64,000 bases of DNA from Apostichopus japonicus. Its lineage: Eukaryota; Echinodermata; Holothuroidea; Aspidochirotida; Stichopodidae. Below, in pieces: positions 1 to 64,000 of this stretch; position 1 is the stretch's first letter, and every line of letters begins with the position of its first letter. A program made the position numbers and the translations under genes. The notes beneath the pieces are model-generated. The model ran no database searches and was not told the origin of the DNA. It saw only the letters and a list, made by a program, of their open reading frames with translations. The DNA lies in contig NC_092576.1 in assembly GCF_037975245.1 (NCBI RefSeq), positions 29,118,611-29,182,610 of the forward strand. Reading direction: 5' to 3'.

Positions 1-71
1 AAGATCGTAACTCCACTGTAGGCATTTGTCACCTGTATCGAACAATACTGGTTCTGTTTTTGGTGAAAAAA

Positions 72-77
<6 letters not shown>

Positions 78-110
<33 letters not shown>

Positions 111-294
111 TAACAGCATATGCATAAAATATATTTAAATATAACGGAACAACATGCATAGGTATATGTATATGTAGATATATATATATATATGTAAATA
201 TGTATATATATATAAATATGTATATATAAATATGTACATATATATATATACATATATGTATATATATATATACATATATGTATATATATATACA

Positions 295-335
<41 letters not shown>
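78..335. repeat. AT-rich microsatellite
   Basis: This tract is made of (TA)n interspersed with TATG and TACA variants. All six frames are open only because the repeat encodes Tyr/Ile runs, so no protein is called. It directly abuts the Penelope-like element on its right. Confidence 0.95.
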
Positions 336-336
<1 letters not shown>

Positions 337-804
337 TGCGGAAGCGCATGACACCAGCCGTGACGAGAACGACACCGCCACCACCGATGCATACGGGCTT
401 ACATCGAAACGCGCCCGAACCACAAATCCTGGAGTTGGTCTCGTTCGAGTCCGATATGCTGGAAATGGTCGAAAATATTTAGTTCAAGGAAGTGACGGAG
501 AAGTTCCTGTCCGACCTCAAGAATGACGTAGAAAACATTACATCCTCTTAAGAAATCTTCGCATTAGCGGACAAAACCAGGAACATGTACAAGATGGAAC
601 CCGCCGAATATGGTGAGTTGCTAACTGAAAACATATCTGAGAAATTCAAATACGCGGACCGCAACACCGCCACCGAAATAGACAATGAATACACACAAGA
701 CTAGCTGACAAATTAAAAATAGGTAACCGAATAAATAAAGCTGGACCCAAAACGGCTTTCGTGACAATCAAGGACCACAAAGAAAACTTTCAAAATAACA
801 CAAA

Positions 805-1614
805 ATGCAGGTTAAATTAACCCAAACAAAACCTCAAATGGGACGAGTGAGCAAGGCTATGCTTGACCGCATCAATGCAGACACCAGATCATTGACAAGT
901 GTGAACCAGTGGAGAAATACCACGAGCGTACTGGAATGGTTTAACAATTTACAGGAAAAGAGCGGTCTCACCTTTCTGGTCTTCTATATTGTTGATTTTT
1001 AACCCTCGATAAGCAAGGATCTCCCACACAAATGTTTAGCATGGGCCAAAGCATACACCAGAATCAGTGATACCGAATACGAGACTATCATGCACGCAAG
1101 GCGATCTCTCCTTCACGATCACGAGGGCAAGGCTTGGGAGAAGAGAGACACGGGTAACCAATTCGACGTCTCAATGGGTGCGTTTGACAGCGGAAGTTGT
1201 GAATTGGTGGTAATATTCATTTTGAACGAACTGGAGAAAAACCACAACATCAATAGTTTGAAACTCAGCAGAGACGATGGGCTAGCAGTAATGAGGTCAT
1301 GCTCAGGCAGCAAAGCAGACAGAATACGAAAAGCCCTAATCAAGATTTTCCATACATGCAGACTAAACATCACTGTCCAAACGAACTTGAAAACAGTCGA
1401 CTTCCTTGACGTCACTTTGAACATGAATACCGGCGAGTACCAGCCCTACGGAACACCAAACAACGAACCAATCTACATAAGCGAACACTCGAACCACACG
1501 CCCGCAATCATAAAGAGCATACCGCCAGCCATCGTAAGAACAGTCTCTGGTCTATCATCTAACCAGGATGCATTCAAGAATGCAGCGCCCACCTTCAATC
1601 ATGCCCTCCTGTGA
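805..1614 (+). pseudogene. Penelope-like reverse transcriptase, interrupted
   Basis: One frame runs from 805 to 1614 with a single TAA at 1000-1002, located where the family has the Tyr of the conserved DFYPS box: the frame reads IVDF, stop, then PSISK. Downstream come GAFDSG and RDDGLAV, the metal-binding RT core, and DFLDVTLN. N-terminal RT homology continues upstream in other frames from about 541 (YKMEPAEYGELL; KDHKENFQNN). The frame ends at a TGA at 1612-1614, after which linker sequence resumes in another frame. The catalytic Asp pair is still encoded, but the upstream stop and frameshifts make a functional product implausible. Confidence 0.88.
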
Positions 1615-1629
1615 GCTGGATACAACTAT

Positions 1630-2335
1630 ACTATCAAATACCAAAACAAGAAAAAACGAAAACACCAAACAGAACGAGAAACGCAGGTCAAGAAAAATAA
1701 CATGGTACAACCCCCCCCCCCCCCCATACAGCAAAAACGTAAAGACCAAAACGTTGGGGCAGACTTCCTAAAACTCATCGGCAAGCACTTCCCACCGACC
1801 AACAAGCTTTACAAAATCTTCAACAGATCAACAGTCAAAATAAGTTACAGCTGTATGAGAAACATGCAAGAAATCATCAAGTCACCCAACTCAAAAGTTA
1901 TGAAAGAAACGAGCCAACCCCCCCCCCCCCAGGAAATATACATGCATCTGACGAGAAGTAGACAGTTGCCCACTACGCGGTAACTGCTTGATTAATGACG
2001 TCATTTATAAAGCCACCGTCACGTCAGGCACCGACAACGCGTCATACGTAGGCCTCGCGAGCGGAGAATATAAGAAGAGATACAACAACCACACCAAATC
2101 ATTCCGACACGACCGATATAAGAAAGAAACGGAACTCTCTAAACACATCTGGCAATTCAAGGAGAAAAAGCCGAATATTCAATACACTGGGAACTTGTGT
2201 CACATTCCAATAGGCACAAGCGGCAGTCTGGTTTATGCAATCTTTGCATAGGCGAAAAGCTCAAAATAATCACCCTCAAAGGCAACACGCTCAACTAGAA
2301 AAGTGAGCTCATCTCTACCTGTAGACTTGGCAACA
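1630..2335 (+). pseudogene. Penelope-like RT thumb and GIY-YIG endonuclease, frameshifted
   Basis: From about 1700 the frame reads an NPP motif followed by VGADFLKLIGKHFP and KIFNRSTVKISYSC, typical of the segment linking RT and endonuclease. A poly-C run (about 1709-1725) sits in the codons for NPP, and a second (about 1918-1930) precedes the Cys-containing CPLRGNCL region, forcing frame changes. At 1988-2251 the GIY-YIG domain is readable: VIYKATV, YVGLASGEYKKRYNNH, SFRH and ELSKHIWQFK. The terminal Cys pair and a SELIS-type tail continue to about 2335 with one more stop. The Arg of the GIY-YIG core is present. This is remnant sequence, not a host gene. Confidence 0.85.
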
Positions 2336-2345
2336 GACACAAAAG

Positions 2346-5120
2346 GAGACCACAAGCCGTGTCAAACCAAAACGGTAGTTCGTGGAATAGTGACCCATAC
2401 TTCATTACGGATCAGTACGCCTGGCGATCGCTGTACAACTACCTGTACAAGCGTGAAACTCCGAGTAGCAATGAACATATAGGTATATAAATAAATATGT
2501 AAAAAAAATGGTAGGTTACAATTAGGCCGGAAAAAATGTGTGAAAGCATATGAATTGCAAACCTGATGATCCATTATGTTGCAAGTAGAGCGCTGACTTC
2601 ACCTGTTCACTTACAGCAGGAATCCAGGATTACCAACTTAGTACATAATTGATGATTCCCATAGTCTTTAGTTTTTTTCTTTGTAAAGTCTGATGGCAAA
2701 AACAACGTATAAATAAGACATTTAAATGTAGTACATGTCATGTTTCAACTTGAAGACGAAACAATGTCAATCAACAATTTGCTTTGGTGTAATGCTGTCG
2801 GTCAAAAAGGCAAATATATAGTCAATTGAATTTGCTATGTACGAATTAATGTCAATCAAGAACCTTTTCAAGTCATGCAGTCAATTTTGTAGCTACTTCA
2901 CTACTATTGATACCGGTTTGCATATATTTTTATTTTTACTTTATGTTCATACCTTTAATACAATCAGCCCTGTGAATTATGGTCCATACCACATGAGTGT
3001 GATGGTTGGGATATTACGGAGGGACTCCCAAAGAGAGAGAATAAATAGTTACACGTTATTATACTTTAGCCATCTCGCATATTCCTCATTTCGGCCCTGC
3101 CTGGCTTTACAGGTAGCCGTTGCTGAAACATAACAGGCCCATTTCTGAACATTGAACCTGTTTACGATATAAGTCTATAATCTAGGATAATTTGCAGCTT
3201 CATAGCTTATTCAAGTAACCTGCAGCATTATATATTGCAAGATTGTTTAACAGTTATTACGAATTTAAATTCAAATTTAATTCCCTGTTGACACGGTACG
3301 TGTGTAGCCGTAAGATATATTACACCGTAATGCAAAGAGAGGCCTATGGAACGTATGGAATAACGATGATGCTGATGATGATTATACTAAAGTTGAGTCT
3401 CCTTAAATACTAGTCATCTTTTCATCAATGGAACTCAATCTTTTACACAGGAGAAACACACGAGTGTTTACAGACAAGTTGTAAAACTATACCTTTAATT
3501 CTCCGACGAAAACCTCCAAGCAGCAATTACTCCGCCGTACCTTGTTGGTCATATTTCATTGTCAGCACCATTTAGTTACACTGGATACACAATAACTTCA
3601 CATAACTTGTTTTATAAGATACCAATATACGTTTTACACAGCAGCCGATCCTTGCAACGATTGTTTGCACACGGATTCAGTGTACACACATACTCTATCA
3701 TTGACACTGCGTCATTAGGTCAAACTGCAATCGTAAATCGTCTGTGTGTTTATATCGTCCCTGGAGTTTCCCTTTTGCAGTGTTATACTTTATACCGTTT
3801 CACTTTCTGCTGTGAGCGGAGACTAGACACAGTGTTTGAAGATATACACTATCAGCGCATTGAGAGGGGCTAAACGAATGTTGTTAATGTTGTATGGAAA
3901 TTACTATGAACGGCTGTTACAAGCTGGGGTAAGCATAGTACAGTTATGTCTGTTAACTCTAAGCATCCACTTCTTTATACTGTAAGATAACGATTCTAAA
4001 CATTAATACGCTTTCATATGTACAACCACAGGGAGTTGGCTGTAGTAATTTAAGCAGGTAAGTGAACGGGGAACCTACATCCTGTTTTCTCTCTTCAATA
4101 CTTTCTTTTTAAATGTTATTCAGCATTCCGCTTCGTTGTAACATACTTACTGCCTCGCGTTGTGCTATATCTGTGTGATGTTTGTGTGTGTATGTTGCTG
4201 TAAATGTCTATTTGTCCGCATGACGTCCCAAACAGACATAGTTATAAAAACGGGGGGGGGGGTACGTTTTGGTCACAAAAAGGTAGATTTCAAAACCGAA
4301 TTTCTATAAGAATTAAATATCGAAATGAGAGGACATTTGTATGGTCGGATGGAAACAAAATATGAACGCTTAGGGAATAGGTACCCCAATCTCTCACCAG
4401 AACAACTCTCTCGATAAAACTAAATATGACAGACAGCAAAAACAATAACGATTCAACTTTCATCATACTTGAGGAAATGTAGATCTTCAAGAACTGTGTT
4501 CTTATTAATTATAAGCTTACACTCTTTTCAAAGGGACTGTGTGCTAAGAATGGAAACGTTTCTGAAAAAGGCTTACTTTAATCTGTACAACTAACAGCAC
4601 TTGAAAGGAACTTTGTTGTAATGATGGCAACGTATCCTGAAGAAATGCTCACTTTAATGTGTACGACTTACAGCATATTATAAGCAATACCATAAATTAT
4701 TCTCTTTGAGGGTATGGGAGAGAAGAGGGGGGTAGGGTTGATGACAATTATGATAATGTGGGTGAAAACCACATCATAATAGCCTGTTGTATGGTAGAAA
4801 AATATTTTGCTACAACACCGTTGCATTTTGATCAAATTCTAAATACAGAGAACCATAACAGTTAAAGACACATTAAAAACGTGTGAAATTGCAAGGACTC
4901 ATAGACAATTAAGGAGACCATAATAGGTAAGTGGAGGTTTAAAAGAGCATTTACCGGTATGACATCACTTACCACCTACTAAGATCTACTTCGGGGAAGA
5001 ATAATTGTAATCCTGTCACTGTAGGTTCCATTCATTGAAAAATATGAGTTTAGTGACACGATAATGAGATGGGGTTCTCAACTAATTTTGCAAGTTTTCT
5101 TTTCATATTTTGTGCCACAG
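2346..5120. other. Intergenic, nothing recognised
   Basis: This AT-rich DNA contains only short ORFs without splice context or protein-like composition. A poly-G run lies at about 4252-4261. No RNA gene or transposon end could be recognised. Confidence 0.5.
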
Positions 5121-5388
5121 GAATCTAACTTTAATAGAAATGAAAGATCAGTTAAGTTCATCAGAGGATAAAGTAAAGAGGCCTAGTCTGAAGTCTAGTC
5201 CTGAAGGTTTAGTCTTGGTTAGGTATAGTCTACGAAAACAAAGGAACATAACAGATATTCGCCTTTTCAATACTATAAATCCTTGGAATGCTCCTTTAAG
5301 GCCCAATGAACGAAGCCGTCAGCTCCTCTATACTGGTATTGATGTTGATCGATTGTTTTGTAACTCAACAAAGCCGATTTGTTTTTAA
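5121..5388 (+). CDS. Possible terminal exon of an unrecognised gene
   Basis: A pyrimidine-rich tract and CAG at 5118-5120 could be a splice acceptor, after which 89 codons stay open to TAA at 5386-5388. The peptide is charged and basic with SSPEGLVLVRYSLRKQRN, followed by an NPWNAPLRPNERSRQ segment, and has a more protein-like composition than neighbouring ORFs. I do not recognise the family. No matching upstream exon was found on this strand, so it may equally be a chance ORF or part of an old repeat. Confidence 0.25.
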
Positions 5389-7327
5389 TTTCTTATTTAC
5401 AACAGAGCCCCTTGACTGACTTTCAGCATCATTTGTGCTTGACAATGCTTTACTAAATTGTTTACTTGTCATTTGCCGCCATCAAGTTGTAATGCTTCCC
5501 CATTGAGGTGTGTGTTGCCTCTGAAGAACTGACAAAATGGTCCCTATAATTAATGGAATAGTCCAGTTGTTTTTTATGATTAACATCATCTGCTTAAAGA
5601 GGTCTTTCTCTCAAACATTAAAAGTGTTACAAAATACAACTTGAAGAGAGAGCAGTGGGATATTCATTATTAGTTCAACTTTCCTATTAGATATGCTTAT
5701 ACAGACCTAAATATGAGGGAATGTGGCGTAATCCATGAACTCTCCCCCGTAACAACTTTTCTGACCTATGACCCGACAATTTGCCTGTATCTACGCACAC
5801 CGCACAGTGGACTCTATTGTTTATATGTAAGACTGTAATACTACCTACTAAAACAGTGGTCCCTATTGTTTTGATGTGGAGCACCCTTCAATTTAAGTTA
5901 CCCTTAGCGTCGCCTCTGCACACACGCCGTCTAACCACTATAAGAACAACTCTCATTTGAACTTCTTAACCATCATTATTTATATTCATTTTGACGAAGC
6001 AATCGAGTTTGAGAACTTCGTAATATCCAATGTCGATCTTAAGTAAAGAAATGGTTTCTCTCACGTGAAATAGAGCCAAATTGTAGTTCAAATGCGTGTT
6101 CGTTAGGCTAGTATTTGCAACGTTACTTTCTCTGTTGTATACATATTGTGTAATAGGCTTGTAAGCTAATCGTAAACGATCGCTTACGAAGAGTTTGTAT
6201 GCATTATGTTTAATTTAATATTTAATTGATTGTTTTCTAAACCACTCAGATTCCTTAGTACGTGCTTCAAATGTTACGTTTATAGCATGTTTGCTAGTTC
6301 TTTTAGTGTAAAGTATATTCATTGAGGGCATGTTTGTGAATACCTTACACTGTCTATGTAGAAATAACTTGCTAAGTTCTTGTGAAAGAGCTCCACCTAA
6401 GATGGCGGTCCCCATGTATCGTTAGAGTTGTGTGCATTATATATTGTATCCAAAATGGCTGCGCCCATGCACCGTTGAGATTGTTGATTCAATATATAAT
6501 TCTTGTACTGAATATTATGCTGAATATCTGAAATTATGTAACGATGTTATAGTATGTCCTCTATGAACATCTCGGAGGTTATTTACCTGCATTTTCAGTT
6601 GTTTATCTAAAGTTAACGTACAGTTTGCGGTCTCGTGTTTTAGTTATTAAGTTTTCGTATCAGTCGAGGGTAAATCGACATGGATAGGTACGTTGTGTTA
6701 AGTGGTTACTACAATGCAATTGTGGTTGTTTAGAGACAGACGTGCCATAACCTAAGTGTTAACTCCACTACTTGTTTAATTCTAAAGTGTTTATTTTATG
6801 AATTCTTGAAGGTGTGATCCATTCGTTAATTACCATGTGTCATAGCCATTTATTATTCATGAGATATTTTCAGTCGTTTCATAGACCTATTTAACTGTTG
6901 ATTGTCTGAGGTTTCATATATGTACATGTTCTTATGATTTCTTTTCATATTTTATATCAGTTATCATGGCTATCGAATCCGTCCGGTGACCGTTGTACCA
7001 CCGTCCTCTTTAACGTCCTCTGTTACATGCTCTAGTATTATGTGCTTTTATTTACTTTACTGGCTCTAATACCCAGTAATGGCCTTACAACCCCAATTAA
7101 TTGGAGCAGAACAAGTCATAGGTTTTGACTCTTCTTTCGTGTTGCACCTACGGCATCACATAAATTATAGTTTAAAATGCCTCAGAATGCGTGGTTTGAC
7201 AACTACATTGTCAGTTATTTTTTCTGGGGGAGGACCCCCAAAGGACGCGTATATGGGAGTCGCCTTCAATGGCTTCACGGCAGTAACATACATAATCCTT
7301 AATTCGCTTTAGATCCTATCATACAGG
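5389..7327. other. Intergenic with two copies of an ATGGCNGCGCCCATG-type motif
   Basis: There is no supported gene here. Two related motifs lie 53 bases apart (from 6399 and 6452), each with an AAGATGGCGG-like core resembling a YY1-type site; a third relative is at 13846. A small G/C hairpin (GGGGGAGGACCCCC) is near 7228. A short ATG exon with a GTACGT donor at about 6680 is possible but unsupported. Confidence 0.4.
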
Positions 7328-8768
7328 TGAAGCGAACCGCGGATGGCGGGGGAAATTACCGGATTTAGGGTCCTTCGCTTTGAACTCACAAGTGTTCTTG
7401 CGTTGAAACAACGGCTGATTATTTATTACACAAACTCTACAAAATGATAAATATACAAATGAAGAATAAGTCATGACACATGACAATATACAGTAAATGG
7501 CATACTGAACTTAAATGGTTTCACGGACTCTATCTATTTAAAACTATCGTGACTCGGGGAAAACCTTAATTCAAATATACCATACTACGAACTATGCACA
7601 GAACCTATGCTCAAACTAAACAACAGAACTCTATCTGTACCATAAATACTAAATCCACGTAATATTAATACAACGTAGCACTCGTACAATACTGTATAAA
7701 AATGTAAAAAGTGTATAAAGAACAATGTAAAATGAACATTATGATATAATCTGCATAAATAATACAATATTTTTGCCAACAGGGGAGGAATTTTGTCACC
7801 TTCGTAATGGTCAGGGCAACACATGCCAGTTGCAACACATTATAGGCCTTTTCACCGTACTGTTCCTAGACAGCAGGAATTTACACCTCCTGAACCCACA
7901 AACTCTCAAGAGTCTTGTCACTCTATAACTATCCAAAAAGGCTAAGATTAAAGGACAAACTCTGAGACAACTCTATAGTAACAACAGTAACAATCATGTT
8001 CAAGATACAAATACGTATACGCTCTCTACACTGCGAGCAGTACAATTCTCAAATACAGGTACAATAAATAATACACTTCACTGTCAATTACTACAGTATA
8101 ATAATACGCAATACTGTACACGTGCTTCACGATACACAAGACACGCTATAAACCCGTAGGACCAAGGTCCAAATACACAACCTAACATGTACTCTGTACG
8201 GTGAAGTACCGCCTAGCCAAACACTTAAAATTTGATTCTATTAATTAACAATAGGGGTACGTACGGCATTTAACAATAATACTATGTATTACTTAATCCC
8301 TTACTACAATGAAGTCAGCTCGCTCGCGATAAAGAAGAAGAAGAAGACTCTACGCTCGCGGTAAAGGAGATCGCGGACATCAAGACTCCATCAACGCTAG
8401 CTCGCTATATATATGATAGGTCCGCCATCGTGGAAACCAGTGGCTTCGAGCCAGAAGCCGAACCATCCAAAACCTGAGGCATCCTGCCTCTAAAAAGAGG
8501 GACATCTCCTCACGGACTCCAGATATACAGATATAGGTATAGTAGTACATATAGAAATATGATGAAGCAATAAAATTACGAAGTACTAAGGGGTTTACGA
8601 GGCGAACCCCGGAGCTCTGCAGAGACGTTGCTCGCCATACAACAACGTATCCAGAACTGAAGAATACACACGTGCAAACAACTAACGCTACAACTGACTG
8701 TTACAAACTATTACGTAATACATGTAAATACTCAACGGGTGCATACAACAAAATTTCACTTTACTACA
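7328..8768 (-). mobile_element. Probable solo LTR (1.44 kb)
   Basis: The left edge begins TGAAGCGAACCGCGG, and the identical edge recurs at 63707 with unrelated flanking DNA, so the boundary is sharp. A matching right end (ACTACA) is followed by CAGG, the same four bases that precede the left end (7324-7327 and 8769-8772), as expected of a target-site duplication. Ends are TG...CA. A TATATATAG box readable on the minus strand lies near 8401-8412, suggesting minus orientation. No retroviral-type internal genes are adjacent, so this is best read as a solo LTR. The right boundary rests on the short duplication and is less certain than the left. Confidence 0.55.
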
Positions 8769-10179
8769 CAGGCATAATAGTTCATACCCCTCCCTTCAAA
8801 TCCAATGCCCGCTACATAATATTTTAGGAAGAAACTCTTAAAAGAATTGTCTGGTGAAACTTTCATGCATTGTCCACATCATTATTATTTTTCTCTTTAT
8901 AACTATGTGAAAATTGGCACCATTTAACGTTTTCTTCTTGTAGAAAGGAACATAGTGTTAAGTCGGGATACTCCGGCTCAATAAGTTCGGGCTCCGTTAT
9001 TAAATAAGTATAATGAACAACAGATAAAGAGAAACTCCAGACATAGATATAATTGTAGAATGTAAGCTTTATTGCTGGAGTGTATCTGAACTACACTCTC
9101 TGAAGTCTGGAATCTTAGTCTTTTACATACTAAAAAACTACAGTATTTATGTCATTACAACTTCCTGTGAATGGGCAATAACCTCTCTGTGACATTAACT
9201 CTTGGTCACAGAGTCTTTTACTTATAATTAATAAGGCACATAGGAGATTGCTATGACTAACCACATTTATAATACACATGAGATGCAACAGGTTGTCATC
9301 TGTGGTTAAGCATGAATAGTTCATGGAATTAAGACAAATGGGGCTCCTACGAATATGATGTGGGTGTAGGGGTGAATAAGTCATGAACAGGAAGTAAGTA
9401 GTTACTCTTAAGACAAAGAAGCATGGAAGCAACTGTTTAAAGTAATATGCTGGGGATATAACTACATACTACATTACAATAGCATTGCACATAATACACT
9501 CTCACACTCAAACCGTTCATCTGAAATAAAATTCACGGATTAACTTTACATTAATTGGAAGATTCTAATAATATTACTTGAAAGTATTGGAACATCGAAA
9601 GGTGAAGGGCGAATTACTATAACAGTTTCCTTGGTACTGATGCATAGTTCTACACAAGGCCTCGCCAACCTACGTAATTGAAAAAATGTAGTACCAGGAA
9701 GCTTAGGTTTCGTACAACTGTTCAATTATAACTGTACAGTGAACATTCTTCGCATTGGAGCTGGACAGACCAATGTAAACAACTAAGAGTGTGCTGGTCA
9801 AACGTATCTTGTGTTACACAAGGACCACGAAATGATGCACTACATATAAGCCGGCTTTAACTTTTTCATAAACAATATCTAATTAAAAAGAAATTTCACC
9901 GAAAAATAAGGAATAAAAAATCTGTATTCAAACGTCGTTTTTGTTGTGACTACTGTAGGAACTGTATGCAGCGTGGGTTATGTCGCAATTTGCACTTGCC
10001 CAGATGACGTTCGCTACTGTTGAAAGTATATTTGCAGTATCAATCCTTATCGATTAAAAAATCGTTTCTCTGTCAAACGGAATATTAGCGTTCTAATTCT
10101 TTGAAAACATGTTTCAAAATTATTTGTCATTTTTTAAGAAAACTTCTAAGGGCTTCTACACAATTCTTTCAAGGGAATC
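8769..10179. other. Intergenic, nothing recognised
   Basis: This AT-rich DNA has only short unsupported ORFs, including a 100-codon minus-strand frame at 9130-9432 with no coding features. Confidence 0.5.
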
Positions 10180-10370
10180 TATGGCGCAAGAAAGCGGGAA
10201 ATATTACGTACAAAACTAGATATGCTTTACTTACGAAATACATTACACGGTTTAATTTAAAAATACATACTTTACATATTTATATACATTTATACACATA
10301 TATATTTTCAGAAAATTACATTTTAATTATTAATTGTTGTACGTAATACATTCCGCTTTCTCGCGCCATA
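10180..10370. mobile_element. 191-bp MITE with 32-bp terminal inverted repeats
   Basis: The left end TATGGCGCAAGAAAGCGG and the right end are near-perfect inverted complements over about 32 bases (a few mismatches), reading inward to GTAC. Both ends are flanked by the direct repeat GGAATC (10174-10179 and 10371-10376), consistent with a target-site duplication. The interior is AT-rich and non-coding. This is the structure of a non-autonomous cut-and-paste DNA transposon. The superfamily cannot be assigned from a 6-bp duplication alone. Confidence 0.75.
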
Positions 10371-10969
10371 GGAATCTCATTCTTTGTATGTTGTTACCGA
10401 TCTAAAAGCATACAATTACTCTATTTATTTAAACAAAGCTCGAATTTCCTTTGGAGCAGTCAAACGATTTCGCACGCAAGTAAACGTCAGTGAATTAGCG
10501 CCCTCCTATGTAAAGCTAAAATTGATCAGTCAGAGGTTCGAGATAATAAGAATGTATGAAATCCTTTTCAGAGGTCCTTAATGGCACGGATTACTATCGT
10601 GAATGTAAAGCGCGCCCCTACTTCCACCCTATTCTCAAAGAAAACATTCAAGAAATAGCAATCTGCATACCAACCTAGCTCAACTTGTACCAAACGTCAG
10701 GCGAACGTCAAATATGACCTTTTCCTCAGTCCTTGTTAAGGGTGGTTTTCGCTTTTATCTCCCAATTGAAAGGTATGTACAACAGGAATAAACTAAATTT
10801 CATATAGCAGATCATCTTCATTGATACAGAACATAATTCAGCACTCACTATTCCACTCACATATTGCCTTCTATATAAATATCACTGTCATATTGTCTCT
10901 CACCGCTGCTCCATAAATGCAACCGTTACTTATTTCTTATCAATTCTGAATGCCGGTGCGTTCTCCCTT

Positions 10970-10977
10970 TATAAAAG
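10970..10977 (+). promoter_or_regulatory. Candidate TATA box for the LRAT-domain gene
   Basis: TATAAAAG lies in GC-richer sequence about 520 bases upstream of the LRAT-gene start codon. A 5'-untranslated exon would then splice to the acceptor (TTCTTTCAG) ending at 11448. The first exon itself was not identified. Confidence 0.3.
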
Positions 10978-11492
10978 TAAGCTAACCGTAGTTAGTCGGC
11001 AAAGTTTGCTTGAGCGTTTCACCCAGCCTTGCAGTTGATTGAGATTACATGCGCTTCCACATTGTGTGTTTCACCTTCAATGGTTTACGAACTCCCTAAT
11101 AATTTTGTGTCTGTCATACTAAAATAAAATGTATTAAGAAATAAGCTATTTTGAATTTGTGTTGTGGTGCTCTACACAGTTACACAAATCATTTGCTTAA
11201 AGCAGTATTTTAGCTGTCAGAAGACGCATTTAGTTACCTAAAGTAGTCAGCTAACGAAACGTGGGAAACGTACTGTTATTATCATATTAGGAAAATTCAA
11301 ATAATACACAACGTTGTGGCAAAATATGAAAACAATATAAACAATTGATGTTTTCGATGATTAGGATTAAGAATGAACTGAATTGTTGTACTATTGTGTT
11401 TAAGAAATATAATGATATATCTTCTTTACCTCTTCGTTCTTCTTTCAGATCGTAGTAAATTTGCCTTTCTTTCTGACGTCAAGACGATTACC

Positions 11493-13095
11493 ATGTTCAT
11501 CGTTTCACTTCTAATCTTTTCTGTTGCTAGCAGTATCCTATACTTTCTCTACAAGAGGTGAGCTTTGTTATTCCCGTTGACAGTAGACTGGTCATATTAA
11601 TCCTAGGTAATTTTACATGTGGTGTTTGGAATATATTGTTGTGGTTTCCAAGTCAATTATGTTATTTGCGTAATAACCTATGTTTGCACAAGGACATACA
11701 CATATATGCAACTTGTATTCACTTTCACATTGCCATTACTACATTCCTTTCGACAGCATACCGCTAGTTGGCACGTTATAGTTATAGATCAAACAGTGTT
11801 CTGTCTACGTGAAAGAATGATATTTGGTCTTCGTACTTTGACATAGGATCATACTAGAGAAATAATTCAATTTTGATCTAAGAAGAGAGTTGCAAAAGTT
11901 TAAGTCATGAGTAATATATGCTGTTATACGTTGATTGGTGAGGCGCCGTGAATATGCTTGATGCATCGAAACATGTTGTAGACATAGCTAGTGCAATGGA
12001 CAAACGGAAGTGTATTTAGTCAATATGTTATATTGTGCAAATCTCATAATTTCGGCCATATACTCATTTCGACCATGCTGTATTGTAAAAACAAATGGAT
12101 ACTTCATCAAGTCTTAAATAACCAAAATAACAAACACTTGTGGTAATTTCTTTTTCTGAACTGAAATATTACTTTTGTCCCTATTTTATTCCTTGCTGGC
12201 GACACAAATACGCCATCGAGGATTAGGTAGAATGATAACCCCCTGTCAAAGTACATCTCAAACGAGTTTAGATGATGTCTCATTAAAAACTCATTCCTCG
12301 TTGGAAACCACTTGTTAGAAATTGATGTTGTTTATTACTATATACATATCTTTTAATAGATCAATAACGTTTGAGTAAACCTTATCATTACGTAGGGCTC
12401 CACCGCTGGATCATGTTTGTCATCAGTGTAAGGGACAGCTTGACCAGTATTACTCTATTGAAGGTGACGCCAAAACCATCATTGGACTAACGTGCTTTCC
12501 GTGTAAAAATGAATGGATAGTTGAAGACCTTGCTCGTCAAAGAGATCGTGAAGAGACTTCACGTTGCATCACCTTGAATGATACACGATATTATTATAGG
12601 GAACAGCAACAACGAAGAAACGCAGAAGGAGTTTTATTTACAAGACATGAAATTAACTTTCTTAAACATGGCGACCATATCAAATGGAAAAGATGTTCAG
12701 GGCTATATTACCACCACGCTATTGTTGTTGGTATCAATGGAAACAATTTCAATGTTATAGAATTTTCGAAGCATAAAAGTGCTGCTCTACAGAAAATTAA
12801 AATAAGGAAAAGTACAAAATCGTTTTCGGCAGAGGCAGAGGCAGATACGTTATATCGATTGGATTACGACGAAGATGATGTTTGGAAAGACGACGTTCAG
12901 ATTGTTATTGCTCGGGCCTTTTATCTTCTGAACAAACGGGAAAACATTTCGTACAATGTGCTTAAGTACAATTGCGAGTCACTCTCCACCTTTTGCGTAT
13001 GTGGTACAGCAATCACTCATCAGGGTCAGAGACTTAAGGAAAAGCTTAAAAAGGTGCCCTTTGGCTACATAGTGCAAAATTGGTTGTATTCGTAG
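11493..13095 (+). CDS. LRAT-domain (H-REV107-like) protein with N-terminal membrane anchor
   Basis: Two coding exons, 11493-11557 and 12396-13095, join with a GTGAGC donor and TAG acceptor in phase 2 into a 254-residue protein. Residues 3-20 form a hydrophobic anchor. Residues 30-58 hold two CxxC pairs (CHQC and CFPC), a likely zinc knuckle. The LRAT/NlpC-P60-like domain starts near 113 with HGDHIKWKR, followed by YYHHAIVVG with His128 in the catalytic position of the family YxH(W)AI motif, and ends with NCES, where Cys215 matches the family nucleophile. Family members are thiol acyltransferases or phospholipases acting on membrane lipids. An acceptor at 11447-11448 implies an upstream untranslated exon. 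The substrate is unknown. A decayed copy lies 2 kb downstream. Confidence 0.85.
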
Positions 13096-14747
13096 ATGGT
13101 GTACTTTAAATATGTAATATGTTCATGTGAGGTAGTGCCCATTAGGCTACCGATTATTTACGTAATGTGCATGTACTCTCTAGAATACTTTTGTTCTACT
13201 TGGCGTTCCATGTTCAGCGCTTGCGGTTTCGCTCAGTAAGCCCTGTTCGTTCTCTCTTTATTCTATTCATTACGAAATCACCTTGCTTTACGTTCAACGG
13301 CAGCCATATTGTATATTACTATTTTGTTCTCATTACCGTCATTTATTGAGAGATGTAGTTCATCAGCCAACATGTTAGAGGTAAATACTATCTTAACTGT
13401 ATTTGATACTTTTCGTCTCTAATTAAGTAGTTTTGAAAGCGAGATTAGGCAAACTTTTCGTAGACCCACAGTCGGGCCTCGTAAACACTCGCTGTTCAAA
13501 GTGTGCATATACCGTACAACTTGTATTGTTCACCATATAGCTTCATTGTGTAAGGTACAGCGTGGTATTTCGTATAAACCCCGCAGATAGGCTGGTCTTT
13601 TTCAACTTAAATACATTTATCATCGGGCTTGTATCATGTAGATTTTATGTTCATTTTGTGGAGCAGATCCTTAAGATCATTATTTGGATAACGTTGTATG
13701 AGCATTATTGTTTTATTAACGGCAAAGGTTAAGTTAAGTAAAAGTATTTAAGACTGGGCCCTTTGTTTCGTTACTGGCCCAATATTATGTAAATATTGTA
13801 TATATCGCTGACACGATTTCAGGTTAGCGCCCTCTTTTAGTAATTAAGATGGCAGCGCCCATGTGCGTTACACCAATGTACCGTATGGAGTTGTTTAGGC
13901 CTGAAGTTGTAACTGGTCTATTATACTAGAAGTTTTGCTTGTATTTTAGCTTGGATTGATATTACTCTCATGTTTATTTTATATTCTTTTATCTTATTTT
14001 ATTGTTTTCTATTTTAAATTCTTTTCTCTTATTTTATTGTTTTCTTAACCTATTTGCCTGGTCTATATGCCAATAGCCTAGGGCTTAATTACTTACCTCT
14101 ATGGGTTATATTATTATCTCATAAGGAAATGTACTGGTTTAATTGTATGTTGGTTAAAGCCACCTGTTTTCTATATTTATCAAAGACTGTTTCACGATTA
14201 CGATGAAGGTTATACTTGTTGTAGTATAGAGATTGTTGGGCAGACGTGTCCTTGGATTTAAATATCCCTCTCTCATTGGTTAGTTGAGCGAAACTATGTT
14301 AACCTGACCCAAAATGGTCGCAGTTTAATGTATTGGTATTAGGTTTAACATAGGGTGTAGGCTTAAATGTCAGCCCTATTCAGTATAATTTTCTGCTATT
14401 GTTAGAGTTGCCTAATGGATATGTAAGAGTTCAGGTCATACAGTTACCAGTTATTTTCGTAAGATGTCTTGCCCATATATTTTCTTATTTTATACTTATT
14501 AGTTTTGTTCTTCCTTTTTATTTTGCAGTAGTTTACTCATCTCCAAGAGTAGATATTATCCACCGCCCTCTTACCATGCTTAAACATAACCCCCAATAAA
14601 GTTGCCACCACGTACGGAGAAGTACGGAATCTATTTGATTTGTTTTGTTTGTTCTTCCTTACTCTCTGTCATTACATTCAGATGAATAAAGAAAAGAGCT
14701 CATTAAAAAACACATTCATGGAGAGGTCGTGAGAGTACCGTTCCTTA
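13096..14747. other. 3' flank of the LRAT gene, nothing further recognised
   Basis: This stretch is AT-rich with no supported gene. A copy of the ATGGCAGCGCCCATG motif lies at 13846. AATAAA occurs near 14595, but it is far from the LRAT stop codon. Confidence 0.4.
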
Positions 14748-15140
14748 CACGGCGACCATCTAAAATGGAAAATATATAGAGAATTGTATTACCATTAAGC
14801 TATTGTTGTAGGTATCAAAAGAGACGATTTTCATGTTATATGTTTTTCAAAACATAGAACCGCCGCTTTACGGATAGTTCATACTAGGAATAGTACAACA
14901 ATCTTTTGTTGCCATCGAATAGAATATTATCTCGATTTGAATACGATGAACTTGATGTTTAGTAATACGTTCGGTTTGTTTTAGTTCGTACTTTTTAACT
15001 TTCAACAAACTAAACTGCATTTGTTAACAATTTCTAAGGTACAATCGCAAATCACTTTACACGTTTTGCGTGTGTCCTATGGATACAGGGTGGGATATTT
15101 TTGCTGATGAAGATATGAAATACTCAAAGAACTCGTATGA
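14748..15140 (+). pseudogene. Decayed LRAT-domain copy
   Basis: The frame reads HGDHLKWK and then YYH followed by TAA at 14796-14798, immediately after the catalytic-His position. It continues AIVVGIK and FSKHRTAAL, parallel to the intact gene at 12660-12790. Further on, TACAATCGC (about 15040-15048) matches TACAATTGC of the intact gene, so the nucleophile Cys codon has become Arg; the following TFCVC is kept. Frameshifts lie between these blocks. It lacks the first exon and the CxxC region. It is a partial tandem duplicate of the neighbour on the same strand and cannot encode an enzyme. Confidence 0.85.
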
Positions 15141-16555
15141 TGGTTATTATCAAAGCATATTGCCAGTTATCGGTACAAAGTAACTCGTTTGACGATTAGT
15201 ACCTAAGCACATTGACTATAATCGGTACAAACTAACTTGTATTGTGGTTATGATTTACGCATGTAGCTAGGAATGATCTAAGCATGTAGCCATTTACATT
15301 GAAACGCATTCTAAATTATCTTGTTATCTACTGCATGTTTACTCTACTTTTCAACATTAAATGGAGAATGCAAATGGCATGTTATATTGATTAAAACACA
15401 AATTAAAACGGAAACTCGTCTTCTCTAGAACAAGATGCTTACTCAGATTTTTCATTTAATCTAACATTGGGTGGTCAGGTGGGGGCGGGGATGGTGGATG
15501 ACAGCAAAATGCAGCTTGGAATTATTTAAAGGTCATTTGATGTAGAAGCAAAAGATAACTACCTCCGGGATGTAACTATGGTTCGCTGGATGGAGTAATG
15601 TAAACAACGACGTCATTTTTTTCCAGATGCATACCGTCTCAGTTATAACAATTATGTTGAAAGACCACAAAGCTGTCGACAAACTTTGACAATTTCACAT
15701 TGCGTTTACGAGACATGACAGTGGTTAAAACTTGACAGCAAACTACTTTTTAAGCTTGGATTACATATGGTTCAATTTTGCTGTTTGCCCGCGAAGTTTT
15801 CAAGAGCCCAATGAATGTTGTTGCTACCAACTTTTGAAGACAATCGGATGAGGCTTTAACGACAAACATAACAAAAATATCAGTATTCATCTATGAGATC
15901 ACATATGTCTGTTTGTTCAAATGCAATTAGTAGTAAGTTAAACATCAGAAGAATATACAATAAATCGTACATTACTTTGGTTGAAGGAAAGTTAGTCCAA
16001 ACAGACATGTCAACAGCATTATCAACATAAATATTATACAATACCTTGGTTATAAGTTAACGGAGAGTACAACCTTTTCAGAGAAGCTGACCTCAATGAT
16101 GTTACGGATAGGTTTTTTGAAGTTGTGAAGTTTTGTGAAGAATAACTGTGAAATAACCGTTGAAGCTAGCTTGTGACGAGGTCGATAATTAACGAACCAT
16201 CCGACGCCAGATCAAACTATCCTGGTGTATAACTAGCACCACATTTGATTCCATTCTCCATGTACAAGAAAGGCGTTTGTGTCATATCATGCGTGTCATA
16301 CCAAGTAAAAGCAAACCATCCCTTTGGAAGAGAGCATTGAATGATATCTCTTTCTACCAACACGAGGACTTGCTTTGGAGGACTTATGGTCGTCACTGTA
16401 ACCTGTGTTTAATTACATTAAAGATGAAAATTTAAATATTCCTTATACATATATGAATGTGTTTAGTCCAACAGTAATATAATTTATACACATAATACAA
16501 ATAACATATTTAAGAAATGCATATATTAGCATTAAGATTTTTTCAAATTTTGTCA

Positions 16556-17016
16556 AATGGTCAAGTGGTTTAGTCGGTGGACTTGCGATCTAAGGAAATG
16601 TTTAAGAAAGGTCATAAAAGAAAGAACCGGGGTACGAACTTGCAAACAATGAACCGACTTATCCACTCTGAACCTCAGTCCCCTTGTATCGATACTGTGA
16701 CTGTGTGGTCATCTTCAGGTGTATATCACGATTTCCCTACAAGGTCATCTAAGGTTTGCAGGTTTGAGTCCTGGCCAGATCTTTACGTTATGTCCTTGGG
16801 CAATGCATTTTGTCTCCACTGACTATCCTCGCTCAGGTGTATAAATTTGCGATGTGCTATTTACTTACATATAATTTCGTGAGCCGAATCGTGGCTGCGT
16901 CCTATATGGGTGGTACCCAAAGGGACATGTATATGTCATACACTGTAGTGCCCAGGAGGGATCGTTTAAATTGGGCACACTTTAGTGAAAAGGTAAGACA
17001 AGTTACCAATGGCTAG
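16556..17016 (+). mobile_element. tRNA-like SINE copy
   Basis: TGGTTTAGTCGGTGG (about 16565) resembles a Pol III A box and GGTTTGAGTCC (about 16762) a B box, although their spacing is longer than in a tRNA. A GGGCAATGCATTTTGTCTCC tail segment follows, of a kind common in invertebrate tRNA-derived SINEs. About 90 bases (16650-16745) recur at 33380-33475. Ends and any target duplication were not resolved. Confidence 0.5.
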
Positions 17017-18222
17017 GAGTTAAGTTGTGACAATAACAACAATTTATTTCCAGCAATTTTGTACAGTTCATGATGTTTAACAAAGTATAAACAAACATTG
17101 TGATATACAATGCAAAGAATAAATCATTCATTATGATAATGTATATACAATATTTTAGCTATAAAAATGCATGGAAAAGGAGAAAAGGGGAAGCGCAATG
17201 CTCATAGAATGTTTTCCCCATTTGAATATAATAAATATATACAAATACTGGAGAGAAATTGGTGAAAGGAAACAAAACTCCAAAATTAAATTAAATAATA
17301 TCACGAAAGAAAAAAATACAGTAAATCAATACAGTAAAAACTGGAAGGAAGATATGGAGAGTTGTCAAGTGGTCATGGTCTTTATCATCTTTAAACCGTG
17401 AACTTTAAATTTCTAGAAGATTTATAATTGAAAGTTGAGAGTACTCTTGTTTCAAATGGGTTACTGCACGTTAAATTGATGAATTTCTGAATGATTATTG
17501 TTTTTATGTTGTTATAATAAGTTTACTTTTATGTTTGGGATAGTTGTATCATACGGTTTGGTGAATATGTAACATTTTGTTTTCTAGTTATAATACAGCC
17601 AACATATAGCATACTAATGATATATATGCAATATTATTTATTGTATACTAAATCTTGCTCCAGCACCAAGTACAGCATCAATAAACAATGCATCATCCAA
17701 ACAGTCATTCCTAACTCATGTAGTCATTATCTGCCATTAATTTTAAAATTCTTACTAAATCAATGTTCAAAGCTCTGAGGTAATTTACCGCATATAGTGA
17801 CTGTAGGTCCACTAAATTATGCAAAATTGTTGCCCACGGTAGCAAAGATACGCCAGGAATACATAATTTGATACTCTTTTTGGGTATACTTTGATGTGTC
17901 AGATTATTGAAGAAACTTCTGCCTGGATAATAATACACGTTCAAATATTGTTCTTTAAAATTTTGACCAAGGTTTGAAAAGTCTGTTAGCAACAGGTTTT
18001 CTGTCGTATTATATTTCGGAGTTTCTATTACAATTTATAGGCCTCGTTGACCTATGTTCTGTAATTATACTGTGAATCGCAATGTCAACATGAAATAGCT
18101 TCGTAACCTCACAACAGAGAACAAGGAATGTAATCAACATCTCTACCTATAATTATGAAAGAGGACATTTCAATAAAGCATAAACTTACCAATTGATAAT
18201 AATATGTTACATAAACACTTAC
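17017..18222. other. Probable intron of the minus-strand Ig relic
   Basis: This AT-rich sequence lies between the relic's signal-peptide exon and the SINE. The 93-codon minus-strand frame at 17711-17992 has no recognisable domain. Confidence 0.4.
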
Positions 18223-18274
18223 CAATTGTTAACAGTGTTGTTGTCAACACAGCGGTTACGAATGTATGAGCCAT

Positions 18275-19297
18275 GATTGGGGAAGATGAAATTTGTTGAG
18301 TACTATTCTGTATTGTAATTTATTTGTATTACAAAGGATATTGGACAAGAAGACGGTAATCCAATGTCAAGAAAACAAACCATATTTGTTTGAAAGCGGG
18401 TGTCATTGTTAGTGTACTAATACAGGCAGCAGGTTATTTTAGTTCCCGAATAACGAATGATGCAAATACAATGTATACTCGAAATATAAAATCTATTTTC
18501 AGCTCAACTACATCAGAGACCCAACATTTTCTTGAAATAACGTTTCATTCAAATCTCTTTTCCAACATATGATTATTGTAGTTGCTTTGAATGGCTCGAA
18601 GTGAATTATGAAAGAAAGCTTTCTTGGTAGGTTTTAGACAATATTGCTCACTGTGGAACTGTCGGACGCTAGATAAGTTGTGTCAATAAATCAGATAACA
18701 AACATGGTTCCTGCAAAACCGAAAGGTTTAGACCAGACAGCAAAAAGGTTTGCCTTGCGATGGATTTTGTCGTAATTTTTCATGATACATCGAAATTTGT
18801 TCAATGGTCATCCAGGATATCCGATAAAGTCAATATTTGTCTGCAAAATAAAGAAAGTACTAGCTTAAGTTTATAGAGGCAATGACAGGGCGTTTTTTAA
18901 ACTCTTCCTTTTTTAGAATGCTGTATGTTGAATGCGTCCTGAAAGGATATATGTTGTAAAATATAGTAAGTGCATGGTTTGATATTTCCAAATATGTCTA
19001 TTCCTCTACTTTGAAGATGAGTAAAAGAAGTATTTGTGTGAAAACATCAGAAAATGTAGTAGTGTAGCGAATGGTGAAGGTGATAATTGCGTGATTCATC
19101 AATTTAGAAAATTTTTACACTCCTAGTTTAAGGACATAGCTTGTATGCACCTTACCATCCACTTGGGCCAAAATAAAGGTGATTTGTAGGATGAAAACAA
19201 AAGAGCGCCCCCTATACCAGTACTCTACACTACCTCATAACACTTATATAGCTTAATATTGTCTGTATAATATATTGGCTACGGGATACCATGTCAA
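18275..19297. other. Intergenic, nothing recognised
   Basis: There is no supported gene or repeat between the Ig relic and the large terminal-inverted-repeat element. Confidence 0.4.
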
Positions 19298-19339
19298 CCC
19301 TTACTCAAATTCCATATCTGGTTTTATATCTGGCTATAT

Positions 19340-20700
19340 CTGGATAGATAAAGTTTGATATGGCCATATAAAGCCAGATATATCTTGATATAATTGTAAT
19401 CCAGATATCCATATCAAGTTTGATATGGCCATATAAAGCCAGATATATATTGGTATAATTGTAATCCAGATATCCATATCAAGTTTGATATGGCCATATA
19501 AAGCCAGATATATCTTGATATAATGGTAATCCAGATATCCATATCAAGTTTGATATGGCCATATAAAGCCAGATATAATTGGATAAAGGGTCAATCCAGA
19601 TATCCATATCAAGTTTGATATGGCCATATAAAGCCAGATATATCTTGATATAATGGTAATCCAGATATTCATATCAAGTTTGATATGGCCATATAAAGCC
19701 AGATATATCTGGATTTAGTGGTAATCCAGATACGCATATAAAGTTTGATATGGCCATATCAAGCCAGATATATATTGATACAATTGTAATCCAGATATCC
19801 ATATCAAGTTTGATATGGCCATATAAAGCCAGATATATCTTGATATAATGGTAATCCAGATATCCATATCAAGTTTGATATGGCCATATAAAGCCAGATA
19901 TAATTGGATAAAGGGTCAATCCAGATATCCATATCAAGTTTGATATGGCCATCTAAAGCCAGATATATCTTGATATATTTGCAATCCAGATATCCATATC
20001 TGGTTTGATATGGCCATATAAAGCCAGATAGAACTGGATATAGAGTCAATCCAGATATGCATATAAAGTTTGATATGGCCATCTAAAGCCAGATATATCT
20101 TGATATATTTGTAATCCAGATATCCATATCTGGTTTGATATGGCCATATAAAGCCAGATATAACTGGATATAGAGTCAATCCAGATACGCATATAAAGTT
20201 TGATATGGCCATTTATAGCCAAATATATCTTGGTATAATTGTAATCCAGATATCCATATCAAGTTTGATATGGCCATATAGAGCCAGATATAACTTGATA
20301 TAATTGTAATCCAGATATCCATATCAAGTTTGATATGGCCATATAAAGCCACATATAACTGGATATAGAGTCAATACAGATACACATATTAAGTTTATCT
20401 GGCCATATAAAGCCAGATATATCTTGATATAATTGTAATCCAGATATGCATATATAGTTTGATATGGCCATATGAAGCCAAATATATCTGGATATATTTG
20501 TAATCCAGATATCCATAAAAAGTTTGATATGGCTATATAAAGCCAAATATAACTGGATATAGAGACAATCCAGATAGGCATATCAAATTTTATCTGGCCT
20601 AATAAAGATATAAAGCCAGATATAACTGGACATAGAGTCTATCCAGATATGCAGATTAAGTTTTATCTGGCCATATATAGAGAGATATAACTGAATATAC
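19340..20700. repeat. 65-bp satellite, about 21 units
   Basis: The unit contains CCAGATATCCATATCAAG, TTTGATATGGCCATATAA and AGCCAGATATATCTTGAT blocks; neighbouring units differ mainly in the last 15 bases, giving partial 130-bp periodicity. The 65-bp unit is not a multiple of three, yet long minus-strand frames persist because stop codons are rare in the unit. Those frames are artefacts, not genes. Confidence 0.95.
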
Positions 20701-22132
20701 ATTTAAGATTGTGTGCTCTTACATAGTGTATTTTCACAGAGATACACCATGCCCTATGTTTAGTACTGCACATATTTTAATGGTAAAGCACCTAGAGTGC
20801 AGTAGGGGGTATAAATTGGCTACTTGATCTATCTGGGTTGCTAGGCAACCACAGGATGATGGAAAAAGGATGACTCAGAGGGTAATTAAGCGTGAACATG
20901 GAGGTAAAAAGAGACCTCCATGGTGTGAAAACTTTCTTTGGAACAAAGGACATATGTGTATTGATACTCTGGGATCGAGTGAGATTGGAAAACAGTTTAC
21001 ACATGGTAAGGGTAGAGAACAGAAGGAAATTTAATAGAAAGAATTGGAAGGGTGATGGAGATTTGTAAAAAATAACCTATTGAGTTAGGACATTGGCAAA
21101 GGATTCTACAGTGCACTTAACAGTCAGAAGTAAGGAAGAATATTTTTGGAACGGATGGAAACAACATATTTGGGACTGATCTTCAATACTGAATGGAAAA
21201 TATATCGCCCCCCTGGAACTTATTTACTAAAGCAAATATATCAAATACGGGAATAGCACATTGCAATTTAGTATCAACCTCTAAAGGACCACAGAAGAAT
21301 AAAGAACTCAAGTATTTTATTGAACAGCGGTCATTTTATGACCATAGCAGTCGGATTAGGTGACAGCAAGGAGCTTTTGAGCGATATGTTTGAGGCCAAA
21401 ACTGCAGATTCTTAAGTCCAAGATAAGTTGATCTTTACCTCCAATTAAGCCCTGCTTTTTTTTGGTCTAAATGTCTGGAGATGGGTTTTTTCAGACACAA
21501 TTTGAAATGATTTTGAAATCTCTTTCTAGTTGGAAGCATTGTGAGTCATAAATAAAACTATGTGTCACAAAAAAAGTTATGCACACAATTGGGTTTGGAA
21601 TGTTCTGGGAATAAAGTAATCCCGACTTTATGTCTTCGTCATTGTTTTGAAAATTGTGTCGATGAAAAGGACTCGCAGACCTTGCAGAGACTGAAGACAG
21701 CATAGAGACGGCAGAGTGATGGGCATTTTGTCATGAAGCAGGCTTTCAAGTGCCAATTTATTCGTGGAGCATTTTATCATGCCAGGATATTTTATTCTCT
21801 TAACCATGTATTTTTGTTCTGAAGGTCATATTGCCTCAATAATCGTCTGAACAGAAGACCCTTTTTTAATATTAGTTTATTATTTGTAAAGGCTTGGACA
21901 TACTGTGGGTAAAGTGAAACAAGAAAAAGAAAAAATACCTGCTGATGGATCAAACAGGAAATGTAATTAATGGCCAGATAATTAAGCAGTAAATAAAGAG
22001 TTGCTTTATATGGGCCATATATTGCCCTTATTTGGTTTCAAATTATATTTCTTTACAATCGCCAGATGAAGTTCTGGCACAGATGAAGCCATTTTTTTTT
22101 AACTAGTTCAATCTGGATTTATCATAATATGG

Positions 22133-22760
22133 GACAGTAATGGATTTGCCAAGGGCAATATATATGGATGTGGCATATATGAGCCAGATATGGATTTGCC
22201 ATACATGGGCCATATATGGATTTGCCATATATGAGCCATATATGGATCTGCTATATATGGGCCAGATATGGATTTGTCATATATGGGCCAGATATGGATT
22301 TGCCATCTATGGGCCAGATATGGATTTGCCATATATGGACCATATCTGGTCCAGATAAAAAGTGACCCATATAAAGTTTTATCTGAGGCAGATATGGCCT
22401 TTATCTTATATCAAGTTATATCTGCCCAATTCTTGATATGGCCAGATATAAATTCCATATATGGCACAGATATGGGCCAGATACAAATTGACATATATGG
22501 GCCAGATATGGATTTGCCATATATGGGCCAGATATGGATTTGCCATATATGGGACAGATATGGATTTGCCATATATGGACCATATCTGGTCCAGATAAAA
22601 AGTGACCCATATAAAGTTTTATCTGAGGCAGATATGGCCTTTATCTTATATCAAGTTATATCTGCCCAATTCTTGATATGGCCAGATATAAATTCCATAT
22701 ATGGCACAGATATGGGCCAGATACAAATTGCCATATATGGGCCATATATGGATTTTGAGT
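22133..22760. repeat. 26-bp satellite with a 240-bp higher-order duplication
   Basis: The basic unit is ATGGATTTGCCATATATGGG plus CCAGAT. The segment beginning at 22321 repeats almost exactly at 22561, giving a 240-bp direct duplication. Open frames on both strands simply translate the repeat. Confidence 0.95.
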
Positions 22761-22765
22761 AAGGG

Positions 22766-25700
22766 AAATCCCCGTAAGCATAACCATAACTCCTAGTTTG
22801 ATCAGCCTTTATGTACATGAATGTCAGTTTTGTGTCTTGTGTAATTTTACATCATAGATGAAAAAAGTGAAAAGTAACCATTATTGTAATCACAACGACA
22901 TTGTATATTAACATTGACGTAACAAACAGCTGAATAAGACACAGACCTCTGGCTTGTTAGTTAACTGACTATAATGTCAACAGTACAACAACAGTTATCA
23001 TAACAATTTACTGCGCGTGATATAATGTATAACTAGTAAGAGAAACACGGGATGTAGCTAAGTGTTACAACATATAAACTCAGAAAAATTAACTGTGTTC
23101 ATTACCCAATACTATAACGTATACTGCTACACTACAAAAGTCACTTGTCCTCTTGTGCCCTAGTATTTAAAACCGTATAGGCCAGATTGTAGATAACTTG
23201 TGATTATACAAGATTAGAACCACAGACACAAAGACGGCTGCTATGTGAATTTTTTTAGCAAAGCACTGGGGTACTTTCGGTTTGCCATTATCTTCATTAC
23301 GCAAAACGGGGCTCGACAGAATGAAAACTCAGGCAGTACAAAGGTTATATGTTATACAAATATATTCCATGGCTGTGGTATTATGTACTTTATTGCAATT
23401 TTGATACCTTTGTAATTACTCCGGTGTGTTATGCTGGCCGCATTACACGTCAACTAGAGTATGAGCAAATGTGAAACTCGGTAGTTCATATAATATAATA
23501 ATAACGTTAACTGTTAATTGCATTAGATGTATTTAACAACTTGCAGTAACATGGCTGGAAATGAAAAAAAAAACAGACAAAAGCGTAAGCAAATTGAAAT
23601 AAGAACAAACCCTTCAAAGCTACCTTACAAATATAACAGCATATCACGACCATAAACCTAACAACATCATGTTTTATCGAGATCCTTGAACAATTGCTAT
23701 GATAATGTCAGTTGTTTAACCAACAACCGATCCATATTGACTGTCATGTTGGGACAGCATAAAACTAGATACACAAAATAAAGCCGACACACTATATAAC
23801 AAAATGTACCAGATGAGAACAATATTGGCGAAACCGAGGGATTTTAGAATTAACATTATTTAAACTTACTGTGATAAGTGGCACTGTGGTATATCACAGT
23901 AGGGGCAGTAACTGTACAATTTAAGACTAGTAATCTTGCCGATGAAATGAATGCACTACTCCTTAGACATCTGACAAAAAAATCCAAATTTGCACGTTAA
24001 GTCCCTTTGTCCTAGCTAATTGACTATAAGGTTAACGCAAACTGATACGTCTGTTTCGACTGTACCGACATTAAAAAATTGGTTGTGTAAGATAAATGGA
24101 TATGATCTGATGTCGGTTACTAACCTAAGCAAAATCTATGCCAAAATATTGACAATATAGCATACACTTAACTTTATACAGAAAATTGATTCAATGGCTA
24201 TTTGAATAGGTGTTATTTGAGCTGATGATTCAGGCGGATAAAGATGTTATGTCGTCTCAGTTTTCAATTCAGTCGTGTAAAATATCTGTTCAAGTCGTCA
24301 TTTTAGTAGACTAACATATTTAGTTACTTTCCTGCAGCTACCTAATATTTCATAAAATTCAGGCAAATTCAACCCAAAAAGTTCTTTGCTGCATTAATGG
24401 ACTAAGACTTAAATATGATTAAGTGGAAAAATAATAAGACACAGCGCTTCCCTGGTAAAGTAAAGCCGGAAATAAACCGGTAGCAGGTAAAAGACGCCAG
24501 CACGCAACAGACACTTAAAGTGTTGGCCAGTTTGATGTATAAAATAGTGAAAAGATTGAAGATGTGATGGTTTTCGATAATTTTAAAGGATAATCTATTC
24601 ATATCTCAAAGGTCTTTCTACCGGAAACATAACTAATAGTTACCTGACTCAATATTTTGCATAAAACCTTTATCTTTGAGGTCCAAAGTGACCTAAATTA
24701 CTATATAGAGTATATCAATCATTGTTCATTATGGAGAAAATAAACTTCTAATCTCCTACAATAGTATTTGTCAGGACTAACAAATACGATATCCATGACA
24801 ATAAAGTACTACGATTCTAAATCGGTTAGCAACACGCCGAACTCTCGAAAATTGTTCAATAGCATGAAATCATATTATACTTCTTATAAGGTAGTAACTG
24901 CCAAAAAACTGCAAAAAAAGTTAGTGTAGGTTAATTCCTGAAACTTATCTGGCATTTCGATCCGAGCGAGTTTATCTTTTGAGGATGACAAGGTATACAG
25001 AATAATGGCAACAAAATGTAATTGTTACATCAAATAAAATGTAATAAAAGAATAATGAGAGAGAACAAAGAGCAGTGAGATGAATGGAAACAGTACATAA
25101 CTGTCCTAAAGTTAAAGATGTATGTTAGGCATTTTGACGTTCATGTATGTTAAACATGTTCACGGACGACGTGTATTCTGCTATTTATTATTTGCTCAAT
25201 AATAGAAAGAGTCATCTATGGACAATAAAGAATGATAAGATGTGGTTGTAAAATATTTGATTGTAGATCAAATTATATAACGAAATAAGGCAGACTGTGA
25301 GTAATTATGCCAGGTTTTGACACATGCTGATCTGAAAAAGAGACCTATCATTTAGTTTATCTCCAGCCATTACACTGTACTTCCACTGTCATGAAATGTA
25401 TATGAGTTCCTAAGAAAAAAATGGTTTAAGAAGTACAAACACGTGGTCTGAGCAATCAGGAATGGCTTTAACAATCGATTCAGTTATGTAGAACACTAAT
25501 TTTGGTCATGACATCCTCAGTTGTGCTAGTTTTACAATCAGACAGTATATTAAATATTATTCTTCTGTTGTCCCTAAAATAGAAAGAGGAATAATGTGGC
25601 CATTGTAGTTCCATCTTGATTCATGTACGCTGACGTGAACACTAAAAAGATGAAACTGTTTAATGTTCATAAAGCTGAGGCGGCACAAATAAGTTACCGT

Positions 25701-25802
25701 ACGTTTTGGTAAGTTCTAAACTGATATCGAAATACTCTCTTTATCAGAGCAAGAATACTTATGCAGCCCGTCATTAGGTCAAGAAGCGTAGACAGATATA
25801 TA
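22766..25802. other. Intergenic upstream of gene A, nothing recognised
   Basis: This AT-rich DNA contains only short unsupported ORFs. No TATA box or upstream exon could be tied to gene A. Confidence 0.4.
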
Positions 25803-27138
25803 ATGGATATGTTGCACAAGTCAGAAACGAAAATCTACGTTATCCTGTTTTTAGTAAGCTATTCAGTGGGAACACAGAAAACAGCAATGACTTCTAGAAG
25901 TGTTTCCATGGATTGTTCAGAGAAAGATTCATACAAAATACGTTGGGAATACAACCATAAAGTTATTTTCTCTCTTGGGCTAAATTTTGGGCATCGTTGG
26001 GAGAACGAAATATACTTATCAGACAATGGTACTCTCATCATCGAAAATGTAAATCTTGATAACGATGGAAATTACTCGTGTTATCAAAAATCAACGTTGG
26101 TGAAATCCTACATACTCGAGATTCAAGGTAATTTGCTTTGTGTAGCTCCTATGTTTATAAATTTTTGAAACAAACTTATTTTATGTTTAGCATAAGTTCG
26201 TTTCAGTGGCTTTGTTGCTCAATGGATGGAGGGGGGTATTACAAAGGAGGTGTCTGGTCCTTGGTTCGTTAACGTGCGACTCTTACTAACGCTAACTTAT
26301 GTAAGGTTTCTTCTTCAGATCAAAACTGAACATTTATACCACAAAATGTGCATCACGAGGTACTCTTAGACCATCAGCTATGTCTGTTATTAGTTTTGGA
26401 AAGCAATGATTTAGTGTGTCCGACTGACGATGAAAGGTGAGGGCCATGCCCTCTTCCCGTGTTTCTGTGGTTGCCAAACACTTCAGTCTCTCCAAGTAAT
26501 AGTAGCTTCTAACTAGTTTTATTACCATATATCACATTTCTGAGACTTTAGAACTATGAACTTGATATCGGCCGTTAACCCTTATATTCAACCAAGTCCT
26601 TAATTTAATACGTATAGTACAACATAGTAGTTTTACGTGACCAGCCAAGCACTAACCAATATGTTACGGCATATTAAGAAAATAACCCCCACAGAAACGA
26701 AAAGAATAGCAATGTACATCTCCAAAAATATAGCTGTATAACAATAACATGTATTCTTAATATTATGCGAACTGTACCAGTAATACAAAATTACGTTTAC
26801 TTTCTCTCCAGTAACTCCTTTGATGTATATTACTTCAAGTAGCCGTAAAGTCTCCAAAGAAATGTTTAATGATGGGACGAAGGACGTTACTCTAACATGT
26901 CATGTCATGTCATGTCATGGAGCTAAACCTAGAGTTCATCTTTCTTGGTTTCAAGGAGGTAGTCTCATTGGTGGTTTCAATGAAACGATACTTGCAGATC
27001 AACATGATAATAGGACATTTAGCACTTCGTTGATGGTGAATGTTCCCAAATTTCATGGATCGAAAAATATGACTTGTGTGACTACTGGAGATTATATATT
27101 TGGTAAATTGTTTTCCAGTGTAACATTGTCCACGATAG
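25803..27138 (+). CDS. Gene A: two-Ig-domain secreted or membrane receptor, 5' exons only
   Basis: Exon 1 (25803-26127) encodes a signal peptide (IYVILFLVSYSVG) and an Ig domain with MDCS, IRWEY and DNDGNYSCY, the Cys-Trp-DxGxYxC signature. Exon 2 (26812-27138) encodes a second Ig domain (VTLTC, LSWF, NMTC). Both exons end in phase 1 with consensus donors (GTAATT, GTAAGT). The ATG at 25803 is chosen over 25761 because only it is conserved in the copy at 55091. Several NxS/T glycosylation sites fit an extracellular protein. No following exon with a membrane anchor was found in the next 7.6 kb, apart from a weak candidate at 31024. Its transcript could end in a missed exon or splice, phase-compatibly, into gene B exons. 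A pseudogene copy lies 29 kb downstream. Confidence 0.75.
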
Positions 27139-29558
27139 GTAAGTGATAAAATATAAATAGGTCGCTCCTAAAATGTAAGCCTTATTTGTGAGGATATACT
27201 TGAACTTAAGTCAATTAAGTAAACTGGATATGCTTTTTATCTAGTTTGAAAACCATTTATGCATTATTACCTCATTAATACAAAATGAGTCAAAACGCGT
27301 TCGTTTTATGAATGGCAGAGAAACATGAGCCGATAAAGATGTTTTCGAGAAACTACGTATATAGCTTTCATATCAAGAGTCCTGGAAAATGGAACATGTC
27401 GCTGTAGAACTAGGATTACACGACGAATGATGTATTTCTAAGCAACAAACTGAATTTTCTTGATTAGCTTTAGCATTTAAATTTTATTTATTTATTTATT
27501 TATTTCTCACACACTAAGTAGAATAGTGTATTGTGATAGTAATATACACACTCTGTGTGACATTTGAAAATAATCTAATGGAGAGCATCAAGTTGTGTTG
27601 ACAGAACTTACGATGATCTGACAAATGGGATATTGCACTTCTCGGCATATTGGCTAATATGATGTATATCATTGTGTTCCCCTCTCTAGGGGAATCATGA
27701 TACACACCTGAGGGAGATCACACAGTCACAGTCTCGATAAAAGGGGACAGGGGTTGAGAGTAGATCAGTCGGTAAGTTGCTTGGTTCTTCGTGCCCAAGT
27801 TCTCTTCCTGTGTGGCTGTTTTAAAAGAAAGTTTATACTACATAATATTTTAGTTAACGAATGAAGAAAAACGAGGAGAAAACTATTTATCTTATCAGGC
27901 AATATTATAAGTTCAGAGGTCACAACGTTTTTGAAGAAGATCCTACTACGAACAAATCAACATGTTATGTAACTTATACTATGATAGTATTAGTATTGTA
28001 GTCTGTTACAAATAATATTATTCAACATGAAATAGTTTGTAAATTTATTAAACAATGCTTTATCAGACGTCGAGTGTCTGTTGTCTATTCATTTCATTCG
28101 TAATGTTGTAGCACGAGACATTAGATGGTCAACGTGTCCTCTCAATTCCGTTTCCGTTTGAGTTTATAAGTAAGCAAGTGACACTGACTTCGACGTTATA
28201 TGAAGTCAAGTGTACAAAGCACTTGAGACTAAATTAGTTCATGCGAGCTCATAAAATTGCGATACGTATATATGGTTTTCAGTCCAACTCGGTGTTACAA
28301 AACATGTTTCTACCGTTCACGAATGGTTCTTCTGTATTCCGTATGGTTCTAAATATTATTTTGGTGTCTGAACTGATTTAATGGACGTTAAAATATTAAC
28401 GAGGGGCTAAATAACTTGGAGTGAAGTAAAGCAAGTGATTTTGAAATTTTAAATGGGTTCTGTAGGATTTAATGAAATAGATCTCTAAGCTCCCTCCTTG
28501 GAATCAATCATGTTTTTGTATTAACGGAAAGCAAACCGTAAAGTTTGTGTAGTTTTTAAAGATTTTGATACCGTGGGCTTGTCCATTTACTGATAACAAT
28601 TGACTTGGCTAATGTAAATGTGAAGAAATATAGCTACATGTATTGTTTTAGCATTTCTGTAAACACATTATTTGATTCCCCCAGAATATGTCTGTTGAGC
28701 AGACTTTACATATGTTTTCAAAATCATTTAACCTGTCACTCATACTTTCGTTTTCGTTATAACCATTCAAAATGTATTATGTTATGAAAACAGCCCCATT
28801 TGTTTACAATGAGTTCTTTGAACACGCCTATTAATAACCTGTATATGATAAGTTCCTTTATTCTAAATGTAAGTGTACTTCCTTAAAGTACTTGAAGTTA
28901 TATGGCAAATTCATTTCACACTCACTTAACGTCTTAGAGTCACTTCCGATAAAGCCGACAGCCATGTTACTAGCGTGAGAATAGATAAACTACAGCACCG
29001 ATGTGCGTGCACTCACAGGCAACTTACAGAGTATGTGGTGAAACACGCAATTAACGACGCCTTTCATTTAACATTTACTTTAATATAACATGTGAAGCTC
29101 CTTAAACAATTATATTACGCCTTCCATCAATACCAAAAATTTCAATACATTTTTCGGACAAAAATACACAAGTCCCTACCCGGAAAAAAAACAACAAAGA
29201 AAAAAACGTGAAATAATTGTCAAACGATATAAACTTAATTAAACCTATATGGCTTTTAATGAAAACTTCAAAGAAAACTTCAAATGGCAAATAAATACAG
29301 ATGAATGTGGTGCTGTTATATTAAATTACGCAATAGCTTCCACTCCCTAGGCGTCCGTTGTGACAATTTTAGTGGCCACAAAGTGTGAATAAACATATAA
29401 TAAGGCAGAGGTTGCCATCCCTATCGGAACCCCAATACAAGATTACCCTCCTCTCTGGTCCATTTACCCTGTTTGTCCTATCTATGGAAAACGGTCATCC
29501 TTTTGTGTAGTAGAGCATTACCTGCTAGATAACCGTACTCGACACATATTACAATATG
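27139..29558. other. Presumed intron or flank downstream of gene A
   Basis: No further Ig exon was recognised. An (ATTT)n microsatellite occupies about 27480-27506. A weak tRNA-like segment (TAGATCAGTCGG, about 27762) may be a SINE scrap. Confidence 0.4.
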
Positions 29559-30220
29559 TGTTACGTGACCGTTCTCAGACTTAATGTGGAGAACAGATCA
29601 CGTGACATAAAAGAAGAACACGAGGATGAAAGTAAGTTTAAAGCATTTAATAAGCTATTCGCATGGCATAACAAAGAATAAATATGAACATAATACATAA
29701 CTATAGTTTCTTAATTCAATTAACGTCTTTCTGGACTTGGAGAGCCGAGGGGAGAGTTTCTGCTTAGTTCTTGAGTTACCTAGGCGGATAGTGTCCAGGT
29801 TTGCTTTAGAAGTAGTTCGGCTGGATGTAGAGAAAGCTCAGGTAGAGCGACGAGAATCCGTTAGAGTGTAGTGGGTCGTAGTTCCGACAAAAGTATAGAG
29901 TTAAATATACACTGTGTTTAAAATGGGCACAGTAATCAAGGCAAGGAACCATCAGAGGTGCGGCGACAACCCCTAACGGAACGAACGGAGAAAACGGAGA
30001 GGGCGCTCAATCGGGCGTCTGTGGCTTTTATACCCTGAGTGTAAAGGAATGTTCCAGTAAGCTAGGAACATTCACGAAGTCTGCGAAACACTTTGTTGGC
30101 GAGTTCCAGTTATTTAGAATGCGTGAGCGCATCTGGGATCGTAACAATTGGAAGACTCGGAGACTTGAATGGTAAGTTATATTACGTAATAGGGTAGGTG
30201 AATAAGTGGGTTACATAACA
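29559..30220 (-). mobile_element. Solo LTR, 662 bp
   Basis: The ends TGTTACGTGA and TTACATAACA are imperfect inverted repeats (8 of 10) with TG...CA termini. The element is flanked on both sides by TATG (29555-29558 and 30221-30224), a 4-bp target duplication. A TATAAAAG box lies on the minus strand near 30029-30037, followed downstream by an ATTAAA-type polyadenylation signal near 29650, so the LTR reads right to left. The interior is GC-richer than its surroundings. No internal retroelement genes adjoin it, consistent with LTR-LTR recombination. Confidence 0.7.
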
Positions 30221-30224
30221 TATG

Positions 30225-31023
30225 TTACATAGTGCTTGAAGCGTAATTAATCAATTCAAAGCCTCGGCTGGGATTCCAATTCGATGCGAGGTTTCGTGCA
30301 ACATAAAACGATTTCCATATCGCTTGACGCTGCCAACTCATTCCGTTTCTTGGTGGTAATTCACATTACACAGAATAAGCCTTGCTTTTATGTCTACTGT
30401 CGCGTCGTTGTTGGTTAATAGCGCCACCAAATTTGTTCTGCTAAAGAAAATGCTAATTTCACGATCGATTGCGATCACGTAAGTAAGGTTGTAAATTTAA
30501 CTACTTAAGGACCCCGGGGGGGGGGCATGGAGGAGATGCTTCAGAGTGTGAATTCATGACAGGTGTATCATCATATCATCTTAGCGTCTGTGTATTCTTT
30601 ACATTTACCCTCATGTACGCATGGCACACTTACGGGTGTTAGGGTAACGTTATATCTGTTTTGTTTTCTTTAGTAAACCTCTCGACCAGTTGAAATAGTC
30701 TCTTATCATAAGTTGGAGACCTATCATATGTACTGTGGGTGCATCGGCATCAGAGAGAAAGAGAGAGAGTTGCAACGACAACATGAGGATAAAAAAAAAC
30801 AGCGAGCTACGCATTTGTACTCACTTTATGTCTTGAGTCTACATCTACAATTCTTGGTTTGACAGCAACCAAACCTGAATACTCAGATTTATTCTGTTTA
30901 TGTAGTAAAATATTTAGCAGTAATGTTCAAATCATTCGGTTTTCGATTTGTGGATTTTTCTCGCAATTATTATACATTAGAATAAAAATAAATAAAACTG
31001 TTAGCAAACTGTTTTTCCAATAG
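30225..31023. other. Intergenic or intronic, nothing recognised
   Basis: This stretch includes a poly-G run at about 30515-30523 and short GA-rich tracts. No gene is supported. Confidence 0.4.
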
Positions 31024-31176
31024 AGAGCATGTGTAAGACAATGTGTAAAAGTAAGTTGACTGATGTGGTGGCTGCAGATGATGCATCTCTAAAAATGCAA
31101 CCATATCAAACAAAATCACCCTGTCGGCCTTCGACGCTCCACATCGTCTCATCTGAAGAGGATTTCCAATCTCAAG
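31024..31176 (+). other. Possible cytoplasmic-tail exon
   Basis: A TTTTTCCAATAG acceptor precedes a phase-1-compatible frame reading ESMCKTMCKSKLTDVVAADD and then a MQPYQTKSPCRPST segment. The composition (charged, Ser/Thr-rich) resembles a cytoplasmic tail, and the phase matches the end of gene A exon 2. The donor is weak (GTAAAA), no transmembrane exon was found between, and the frame can instead run on to a stop at 31295. Treat as speculative. Confidence 0.25.
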
Positions 31177-31299
31177 TAAAAATGTCTCATTTGAGATGGA
31201 ATTCTTACCGCTTTCTTTTTAATGTTATTTGTAATAATTGGCTAGACGTACGAACCAAACGTTGCCTTGTATCTATTGCACACACACACATCTAACGTC

Positions 31300-33354
31300 C
31301 AAAACAAGAGGGCAAAGGTCAATCACTCTCAGAGATGAAAGTAGAGAATTGTGTCTTAATGAAAGTTTGGTAAAATGCGAGCAGGTGTTGGTTGTAAGTG
31401 CCTCTAAAACCGTCATAGTTTGGATTCCGTTGGGTGGATCACGTAAAAAAGCACAAATTATGCACTGACGTGATATAATACAAAATAAATGAATTCAATG
31501 GAAAGAGGATGAACTTCAGTGGGTTTTGATGACTTACATTTACCTTTTTTTATTACAGCCAACACGTTAATAATAAGAATAATACTCAGCAGTTATTTTT
31601 ACGAAGCTTAAGCGACCACAAATTTGGGAGAAACCCGCAAGTGATTTACAACTTCTCATTAAATTATATTCCCACTGAATATGACCTTATACGAATTATT
31701 TTAAAGCAACGCATACACAGACACGTATGACGTTCATGCAGCTTAATTACAACTCCCTGGTCGCAGCCTACTAAATGTTTGTTAAATGCGACGAATTTTT
31801 ACAGATAAAAGCGTGCAAGTCCGTGTGTGCTATTATCCAGCGTTTGATTTTGTGTCACGCAAGCATTGAAAAAACTCAAACATTAAACATTAAACATTAA
31901 TCTTAAGTAACCAAAATTTAGACTTTGACCAACTCGTTGAGGTGTATATTGTGTAAAGGCTGTTCAAAGTCGAAACACATATATTGTGCTTCAACTCAAA
32001 ATACGCTGGCAATTGAGATAATCAGTAGGTGATCTTCCTGCATTTCTCGTACAAGAAAAATATTTTACGGTAGAGAGAGAGGTAAGACAATACCATCAAT
32101 TCAAGTGAAATGTACTTCATTTAGCTTAATTAGCCTTAGCTAACGTTGACTATTATGTTCTGTACAATGGTAAGGTTTTTACTCGTAAAAACATGTTAAA
32201 ATTTGCAAAGAACTGTTCATGGCGAGAGTTTGTTGAAAGAAAAACGCGGGTGATATTTGTCGTCGACTTTGTACTTATGGATACCAAACGGAAAACATAT
32301 GTGCCCATTGAGGTAACCTACAGTTTCCAATTAGCTTAGATACCGTTGGAAAATATTCAGACAACATTAACCTTTAGTTGGCTCATTTGGCAACAAAAGG
32401 TTTGAGAATTGCTCACGAGGCCTTGGTGACCAATTTGAAAAGGTATCAATGGCGATTGGGTGATGAACTTTGCCAAGGACTGGCTGTGATAGCTTAGAGA
32501 GAACTTCTTGTCTTTTTGCATCGTTCCTTTGTTTTAAGCTTGTGGGAGTGGTTTCAGACCTGGACCTACCGTGTAACGGGAGACCGTTTATGGTCGGTTG
32601 GATAGGGCTTTGTATAATATGGGATACACCCTCCAGTTTGTTATGTTGCTATGTTGCTTCGTATTATTGGTACTGTGCATTTTTTAGAAAAATTTTTTTT
32701 TGGAGGAATAGATGCGATATATATTTTCTAGGGGAAGATTTGCGAGTTGGAGGCAGTCCTGGAGGCGGTGAAGTGTAACATTGGCCTTCAGGTTGAAGGC
32801 TGCGTGCTGGTCGTCCTTTTGTGATTTTGTGAATGTTTGGGTGGTTGGTTGGGGCTTTGTCTTTGCTGTTCGGTTGGCGTAGTTACATTTTGTTTTGGGC
32901 TTGCTTGATTCGAGTTCTGTTTGTCAGAGTCGGCTGGTTGGGTAGTGCCGTTTGGCTATAAAGAGATACACAAAATGGGTTTTTTTAGATTAAAGCTATA
33001 TAAGGGTTTCTTCTGAAAAACATTTTGTTTTCCTAATCAGCGTAAACATTCTTCTTTATTTGTCTCTGATAGAAAACACCCTTAATTGGAAATATTCACT
33101 TGTATATACACTTGTAAGAACTAACTTGAAAACTTCAAACCTGTATGAGACACGTTTGGCACGTTTAATGTTTCGGTGATTTTAACATTTTCACATGGAA
33201 ACGCTAGTTTCACAAAGTACCTCTATATTCCTGACTGAAGTCATTGGACACGACATTGCCAACTTTCGAACAATTAGAAACATCCAAACTCCCATAGATT
33301 AATGAAGCGAGACGTTATTGTACTTTTTAAGAAAAAGTCGCCAGGTAAGAACCT
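31300..33354. other. Intergenic or intronic; GT-rich strand near 32780-32960
   Basis: No gene is supported. The segment 32780-32960 is strongly G/T-rich on the plus strand, like the sequence following LINE ORF1 at 53870-54160, and could be an old element scrap. Confidence 0.35.
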
Positions 33355-33500
33355 GGGCACGAAAACCTACCGAACGACTGATCCGCTCTTAACCCCAGTA
33401 CCCTTGCATCGGGACTGTGACTGTGTGATCATCGTCGGGTGTGAATCACCATATTCCCCTCGAAAGGGAACATATACCACACATGATTTAAGCCAAAAGG
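33355..33500 (+). mobile_element. Second copy of the SINE-like repeat (partial)
   Basis: About 90 bases centred on GACTGTGACTGTGTG (33413-33427) align with 16650-16745, including CCCTTGCATCGG versus CCCTTGTATCGA and the following CATCGTCGGGTGTG versus CATCTTCAGGTGTA. The A- and B-box-like parts of the first copy were not recognised here, so this copy is partial or diverged. Confidence 0.55.
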
Positions 33501-34747
33501 CCGAGAAGCGAGGCTTTATTGTGTGATGTGAATGGTTCTTGATGCAATATAAGAAAATTAAATTTACTGATGATGCTGTTTTACTTCCTTCGTTTCACCA
33601 CAGCACTAGAATTAATGGTAGGACTTATCAGGTGTAATATCAGTTCAACCAAAAAATTAATTAACGTTATTTTGCCGACTTCAAGATACCATGGCTTTCT
33701 TCCTTCATTATTTTTAAGTAAGGTCAGATAGCGTACAACATTCTCCTATCGACGGTATGATTATCATAATTCAAATGTTTTATACATGTTCTTTCGTCCC
33801 CTGTTTCCACTCTATTAATCACATGTTTAAGGACATGTTGACTGGTCTGCGGGATTCCTGAGCTGCTACGGGATTCTATTGACAAAGCATATCCCTAAAA
33901 TAATAACAAAAGTGCCTTAATCATTCCATGAGTACTAGGGGAGTATGACATACTTTCATTCATCTTTTATGCAAAGTACGTTTTGCTGCGTAGGCTGCCA
34001 ACACTTTCGAGGGTTCGAAACATGAAATGGATTTAAGTTTGAGAAGGAAACCACGAATAACATACGAACACAGAGCTTTGTACCAGAATTAGGAGCTCAC
34101 ATCCAACTACTGCTATAGATGTGCATATTTACTGATTAAACAATGATGACATATTTTAAGCATACTTTCGTTTCACCGTCTACCACAATTTATGTTTACA
34201 AATAGATGTTTACTGCTGCTTTGATGAAGGTAATATTCAAAGGTTGCCTCGTTATCAGTTTGTTTGAACATAAAATGCTTTCAAACGACCAACGTTTTCT
34301 CTGTGTTGATTCTTTCTTGTTATATTTACGGAAATCGTACGCTTGTAATCCAGGGGTAAGAGTATTTATCATATCACGTAAACGTCACGGTGCTCGTATG
34401 CCATTTTCAAATAAATGACTTTAACACCATACCCAGTTATTGCATCACTGCATTTTGACCAGGGAAGATTAAGCATGCACCTTTTAAACCATTCATACAG
34501 CAGTACAGTACAAAGCTAGGGCCACAGTGGTGTTAAGCCGAGTATCAACCTAGTTTAATTTTAATGATTGACGTTTACGATGGTTTGTGGGTAAACAGTA
34601 GCTTACTATGTTAATAAGTAAATTGGCAATGTTAAACAAATAAGATGTATAGGAATAGGGAATGTTTTCAGCTAACTATAGTCAACTGATAAACCCGGGT
34701 TTGTTGATGGTGAATTGCTATATATTTCTTGTCCATTTCAATTTCAG
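33501..34747. other. Upstream region of gene B
   Basis: This AT-rich sequence has no supported exon. It ends at a TTTCAATTTCAG acceptor (34747), implying an untranslated first exon of gene B somewhere upstream that I cannot locate. Confidence 0.4.
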
Positions 34748-34760
34748 CAGCTACATGTGC

Positions 34761-37700
34761 ATGGAGGCGATGGATAATTTCTTTATAACAGTTACACTTT
34801 TAACTGCTCATTTTACTTCAGGTAAGTCAAATGTTTCTTAAATCGGATTTCAGACTCATCCTCCTGTAGTCCCCGGGAACAATCGACAGTTAACTAAGTA
34901 AATATAACAACTTTTACATAGTCGTTGCGCTGCCTACGATACTGAATATTGGATAGTAGACCTACTAATGCTTATGCTAATGCTTACTAAAATGCTTTCT
35001 TGACAGCTGTTTGGCTCTTGCGGTCTTAAAATATCGCATCACACCCTAGCTAAAAAGGGGTTAATTTTTTTAAAAGCCGTATGAGAAAGCTTTGGCCTTA
35101 TACAAGACTTTAACTTTAACTGATAGTTTTAATCTTAAACCAAAACCATTTGATTTATCTGGCAATGGATAAAATATCGGTTCTTCAATTGTACAGGTCG
35201 CAGTTCTGAGGATTGTATTCCAAAACAAATCATGAGACCTGGGGAAAGCGGTACTATTCGTTGCTCCATTGAAGATGGATATTTTGGTGTTTACTGGTAT
35301 GATACGCAGGATCTTACACAGCAGCCAGTGCTGTTTAGTGAGGATGGGCAAATAGGTGGCCATGGATACACATCTGGAGAGTTTAACCTGATTTCCGGTG
35401 GTTCGTTGCTGATTGTGCAAGTTGCAGCCAAACATGAAAGAATATATACAGTTGTTATCCTCGAAAATCGTGACAGTGACAAATTGATTCAACATACAAT
35501 TGAAGTATCCGTCATCGGTAAGTAAAGTGTTCCTTACCTTTTTTTACGTAGAAATCTAAGTTAAAAAACCTATAATAAACCTCGTCGGGTACTTTACACG
35601 GGGTATATAGTTTGAATGTTGTGTTGTGTTTTTTTTTGATAGACATTGATGGGTTGGAGTATTTTATATCAATAAGTTTTTGTTTTTTCTTCCAGCGCTT
35701 CCGTCTTTACCCTATCCAGATATAAAACAATGTGAAAGTAAACAATACTGTTACAAAAAGATTAATGCCGGTGATGAACTCGAATGCGCTGTCCATGATG
35801 CAAGACCACCAGTACATTTGACGTGGGTGCAGAGGACGATGAATCATGATTCAGATGTGACGTTTCAACGCACTTATTCTACCAATGTCGACTTAAATAC
35901 AACCACCGCGACAATGAGGTTGAGATCCTTGCTGCATTTTCACTTCCATCTGTTTGTCTGTCGAGCAAAATACAATACATTAGTGTTGGACAGTTTGGAA
36001 TCCTTCATTATAACGGAATTAGATGAACCTTCTACAGATTTAAGTAAAGCAACTTATAAAGAAATAGAGAAGGGTGACTCGATAATATTGCAATGCTCTG
36101 GAGACAAAATGCTATTCTTTATTTGGAAGAAAACAGTGCCTGGAACAGCAAATGTTGTAATAGCTCATGGGTACGTCTTGGCAGGAACGAACTTTTCAAT
36201 ACAGCCTTACAGTATTGATCGTTATGGTTCACTAACATTTCTTCAGTTTAACGAAAGTCAAGAGGGCGTGTATGCCTGCTACACAAGTGATGGTAATAAA
36301 GAAACGGTTACAAGCTACAATCTGATGACCGGTATGTACAAGAAAGTTATTGAATGTTAATATTATTAGTCTGATTTGATATTGTGACAGTTATAGAGAT
36401 ATTTAAATCAAATGACTGTACAAAGTAACCAATAAGTCCGGACAAAAACGTGTTTAATACAGAGTGATGTAAACGGTTTTCGAGAGTTCCGTCATATTGC
36501 GAGATGCTTATACATATAATTTAAATGAAAATTAACCCATCTTTTTTTAAAACACGAATGTTTTGGAACTCCACATACTTATTGCAATACCTTTAACTCT
36601 AAACCAACATTTTCATGTCACAGAATCAAACAGCAGGACGTAAATATTCATGTTTTCTCTTTTAGTGTCTCTTGTAACTCAACCGATCGTCACAAGTGGA
36701 ACTGGGATAACTGAAATTGCAGCTAAACAGAGGAACAAAGCTGCCGTTGTGATAGCGATCTGTCTTCCACTTTTTGGAACGTTGGTAGTCCTAGTATTAG
36801 TGATAGGTAATATTTATATACCAATTAACGGTAAACTTTGTATCGACATGTTAAGGGTCTTATTGTGCAATAACAACATGTCCGTTGCCACTTATATCGT
36901 TAACATTCATAGTTTTTCTTTTTGTTTAAAGCATTTTACTGCAAGAAAAGCATACAGTGCCGAGAGGAAAAGAATAACCAAGAGGAAAAAGGTAATCCAA
37001 TGTGTCTAGTGGTGCCTATTTTTATCGGTTTCGTACCGATGCAGAAGGCTATATATTAAAATTATGATCCGCTTTATGATAAATAAGAAATAGTCTTTCT
37101 ATTTAACCATAAACATTAAAAAATAACTTAAATAACGATAAGCTGTCGTTTTTCTATTACGTCACGTCACGAAACTTAATTTATAACCACTGTCAACCAA
37201 CTGAAGAAGAGTCATGTAAGGCAGTACAAACCATCACGATTATATACATCTTCTTTTACCCTAAGTTATATATAAATAATCACACTCTGAGTAAAAAGAC
37301 ATAAACATCACTTCATAACAAAAGTAAAACTCACGATTGTTTATAAAAAATGATATATGTAAAGGCGTATCACAGTTGCATATTTTCTCATGTATTTATC
37401 CGATAAGATGAGCCAATGTAAAACTAATCATTTCATTCCTTCTTTCACTTTAGATGCAACATATACTATGGATGATTCCTCAAAATATCCTAGTATGCAT
37501 CAACCATTGTCAAACATCTTTCAGAGTATTTTATTACTAAGAAAATTGTAAACCTCAGGTGTGGTCAATACAGTCTTCATTTTAGAAACGGCATAACAAA
37601 AATGCACATGGTACAACAAACGAGCGCCTTAAGTATATCACTATATAAACATCTTCAACTTACTTAAAAGTCCAAATTTTGCTGACGGAAATGTAAACAA

Positions 37701-40700
37701 CTAAACCAGAAAACACTAAGTAGCGTAGATGTATTTACTTATTGTTTATATGCTCGTGAATGTGACACACATAATAACATAACGAAAATCAATCATGTTA
37801 AGCAACATCACAGAATCAAAGAACATTACTACTTATGATGCAGCCCTTATTGACTACATGCCTAACAATGTCTGTAATAACAATATCCACACTAGTCTAC
37901 GGTAAACCCTCATGGTTGTTACGTTCGAATTAATAATTTCCCGAAGCACCATTATGCCATCATTTGCGAAAGTCAAAGTAATGTTTTCAGCCTTCACATT
38001 TAACATTTTCTCTGGGTTACATATTGCAAGGCAAGAAATTCTATACACCTTGTTCGATCCCGGGATGAAATTCCTAAGGGGAGTTGGCCAATAGGTCAGA
38101 GGGGAACAATCTATAATCAATTAAATGGAATGTTAGAATGTGCTGGAAAGAGATCTCTAAGATGTGGATTCCTGTTTAGTAGATGGCATGTTTACTTAAA
38201 CTTGAAATAAGAGCCGTACCGTATAGAGAGTGACTTCTGAGAGATATGAGGTATGTTAATACGTAGTGTACTTTGGTAGCAGCTTAGTAACAATAACAGC
38301 TTGGTCACAGTTGAATGTTTTTTTGTAGACTTAGCTATTTAGGTAGTTAAGATAAGTAAATATGTTGGAGGAGCTTTCAGATTTTAATACAGTCCTAGTG
38401 TTGATTTAGCCGGGAATGTTAACATAGATCTTGAGGACTTAAGAAGGAGAGGAGGTATTTCTAGACTTTCTAAGGGCTGTTTTCAATTCTGTATGTTCGG
38501 GGCTAGTTAAGAGGCAGCCACTGTTGAGAATACCAGAAGGATTTGGGATGAGTTTACGGAGGTGTGAGAAGTTATTGCGATCGATCTCATGTGTAAAAGT
38601 ATGATGAAAGTGGTTGCACTCGTGAGGTTAAAAGGTATTTTTGAAATGGGTTTCTAGAAGTTAAACTTGGTCTTCAATATTAATCTGGATCTTGCTGTAT
38701 TTGTCTTTAAGTGAAAAGCTTTTGTTCCCTAGGTTTGGGGTTAACATAAGGATTGGTTATTTTCTAGGGGGAAAAACCCAGAAGGTTCTGGGGTTTATCA
38801 TTGTGGATATGGTTACATTAGATTTGTTTATTATATCAGTGATATCTGTAATGAGCCTATTTATTTGTTTTTAGTCTTATCGATGTGTGTGTTAGTATGC
38901 GGGTCTTGAGAACGCGTATACGATCTGCGGAGTTTTCTCCTTATGAAGGCAAAACAAGAAACTAACGATTCGTTGGTTTGTAGAATTAAATGCATAATGT
39001 GGTCAGTTATACTGATTCCTATCAGTATCACGGCCATTGAAATGAACAGTAATAGATGAAAGTATGTGTCTGAGATACCAAACTAAATGACTATTGATGC
39101 TCACGTACGGATAGGTAAGCTCCTGTTGCATTGTTGTTTTGTGATTGCATTATCCTATATAATCAAGTAATATCAAAGTTGGCAGTTTTAACGTCCGAAA
39201 TTATCTTTTTGGTTTCCCATTTTTGCTAGAAAATGTTTCGTTAATGATAAACAAGAACATCGCTCATGATAAAGATGGGAGTAAAGATTCGGTTGAAAAG
39301 GGTAAGCAAATGACATAAAGTTTTTCTTTAAAGAAAAAACCTTAAAAACTAAGTTCAGTACATTTACTGGTATGATATATAATAATAAAATAAACCTATA
39401 CGGTTACTGTATGGGAACGTCTGACTAGAGTTATATATTATGTGGTCTTCACAAATAATGTTGCCTACTACAATCGAGGCAAATAATTTCGTCTGAGGCA
39501 AAGATAGCTTCTAAATTGAAGGTCATGTTTAAATTTAGAGACATATTGATCACTTTTATAACAACAGGAAAATCAAGATAAGAGGAATTAATGTAAAACG
39601 AAACAAAACACAAACATTAATTTTACTTCTTTCCTTACTTCAGATGCAAGAGATACCACGGAGGTTGTAACGATGGAAAGAGAAGATTCCTCAAATAATC
39701 CAGGTGTGTTTATGGACTATTCCATATGATATTTAACAGTTCTTTATGTGAACTACGTAGTTCAACATAAAGTTTAATGCAACGTAATGAAGGAAGTTGG
39801 CATAAAATTTGATAGTTGATGCGTCTGATTTATGTTTTTGTTTCTACAAGAATAATAGCAGGAAACGAAAAGCTAAAACTTGTTCTTTAATATTGATCTG
39901 GATCTTGTCGTATTTGTCTTTGAGTTGAAGGTTTTTGTTTGTAGGTTTGGGGTTAACATAAGGATTGGTTATTTTCTAGAAAAAAACCCAGACGGTTCTG
40001 GGGTTTATCATTGTTGAAATGGTTACATTGAATTTGTTTATTCTATCAGCAGTGATAACCCTTTTCATTTGTATTTAGTCTTATCGATGTGTGTTTTAGT
40101 ATGCGGGTCTTGAGAACGCGTATACGATCTGCGGAGTTTTCTCCTTATGAAGGAAAAACAAGAAACTAACGATTCGTTGGTTTGTAGAATTAAATGCATA
40201 ATGTGGTCAGTTATACTGATTCCTATCAGTATCACGGCCATTGAAATGAACAGTAATAGATGATAGTTTGTGACTGAGATACCAAACTAAATGACTATTG
40301 ATGCTCACGTACGGATAGGTAAGCTTCTGTTGCATTGTTGTTTTGTGATTGCATTATCCTATATTATCAAGTAATATCAAATTTGGCAGTTTGAACGTCC
40401 GAAATTATCTTCTCGGTTTCCCATGTTTGCTAGAAAATATTCCGTTAATGATAAAGAAGAACAGCGGTCATGAGAAAGATGGGAGTAAAGATTCGGTTGA
40501 AAAGGGTAAGCAAATGACAAAGTTTTTCTTCATAGGAAACAACTTAAATACTAAGTTCAGTACATTTACTGGTATGATATATAATAATAATAAAATAAAC
40601 CTATGCGGTTACTCTAAGGAAACTCCTGACTAGAGTTATATATTATGTGGTCTTCACAAATAATGTTGCCTACTACAATCGAGACAAATAATTTCGTCTG

Positions 40701-43700
40701 AGGCAGAGATAGCTTTTAATTCGAAGGTCATGTTTAAATTTAGAGACATATTGATCACTTTTATAACAACAGGAAAATCAAGATAAGAGGAACTAATGTG
40801 AAACGAAACAAAACACAAACATTAATTCTACTTCTTTCCTTACTTCAGATGCAAGAGATACCACGGAGGTTGTAACGGTGGAAATAGAAGATTCCTCGAA
40901 TAATCCAGGTGTGTTTATGGACTATTCCATATGGTATTTAACAGTTCTTTATGTAAACTACGTAGTTCAACATAAAGTTTAATGCAACGTAATGAAGGAA
41001 GTTGGCATAAAATTTGATAGTTGATGCGTCTGATTTATGTTTTTGTTTCTACAAGAATAATAGCAGGAAACGAAAAGCTAAAACTTGTTTTTTAATATTG
41101 ATCTGGATCTTGCCGTATTTGTCTTTGAGTTGAAGGTTTTTGTTTGTAGGTTTGGGGTTAACATAAGGATTGGTTATTTTCTAGAAAAAAAACCCAGGCG
41201 GTTCTGGGGTTTTATCATTGGTGAGATGGTTATATTGAATTTGTTTATTCTATCAGCAGTGATAACCCTTTTCATTTGTATTTAGTCTTATCGATGTGTG
41301 TTTTAGTATGCGGGTCTTGAGAACGCGTATACGATCTGCGGAGTTTTCTCCTTATGAATGCAAAACAAGAAACTAATGATTCGTTGGTTTGTAGAATTAA
41401 ATGTATAATGTGGTCAGTTATACTGATTCCTATCAGTATCACGGCCATTGAAATGAACAGTAATAGATGATAGTTTGTGACTGAGATACCAAACTAAATG
41501 ACTATTGATGCTCACGTACGGATAGGTAAGCTTCTGTTGCATTGTTGTTTTGTGATTGCATTATCCTATATTATCAAATAATATCAAAGTAGGCAGTTTT
41601 AAGGTCCGAAATTATCTTCTCGGTTTCCCATGTTTGCTAGAAAATTTTCCGTTAATGATAAAGAAGAACAGCGGTCATGAGAAAGATGGGAGTAAAGATT
41701 CGGTTGAAAAGGGTAAGCAAATGACAAAGTTTTTCTTCATAGGAAACAACTTAAATACTAAGTTCAGTACATTTACTGGTATGATATATAATAATAAAAT
41801 AAACCTATGCGGTTACTCTAAGGAAACTCCTGACTAGAGTTAAATATTATGTGGTCTTCACAAATAATGTTGCCTACTACAATCGAGACAAATAATTTCA
41901 TCTGAGGCAGATATAGCTTTTAAATTGAAGGTCATGTTTAAATTTAGAAACATATTGATCACTTTTATAACAACAGGAAAATCAAGATAAGAGGAACTAA
42001 TGTGAAACGAAACAAAACACAAACATTAATTTTACTTCTTTCCTTACTTCAGATGCAAGAGATACCACGGAGGGTGTAACGGTGGAAATAGAAGATTCCT
42101 CGAATAATCCAGGTGTGTTTATGGACTATTCCATATGATATTTAACAGTTCTTTATGTGAACTACGTAGTTCAACATAAAGTTTAATGCAACGTAATGAA
42201 GGAAGTTGGCATAAAATTTGATAGTTGATGCGTCTGACTTATGTTTTTGTTTCTACAAGAATAATAGGAGGAAACGAAAAGCTAAAACTTGCTTTTTAAT
42301 ATTGATCTGGATCTTGCCGTATTTGTCTTTGAGTTGAAGGTTTTTGTTTGTAGGTTTGGAGCTAACATAAGGTTTGGTTAATTTCTAGAAACAAACCAGA
42401 CGGTTCTGGGTTTTATCATTGGTGAATGGTTACATTGAATTTGTTTATTCTTTCAGCAGTGATAAGCCTATTCATTTGTATTTAGTCTTATCGATGTGTG
42501 TTTAGTATGCGGGTCTTGAGAACGCGTATACGATTTGCGGAGTTTTCTCATTATGAAGGCAAAACAAGAAACTAGCGATTGTTTGTAGAATTAAATGCAT
42601 AATGTGGTCAGTGATACTGATTCCTATCAATATCACGGTCATTGAAATGAACAGTAATCGATGATAGTATGTCACTGAGATACCAAACTAAATGACTATT
42701 GGTACTCACGTACGTTTGTGTATGCCCTGTTGCATTGTTTGGTGGTTGCATTACCTTATATTATCAAGTACTATCAAAATATCTTCTTGGTTTTCCAGGT
42801 TTCCTAGAAACTTTTCCGTTAATGACAGAAAACAACAGCGGTCATGTAAAAGATGGGAGTAAAGATTCGGTTGAAAGAGGTATGCGAATGACAGAAAGTT
42901 TTTTATATAAAGGGAACAACTTAATAACTGTCTTGAATACATTTACTGGTATGATATATAATAGTTTAATAAGCCCATGCAGTTACTGTAAGGTAATGCC
43001 GGACAAGAGTAATAATGTGGTCTTCAAAAATAACGTTGCCTACTAAAATCGAGGCAAATCATTTTGTCTGAGGCAGAGAAAGCTTTTAAATTCAAGGTCG
43101 TGTATAAATGTAGAGACATGTCGATTACTTTTATAACAAAACTAAAAATCAAGATAAGAGCAACTAATGTGAAACGAAACAAAACACAAACATTAATTTT
43201 ACTTCAGATGCAACAGATACTATGGACGCTGTAACAGTGGAAATGGATGATTCCTCAAAACATCCAGGTGTGTATAGGAACTATTCTAGATGGCATTTAA
43301 CAGTTTCTATGAAAACTACGCAGGTCAGCATAAAGTGTATGCAAAGTAATGAAGGGAGTTGGCAGCAAATCTGATAGTTGCTGCGTGTTATTTAAGTTTT
43401 CGTTTCTTCAAGAACACCCAGGGAACAAAAAGTCTTAGGCGAACAATTGGCGCAAGAAAGGTATATCGATCGATATTATTATGTGATACCGTACTAGTAA
43501 ATTATACCAAACACGATCGTAGGATTAGAGTTTGGTCGGTTCCTGTTTACAAAGGCAATGCATACTAGGGTAAAAATTACCTTATCCTTTTTCCTATCAA
43601 AAACATGACCTCCAATATGAACTGTAAACGATTATAATATGTAAATGAGATAAGAAGCATTTTGCAGGAAGATATGTAATCCTTAGTGTACGTATGAAAC

Positions 43701-45692
43701 TGTAAACGAATATTTGTGGCCCGCAACATTCGGTTATACGTCCAAAATGACCTTCTTGGTTTTCCATGTTCGTTACATCTTGATTCTTTAGTGACAGCGA
43801 ATAACAGAGATCATGAAAAAGATGGGAGAAAAGATTTGGTTGAAATTGGTAAGAAAAGGAGGGAAGTTTTTGCTTTAAATGGAACAATTTTAAAACTGTA
43901 CTGGAAACATTTACAAGTAAGATGCAATAACTTTACCGGACGCCGGACTAGAATAACAATGTTTTCTTCGAAAATAATTGTGCATGTTCTTTCGTCTGAG
44001 TCTGAAAATGTCCTAACTTCAATGTCATGCTTTACTGTAAGTGGTAAAGCCATGTATTTGAACTGTCTGGTGAATAACTTAAAAAAAATCACTTACTTGC
44101 TATCAACTCAAAGCTAGGGGATTATAGGCAAATAACGATATATGTACACAATCAGGTACTATACAAATTTATATTTAAATTATTAAATATACCTGTTTTA
44201 ACCTAGTTAGTTTTAAGCTGCTAATGTATCGAATTATCTTCTTACAGGTCTCCATGTGAAGCATCAGGAACTTTCCGAAGGTGAAGCTAATGAGAAAAGT
44301 TTCGTTTTGAGTAATGTAACGTTCAATAAAGATGGAAATCCGTCAATCTGTAAAGACGGATCGATTCTTCGTTCAGGAGAAATTATAATACAGAAATTTT
44401 GTGTGGGTGCTCGGACAATAGAACGTGCGACAAAGGTTATCTTGGTCCTTTCAGAAAGTGGTGCTGGTAAGCCAGAAGTAGTTACAAATCTAGTTAACTA
44501 TTTAATAACATTCAAGTGGAACAATGAGTCAAGAAATGAATTGCTAATTGATCCACTTCAGCAATCTCGGTCAAAAAACCCATCCATTATTCATTGGATT
44601 AATATTTTTCAGTGTCATAATGACCTTCCGTTTGATATTGCGATCGTAGATTTACCTGAGTCAATTGAGACCAGTAAAACGACAGCCGTTATTAGGTACA
44701 AACAAGTAGCTAACATTATACACCAGCTTACAGAAGGCGATGAAGAACTCCGATTAGAGCAAGTGAATGCAGTTTTAATCGTACAAAAATATTCCCCCCA
44801 AACAGAAACACCCAATACGTTACGCACCATTTTGGCCAAAAATTTGAAAAGTAACATATTTAATTTCTTAACGTTTTCATTAGAGGAGTTTGATAAAGTA
44901 GATTTAATCGAGAATGCGATTATAACTTCTTTTGTTGGCAATTTGGCCTTAACAAATTGCTATTTTATGCCACTTTTGATTGGGAATGCACATAACACTT
45001 CAAACAGGGACAATTTCAGGGACAAAGCTATTAATCATTTTGCTGAATTCTTAAATTTTCTAAAACACTGTCACCAAATCGAGCTTTCAAAAATGTCTGA
45101 GGTTCTCGAAAACCGTAGCAATTTAGAAAAGCTATTAACTCAAATCCAGAGTAAAATAGCCTACTGGAGGAACCAAGAACGTGGCATATGTAAAGCAAAA
45201 AGTACTTTAGCAGACATTGAGGATAAAAACAAAGGATCCGTGAAGGTACCGCTTATAAAAGGAGAACGGGCTGTTAACTGTCAGATTTGTAAAACAACAT
45301 GTCACTATCCATGTAACCATTATCTTGTACGAACATGTTCGTGTATGAAATGGTTGTCCGATGCACGTGGTTGTTCTGTTTGCAAGAAAAATTGTGCTCC
45401 TTCGCATCATACACAGGATTCTTTCAAATATAAAACCATTAAAGATAAAGAAGACGAGATAAAACAACATAAAGGAAGAGTTGACAAAGCTGAAACAGAC
45501 TTGAAAGCAGCAAAGGGAGATGTCCAAAAACAGGCCAGAGAAATCAATGTGTGTCTACAAAATCTGAGTATAAAAGCAATTAAACCAACTGTTTTATCAA
45601 TTGAGGGAGATTTAATTAAAGAGACTGTTAGTAAAGCAATGAAATGGGACGATTTTTCGCAAGAGATCGATAACTTTCTAAAAATGCAATGA
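34761..45692 (+). CDS. Gene B: Ig receptor fused to a degenerate P-loop GTPase-like domain
   Basis: Sixteen coding exons: 34761-34821, 35197-35517, 35696-36331, 36666-36806, 36932-36991, 37454-37492, 39230-39301, 39644-39703, 40434-40505, 40849-40908, 41641-41712, 42053-42112, 42808-42879, 43208-43267, 43792-43848 and 44248-45692. All introns are phase 1 and the sum, 3,288 nt, is open for about 1,095 residues. Order: signal peptide (1-21); Ig1 (C43, W54); Ig2 (ELEC, LTW, LFVC); Ig3 (ILQC, FIW, EGVYAC); transmembrane helix (about 365-389); four 44-residue acidic repeats; GTPase-like domain with SESGAGKP (683-690) and DLPE (749-752); a cluster of nine Cys plus His (959-1002); coiled C-terminus. 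The last exon has no in-frame ATG before its P-loop, supporting fusion. The GTPase-plus-Cys-cluster layout matches an unnamed animal GTPase family. Loss of the P-loop Ser/Thr suggests a pseudo-GTPase. Confidence 0.8.
38660..43420 (+). repeat. Four tandem 1.2-kb exon-intron cassettes inside gene B
   Basis: Landmark CTGGATCTTG recurs at intervals of about 1,214, 1,207 and 1,203 bases. Each cassette holds a 72-nt exon (type B, core GHEKDGSKDSVEK) and a 60-nt exon (type A, core DARDTTEVVTVE then EDSSNNP), both phase 1-1, so copy number can change without altering frame. Intron sequence is repeated as faithfully as exon sequence, and cassettes 2 and 3 are the most alike, indicating recent unequal exchange. 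Flanking single relatives (type A at 37454, type B at 43792) show the cassette once existed as one A-B pair. Confidence 0.93.
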
Positions 45693-45940
45693 CCAGGTTG
45701 TGACATTCAAGGATGCCCTAAAGCCTTAAAGATCTCCATAAAGGATGCTACCATTTTCTTCGATAGAAATGTTTATGTTATTCTTCCAATATTCTTCAAG
45801 AAGAAAAACGAATTGTTGCTGTTAGACTACGTGGTAATAACAGTCACTTACCCTAGCAGTATGAAGTTCAGGATAGGATTGACAACGGTTTACTTCTTAT
45901 TTATAGTTTAAATGACGTTTGTAGGACGTGTTTTTGGTAA

Positions 45941-45946
45941 ATAAAT
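45941..45946 (+). terminator. Polyadenylation signal of gene B
   Basis: AATAAA lies 249 bases after the gene B stop codon (TGA at 45690-45692), a normal distance for a 3' untranslated region in this terminal exon. Confidence 0.55.
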
Positions 45947-45949
45947 GAA

Positions 45950-47142
45950 GAATTGGTGTTAACGAGTTATTGACTATGAAACATCAAGATGCATTTATTA
46001 TCAGCACTAAATTAGTGACGTGAGATCTTCATTTTGTAGTTCGATTACTGAATGTTTCCTTTTAAGTGTTATTTTCTCTCAATAATTTGTTGATATATTG
46101 ATATAGTTTAATCATCTTCATTTATATATTTTTTTGTTGTCCTAATGTCATATATATTTAAATAGTGCTATAATAGGGAGAATACTCAAAAAACACATCT
46201 AGGAATTTTTTTATCTAACAAGTTACTTAGTTTTTCATCTTAATTTTGTTAATCTATCCATGGTCAACCTCACAAAATTAACATATTTTAGTACTAAAAT
46301 GTGCATTCTGAACTGTCAAAAACAAGTCAAAGGTAACGTGATCGTGCGTATTTTCATTGCACGAGATTTCACGGTTAAAGGTGTTTCATATAGATTTTCA
46401 TTCATAATTCCTGCAGGCAAAGACACGGGAAATTGTTTTAACAATTCAAACCAGTTCATTCAGTTTGCAACAGTATGTGTAGCTGTTGTAGCTCACGCAT
46501 TCACAAAAGGCATCTTGAATTTTTTTCTGTAGCCACGCATGAATTATATGGAATTGGTTAGTACTTATAGACGAAAGGGATCCCTTTAACCTATGACATA
46601 ACAGGTATTCTTTCTTCAGTCATGAAACAGTGTAACAAGACACACTGATTGAATATCTTTAAATGTAGCCGTTCACTTTCATGTTACACATAAAACGACA
46701 GGTAAGTGGCAAACATTATGTTTGTAATTCTCATTATTTACAACAACACAATCAGAACATATTATAATCAACACCGTACAGGGTATGCTTTCACTGTTAG
46801 AAGTGTTGACTGAAGTCTGACACATGGTAAATTGAGTTTCCAGCCCGTACAACGTATTGCTTTAGTTTTGGTATGGGTGGGGAAGGGGAGGGGTCATAGG
46901 GATGTCCCGTCGCCTTTGAAAAATGTATTGTTATCATTGGGGTTCTTAAATACGAAATAATGCGGCCTCTTGCAACTTGTGAGGGCAAATATTTATCAAT
47001 CAATTATAGATCAGCAAATTTAGGCAAACATGGGTAAGTAACGAAAGTAACGAAATAAATTCTTGACATACATCAACAGTGTTAGGAATACATTTAATAA
47101 CTGTCCGGACTCTTCAAGATCAGTTATATTAGCACATGATAG
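45950..47142. other. Intergenic, nothing recognised
   Basis: Short ORFs such as 46260-46532 lack splice context or domains. Confidence 0.4.
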
Positions 47143-47640
47143 TTAATATTGTTCAAAGATGTGTAGTTTCTCGTAATGTTGCAAGACTCTTCCATACATT
47201 TCTATTCGGCTTTCATTAAATGGTGAAATTTCAAATTCAATTACAACTTCGTCTTGCAAGGAAATATTTTGACCCTTAAATAATAGCATTCGTGTCAGAG
47301 AACTGGCACTGCCCATTTGCTTTTCGGCTACACGATAACTGATGATATTCATGGTCAGTGGCGCATGGGGTTCTTTATGTAGGGTTGATCCCCGTAATGT
47401 CATGAGGATGTTTTTTGTAAAGTACTGTTTGTATCGCGTTGAATTAGGGAAAATGTTTATCGTAATAGATGTGATATTGTTTCTCGTACGAGGGTCCACC
47501 CGTGGGAGACAGCTCGTACGGCGGTGAATAACCTGCAGCTTCAATTGAGGTGGAGTTTCACTGTTTGTCAAGACCTGTTTTCTGAAATTTTTGTTTGTGG
47601 GTGGGACTGATGGACCTGCGGGTTGGTCGTTTGTGTATTT
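47143..47640 (-). CDS. Unrecognised 165-codon open frame
   Basis: The minus strand is open from a TGA near 47652 to TAA at 47143-47145. The translation is protein-like: proline-rich start (DQPAGPSVPPTNK), then hydrophobic/polar alternation with LTRMLLFKGQNISLQDEV and a tail FNESRIEMYGRVLQHYEK. Four NxS/T sites would suit an extracellular segment. There is no obvious ATG near the start, so it may be an exon (possible acceptor TTTCAG at about 47578) or a remnant of a mobile or viral element. I do not recognise the family, and chance cannot be excluded. Confidence 0.3.
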   Translation of the reverse strand, partial: KYTNDQPAGPSVPPTNKNFRKQVLTNSETPPQLKLQVIHRRTSCLPRVDPRTRNNITSITINIFPNSTRYKQYFTKNILMTLRGSTLHKEPHAPLTMNIISYRVAEKQMGSASSLTRMLLFKGQNISLQDEVVIEFEISPFNESRIEMYGRVLQHYEKLHIFEQY

Positions 47641-48849
47641 GTAGAACGATCATGTTTCATTCGGTCAAGGGGTGGGGATATGGATGTTTCCGAGAGTCCA
47701 CAATACTGTAAGAAATTAAGAATTGCTGATATTCTTTAATTTACCGTTAAATCCGTCAGACCATCAACTGTTTACTTGAATAAAATTAATTGTGAGTCCG
47801 TTACGTGTCAATGTCGTTATTATTAAAACAAAGCTTTCAATAACAACCCTGCAACCAACATGACCAAATATGCCACTGTGGAATCTTAATATGTGTATAT
47901 GAAAAATAAAATACGATATTGGTAGGACGGGGTCTTTCATAAAAACTGAGAAAAGACAAACAATAGCCTCATATATCAAACGGGTCATACCTAAGCTGCC
48001 AGAAAATCGAAAATGATACACAATAACGATTTCAAACGTCACGGATACATATTGTATTAGGTATGAGCTTTACAGAGGAATCTCGTCTATCCGATTATAA
48101 CGTTACACATACACATGAAGGAAACCAACAAACAGTACCAGGTACAATGTAACTATCATCAAGTTAAACCAGTGGCTTGAAAAATGTGGGGGAGGAAAAA
48201 AGGCTAAATCTCCTCCGACTGATTCAGGTATAGGGACATTAACTTATAGTAAATAGGGTTCGGGCAATTGTGGGGTTTTACGAAGGAGGATATGGCCCTG
48301 TGGTCGCTTTAGCCTAATCCAGAAAAATTAGGTCCGTAATTATATTTAAACGCACGCCAATGAGCTAAGTGCAATAAACTTGTCTTACTACTGCTGCACA
48401 GTTGGTCGCAATTATCTTTCATATTGCGCTTCCTGCATGAATACCTCGTTTTGAATACCTATCTCAACACTTTTTTCCACCGATGTCCATGAGAGTTATC
48501 ATTTTGGTATGTATTACCACTGCCACTTTGCTTTGTCTTACACTGTACCTTTAATAGAAACAATATACTTTGAATATACTCCCAGCACTTGACAGCAAAT
48601 CTCTTGTTCTGTTCATAATGTTTAAACATGTCTGGACAACTTGATTTTACACATTACCAAACATCTCTTGTAAGTGGTCATGGTTATGCTACTCCACCAA
48701 AGGTATACAATAGCTTAATTGGCAGTTATCATGCAATTTCTGTCTTGTCATACTTTTCAAATATCTTATTGCAGTTAATATCGCTTAAAAACGATCGCTT
48801 AAAAATTGTTTCTTAAAGCAATGCAACATCCTGAATGATAATGTGCTTT

Positions 48850-49030
48850 CAGCGATTGAACTTGCTCTGGACGATGCAATTGACGACATTTACAAAGCAC
48901 TCGTCGCTTGTGAAAGTGTCATAGTTATTTCTTGGACCTAAAACTTTTGATACCATCGATCAACGTACTTTGTTGCATAACTTTCACATTATGGAAGACC
49001 ATTTGCGTGATTTTAAATTGTTATTTACAA
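48850..49030 (+). pseudogene. LINE reverse transcriptase relic
   Basis: One frame reads ALDDAIDDIYKALVACESVI and, after a one-base shift, a second reads FLGPKTFDTIDQRTLLHNF. Together they match the RT segment preceding and including the FLDLxKAFDTVDH box of non-LTR retrotransposons. The remainder of the RT is not recognisable. This is a short, old fragment. Confidence 0.65.
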
Positions 49031-49728
49031 AAATCAGCAATTTATATCTAGAAATAATATTCTTTTTAATATTCTTTTTATGAGTGTTGGTTTCCAAAAA
49101 TTTCCACAATGGAATAACTCTTATTTCTTATTTCATAAATTACATTTGTAATATTTCTGAGCTATTCGCTTCTTCTCTTTTCTTTCCTTTCTTTTCTTTC
49201 GTCCACCCATGATGGTCACTGTGTACAATGATCAAACTAAATACTTCGACTATTTTGCAGCAATTTCAATATTTTAAGCTCAGTACTATAATACAACTAC
49301 GGCAATTTCGAATGGCTCATTACTCATGCGGCTACACAAGTAACTGGAGCCATTGGAATCGTTTCTAAACTGGAATATTTTAAGATAGCTTACCTGTTCT
49401 CATTTTTCTTGTTGCTATTCATTCTAGTCTGAGATTTCTCTGGAACTGATCAGAGTATCATATTCTAAAGCCTAAAAATGTGATACACATCTCTCTTTTT
49501 TTGGTTTCTCAAAACACAGACGTAGACTCAAAATTCTTTCTGATGTATTTATTATGACTTCTTGTGACTTTGTAAACAACGTTTCTATGTTTCTTTCTCT
49601 TTTTCATCTAAACAATAATTGACACGCCTGGAGATCATTAACTGTTTCCCATGATGTATGTGAAAATAAATGACATAATTGTGTAGCGCCACCTTGTAAT
49701 AAATACCACATCGAACACGGAAGCAGGA
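49031..49728. other. Intergenic, nothing recognised
   Basis: There is a CTTTTC-type pyrimidine-rich tract near 49170-49200. No gene is supported. Confidence 0.4.
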
Positions 49729-49896
49729 CACTTCGCCCAACAACCATTTCGCCCAACTGCCATTTCGCCCAACCTTACCATTTCGCCCAACCAGCCTGGT
49801 CATTTCGCCCAACCAGCCTGGTCATTTCGCCCAACCAGCCTGGTCATTTCGAAATGGCGAAATGGCAATTGGGCGAAATGGTTGTTGGGCGAAGTG
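49729..49896. repeat. Foldback element with nested TTCGCCCAA repeats
   Basis: The left arm begins CACTTCGCCCAACAACCATT and the right arm is its inverted complement ending TTGTTGGGCGAAGTG; about 40 bases pair. Between the arms lies a 22-bp tandem repeat (CATTTCGCCCAACCAGCCTG plus GT) in about three copies. Every sub-block is itself a CATTTCGCCCAAC variant, so the whole is a palindrome built from one word. It probably represents a small MITE or hairpin-amplified minisatellite. Confidence 0.85.
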
Positions 49897-51319
49897 ACTA
49901 GAAAGCTCAAACACGATATTCTATGTACCTCGTTAAGAAGGTTTAAGGCCTAAAAAGAGAAATACATGCTAAAGTTTAAGTAATGTTCCTTTTATAAGAT
50001 GCATTGATGTGCTGAACAGACAGCGATGATTTCTATCACTGGAAACTTCTAAACACAAGTAACAGATCACTGTATAAATTGTGTTGTTTTTTAATGTGTT
50101 AAATATCTGTCGATAAACTTCCCTAGACATGCCGATGAGCTTCCAGATACCGTTCTATTCAGAACTTGTGATAAATCTGTACATACATTTGTATATATAG
50201 TGCTTGCCTACATTTCATTTCAAACTGACATGGTATGTAAACCAGTTCAAATGCCAATAAGAGAATTGTTAATGGTGCCCCATGGATCGAACCGTTTTCT
50301 TTTACTTCTGCTGATACACCGTTATTCGTTTACTAACGTAAACGTGCCTTATATGAAGCTTAGATTTTGCCCACCAGAAAAATATTTGAACGGTACTATG
50401 AAAAAAGCAAATGTTATACTTAAACACGTTAATGCTTCTTTGAAATGATGTTATTCGTGTAATATATACAAATTGAAAGAAAAGTAATGGGATATCGAGC
50501 TTGATGTGGACTCTCTTGGGGAACACAACATCTAACAGTTATCATTTGTTATTTTCAGAAATAAATTTACCTGAACAAATCACTTTGGAGATCTTGTGAA
50601 CGTTTCAAGAATTGTATTTGAAGCCACACATCATTTCTTGTGAATTGATCGAAACATGAAAATCATCGGGCCACTCGCCAATTGATAGAAGTAAATTTAC
50701 TGGTATCACTACTGGACTTTGACCGAACAATTCTTGCCAAAAAAAGTTGACGACTGCAAAAGATGCATTGCTCGCAGTCAATGTAGCTGATGCGCCTCCA
50801 ACTACATTATTGCTTTCCCTCTACTTTTAGCGTTGTAGATTCTGCCAGATACGAAGTCACCTATAAGATATATATTTTACAGTAGAAAAAAATTGACATC
50901 TCTTCCGAATACAAAAACGTGGCTGCACCCGGTTTGTGCGCCGGTTTGTGGCTGCACCCTATTGGAAGTCCCCAGGGGAAACGTGGTTGTGGTGCACGGT
51001 GGTGCCCCAGGACAGATTGATTGAGTTGTGCACACTTTGGTGTTTAAGTTACCAATGACAAGGGTTAAGTCTTAAAGTCGTTTTCGAGGGCCTTGGCCCT
51101 GAACAAGACTGTAAACCTAAAATTATTTTATTTTAAATTATAAACTATAACAGATGATATGATGACTAGTGAACAACATAATTTTCACTTAAATATGAGT
51201 ATTTTAACAATGGATTCGCCACGTGGCTATTGTACTTGGGTCTTAACCGCTCCGTGATAGCCAATAGATGCGCATAGGAACGGTAAACCGTCCCCTACAA
51301 ATTACCTAACAACAGATGT
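49897..51319. other. Intergenic; short dispersed repeat near 50862-50925
   Basis: No gene is supported. The sequence GACATCTCTTCCGAATACAA and its left flank recur in diverged form at about 63493-63550. A direct repeat GGTTTGTG(C/G) surrounds GGCTGCACCC near 50922-50960. Confidence 0.4.
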
Positions 51320-51830
51320 GTGACGTAATCATGGCGCTTCAATCACAGTCACTCGCTAATAGCTCAGTTATGGACATTATAGTGGTCAGGGTTAACGTAA
51401 TAACAATTAAATGACCGCGTTATCATGGATCTTCGACGTTAGCTGTTCGCTAATATACACACGTAATAACGGTCAGTGGTGCCTCTCTAACGAAATTACA
51501 GTAAACTCATGAGACAGCAATAGCGCTTTGACTTTAGCCGCTTGCTAATATCCAATTTCAGTCAGTGGTCAGTAGTGCCGTATTTACGGAGTAGCAATAA
51601 ACATGTGACTTTACCATGGCACATCGATCCCAGCAGCTCTCATAGGACATGTCAGTACGTTATACGGTAATGATCAGCCGTACCATGCTAACGAAAAGTC
51701 AATCGACATTTGACGCAGCAATGGCGCTTTGATCTTTACCGCTCGATTTTCAACAATATCAGCATGTAAGAAGCGCTTCGACCTTAACTTTGAAGTTTAC
51801 TGAATTTTATTTCAGATGGGTATTAAATGT
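51320..51830. repeat. Diverged tandem repeat, about 98-bp unit, five copies
   Basis: A motif of the form ATGGCGCTTTGA followed by CCGCTTGCTAATAT recurs near 51329, 51426, 51520, 51617 and 51722. A second motif, GGTCAGTGGT, recurs about 45 bases after each of the first four. Spacing is 94-105 bases, and the copies have diverged strongly, so this is an old array. Confidence 0.6.
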
Positions 51831-52343
51831 TCAAGGCTGCAATATACCCACTATTCTATTTCTGCCCTTTATAATTACCTTCGTGGAGATGTAAAGATCT
51901 TGTCCCGACAGGAGCAAAGATAACTCAACACAAGATTCCTTACGTCCATTCGGGTCAGAGGTTTGTTAGCACATGTATATCAGTTTTAAGTTATATAACC
52001 TATAACAGGAACTTTATTGGTTGTAAACTATATCAATGTTATATTTTATAGATCAATTCTCAATTTCTACTTCCAAAGTAATTGTCAGATATTGTTGTTT
52101 GAAGAATACTTCTTTTTTGCAAGATAACCCCTCTTTATCTCCAGGAAAGATTCCAACTAATGATTTGGGATGTCATCGTCTAAATACGATCTTCATAAAT
52201 TGTTGAGATGCCTTATCGAAATAATGAAATCACAAGGTCTAGATGTGTTGAAAAGAAGATGCTCTTGTAATTTATCTGGCAGTTGCAAATGGCGTTAATA
52301 GGTGAAAGGCTCACTGGCATCTTATTACCAGGATCAGTCGAGT

Positions 52344-54165
52344 TCAGTTCTCGTGGAGTGCGGACGTGTTTTCGGCTGCTCTCCACCTTTCGTTGACCAC
52401 ACCTTTATTGTGTTTTTACGTTGGCCCTTCATTAGTTTACAGTTTGTTTTAGTGTAGTTTGTGTGTTTTGGGTTTGTTTCGTTTTGGTTTGTGTATAGGT
52501 GCGTGGCTTTGCCACACCCCTGGCTGTCATGGCGGCTCGCCGTGACAGCAAAATCGTATTGTTGAGTTTTTCGGGGGAGGCTAAGGTCGTCCCCGTACAA
52601 GTTTTTTCAGTTTTGCGTTCTGTTGGTTTAAAGGTCCCTGGAGAGGTTGACGCGCTTCAGCGTAAACCTCTCCGGGGTATGAATTGTTTTGATGTACGGT
52701 TTACCTCGGAGGCTGCCCGCGTCCGAGGCGTCCATGTGTTGGAGTGAGTTGGGGGACTGAAGGTCACACCGTATGACAGTTCGGTGTGGGTGACAGTCCT
52801 CCATCTCCCTTTGGACATGTCTGAACATGTTGTTGTGCGGACACTGGGGCGTTTCGGGAAAGTGACCGGCTACGAGGAGCCGGAATTCCTTGAATGTATG
52901 GGTGTCAAGACCGGGACTAGACGAGTTAGAGTTGAACTCAAGTCCGATATCCCCTCTACCTTGTGGGCTAATGGGCACAGGGCCCACGTTGCATACCCGG
53001 GCCAGCCTCGCACTTGTTGGAGGTGTGGGCTGGAAGGGCATGAGGCCAGGTTGTGCCCGAACAAGCGGTGTAGCCGCTGTTTACAGGTTGGGCATACCCT
53101 GGCCGAGTGTAAAGGGGATATCGTTTGCAACTCGTGTGGGAAAACGGGCCATCTCGCCCGTTTATGCCCAGACCGCTCATACGCCGCGAGAGTGGCTACG
53201 GGCGTGGTTGAAGCGGTCCCTGTCCCGGCCTCTGACACCGTACCACATGATGCTCCTGTCATCGCCCCAGTGTCCGACACTAGCGCCCCGATGGAGGCTT
53301 TGTTCCCCCTTTCGTGTCCGACCTCTCCCCTGATCGAACTTGCCGAGACTGCCAGCCTGCCCACTGAGGCAGAGCAGGACAAAACGGCGGAGATGGTACT
53401 GGCGGAGTGGCACGCGGCGCGGGATGCCGCTTGTGCTGGTTCACCGGTGGCTGCGCCCGCTGTCGGTGGTGCTGGTCGGGCCCCGAGTCAACCGGCCCAA
53501 GAGACATTAAGTGGCCCAGATTCTGACTCGCCAATGGAGGACTGCACTACAGCCTTATTAGTTGTGGCTAAGGAGTCCTCCGATTGGTTTGATGAGACAA
53601 AACAGGCCACTGATCATATTGACTCGAGTGGCCCTTCCACCCTACCCGCAGCCGCTTCCGCTATACCGGACACGATGGTCGCTAGTGGACCTCCTGTTCC
53701 TGACAGGGAGGTCCACTCGACCAAGGTTGACGAGGAGTTAAGAACTCTGCTCCCTCGTAAGAAAAGGGGGAATACTGTTAGAGGCTTGAAAAGACCCGTA
53801 TTGGGAAAATTTCGCAGGTAATGCGCAAGCCTGTCGTCTGCTATCGGGACGGCGTACCCCGGATGAGTTTTGGAGTTAGTTAGTTGTTATGTGTGGGGTG
53901 GGGGGTTTGTGTGGTCCTTACATAATATGGGTTGGGGGTTTTCTGTTTGCTTTTTGGGGCTGGTTTGTGGAGCTTTATTGTTTTGGTTCTGTTGGCCTTT
54001 GGGTCCGTGTCCTTTTCACGGTCACGTTGAACGCTATATTTTATACATTTGTGGGTTGGTGAGAGATTTCTGTTTGTGGGTTTTCAGTTGGGTTTTTGGT
54101 GGTTGTTAAACAGACGGATTGTTTTTGGTTTTGTTGACCTTTGGTCCGTGTCCGTTTCTTTGCAC
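52344..54165 (+). mobile_element. LINE-family copy: 5' region and ORF1, no ORF2
   Basis: Sequence from GTTCTCGTGGAGTGCGGACG onward matches, in inverse orientation, the copy ending near 59590, so both share a 5' end. ORF1 (52529-53821) is followed by about 340 bases of G/T-rich sequence, after which composition returns to AT-rich at about 54165. No endonuclease or RT frame follows. The element is markedly GC-richer than host DNA. Loss of the 3' part is unusual for LINEs, which normally lose the 5' end. Confidence 0.75.
52529..53821 (+). pseudogene. LINE ORF1 with three CCHC zinc knuckles, one in-frame stop
   Basis: The frame starts MAARRDSKIVLLSFSGEA and is open to 53821 except for TGA at 52745-52747 within HVLE-stop-VGGLKV. 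An RNA-recognition-like region (VWVTVLHLPLDMSE) precedes three knuckles: CWRCGLEGHEARLC, CSRCLQVGHTLAEC and CNSCGKTGHLARLC (about 53013-53170), then a Pro/Ala/Thr-rich tail ending in basic KKRGN...KFRR. This is the ORF1/Gag-like RNA-binding protein of non-LTR elements, also related to ZCCHC-type genes in animals. The single stop suggests recent decay. Confidence 0.85.
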
Positions 54166-55090
54166 GTAAAAAGCACACAGGATCTCTCTTAAACGTATCA
54201 GGGATAAATATGCATTGATATCTCTGGAGTGCAGCACATGTTGTGACAACTACGTGCACTCTAAGCCTGTACAATGTCATCGCTCCCCAGAACAAGGAAC
54301 AAAATGTGCTTTGCATTTCCCGTTGGCACATGCCCATAAAAACTCAGTGGAGGTCTTAAACCAACCAGTTTATTTGATCACCAACCGACCTAACTTTTCC
54401 TAAAATTTCTTAGAGCAGCATTTAAGTACATTTGTTCTTGACATCTTCAATAATGTTCTTTAAATTCAGACAGTGTTTTAATCAATATTCCTCTTTGTCT
54501 TCTTTTTCCGATGCAGACGTCATTCCCTGTAGTTTTGTTAAAGAAATCCTGTTACTACTGAAATTTCCTGTTTGTCGATTTTCGTCTCTGAGGGAAAAAA
54601 TTCTTAATGAAAATAATATCTTATATAGCGCACTACGCGCGATGCATCTGTGCGCTTTACAAACAATCTAGAATATACAATGACAAAAAACATACATAAA
54701 ACAGTAAATACATATACAGATATATACAGGAATATGAGAACGATTAGCACTGGTGAAGAGTAAAGCGATATAACAGATTGACTTCAAAATCTACAATTTA
54801 AATGTAAATAATTAAGCTTCCAATTGAAGCTAGAACCTAAACTAACACGTCAGAACAACATAAAATCTAAAAAATCAGATAGAAACCGTCATTATAGTGC
54901 TCTTGAAAGAAAGATTCAGTGATAAATGTTCAATTTACGGAAATGTCACTAATAAGCTACCATACGATTTGAAAATATTTGATGAGAAATCTAACCACGT
55001 ACTTTATAAGAGTGAGAAGACTAAATCAGCAGTCATTATGTCAAGAAGCGTTATATGTATTTGACCCGAGCTTTTGCTGTAGACATTATA
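54166..55090. other. Intergenic upstream of the Ig pseudogene
   Basis: No gene is supported. A short segment near 54628-54660 (GCGCACTACGCGCGATGCAT) is CpG-rich and looks like a repeat scrap. Confidence 0.4.
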
Positions 55091-56836
55091 ATGGATACTT
55101 TGCAAATGTCAGAAACGATAATCTACGCTGTGCTATTCTTAGTTAGCTATTCAGTGGGAACACAGAAAATAGCAATGACTTCTGGAAATGTTTCGATGGG
55201 TTGTTCAGCAAACGATTCAAGCAAAATACGTTGGGAATACAACCATAAAATTATTTTCTCTCTTGGGCTGAATTTTGGTCATCGTTGGGAGAACAAAATA
55301 TACGTATTAGACAATGGTACTCTCATCATTGAAAATGTTAATCTTGATCACTATGGGAATTACCCGTGTTATGCAAAATCAACGTTAGTGAGATCCTACA
55401 TATTCGAGATTCAAGGTAATTGCTTTTCGTAGCCATTATATTTGTAATTGTTTGTAAGAGAAAGTAGAGTAACATTAACTGTTGTTCAATGTTTTACATT
55501 CGTACCGCTCACGTATAACTGGATATGTGTGCGCGCACAGGATCGTATAAAGGCGTATATAAAGACGTACGACCGCGTATAGACTCGTTGACAAACAAAC
55601 TACTGCGTAGACGCCGCGTGGACACCTCGTATAATCCCTGTACGAGTTTATACGCAGGAAATGCTATTATGCCCAAAGAATAGGGATTAAAGTAGACGAA
55701 AGAATTAGTGAGATGTTTCAGCCGTTTCTTACATCGTAGTTTAAGATGTGATATTCACCTAGCAGCGAAGTGGACGCAGGTAAAGTGTTTGCCGGCATAT
55801 AACTAAATTGTTTTTCGTAAATTGGGTTTCTATTCAGTGTTTCTTTTCCCGAGTTTTTTTTCCAGTTGTTTCACGGAGGATAAGTTTACTTTGAATAGTT
55901 GGCAACAGTTTGAAGAAATAATAAAGCATTAGTAGGCGTTCCCTGTGTCAATGTTTTATGTAATTTACCGTTGGTTCCAACAGAATGAAAAGAAAAGAAA
56001 TTCCACCCAAAAACTTTGAAGTAGGGCCGGTTAAGAACAACAGATGTTTCTCGTCTGCGCAAGGGCCTCCTTTTTCCTGATTCCTGAGTCTCTATTCGGA
56101 TTACAATAAATCTTAACTATCTTTAAAAATTATTTTGTAAAGGTTGCCACATATTCCAAACTACTATTAGCGCAATGAAAAGAAGAAGAAATGGCCGCCC
56201 GTTTTTTTTCCTTCAGATCTCATTACGAGAAACATGTATTTTATTTGGATAATAGAACAACTTTCGTTAATGTGGTTAAGTTAATATATTTCCTACCCCA
56301 GCTATATGTCGATTTTTTTCAAACCTTCACGAAAAGATACTTTTCTTGAAAATGAATTTTGAAGCTCAACAATTTTTGTCACAAGCTGGTTGGTATTACG
56401 TGACCTGTCAGGTGGAAAACAACACGTCACGGCCAAAACGGGATTAATATACTCACCCCCACCTGAAACAAAAGACATATCACATGATTCATATTAATAT
56501 TTTACTTTCTTTGTAGTCATTCCTACGATGTGTATTACTTCAAGTAGTCGTTAAGTCTCCAAAGAAATTCTAACTGATGGGGCAAAGGAAATTACACTGA
56601 TCTGCCATGCAGAAGGCGCCAAATCTAGTGTTCATCTTTCTTGGTTTGAAGTAGGGAATATCATTGGTGGTTTTTAGTGAAGCGATGGCTAAAGATCAAC
56701 ATGACAATAGGACAATAAGCACTTCGTTAATGGTCAATGTTCAGAAATTTCATGGATCGAAGAATATGACATGTATGACTACAGGAGATTATATGTTTGG
56801 TAAAATGTGTACCAGTGTAATATTGTCTCAGATAGG
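55091..56836 (+). pseudogene. Pseudogene copy of gene A
   Basis: Exon 1 (55091-55415) is intact and very close to gene A exon 1, with the same signal peptide core (LFLVSYSVG) and Ig signature (IRWEY; NLDHYGNYPCY) and the same phase-1 donor. Exon 2 (56517-56836) has a TAA at 56552-56554 where gene A has Lys (SSSR then K), and a one-base insertion near 56673 (GGTTTTTAGTGA versus GGTTTCAATGAA) that shifts the frame. Splice sites are preserved. It therefore could still be transcribed, but gives at most the first Ig domain. The 5' flank is also shared (TCAAGAAGCGT). Confidence 0.88.
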
Positions 56837-58459
56837 TAAGTGATACGATATAGATAAGTAGCTCCTACAAAGTGAGTCTTCCTATCATAGAGGGAAATGC
56901 TTTCACTGAAATTAGTTAATTGAACTAGATATATGTATTATCTGTAACATTTGTAGTTAGTTTGAATACAATTCATGCATTATCAATTGCAGAGAATGCG
57001 TGTTATTTTCTTTCTATTTTTCTTTACATCTATTTTCTGTCTATATTTCGAATTAAGACGCGATAAAAAGGCGTAGTTTTGTGATATGGCGAAGAGGAAT
57101 GTTTATCTTTCTCGCAATAACAACGTTAGGGCACCGATATCGACTGATCCATCCATGCATCTATCCATCCATGCATCCATACACATTTTAATAATTATTA
57201 CCTAACTACGATTACTTCCTTTATGTATGAATACTTCCTGAATGCAGTTGACATCGATTTCAGGTTTTCTGGTTATTTGTGGTATAATTGGTAATTACAC
57301 CGAAATATTCAATGCTTTATATGTCGTATAAGAATTATTGTTGCGACTATTTCACTCCATAAGAAATCAATTGTATATTTGTATATCAATATTACAGTCA
57401 AAAATTGCGTCGATCAGCAGTTCACGCATTGAAAAGCTGGTTAAAGGTTTTCTTCCTGTTTACTTGGACCAAACGGTCCTTTCCTATCAATATTTGGTTT
57501 CGTTAATGCTTTTGATATATTGATATAAATAGGTTAACTTCATTTCAATTTCGATTTGTGTGTCTTCAGGCTGAATACCATATCATTTGCTTCTTGCTAT
57601 GATAAGAACACAGTTATTCTCACAAATCTTTACGTCTATAGAGTTACTGGTTATTTTCCCTGTTTTAGCTTTCCTTAGTTTACCCTGACACTATAAATGT
57701 GCAAAATAAATGTGTGATGCCATGTGTCAACGTTCAGGCACTATTTATAGATAAAATTGTCTAGTTTTAATCAATCTACAATTGAATGACAAAGGTATTT
57801 TTACTGTTTAATAAATGAAAATGCATGTATAATATTTGGCCTTACACACGTGAGTTTTGATACGATAATGAAAATATCGTTTGTAACAGTAAAAACAACG
57901 GGGCTGCCGAATTTTACGCATTCATGCAAAAGAGAATTATGTTTGATTGTGTAGCCATGTTTGATTTATGTAGAGCTAGCGAAAGTTTACATGCGACAGG
58001 AATGCCATTACCCTGTAGCAAACTGCGGAGACCGTGTATTTATTTGTCCTTCTTGAAAGAACGCAGATTGGTGTACACCTAAACGTACCCAATCCTAGTC
58101 TTCACACTGACTGAAATCAAAATTATACTAACGAAATTATACTAACGAAATAAGCCGAGTGTTTCGTTATTATTTCAGTCTGCAGCAATGCATTTAACTT
58201 CACAATACTGTCCAATTTTTTTTTTTTTGGGGGGGGGGGGTCATTTACTGTTTGCATAAAGTTATATTTTCTTTGCATCACAGGTCAGATAATTATGACA
58301 GTGAACGGCAGATTTGTTCAATCAATGTTCTCCACTGGGATTGATGAAGAACTGAACTGATATATTGAGCAGGTGCTGCTTATATCAAATTGATAACTTA
58401 TATTTCATTGTCCGAAGGTATAATAGTTATTTACTGAATGTAGGGCACGATTCTGAAGC
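56837..58459. other. Intergenic, nothing recognised
   Basis: There is a (CATC)n microsatellite at about 57147-57183 and a T/G homopolymer junction at about 58219-58241. No further Ig exon was found after the pseudogene. Confidence 0.4.
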
Positions 58460-59590
58460 TCGGGGCTCAACTAGTATCACCGATAGCGGGCGTAGCTACC
58501 GGTGAACCAGTACAAGCGGCATCCTGCGCCGCATGCCACTCCGCAAGTATCACCTCCGCCGTTTGATCCTGCTCTGCCTCAATGGGCAGGCTGGCAGTCT
58601 CGGCAAGTTCGATCAGGGGAGAGGTCGGACACGAAAGGGGGAACAAAGCCTCCACCGGGGCGCTAGTGTCGGACACTGGGGCGATGACAGGAGCATCAGG
58701 TGGTACGGTGTCAGAGGCCGGAACGGGGACCGCTTCAACCACGCCCGTAGCCACTCTCGCGGCGTATGAGCGGTCTGGGCATAAACGGGCCAGATGGCCC
58801 ATTTTCCCACACGAGTTACACACGATATCCCCTCTAAACTCGGCCAGGGTGTGCCCAACCTGTAAACAGCGGCTACACCGCTTGTTCGGGCAAAACCTGG
58901 CCTCATGCCCTTCCAGCCCACACCTCCAACAAGTGCGAGGCTGGCCCGGATATGCAATGTGGGCCCTGTGCCCATTAGCCCACAAGGTAGAGGGGATATC
59001 GGACTTCAGTTCGATTCTAACTCGTCTATTCCCGGTCTTGACACCTTTACATTCAAGGAATTCCGGCTCCTCTTAGCCGGTCACTTTCCCAAAACGCCCC
59101 AGTGTCCGCACAACAACCTGTTGAGACATGTCCAGAGGGAGATGGAGGACTGTCACCCACACCGAACTGTCTTACGGTGTGACCTTCAGTCCCTCAACTC
59201 ACTCCAACACATGGACACCTTGGACGCGGGCAGCCTCCGAGGTGAACCGAACATCAAAAACATTAACACCCGGAGAGGTTTACGCTGAAGCGCGTCAACC
59301 TCTCCAGAGACCTTTAAACCAACAGAACGCAGAACTGAAAAAAATTGTCCGGGGACGACCTTAGCCTCCCCCGAAAAACTCAACAATACGATTTTGCTGT
59401 CACGGCGAGCCGCCATGACAGCTAGGGACGTCGCAAGCCACGCACTTACGAAAAACCGAAACCACGCAACAAAGCCAAAACTACACTAAACAAACTACAA
59501 ACTATTGAAAGGCCAACGTAAAAAAACACAAAGTGTGTGGTCAACGAAAAGTGGAGAGCAGCCGAAAACTCGTCTGCACTCCACGAAAGC
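58460..59590 (-). mobile_element. Second LINE ORF1 copy, inverted and 3'-truncated
   Basis: Read on the minus strand, the 5' untranslated region (CTTTCGTGGAGTGCAGACGA) and ORF1 start (MAARRDSKIVLLSFSGEA at 59416) parallel the copy at 52344. A frameshift follows KPLR near 59267, and a large intact block (58985-58467) includes the three CCHC knuckles. Homology to the other copy stops abruptly at GCCCCGAG (about 58460), inside ORF1. The two copies face each other 4.3 kb apart with the Ig pseudogene between. Confidence 0.82.
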
Positions 59591-59849
59591 AAACTACAAA
59601 CTACAAATAAAGCAAACTACAAACTACAAATACGATGAATAACTGTTACGGCCTTCAACGACTCTGCAGGCTAGCTCTGTATGCGGAACGCTGTGATACA
59701 CAATGTAATACTGCTTTCCGTACGTTGATTAGATCAGTGTGTGTATATTGTTAGCACTACTCGTTGTGTGCAAGCTTACTCGCCGAACGCGATGGAAGAT
59801 CGTTGCCATAGGGATGATTTGCACTGTCGCACAGGCCTATACATCGCCT
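59591..59849. other. Leader or LTR region of the gypsy element
   Basis: A short CAAACTACAAACTACAAATA tandem repeat lies at about 59588-59630. The sequence that follows may be LTR or leader, but no matching 3' copy was found. Confidence 0.3.
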
Positions 59850-59899
59850 TACATTGTTTACCGTATTAGTAACGGGAGCAGCCATTAACTGTACTTTCA

Positions 59900-60500
59900 A
59901 CATGGAAAATATAAAGTCCCCACCGGAAATGGTGTTTCGAGGTCCAAATACATCAGAAAAGTGGAGACGGTGGAGACAAGCGGTGGAGTTATATCTTGAG
60001 TTAAGCATGGCAGATAAAGACGAAAAAGATAAATACAAATCATTTTTTATTTGATTGGGCAAGATGGTAGGGATATCTATAACACAATGATATTTATGAG
60101 ATGAAACAAACAAAATCAGTGTCCTATTCCAAAAATTCGAAAACTATAGTAAACCGAAACAAAACATAACTGTTGAACGATATAAATTTAACACTCGTGT
60201 TCAAAGCAACACAGAGTCGATTGACCAGTAAGTCACAGAGATTCGGCTCATCGCAAAAAAATTGCCATTTAAGCACTCTCGAGAACGAACTGATTCGAGA
60301 CCGCATTGTGTGTGGGTGCAATTCAGAGAAAGGGAAGACTACTTCGTGAAGACAAGCTCATATTGGAAAAAGCCATCTCAATTTGTCGAGCTAACGAAGA
60401 GAGTAAGAAACAAATGAAATGTATGAGTGAAGAATCTAGCGTCCACTCGGTGAAGTATTCTCAAGGACAACAACGCAAACCTCAGCATCAGCCAATCTAG
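59900..60500 (+). pseudogene. Gypsy Gag-like remnant
   Basis: The first frame (ATG at 59900) reads FRGPNTSEKWRRWRQAVELY and stops at TGA or TAG codons from 60052 on; related frames continue to 60500 (KRISICRANEESKK-like helical segment in the frame 60306-60500). A CCHC knuckle is not evident. Identification rests on position before the protease and the helical Gag-type composition. Confidence 0.6.
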
Positions 60501-60594
60501 AACCATTGTTCATCGGTGCGGTAAATAAGGAACCTAAAAAAAACATAAGGCTTCTCATAAACAATGATGAATATTTTGTATTCTTGCCAGTATC

Positions 60595-60850
60595 AGGCAG
60601 CAGCTCTCTATTATCAAATTCAAAGTTGACACTGGTTCACAAGTAAACAAAATTTCAGCATCCATATTCCAAACACTCCGAAACATTCACATTGCAACAT
60701 CAAAGCCAATGTTTAGGCTTACGGACTACTCCGGCAACACTCTGCAAATACAAGGCAGATGCACATTGAAGTGCAAGGATCAATCTCTCGATTTTTGTCT
60801 GGTCGAAACAAATCAATCGGCAGTCCTAGGTTGTAAAGCGTCACAATAAC
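60595..60850 (+). pseudogene. Gypsy aspartic protease remnant
   Basis: The frame reads FKVDTGSQVNKISASIF with the retropepsin active site DTG at 60628-60636, followed by FRLTDYSGNTLQIQGRC and AVLGCKAS, which fits the flap and C-terminal parts of the fold. A stop follows at about 60847. This segment is too short for the tracks of long ORFs but is clearly recognisable. Confidence 0.72.
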
Positions 60851-61029
60851 TAGGATTGATTAAAATAACGATGAACATCGGTTGGTTGAAAACGAGGCAC
60901 AATTTTCCAAAGTGTTCAATGGTTTGGGATGTCTATCTCAGCCATATGAAATTTCAGTGGATCCATCGGTAACGCCAGTGGCAAGTCCGCCACGTAACCA
61001 GCCAGTTTCGCTTCGCACCCGAATAAAGT

Positions 61030-61660
61030 AAAGTCTCGACGAGATGGAGAGCAAACATATAATCCGTAGAGTAGACAAAACCACTGACTGGGTTAATTCA
61101 ATGGTGATTGTCGAAAAGCCACAGTCAGATAAATTACGCATTTGTCTGGATCCAAGGCCATTGAACAAGGCCATAAAACGTGAGTACTTTCAACTACCAA
61201 CAATTGAGGACGTCACAACATGTCTCGTATGCGCAAAAAATTTCACAAAGTAAGATGCCAAGCATGGTTACTGGCAAATCCCTCTCGATGAGGAAAGTCA
61301 ATTGCTAACGACTTTCCACACTCCGTTTGGTAGTTACTGTTATCTGAGAATGCCATTTGGAATAACGTCCGCGCAGGAGGTTTACAGAACGGATGCACCA
61401 TCACTTCAGTGATCTATCTGGTGTAGAAACCGACATTGACTCATCTGGGAAGTACCCAAGAGGAGCATGACACTCGTTTAGAGACAGTCTTGCAACTTTG
61501 TCAAGACATCAGTTTGACTTTGAACATGAGTAAGTGCAAGTTTAACTTAACTGAAGTTAAATATATCGGTCACATCATTTCAGCTTCAGGCATACGGCCT
61601 GACCCAGACAAAACAGAAGCGATCAAGGACATGCCGCCGCCAACGGACAAAAGGCACTGA
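61030..61660 (+). pseudogene. Gypsy reverse transcriptase remnant
   Basis: WVNSMVIVEK and LRICLDPRPLNKAI begin the RT; after a stop the frame resumes DAKHGYWQIPLDEES and TPFGSYCYLRMPFG. The catalytic YxDD region near 61430 is reduced to TDID followed by a frameshift into LIW, so the active site is damaged. The next block (NMSKCKFN...GHIISASGIRPDPDK) is the RT thumb and connection. Confidence 0.85.
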
Positions 61661-61669
61661 GCGTATGCT

Positions 61670-62320
61670 ATGTACAGTAAATTACCTGGCAAAGTTCATA
61701 CCGAACATGTCCACATAACCGCGCCTATCAGAGAATTGCTCAAACAGGAAAACCAATTCTACTGGGGTCCTACACAAGAACATGCTTTTGAGAACATCAA
61801 AATCATTCTCTCTAAAGCACCGGTGTTAACATTTTTTGATGTTACACAGTCGATAACCATAGCGTGCGATGTATCAAATTCGAGATTCGGTGCGGTCTTG
61901 CTTCAAAACAACAAGCCAGTCGCTTATGCTTCTAGATATCTCATGGATGCGGAGACACGATACGCGCCTATTGAGAAGGAACTGTTAGCGATAGTTTTTG
62001 GCTTTGAGAGATTCAATCAGTATACATACGGTAACTTAGTTTTGCTAGAATCGGATCACAAGCCACTGGAGGCTATTGTAGCAAAGCCCCTAGTGTCCGC
62101 GCCACCACGTCTACAGCTAATGTTGCTTCGCATTCAGAAATATACTTTCAAGGTTATGATCAAGGCTCAAAGCAACTTCCACCATTGCACAAGGGTCAAC
62201 ATGTCAGGGTACAGTTTCAGGGAACATGGCAACCAGCCGCAGTCGTTGGAAAAACTTCAACACCACGTTCATACTTGTTAGAATCTGAAGGTAGAAACGA
62301 GTTTAGGTGAAACAGGAAGC
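61670..62320 (+). pseudogene. Gypsy RNase H joined to the integrase C-terminus
   Basis: RNase H of the Ty3/gypsy type is intact over about 165 residues, with ACDVSNSRFGAVLLQ, ASRYLM, IEKELLAIVFG and LESDHKPLEAI supplying the Asp-Glu-Asp residues. After QSNFHHC the sequence moves to a frame reading GQHVRVQFQGTW and PRSYLLESEGRN, the terminal segment of gypsy integrase. Zinc-binding and catalytic integrase domains are absent, so a deletion of roughly a kilobase is inferred. Confidence 0.83.
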
Positions 62321-62650
62321 ATATAATAGAGACACACTCAAGAGAAACACAAATTGACATAGACATACAGAGAACAAATGACAAAGACATTCCATCTGTC
62401 TCAAACACATTACATACAACACTACAACAAGCAAGTACAACGTTGAGGGGTCGAGTCATAAAAGAACCAAATACGTTTAAAGATTTCATCAGGTATTGAG
62501 TTTGCAGTTCCGTATGGCATGTATCTTATGTAAATATTTGTTTTTCGCTTATCAGTCACATTGATTGTTTCATTTTGATAACACTGTTTTGGTGAACTGA
62601 AACAAGCTGCATTTGTTTAGACTTTAGAGGGGGTTGTAGTAATCGTATTT

Positions 62651-63706
62651 TAATTATCTGACACCTTGGACGCGGTTAGAATGAGTAACAGCAAGATGAA
62701 AATAAACACGACACGTTATGTTTAACGGAATGTTTTCTTTCCGTACCAAATGTAACAAAATTAGACAATTTTATCTTTCAGTAATACCTGAATGTTGACA
62801 AACTGTATAACAAATTTATTTTACACGTTTTATAGTGTCATGGTGAACTAAGGAAGCTTAACAAAGGGGAAAAAACAGGAACTATATATACGTTACCATT
62901 TGTGAAAATGACTGTGTTCTTATCACAGCAACAAGCAAATGATATGGCACTCACCATTAAGACACAGAAATCGAAATTGAAATGAAGATAACCTATTTCT
63001 ATCAATATATCTAAAGCATTTAACGAGACCAAATATTAATAAGAAACGACCGTTCGGTACTCCAAGATAAAAAACATATAAAACTTTGAATATGTCGCTG
63101 TAATAACCAATAGATTACCAATTACCGCAAAACCAGAAATCGCATAAATACAGGAAGTCATCTTAGTTGGGTAATTATTATGACGCGTGTTTAAATAAAT
63201 TCATATATCATGAACAAACTACATTTAAGATTTTTGAGAGAATGACTATGAAGATTGAAATATTCGGAAACGGGGAATCCTGCAAAAATTAACACCAATA
63301 GATTTGTTGTGATTATTAAATCGTAAGCGGAACCAGGAGCTTGTTTTACCTACATAATTGCCCTCTTTGCAAAGTACACAGTAAAAAATGTAAATAACAT
63401 TAATAGAATTACAAGAGAGGGAAGGGGATTTGAGACTATAGTCAACATTGGGAATTTTTACTTCGGTGCCTGGGGTAATATGGGGGCATCAAGGTATATA
63501 TTACACAGTAGATAGAGCGGACATCTCTTCCAAATGCAAAAACATGACTGAAAGTTGATACGGACTTCTCCCACATTTGTGGTCTCTTAAGCGTCGTAAA
63601 AACAACTGCTGATTATTATTATAAATATATGTGACAGGTATGAATTATGCCCCTTTCAAAACACTACAAAAATAAATTGCCAATTTTCAAATTGTGGTCT
63701 TGTTAC
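62651..63706. other. Intergenic; short dispersed repeat near 63493-63550
   Basis: No gene is supported. The repeat shared with 50862-50925 lies here. Confidence 0.4.
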
Positions 63707-64000
63707 TGAAGCGAACCGCGGATGGCGGGGGAAATTACCGGATTTAGGGTCCTACGCTTCGAACTCATAAGTTATCAATGAGGAGGCAAGAGTTTTCTTG
63801 CGTTGAAACAACGACTGACTTTTTATTACAAAACTCTACACAATATGAAAATGAAAATATACAACTGAACAATAAGTCATGACACATGACAATATAAAAT
63901 GGCTCTTGCACTCAAATGGCTTAAGGGTCTCTTTACTCTCTTAATTAAAACCTATCCTTACTCGGGGGAAAACCTATACTCAATATTCCATACTACGACA
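63707..64000 (-). mobile_element. Second copy of the 7.3-kb LTR-like repeat, cut by the window edge
   Basis: The first 54 bases, TGAAGCGAACCGCGG onward, are nearly identical to 7328-7381, and the similarity continues to the window end with one 20-odd-base insertion (TTATCAATGAGGAGGCAAGA, about 63773). Flanking sequence differs from the first copy, confirming an element boundary. Whether it is another solo LTR or the end of a full element lies outside the window. Confidence 0.8.

What the first reader, a model, noticed from the sequence alone, without database searches (positions are those of the whole stretch)
34761..45692. Ig transmembrane receptor with a cytosolic GTPase-like effector domain in one reading frame
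Sixteen exons with uniform phase-1 introns give one open frame from signal peptide through three Ig domains, a membrane helix and a tail into a P-loop GTPase-like plus Cys-rich domain. The last exon has no in-frame ATG before its P-loop, so it needs upstream exons. The GTPase-plus-Cys-cluster family is, as far as I know, otherwise cytosolic and unnamed. Coupling it to surface Ig recognition would be a receptor type I do not know as described.
Basis: partly seen in the sequence, partly recalled or inferred. Interest (0 to 1): 0.92.

Follow-up and report, generated by a model that had tools for sequence, protein, structure and literature searches.

The report
Sea cucumber Ig receptors with GTPase-like tails
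A sea cucumber gene really does join an antibody-like cell-surface receptor to a GTPase-like domain inside the cell, and it belongs to a cluster in which the same kind of outer part is joined to different immune "engine" domains, which hints at a mix-and-match receptor system.

Summary
The 16 exons reproduce as one open frame with phase-1 introns. RefSeq carries the same fused protein from Apostichopus japonicus ("isoform X2", 1104 aa), minus one short tail exon and plus a 5' exon at 30119-30171. In this genome all 6 effector-exon matches on the window's chromosome lie 2.8-7.9 kb downstream, same strand, of a double-Ig exon; the five other loci I read also have an Ig1-like exon, a TM segment and a phase-1 acceptor. 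The fusion is a duplicated architecture, not a prediction error.

Corrections. This copy's P-loop and DxxG are degenerate and Pfam sees no GTPase in it. Two fused paralogues keep intact motifs and hit Septin and MMR_HSR1, one also AIG1: probably a pseudo-GTPase of the GIMAP/septin-like class. The idea has a precedent, AjNLRC4 (Ig-TM-NACHT, same species; PMC8699970).

Beyond the finding: the double-Ig exon is a large family (149 scored). At least 38 are followed by NACHT exons and 2 by URGCP exons. The gene is the GTPase-tailed branch of a chassis with exchangeable NTPase effectors. Mechanism is inferred; no transcript reads were seen.

The parts
30119..30171 (+). 5' exon (coding part in RefSeq isoform X2; its upstream limit unknown)
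   Evidence: tblastn of the 22-residue RefSeq extension gives 17/17 identity at 30119-30169; TG|gtaagt at 30172. May be 5'UTR in practice, since a signal-peptide-like start lies at 34761
34748..34821 (+). exon with ATG (34761) and hydrophobic, signal-peptide-like start
35197..35517 (+). Ig domain 1 exon, phase 1-1
35696..36331 (+). double-Ig exon (Ig2 + Ig3), phase 1-1
   Evidence: Pfam C2-set_2 3.2e-6, Ig_3 3.2e-5, ig 3.3e-5; 150 scored matches, 149 after merging, in own genome
36666..36806 (+). stalk + transmembrane exon (TM about 36743-36805)
   Evidence: 19-residue hydropathy maximum 3.05
36932..36991 (+). cytosolic tail exon
   Evidence: present in RefSeq
37454..37492 (+). tail exon, skipped in RefSeq isoform X2
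38663..43414 (+). four tandem ~1.2 kb repeats, each with two tail exons (39230-39301, 39644-39703, 40434-40505, 40849-40908, 41641-41712, 42053-42112, 42808-42879, 43208-43267)
   Evidence: self-blastn; no exon indel in 6 of 6 pairwise comparisons; codon differences mostly non-synonymous
43792..43848 (+). last tail exon
   Evidence: in RefSeq
44248..45692 (+). effector exon: GTPase-like domain, helical hairpin, Cys cluster, stop at the end
44436..44477 (+). degenerate P-loop VILVLSESGAGKPE
   Evidence: motif table
44649..44660 (+). degenerate G3 motif DLPE (DTPG in intact relatives)
45279..45410 (+). Cys cluster: C344, C347, C351, C375, C378, C382 and H387 kept in six of six rows
   Evidence: invariant columns of alignment A4
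45940..45945 (+). first AATAAA after the stop
   Evidence: no transcript end seen

Best explanation
A single gene of the sea cucumber Apostichopus japonicus encodes a type I membrane receptor: signal peptide, three Ig domains, one TM helix, a repetitive cytosolic tail and a C-terminal GIMAP/septin-like G domain with helical hairpin and Cys cluster. It is one of six such loci on its chromosome, and they share one chassis (Ig1 exon, double-Ig exon, TM exon, phase-1 introns) with Ig-TM-NACHT and Ig-TM-URGCP loci. Shown here: one open frame, the RefSeq match, six-fold recurrence, degenerate motifs in four of six copies, intact motifs in two. Inferred mechanism: the Ig part binds microbes or altered self on coelomocytes; binding clusters receptors; the membrane-tethered G-like domain acts as a nucleotide-independent oligomerisation or docking scaffold, perhaps pairing with intact fused or cytosolic GTPase relatives as GIMAP and septin G domains pair (recalled), leading to uptake or another innate output as reported for AjNLRC4. 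Architecture about 0.95; immune receptor role about 0.7; pseudo-GTPase scaffold about 0.5.
Against: No transcript read was seen; RefSeq's model could be partly computed. The fold model is weak (mean pLDDT 63.6, pTM 0.55), Foldseek TM-scores are low, and the top VIA rows are mitofusins at rmsd about 16. Charges flanking the TM do not favour one topology. L013's double-Ig exon is split over two frames, so at least one locus may be broken. P0003 has an ATG near the start of this exon, so a short form cannot be excluded there. Nothing here shows expression in coelomocytes, ligand binding or signalling. The tail exons differ more than their introns in 5 of 6 comparisons, so no purifying selection is seen on the tail.
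Confidence: 0.72

Rival explanations
1. Two neighbouring genes: an Ig-TM receptor ending in the tail exons, and a cytosolic GTPase-like gene, wrongly merged by annotation.
For: The domain family occurs without a nearby double-Ig exon on C8 and C20; P0003 carries an ATG near this exon's start; fused locus L009 has two Met before its P-loop.
Against: 6 of 6 C16 loci repeat the pairing, same strand and order; no Met before the P-loop in 5 of 6; phase-1 acceptor at the effector exon in 6 of 6; RefSeq and two older predictions join them.
Confidence: 0.04
2. A decaying locus: the P-loop loss marks a pseudogene rather than a working pseudo-GTPase receptor.
For: Degenerate P-loop in window, L011-L013, P0003, P0006, P0008; split ectodomain exon in L013; mostly non-synonymous tail changes.
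Against: All 16 exons open; P0003 keeps 71-72% identity over the whole effector without a stop; the Cys cluster is kept while the P-loop is not.
Confidence: 0.1
3. The degenerate site still binds nucleotide in a non-canonical way, so this is an active or GTP-gated switch.
For: GK is kept in the window copy (SESGAGK) and strand-loop-helix is predicted there.
Against: No S/T after GK, no DxxG, and L011-L013 have lost even GK; Pfam reports no NTPase.
Confidence: 0.2
4. The protein is an adhesion or allorecognition molecule, not a pathogen receptor, with the G-like domain organising cortex or septin-like filaments.
For: Ig ectodomains also serve adhesion (general knowledge); septin matches of the fold model.
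Against: Large, clustered, divergent family with immune-type NTPases; AjNLRC4 binds microbes (PMC8699970).
Confidence: 0.2

Closest known systems
AjNLRC4, A. japonicus (PMC8699970; abstract and passages seen)
   Same: Same species; extracellular Ig domains, TM, intracellular P-loop NTPase-class domain; reported at the coelomocyte membrane and as a receptor for Vibrio uptake
AjNLR-new, PIK48001.1 (PMC13133943; passages and one section seen)
   Same: Ig + TM + NACHT in the same species
   Different: NACHT effector; the authors report inverted topology; sequence not compared here
AIG1/GIMAP and septin-type GTPases (Pfam PF04548, PF00735)
   Same: Fused paralogues L009 and L010 and fish P0007 exceed the Septin cut-off, L010 and P0007 also the AIG1 cut-off; fold model matches GIMAP7, GIMAP2, septins, Toc34
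   Different: Those have no Ig ectodomain (recalled); this copy lacks G1 and G3 motifs
Fish-type SNTX-domain + FN3 + GTPase + Cys proteins (P0007; own-genome C8 copies)
   Same: Homologous GTPase + helical + Cys block, E 2.1e-6 in a 5.8-billion-protein search; a C8 copy aligns to P0007 over residues 4-1238
   Different: Intact P-loop; no Ig among the 25 of 39 Pfam families shown for P0007 and no double-Ig exon near the C8 copies; TM not tested

Membership tests
Ig-TM-NACHT receptors (AjNLRC4 type) | extracellular Ig domains | tested here: met
   Pfam Ig domains ahead of the TM
Ig-TM-NACHT receptors (AjNLRC4 type) | transmembrane segment between Ig and effector | tested here: met
   hydropathy
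Ig-TM-NACHT receptors (AjNLRC4 type) | NACHT domain | tested here: not met
   no NACHT match for P0001 up to E 10; sub-threshold 0.026 for paralogue L010
AIG1/GIMAP/septin-like GTPases | G1 P-loop GxxxxGK[ST] | tested here: not met
   SESGAGKPE in window; intact GETGAGKTT in fused paralogues L009, L010
AIG1/GIMAP/septin-like GTPases | G3 DxxG | tested here: not met
   DLPE in window; DTPG in L009, L010, C8, C20, fish
AIG1/GIMAP/septin-like GTPases | fold of the G domain | tested here: inconclusive
AIG1/GIMAP/septin-like GTPases | sequence homology to intact members | tested here: met
   fish P0007; L009 and L010 at E 6.0e-25 and 1.3e-24
GTPase + Cys-cluster (fish/C8/C20) family | C-x2-C-x3-C ... 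C-x2-C-x3-C-x4-H cluster after a helical stretch | tested here: met
   invariant columns C344 C347 C351 C375 C378 C382 H387 in 6 of 6 rows
Type I IgSF receptor | cleavable signal peptide and Ig-out topology | not testable with these tools
   hydrophobic N-terminus seen in the sequence; no predictor or experiment at hand

The most novel reading that the evidence does not exclude
Sea cucumbers run a modular surface-receptor system: at least 149 double-Ig exons, 106 of them on one chromosome, serve as a common chassis onto which NTPase effector exons (NACHT, GIMAP/septin-like GTPase or pseudo-GTPase, URGCP) have been swapped through shared phase-1 introns, and individuals differ in which ectodomain is joined to which effector (P0006: ectodomain exons 79-89% like the window gene, effector 29%; P0008: effector 97% like L011, double-Ig part 71%). 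That would be an invertebrate counterpart of NLR repertoires moved to the cell surface.
Probability: 0.4. Interest if true: 0.92.

Novelty: new variant of a known kind. Interest (0 to 1): 0.78.

Why it matters
It suggests that the Ig-TM-NACHT receptors reported one by one in this species are the visible tip of a large, clustered family, and that a second and a third immune NTPase class (GIMAP/septin-like, URGCP) have been put on the same surface chassis. It makes testable how an extracellular Ig signal can be passed on by NTPase domains otherwise known inside cells, and offers a pseudo-GTPase with intact sister receptors on the same chromosome as its natural control.

Tried and rejected
Rejected: chance concatenation (491-codon open exon, P about 1e-15; RefSeq and paralogues). 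Rejected: merged neighbouring genes (see rivals). Rejected: that this copy is a canonical GTPase. Led nowhere: PDB sequence search with P0001 (best E 0.21) and with profile A4 (best E 0.049). Literature: nine searches found 59, 14, 150, 0, 1, 10, 18, 111 and 356 papers and listed 20, 14, 12, 0, 1, 9, 10, 10 and 8; no listed title or abstract start describes an Ig receptor with an AIG1/GIMAP-like or URGCP effector. I saw passages of PMC8699970 and PMC13133943 only (of the latter also one section); the rest as listings; subscription papers are not held. Not answered: Death and TIR scans of the genome, so other effector classes on the chassis remain open.

Rows dropped: C20:30622295 was left out of the count because it lies in the same 536-aa frame as C20:30621269. 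Of 67 URGCP matches the 3 on C16 were paired; the other 64 were checked and the nearest listed Ig exon on a shared contig is 1.07 Mb away. Lists are capped: Ig 150 scored of 288 candidates, NACHT 106 of 487. In the ectodomain tree L013 entered with its first 127 residues only.
Full report
WHAT IS THERE. The window lies on chromosome-size contig C16 (29118611-29182610) of a 671.6 Mb genome. I rebuilt the 16 exons: AG before and GT after every internal exon, every intron phase 1, and a joined open frame of 1095 aa. RefSeq isoform X2 has 1104 aa: it lacks the 39-base exon at 37454 and adds 22 residues, 17 of them at 30119-30169. So the gene runs from about 30.1 to at least 45.7 kb. The name 'isoform X2' and the 6 member sequences of that cluster suggest transcript-based variants, but no read was seen.

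DOMAINS. Pfam finds Ig domains in the N-terminal half (V-set 2.2e-8, Ig_3 4.2e-7, C2-set_2 3.7e-6). One strong TM segment follows. Most of the tail is built of four tandem 1.2 kb repeats with two small exons each. Exon copies carry no indel in 6 of 6 comparisons, introns 5-87 gap positions; exon substitution rates exceed intron rates in 5 of 6 comparisons, and codon differences are mostly non-synonymous. So the frame is kept while the sequence drifts. The last exon has no Pfam match near a curated cut-off (best E 0.1), yet is homologous to a fish protein whose G domain hits AIG1, Septin and MMR_HSR1.

IS THE FUSION REAL. Searching the genome with the effector gave 15 rows: 6 on C16, 5 on C8, 4 on C20. 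Searching with the double-Ig exon gave 150 scored of 288 candidates, 149 after merging two fragments of one exon, 106 of them on C16. All 6 C16 effector exons have a double-Ig exon upstream on the same strand, 2.8-7.9 kb away; none of the 8 C8/C20 rows tested has. One of the six also has a double-Ig exon downstream on the same strand, which by its coordinates is that of the next gene in the row. I read the five other loci (L009-L013): each has an Ig1-like exon, a TM-like segment of hydropathy 2.92-3.84 within 1 kb of the double-Ig exon (1 of 40 random 2.5-kb stretches of the window reaches 2.92), and a phase-1 acceptor at the effector exon (the sites there are my choice among listed candidates). 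No Met lies between acceptor and P-loop in 5 of 6 loci. L013's double-Ig exon is split over two frames. Two older predictions, BSL78_13366 (P0006) and BSL78_02435 (P0008), show the same order; P0008's model has no clear TM and its Ig1 matches the genome in several frames, so it is imperfect. In a tree of 14 effectors, nine (eight fused, plus P0003 of unknown context) stand on one side of a branch (99/97; long branches warned of), as one fusion event would give.

THE CHASSIS. The Ig locus L014 (29.08 Mb) lacks this effector and instead has a URGCP exon with a phase-1 acceptor (PF25496, E 1.4e-20). L022 (29.32 Mb, minus strand) has a double-Ig exon, a further Ig-like exon, a TM-like segment and a URGCP exon (9.7e-37). 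Of 67 URGCP matches in the genome 3 are on C16, and 2 of those follow a double-Ig exon; none of the other 64 lies within 1 Mb of a listed Ig exon. Of 106 scored NACHT matches (487 candidates) 37 have a double-Ig exon upstream on the same strand within 15 kb, 29 of 34 on C16; none has one downstream or on the other strand; 1000 random placements of the C16 Ig exons gave a mean of 0.57 and at most 5 of 34 (random placement ignores clustering, the orientation control does not). The lists are capped: L028, unpaired in the script, has a NACHT exon (5.2e-15), which makes 38. Four other unpaired loci (L024-L027) show no frame that looks like such an effector among frames of 110 aa or more within 7-9 kb; 104 of 149 Ig exons are unpaired in these lists. 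In a 23-row tree of double-Ig exons the 8 GTPase-linked rows and L014 form a clade (99/98), with L014 inside it at moderate support (85/76, 86/82); the 10 NACHT-linked rows and the other URGCP-linked one fall outside. This fits effector exchange but does not prove it.

INDIVIDUALS DIFFER. P0006 has double-Ig 89% and Ig1 79% identical to the window locus, but its effector is only 29% identical to the window's and has no closer match in this assembly. P0008's effector is 97% identical to L011's while its double-Ig part is 71%. Either some genes are absent from one assembly, or ectodomain and effector have been recombined, or the older models are faulty.

HOW IT WORKS. Shown: architecture, recurrence, motif loss. 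From the literature: AjNLRC4's Ig part binds microbes and its knockdown lowers phagocytosis (PMC8699970, abstract and passages). Inferred: Ig engagement clusters the receptor; the G-like domain, unable to cycle, serves as scaffold and may pair with intact sister receptors or cytosolic GTPases.

NOVELTY. The Ig-TM-NTPase idea is known in this species with NACHT. The GIMAP/septin-like and URGCP versions, and the scale of the family, were not seen in the listings of nine searches of an open-access library. I class it as a new variant of a known kind.

Noticed in passing
L014 (G000:C16:29079000-29088950) and L022 (C16:29316000-29321500): Ig-TM loci carrying a URGCP exon instead of the GTPase-like exon
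   Followed up: partly
L023 (C16:29303000-29309500, minus strand): URGCP exon with a death-effector-domain-like frame (sub-threshold DED, E 2.6e-4) and no double-Ig exon found in the stretch read; a frame that looks by eye like a reverse transcriptase beside it
   Followed up: no
window 16100-16378, minus strand: Ig1-like exon, 39% identical to this gene's Ig1, with two stops: looks like a dead copy
   Followed up: no
window 25803-26129 and 55091-55417: Two copies (79% identical protein) of a signal-peptide-like + Ig exon of another gene type, each followed by a second Ig-like stretch (26796-27183, 56501-56880)
   Followed up: no
window 12379-13095 and 14747-15075: Frame that looks by eye like an LRAT-type domain (recalled, not tested); its stretch 12666-13002 has a 71% DNA copy at 14747-15075
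   Followed up: no
window 52351-53487 and 58459-59586 (inverted); 61661-62281: Retroelement-like frames by eye: CCHC-knuckle copies 92% identical as DNA, and an RNase H-like frame
   Followed up: no
PMC13133943 (passages and one section seen): The reported inverted topology of AjNLR-new (NACHT outside, Ig inside) may come from counting a signal peptide as a TM; the chassis seen here suggests Ig outside. Its sequence was not compared
   Followed up: no
C16 5.1-6.06 Mb, 8.07-8.19 Mb; C15 11.2-11.7 Mb: Dense same-strand arrays of double-Ig exons without a scored NACHT, URGCP or GTPase-like exon within 15 kb downstream (capped lists)
   Followed up: partly
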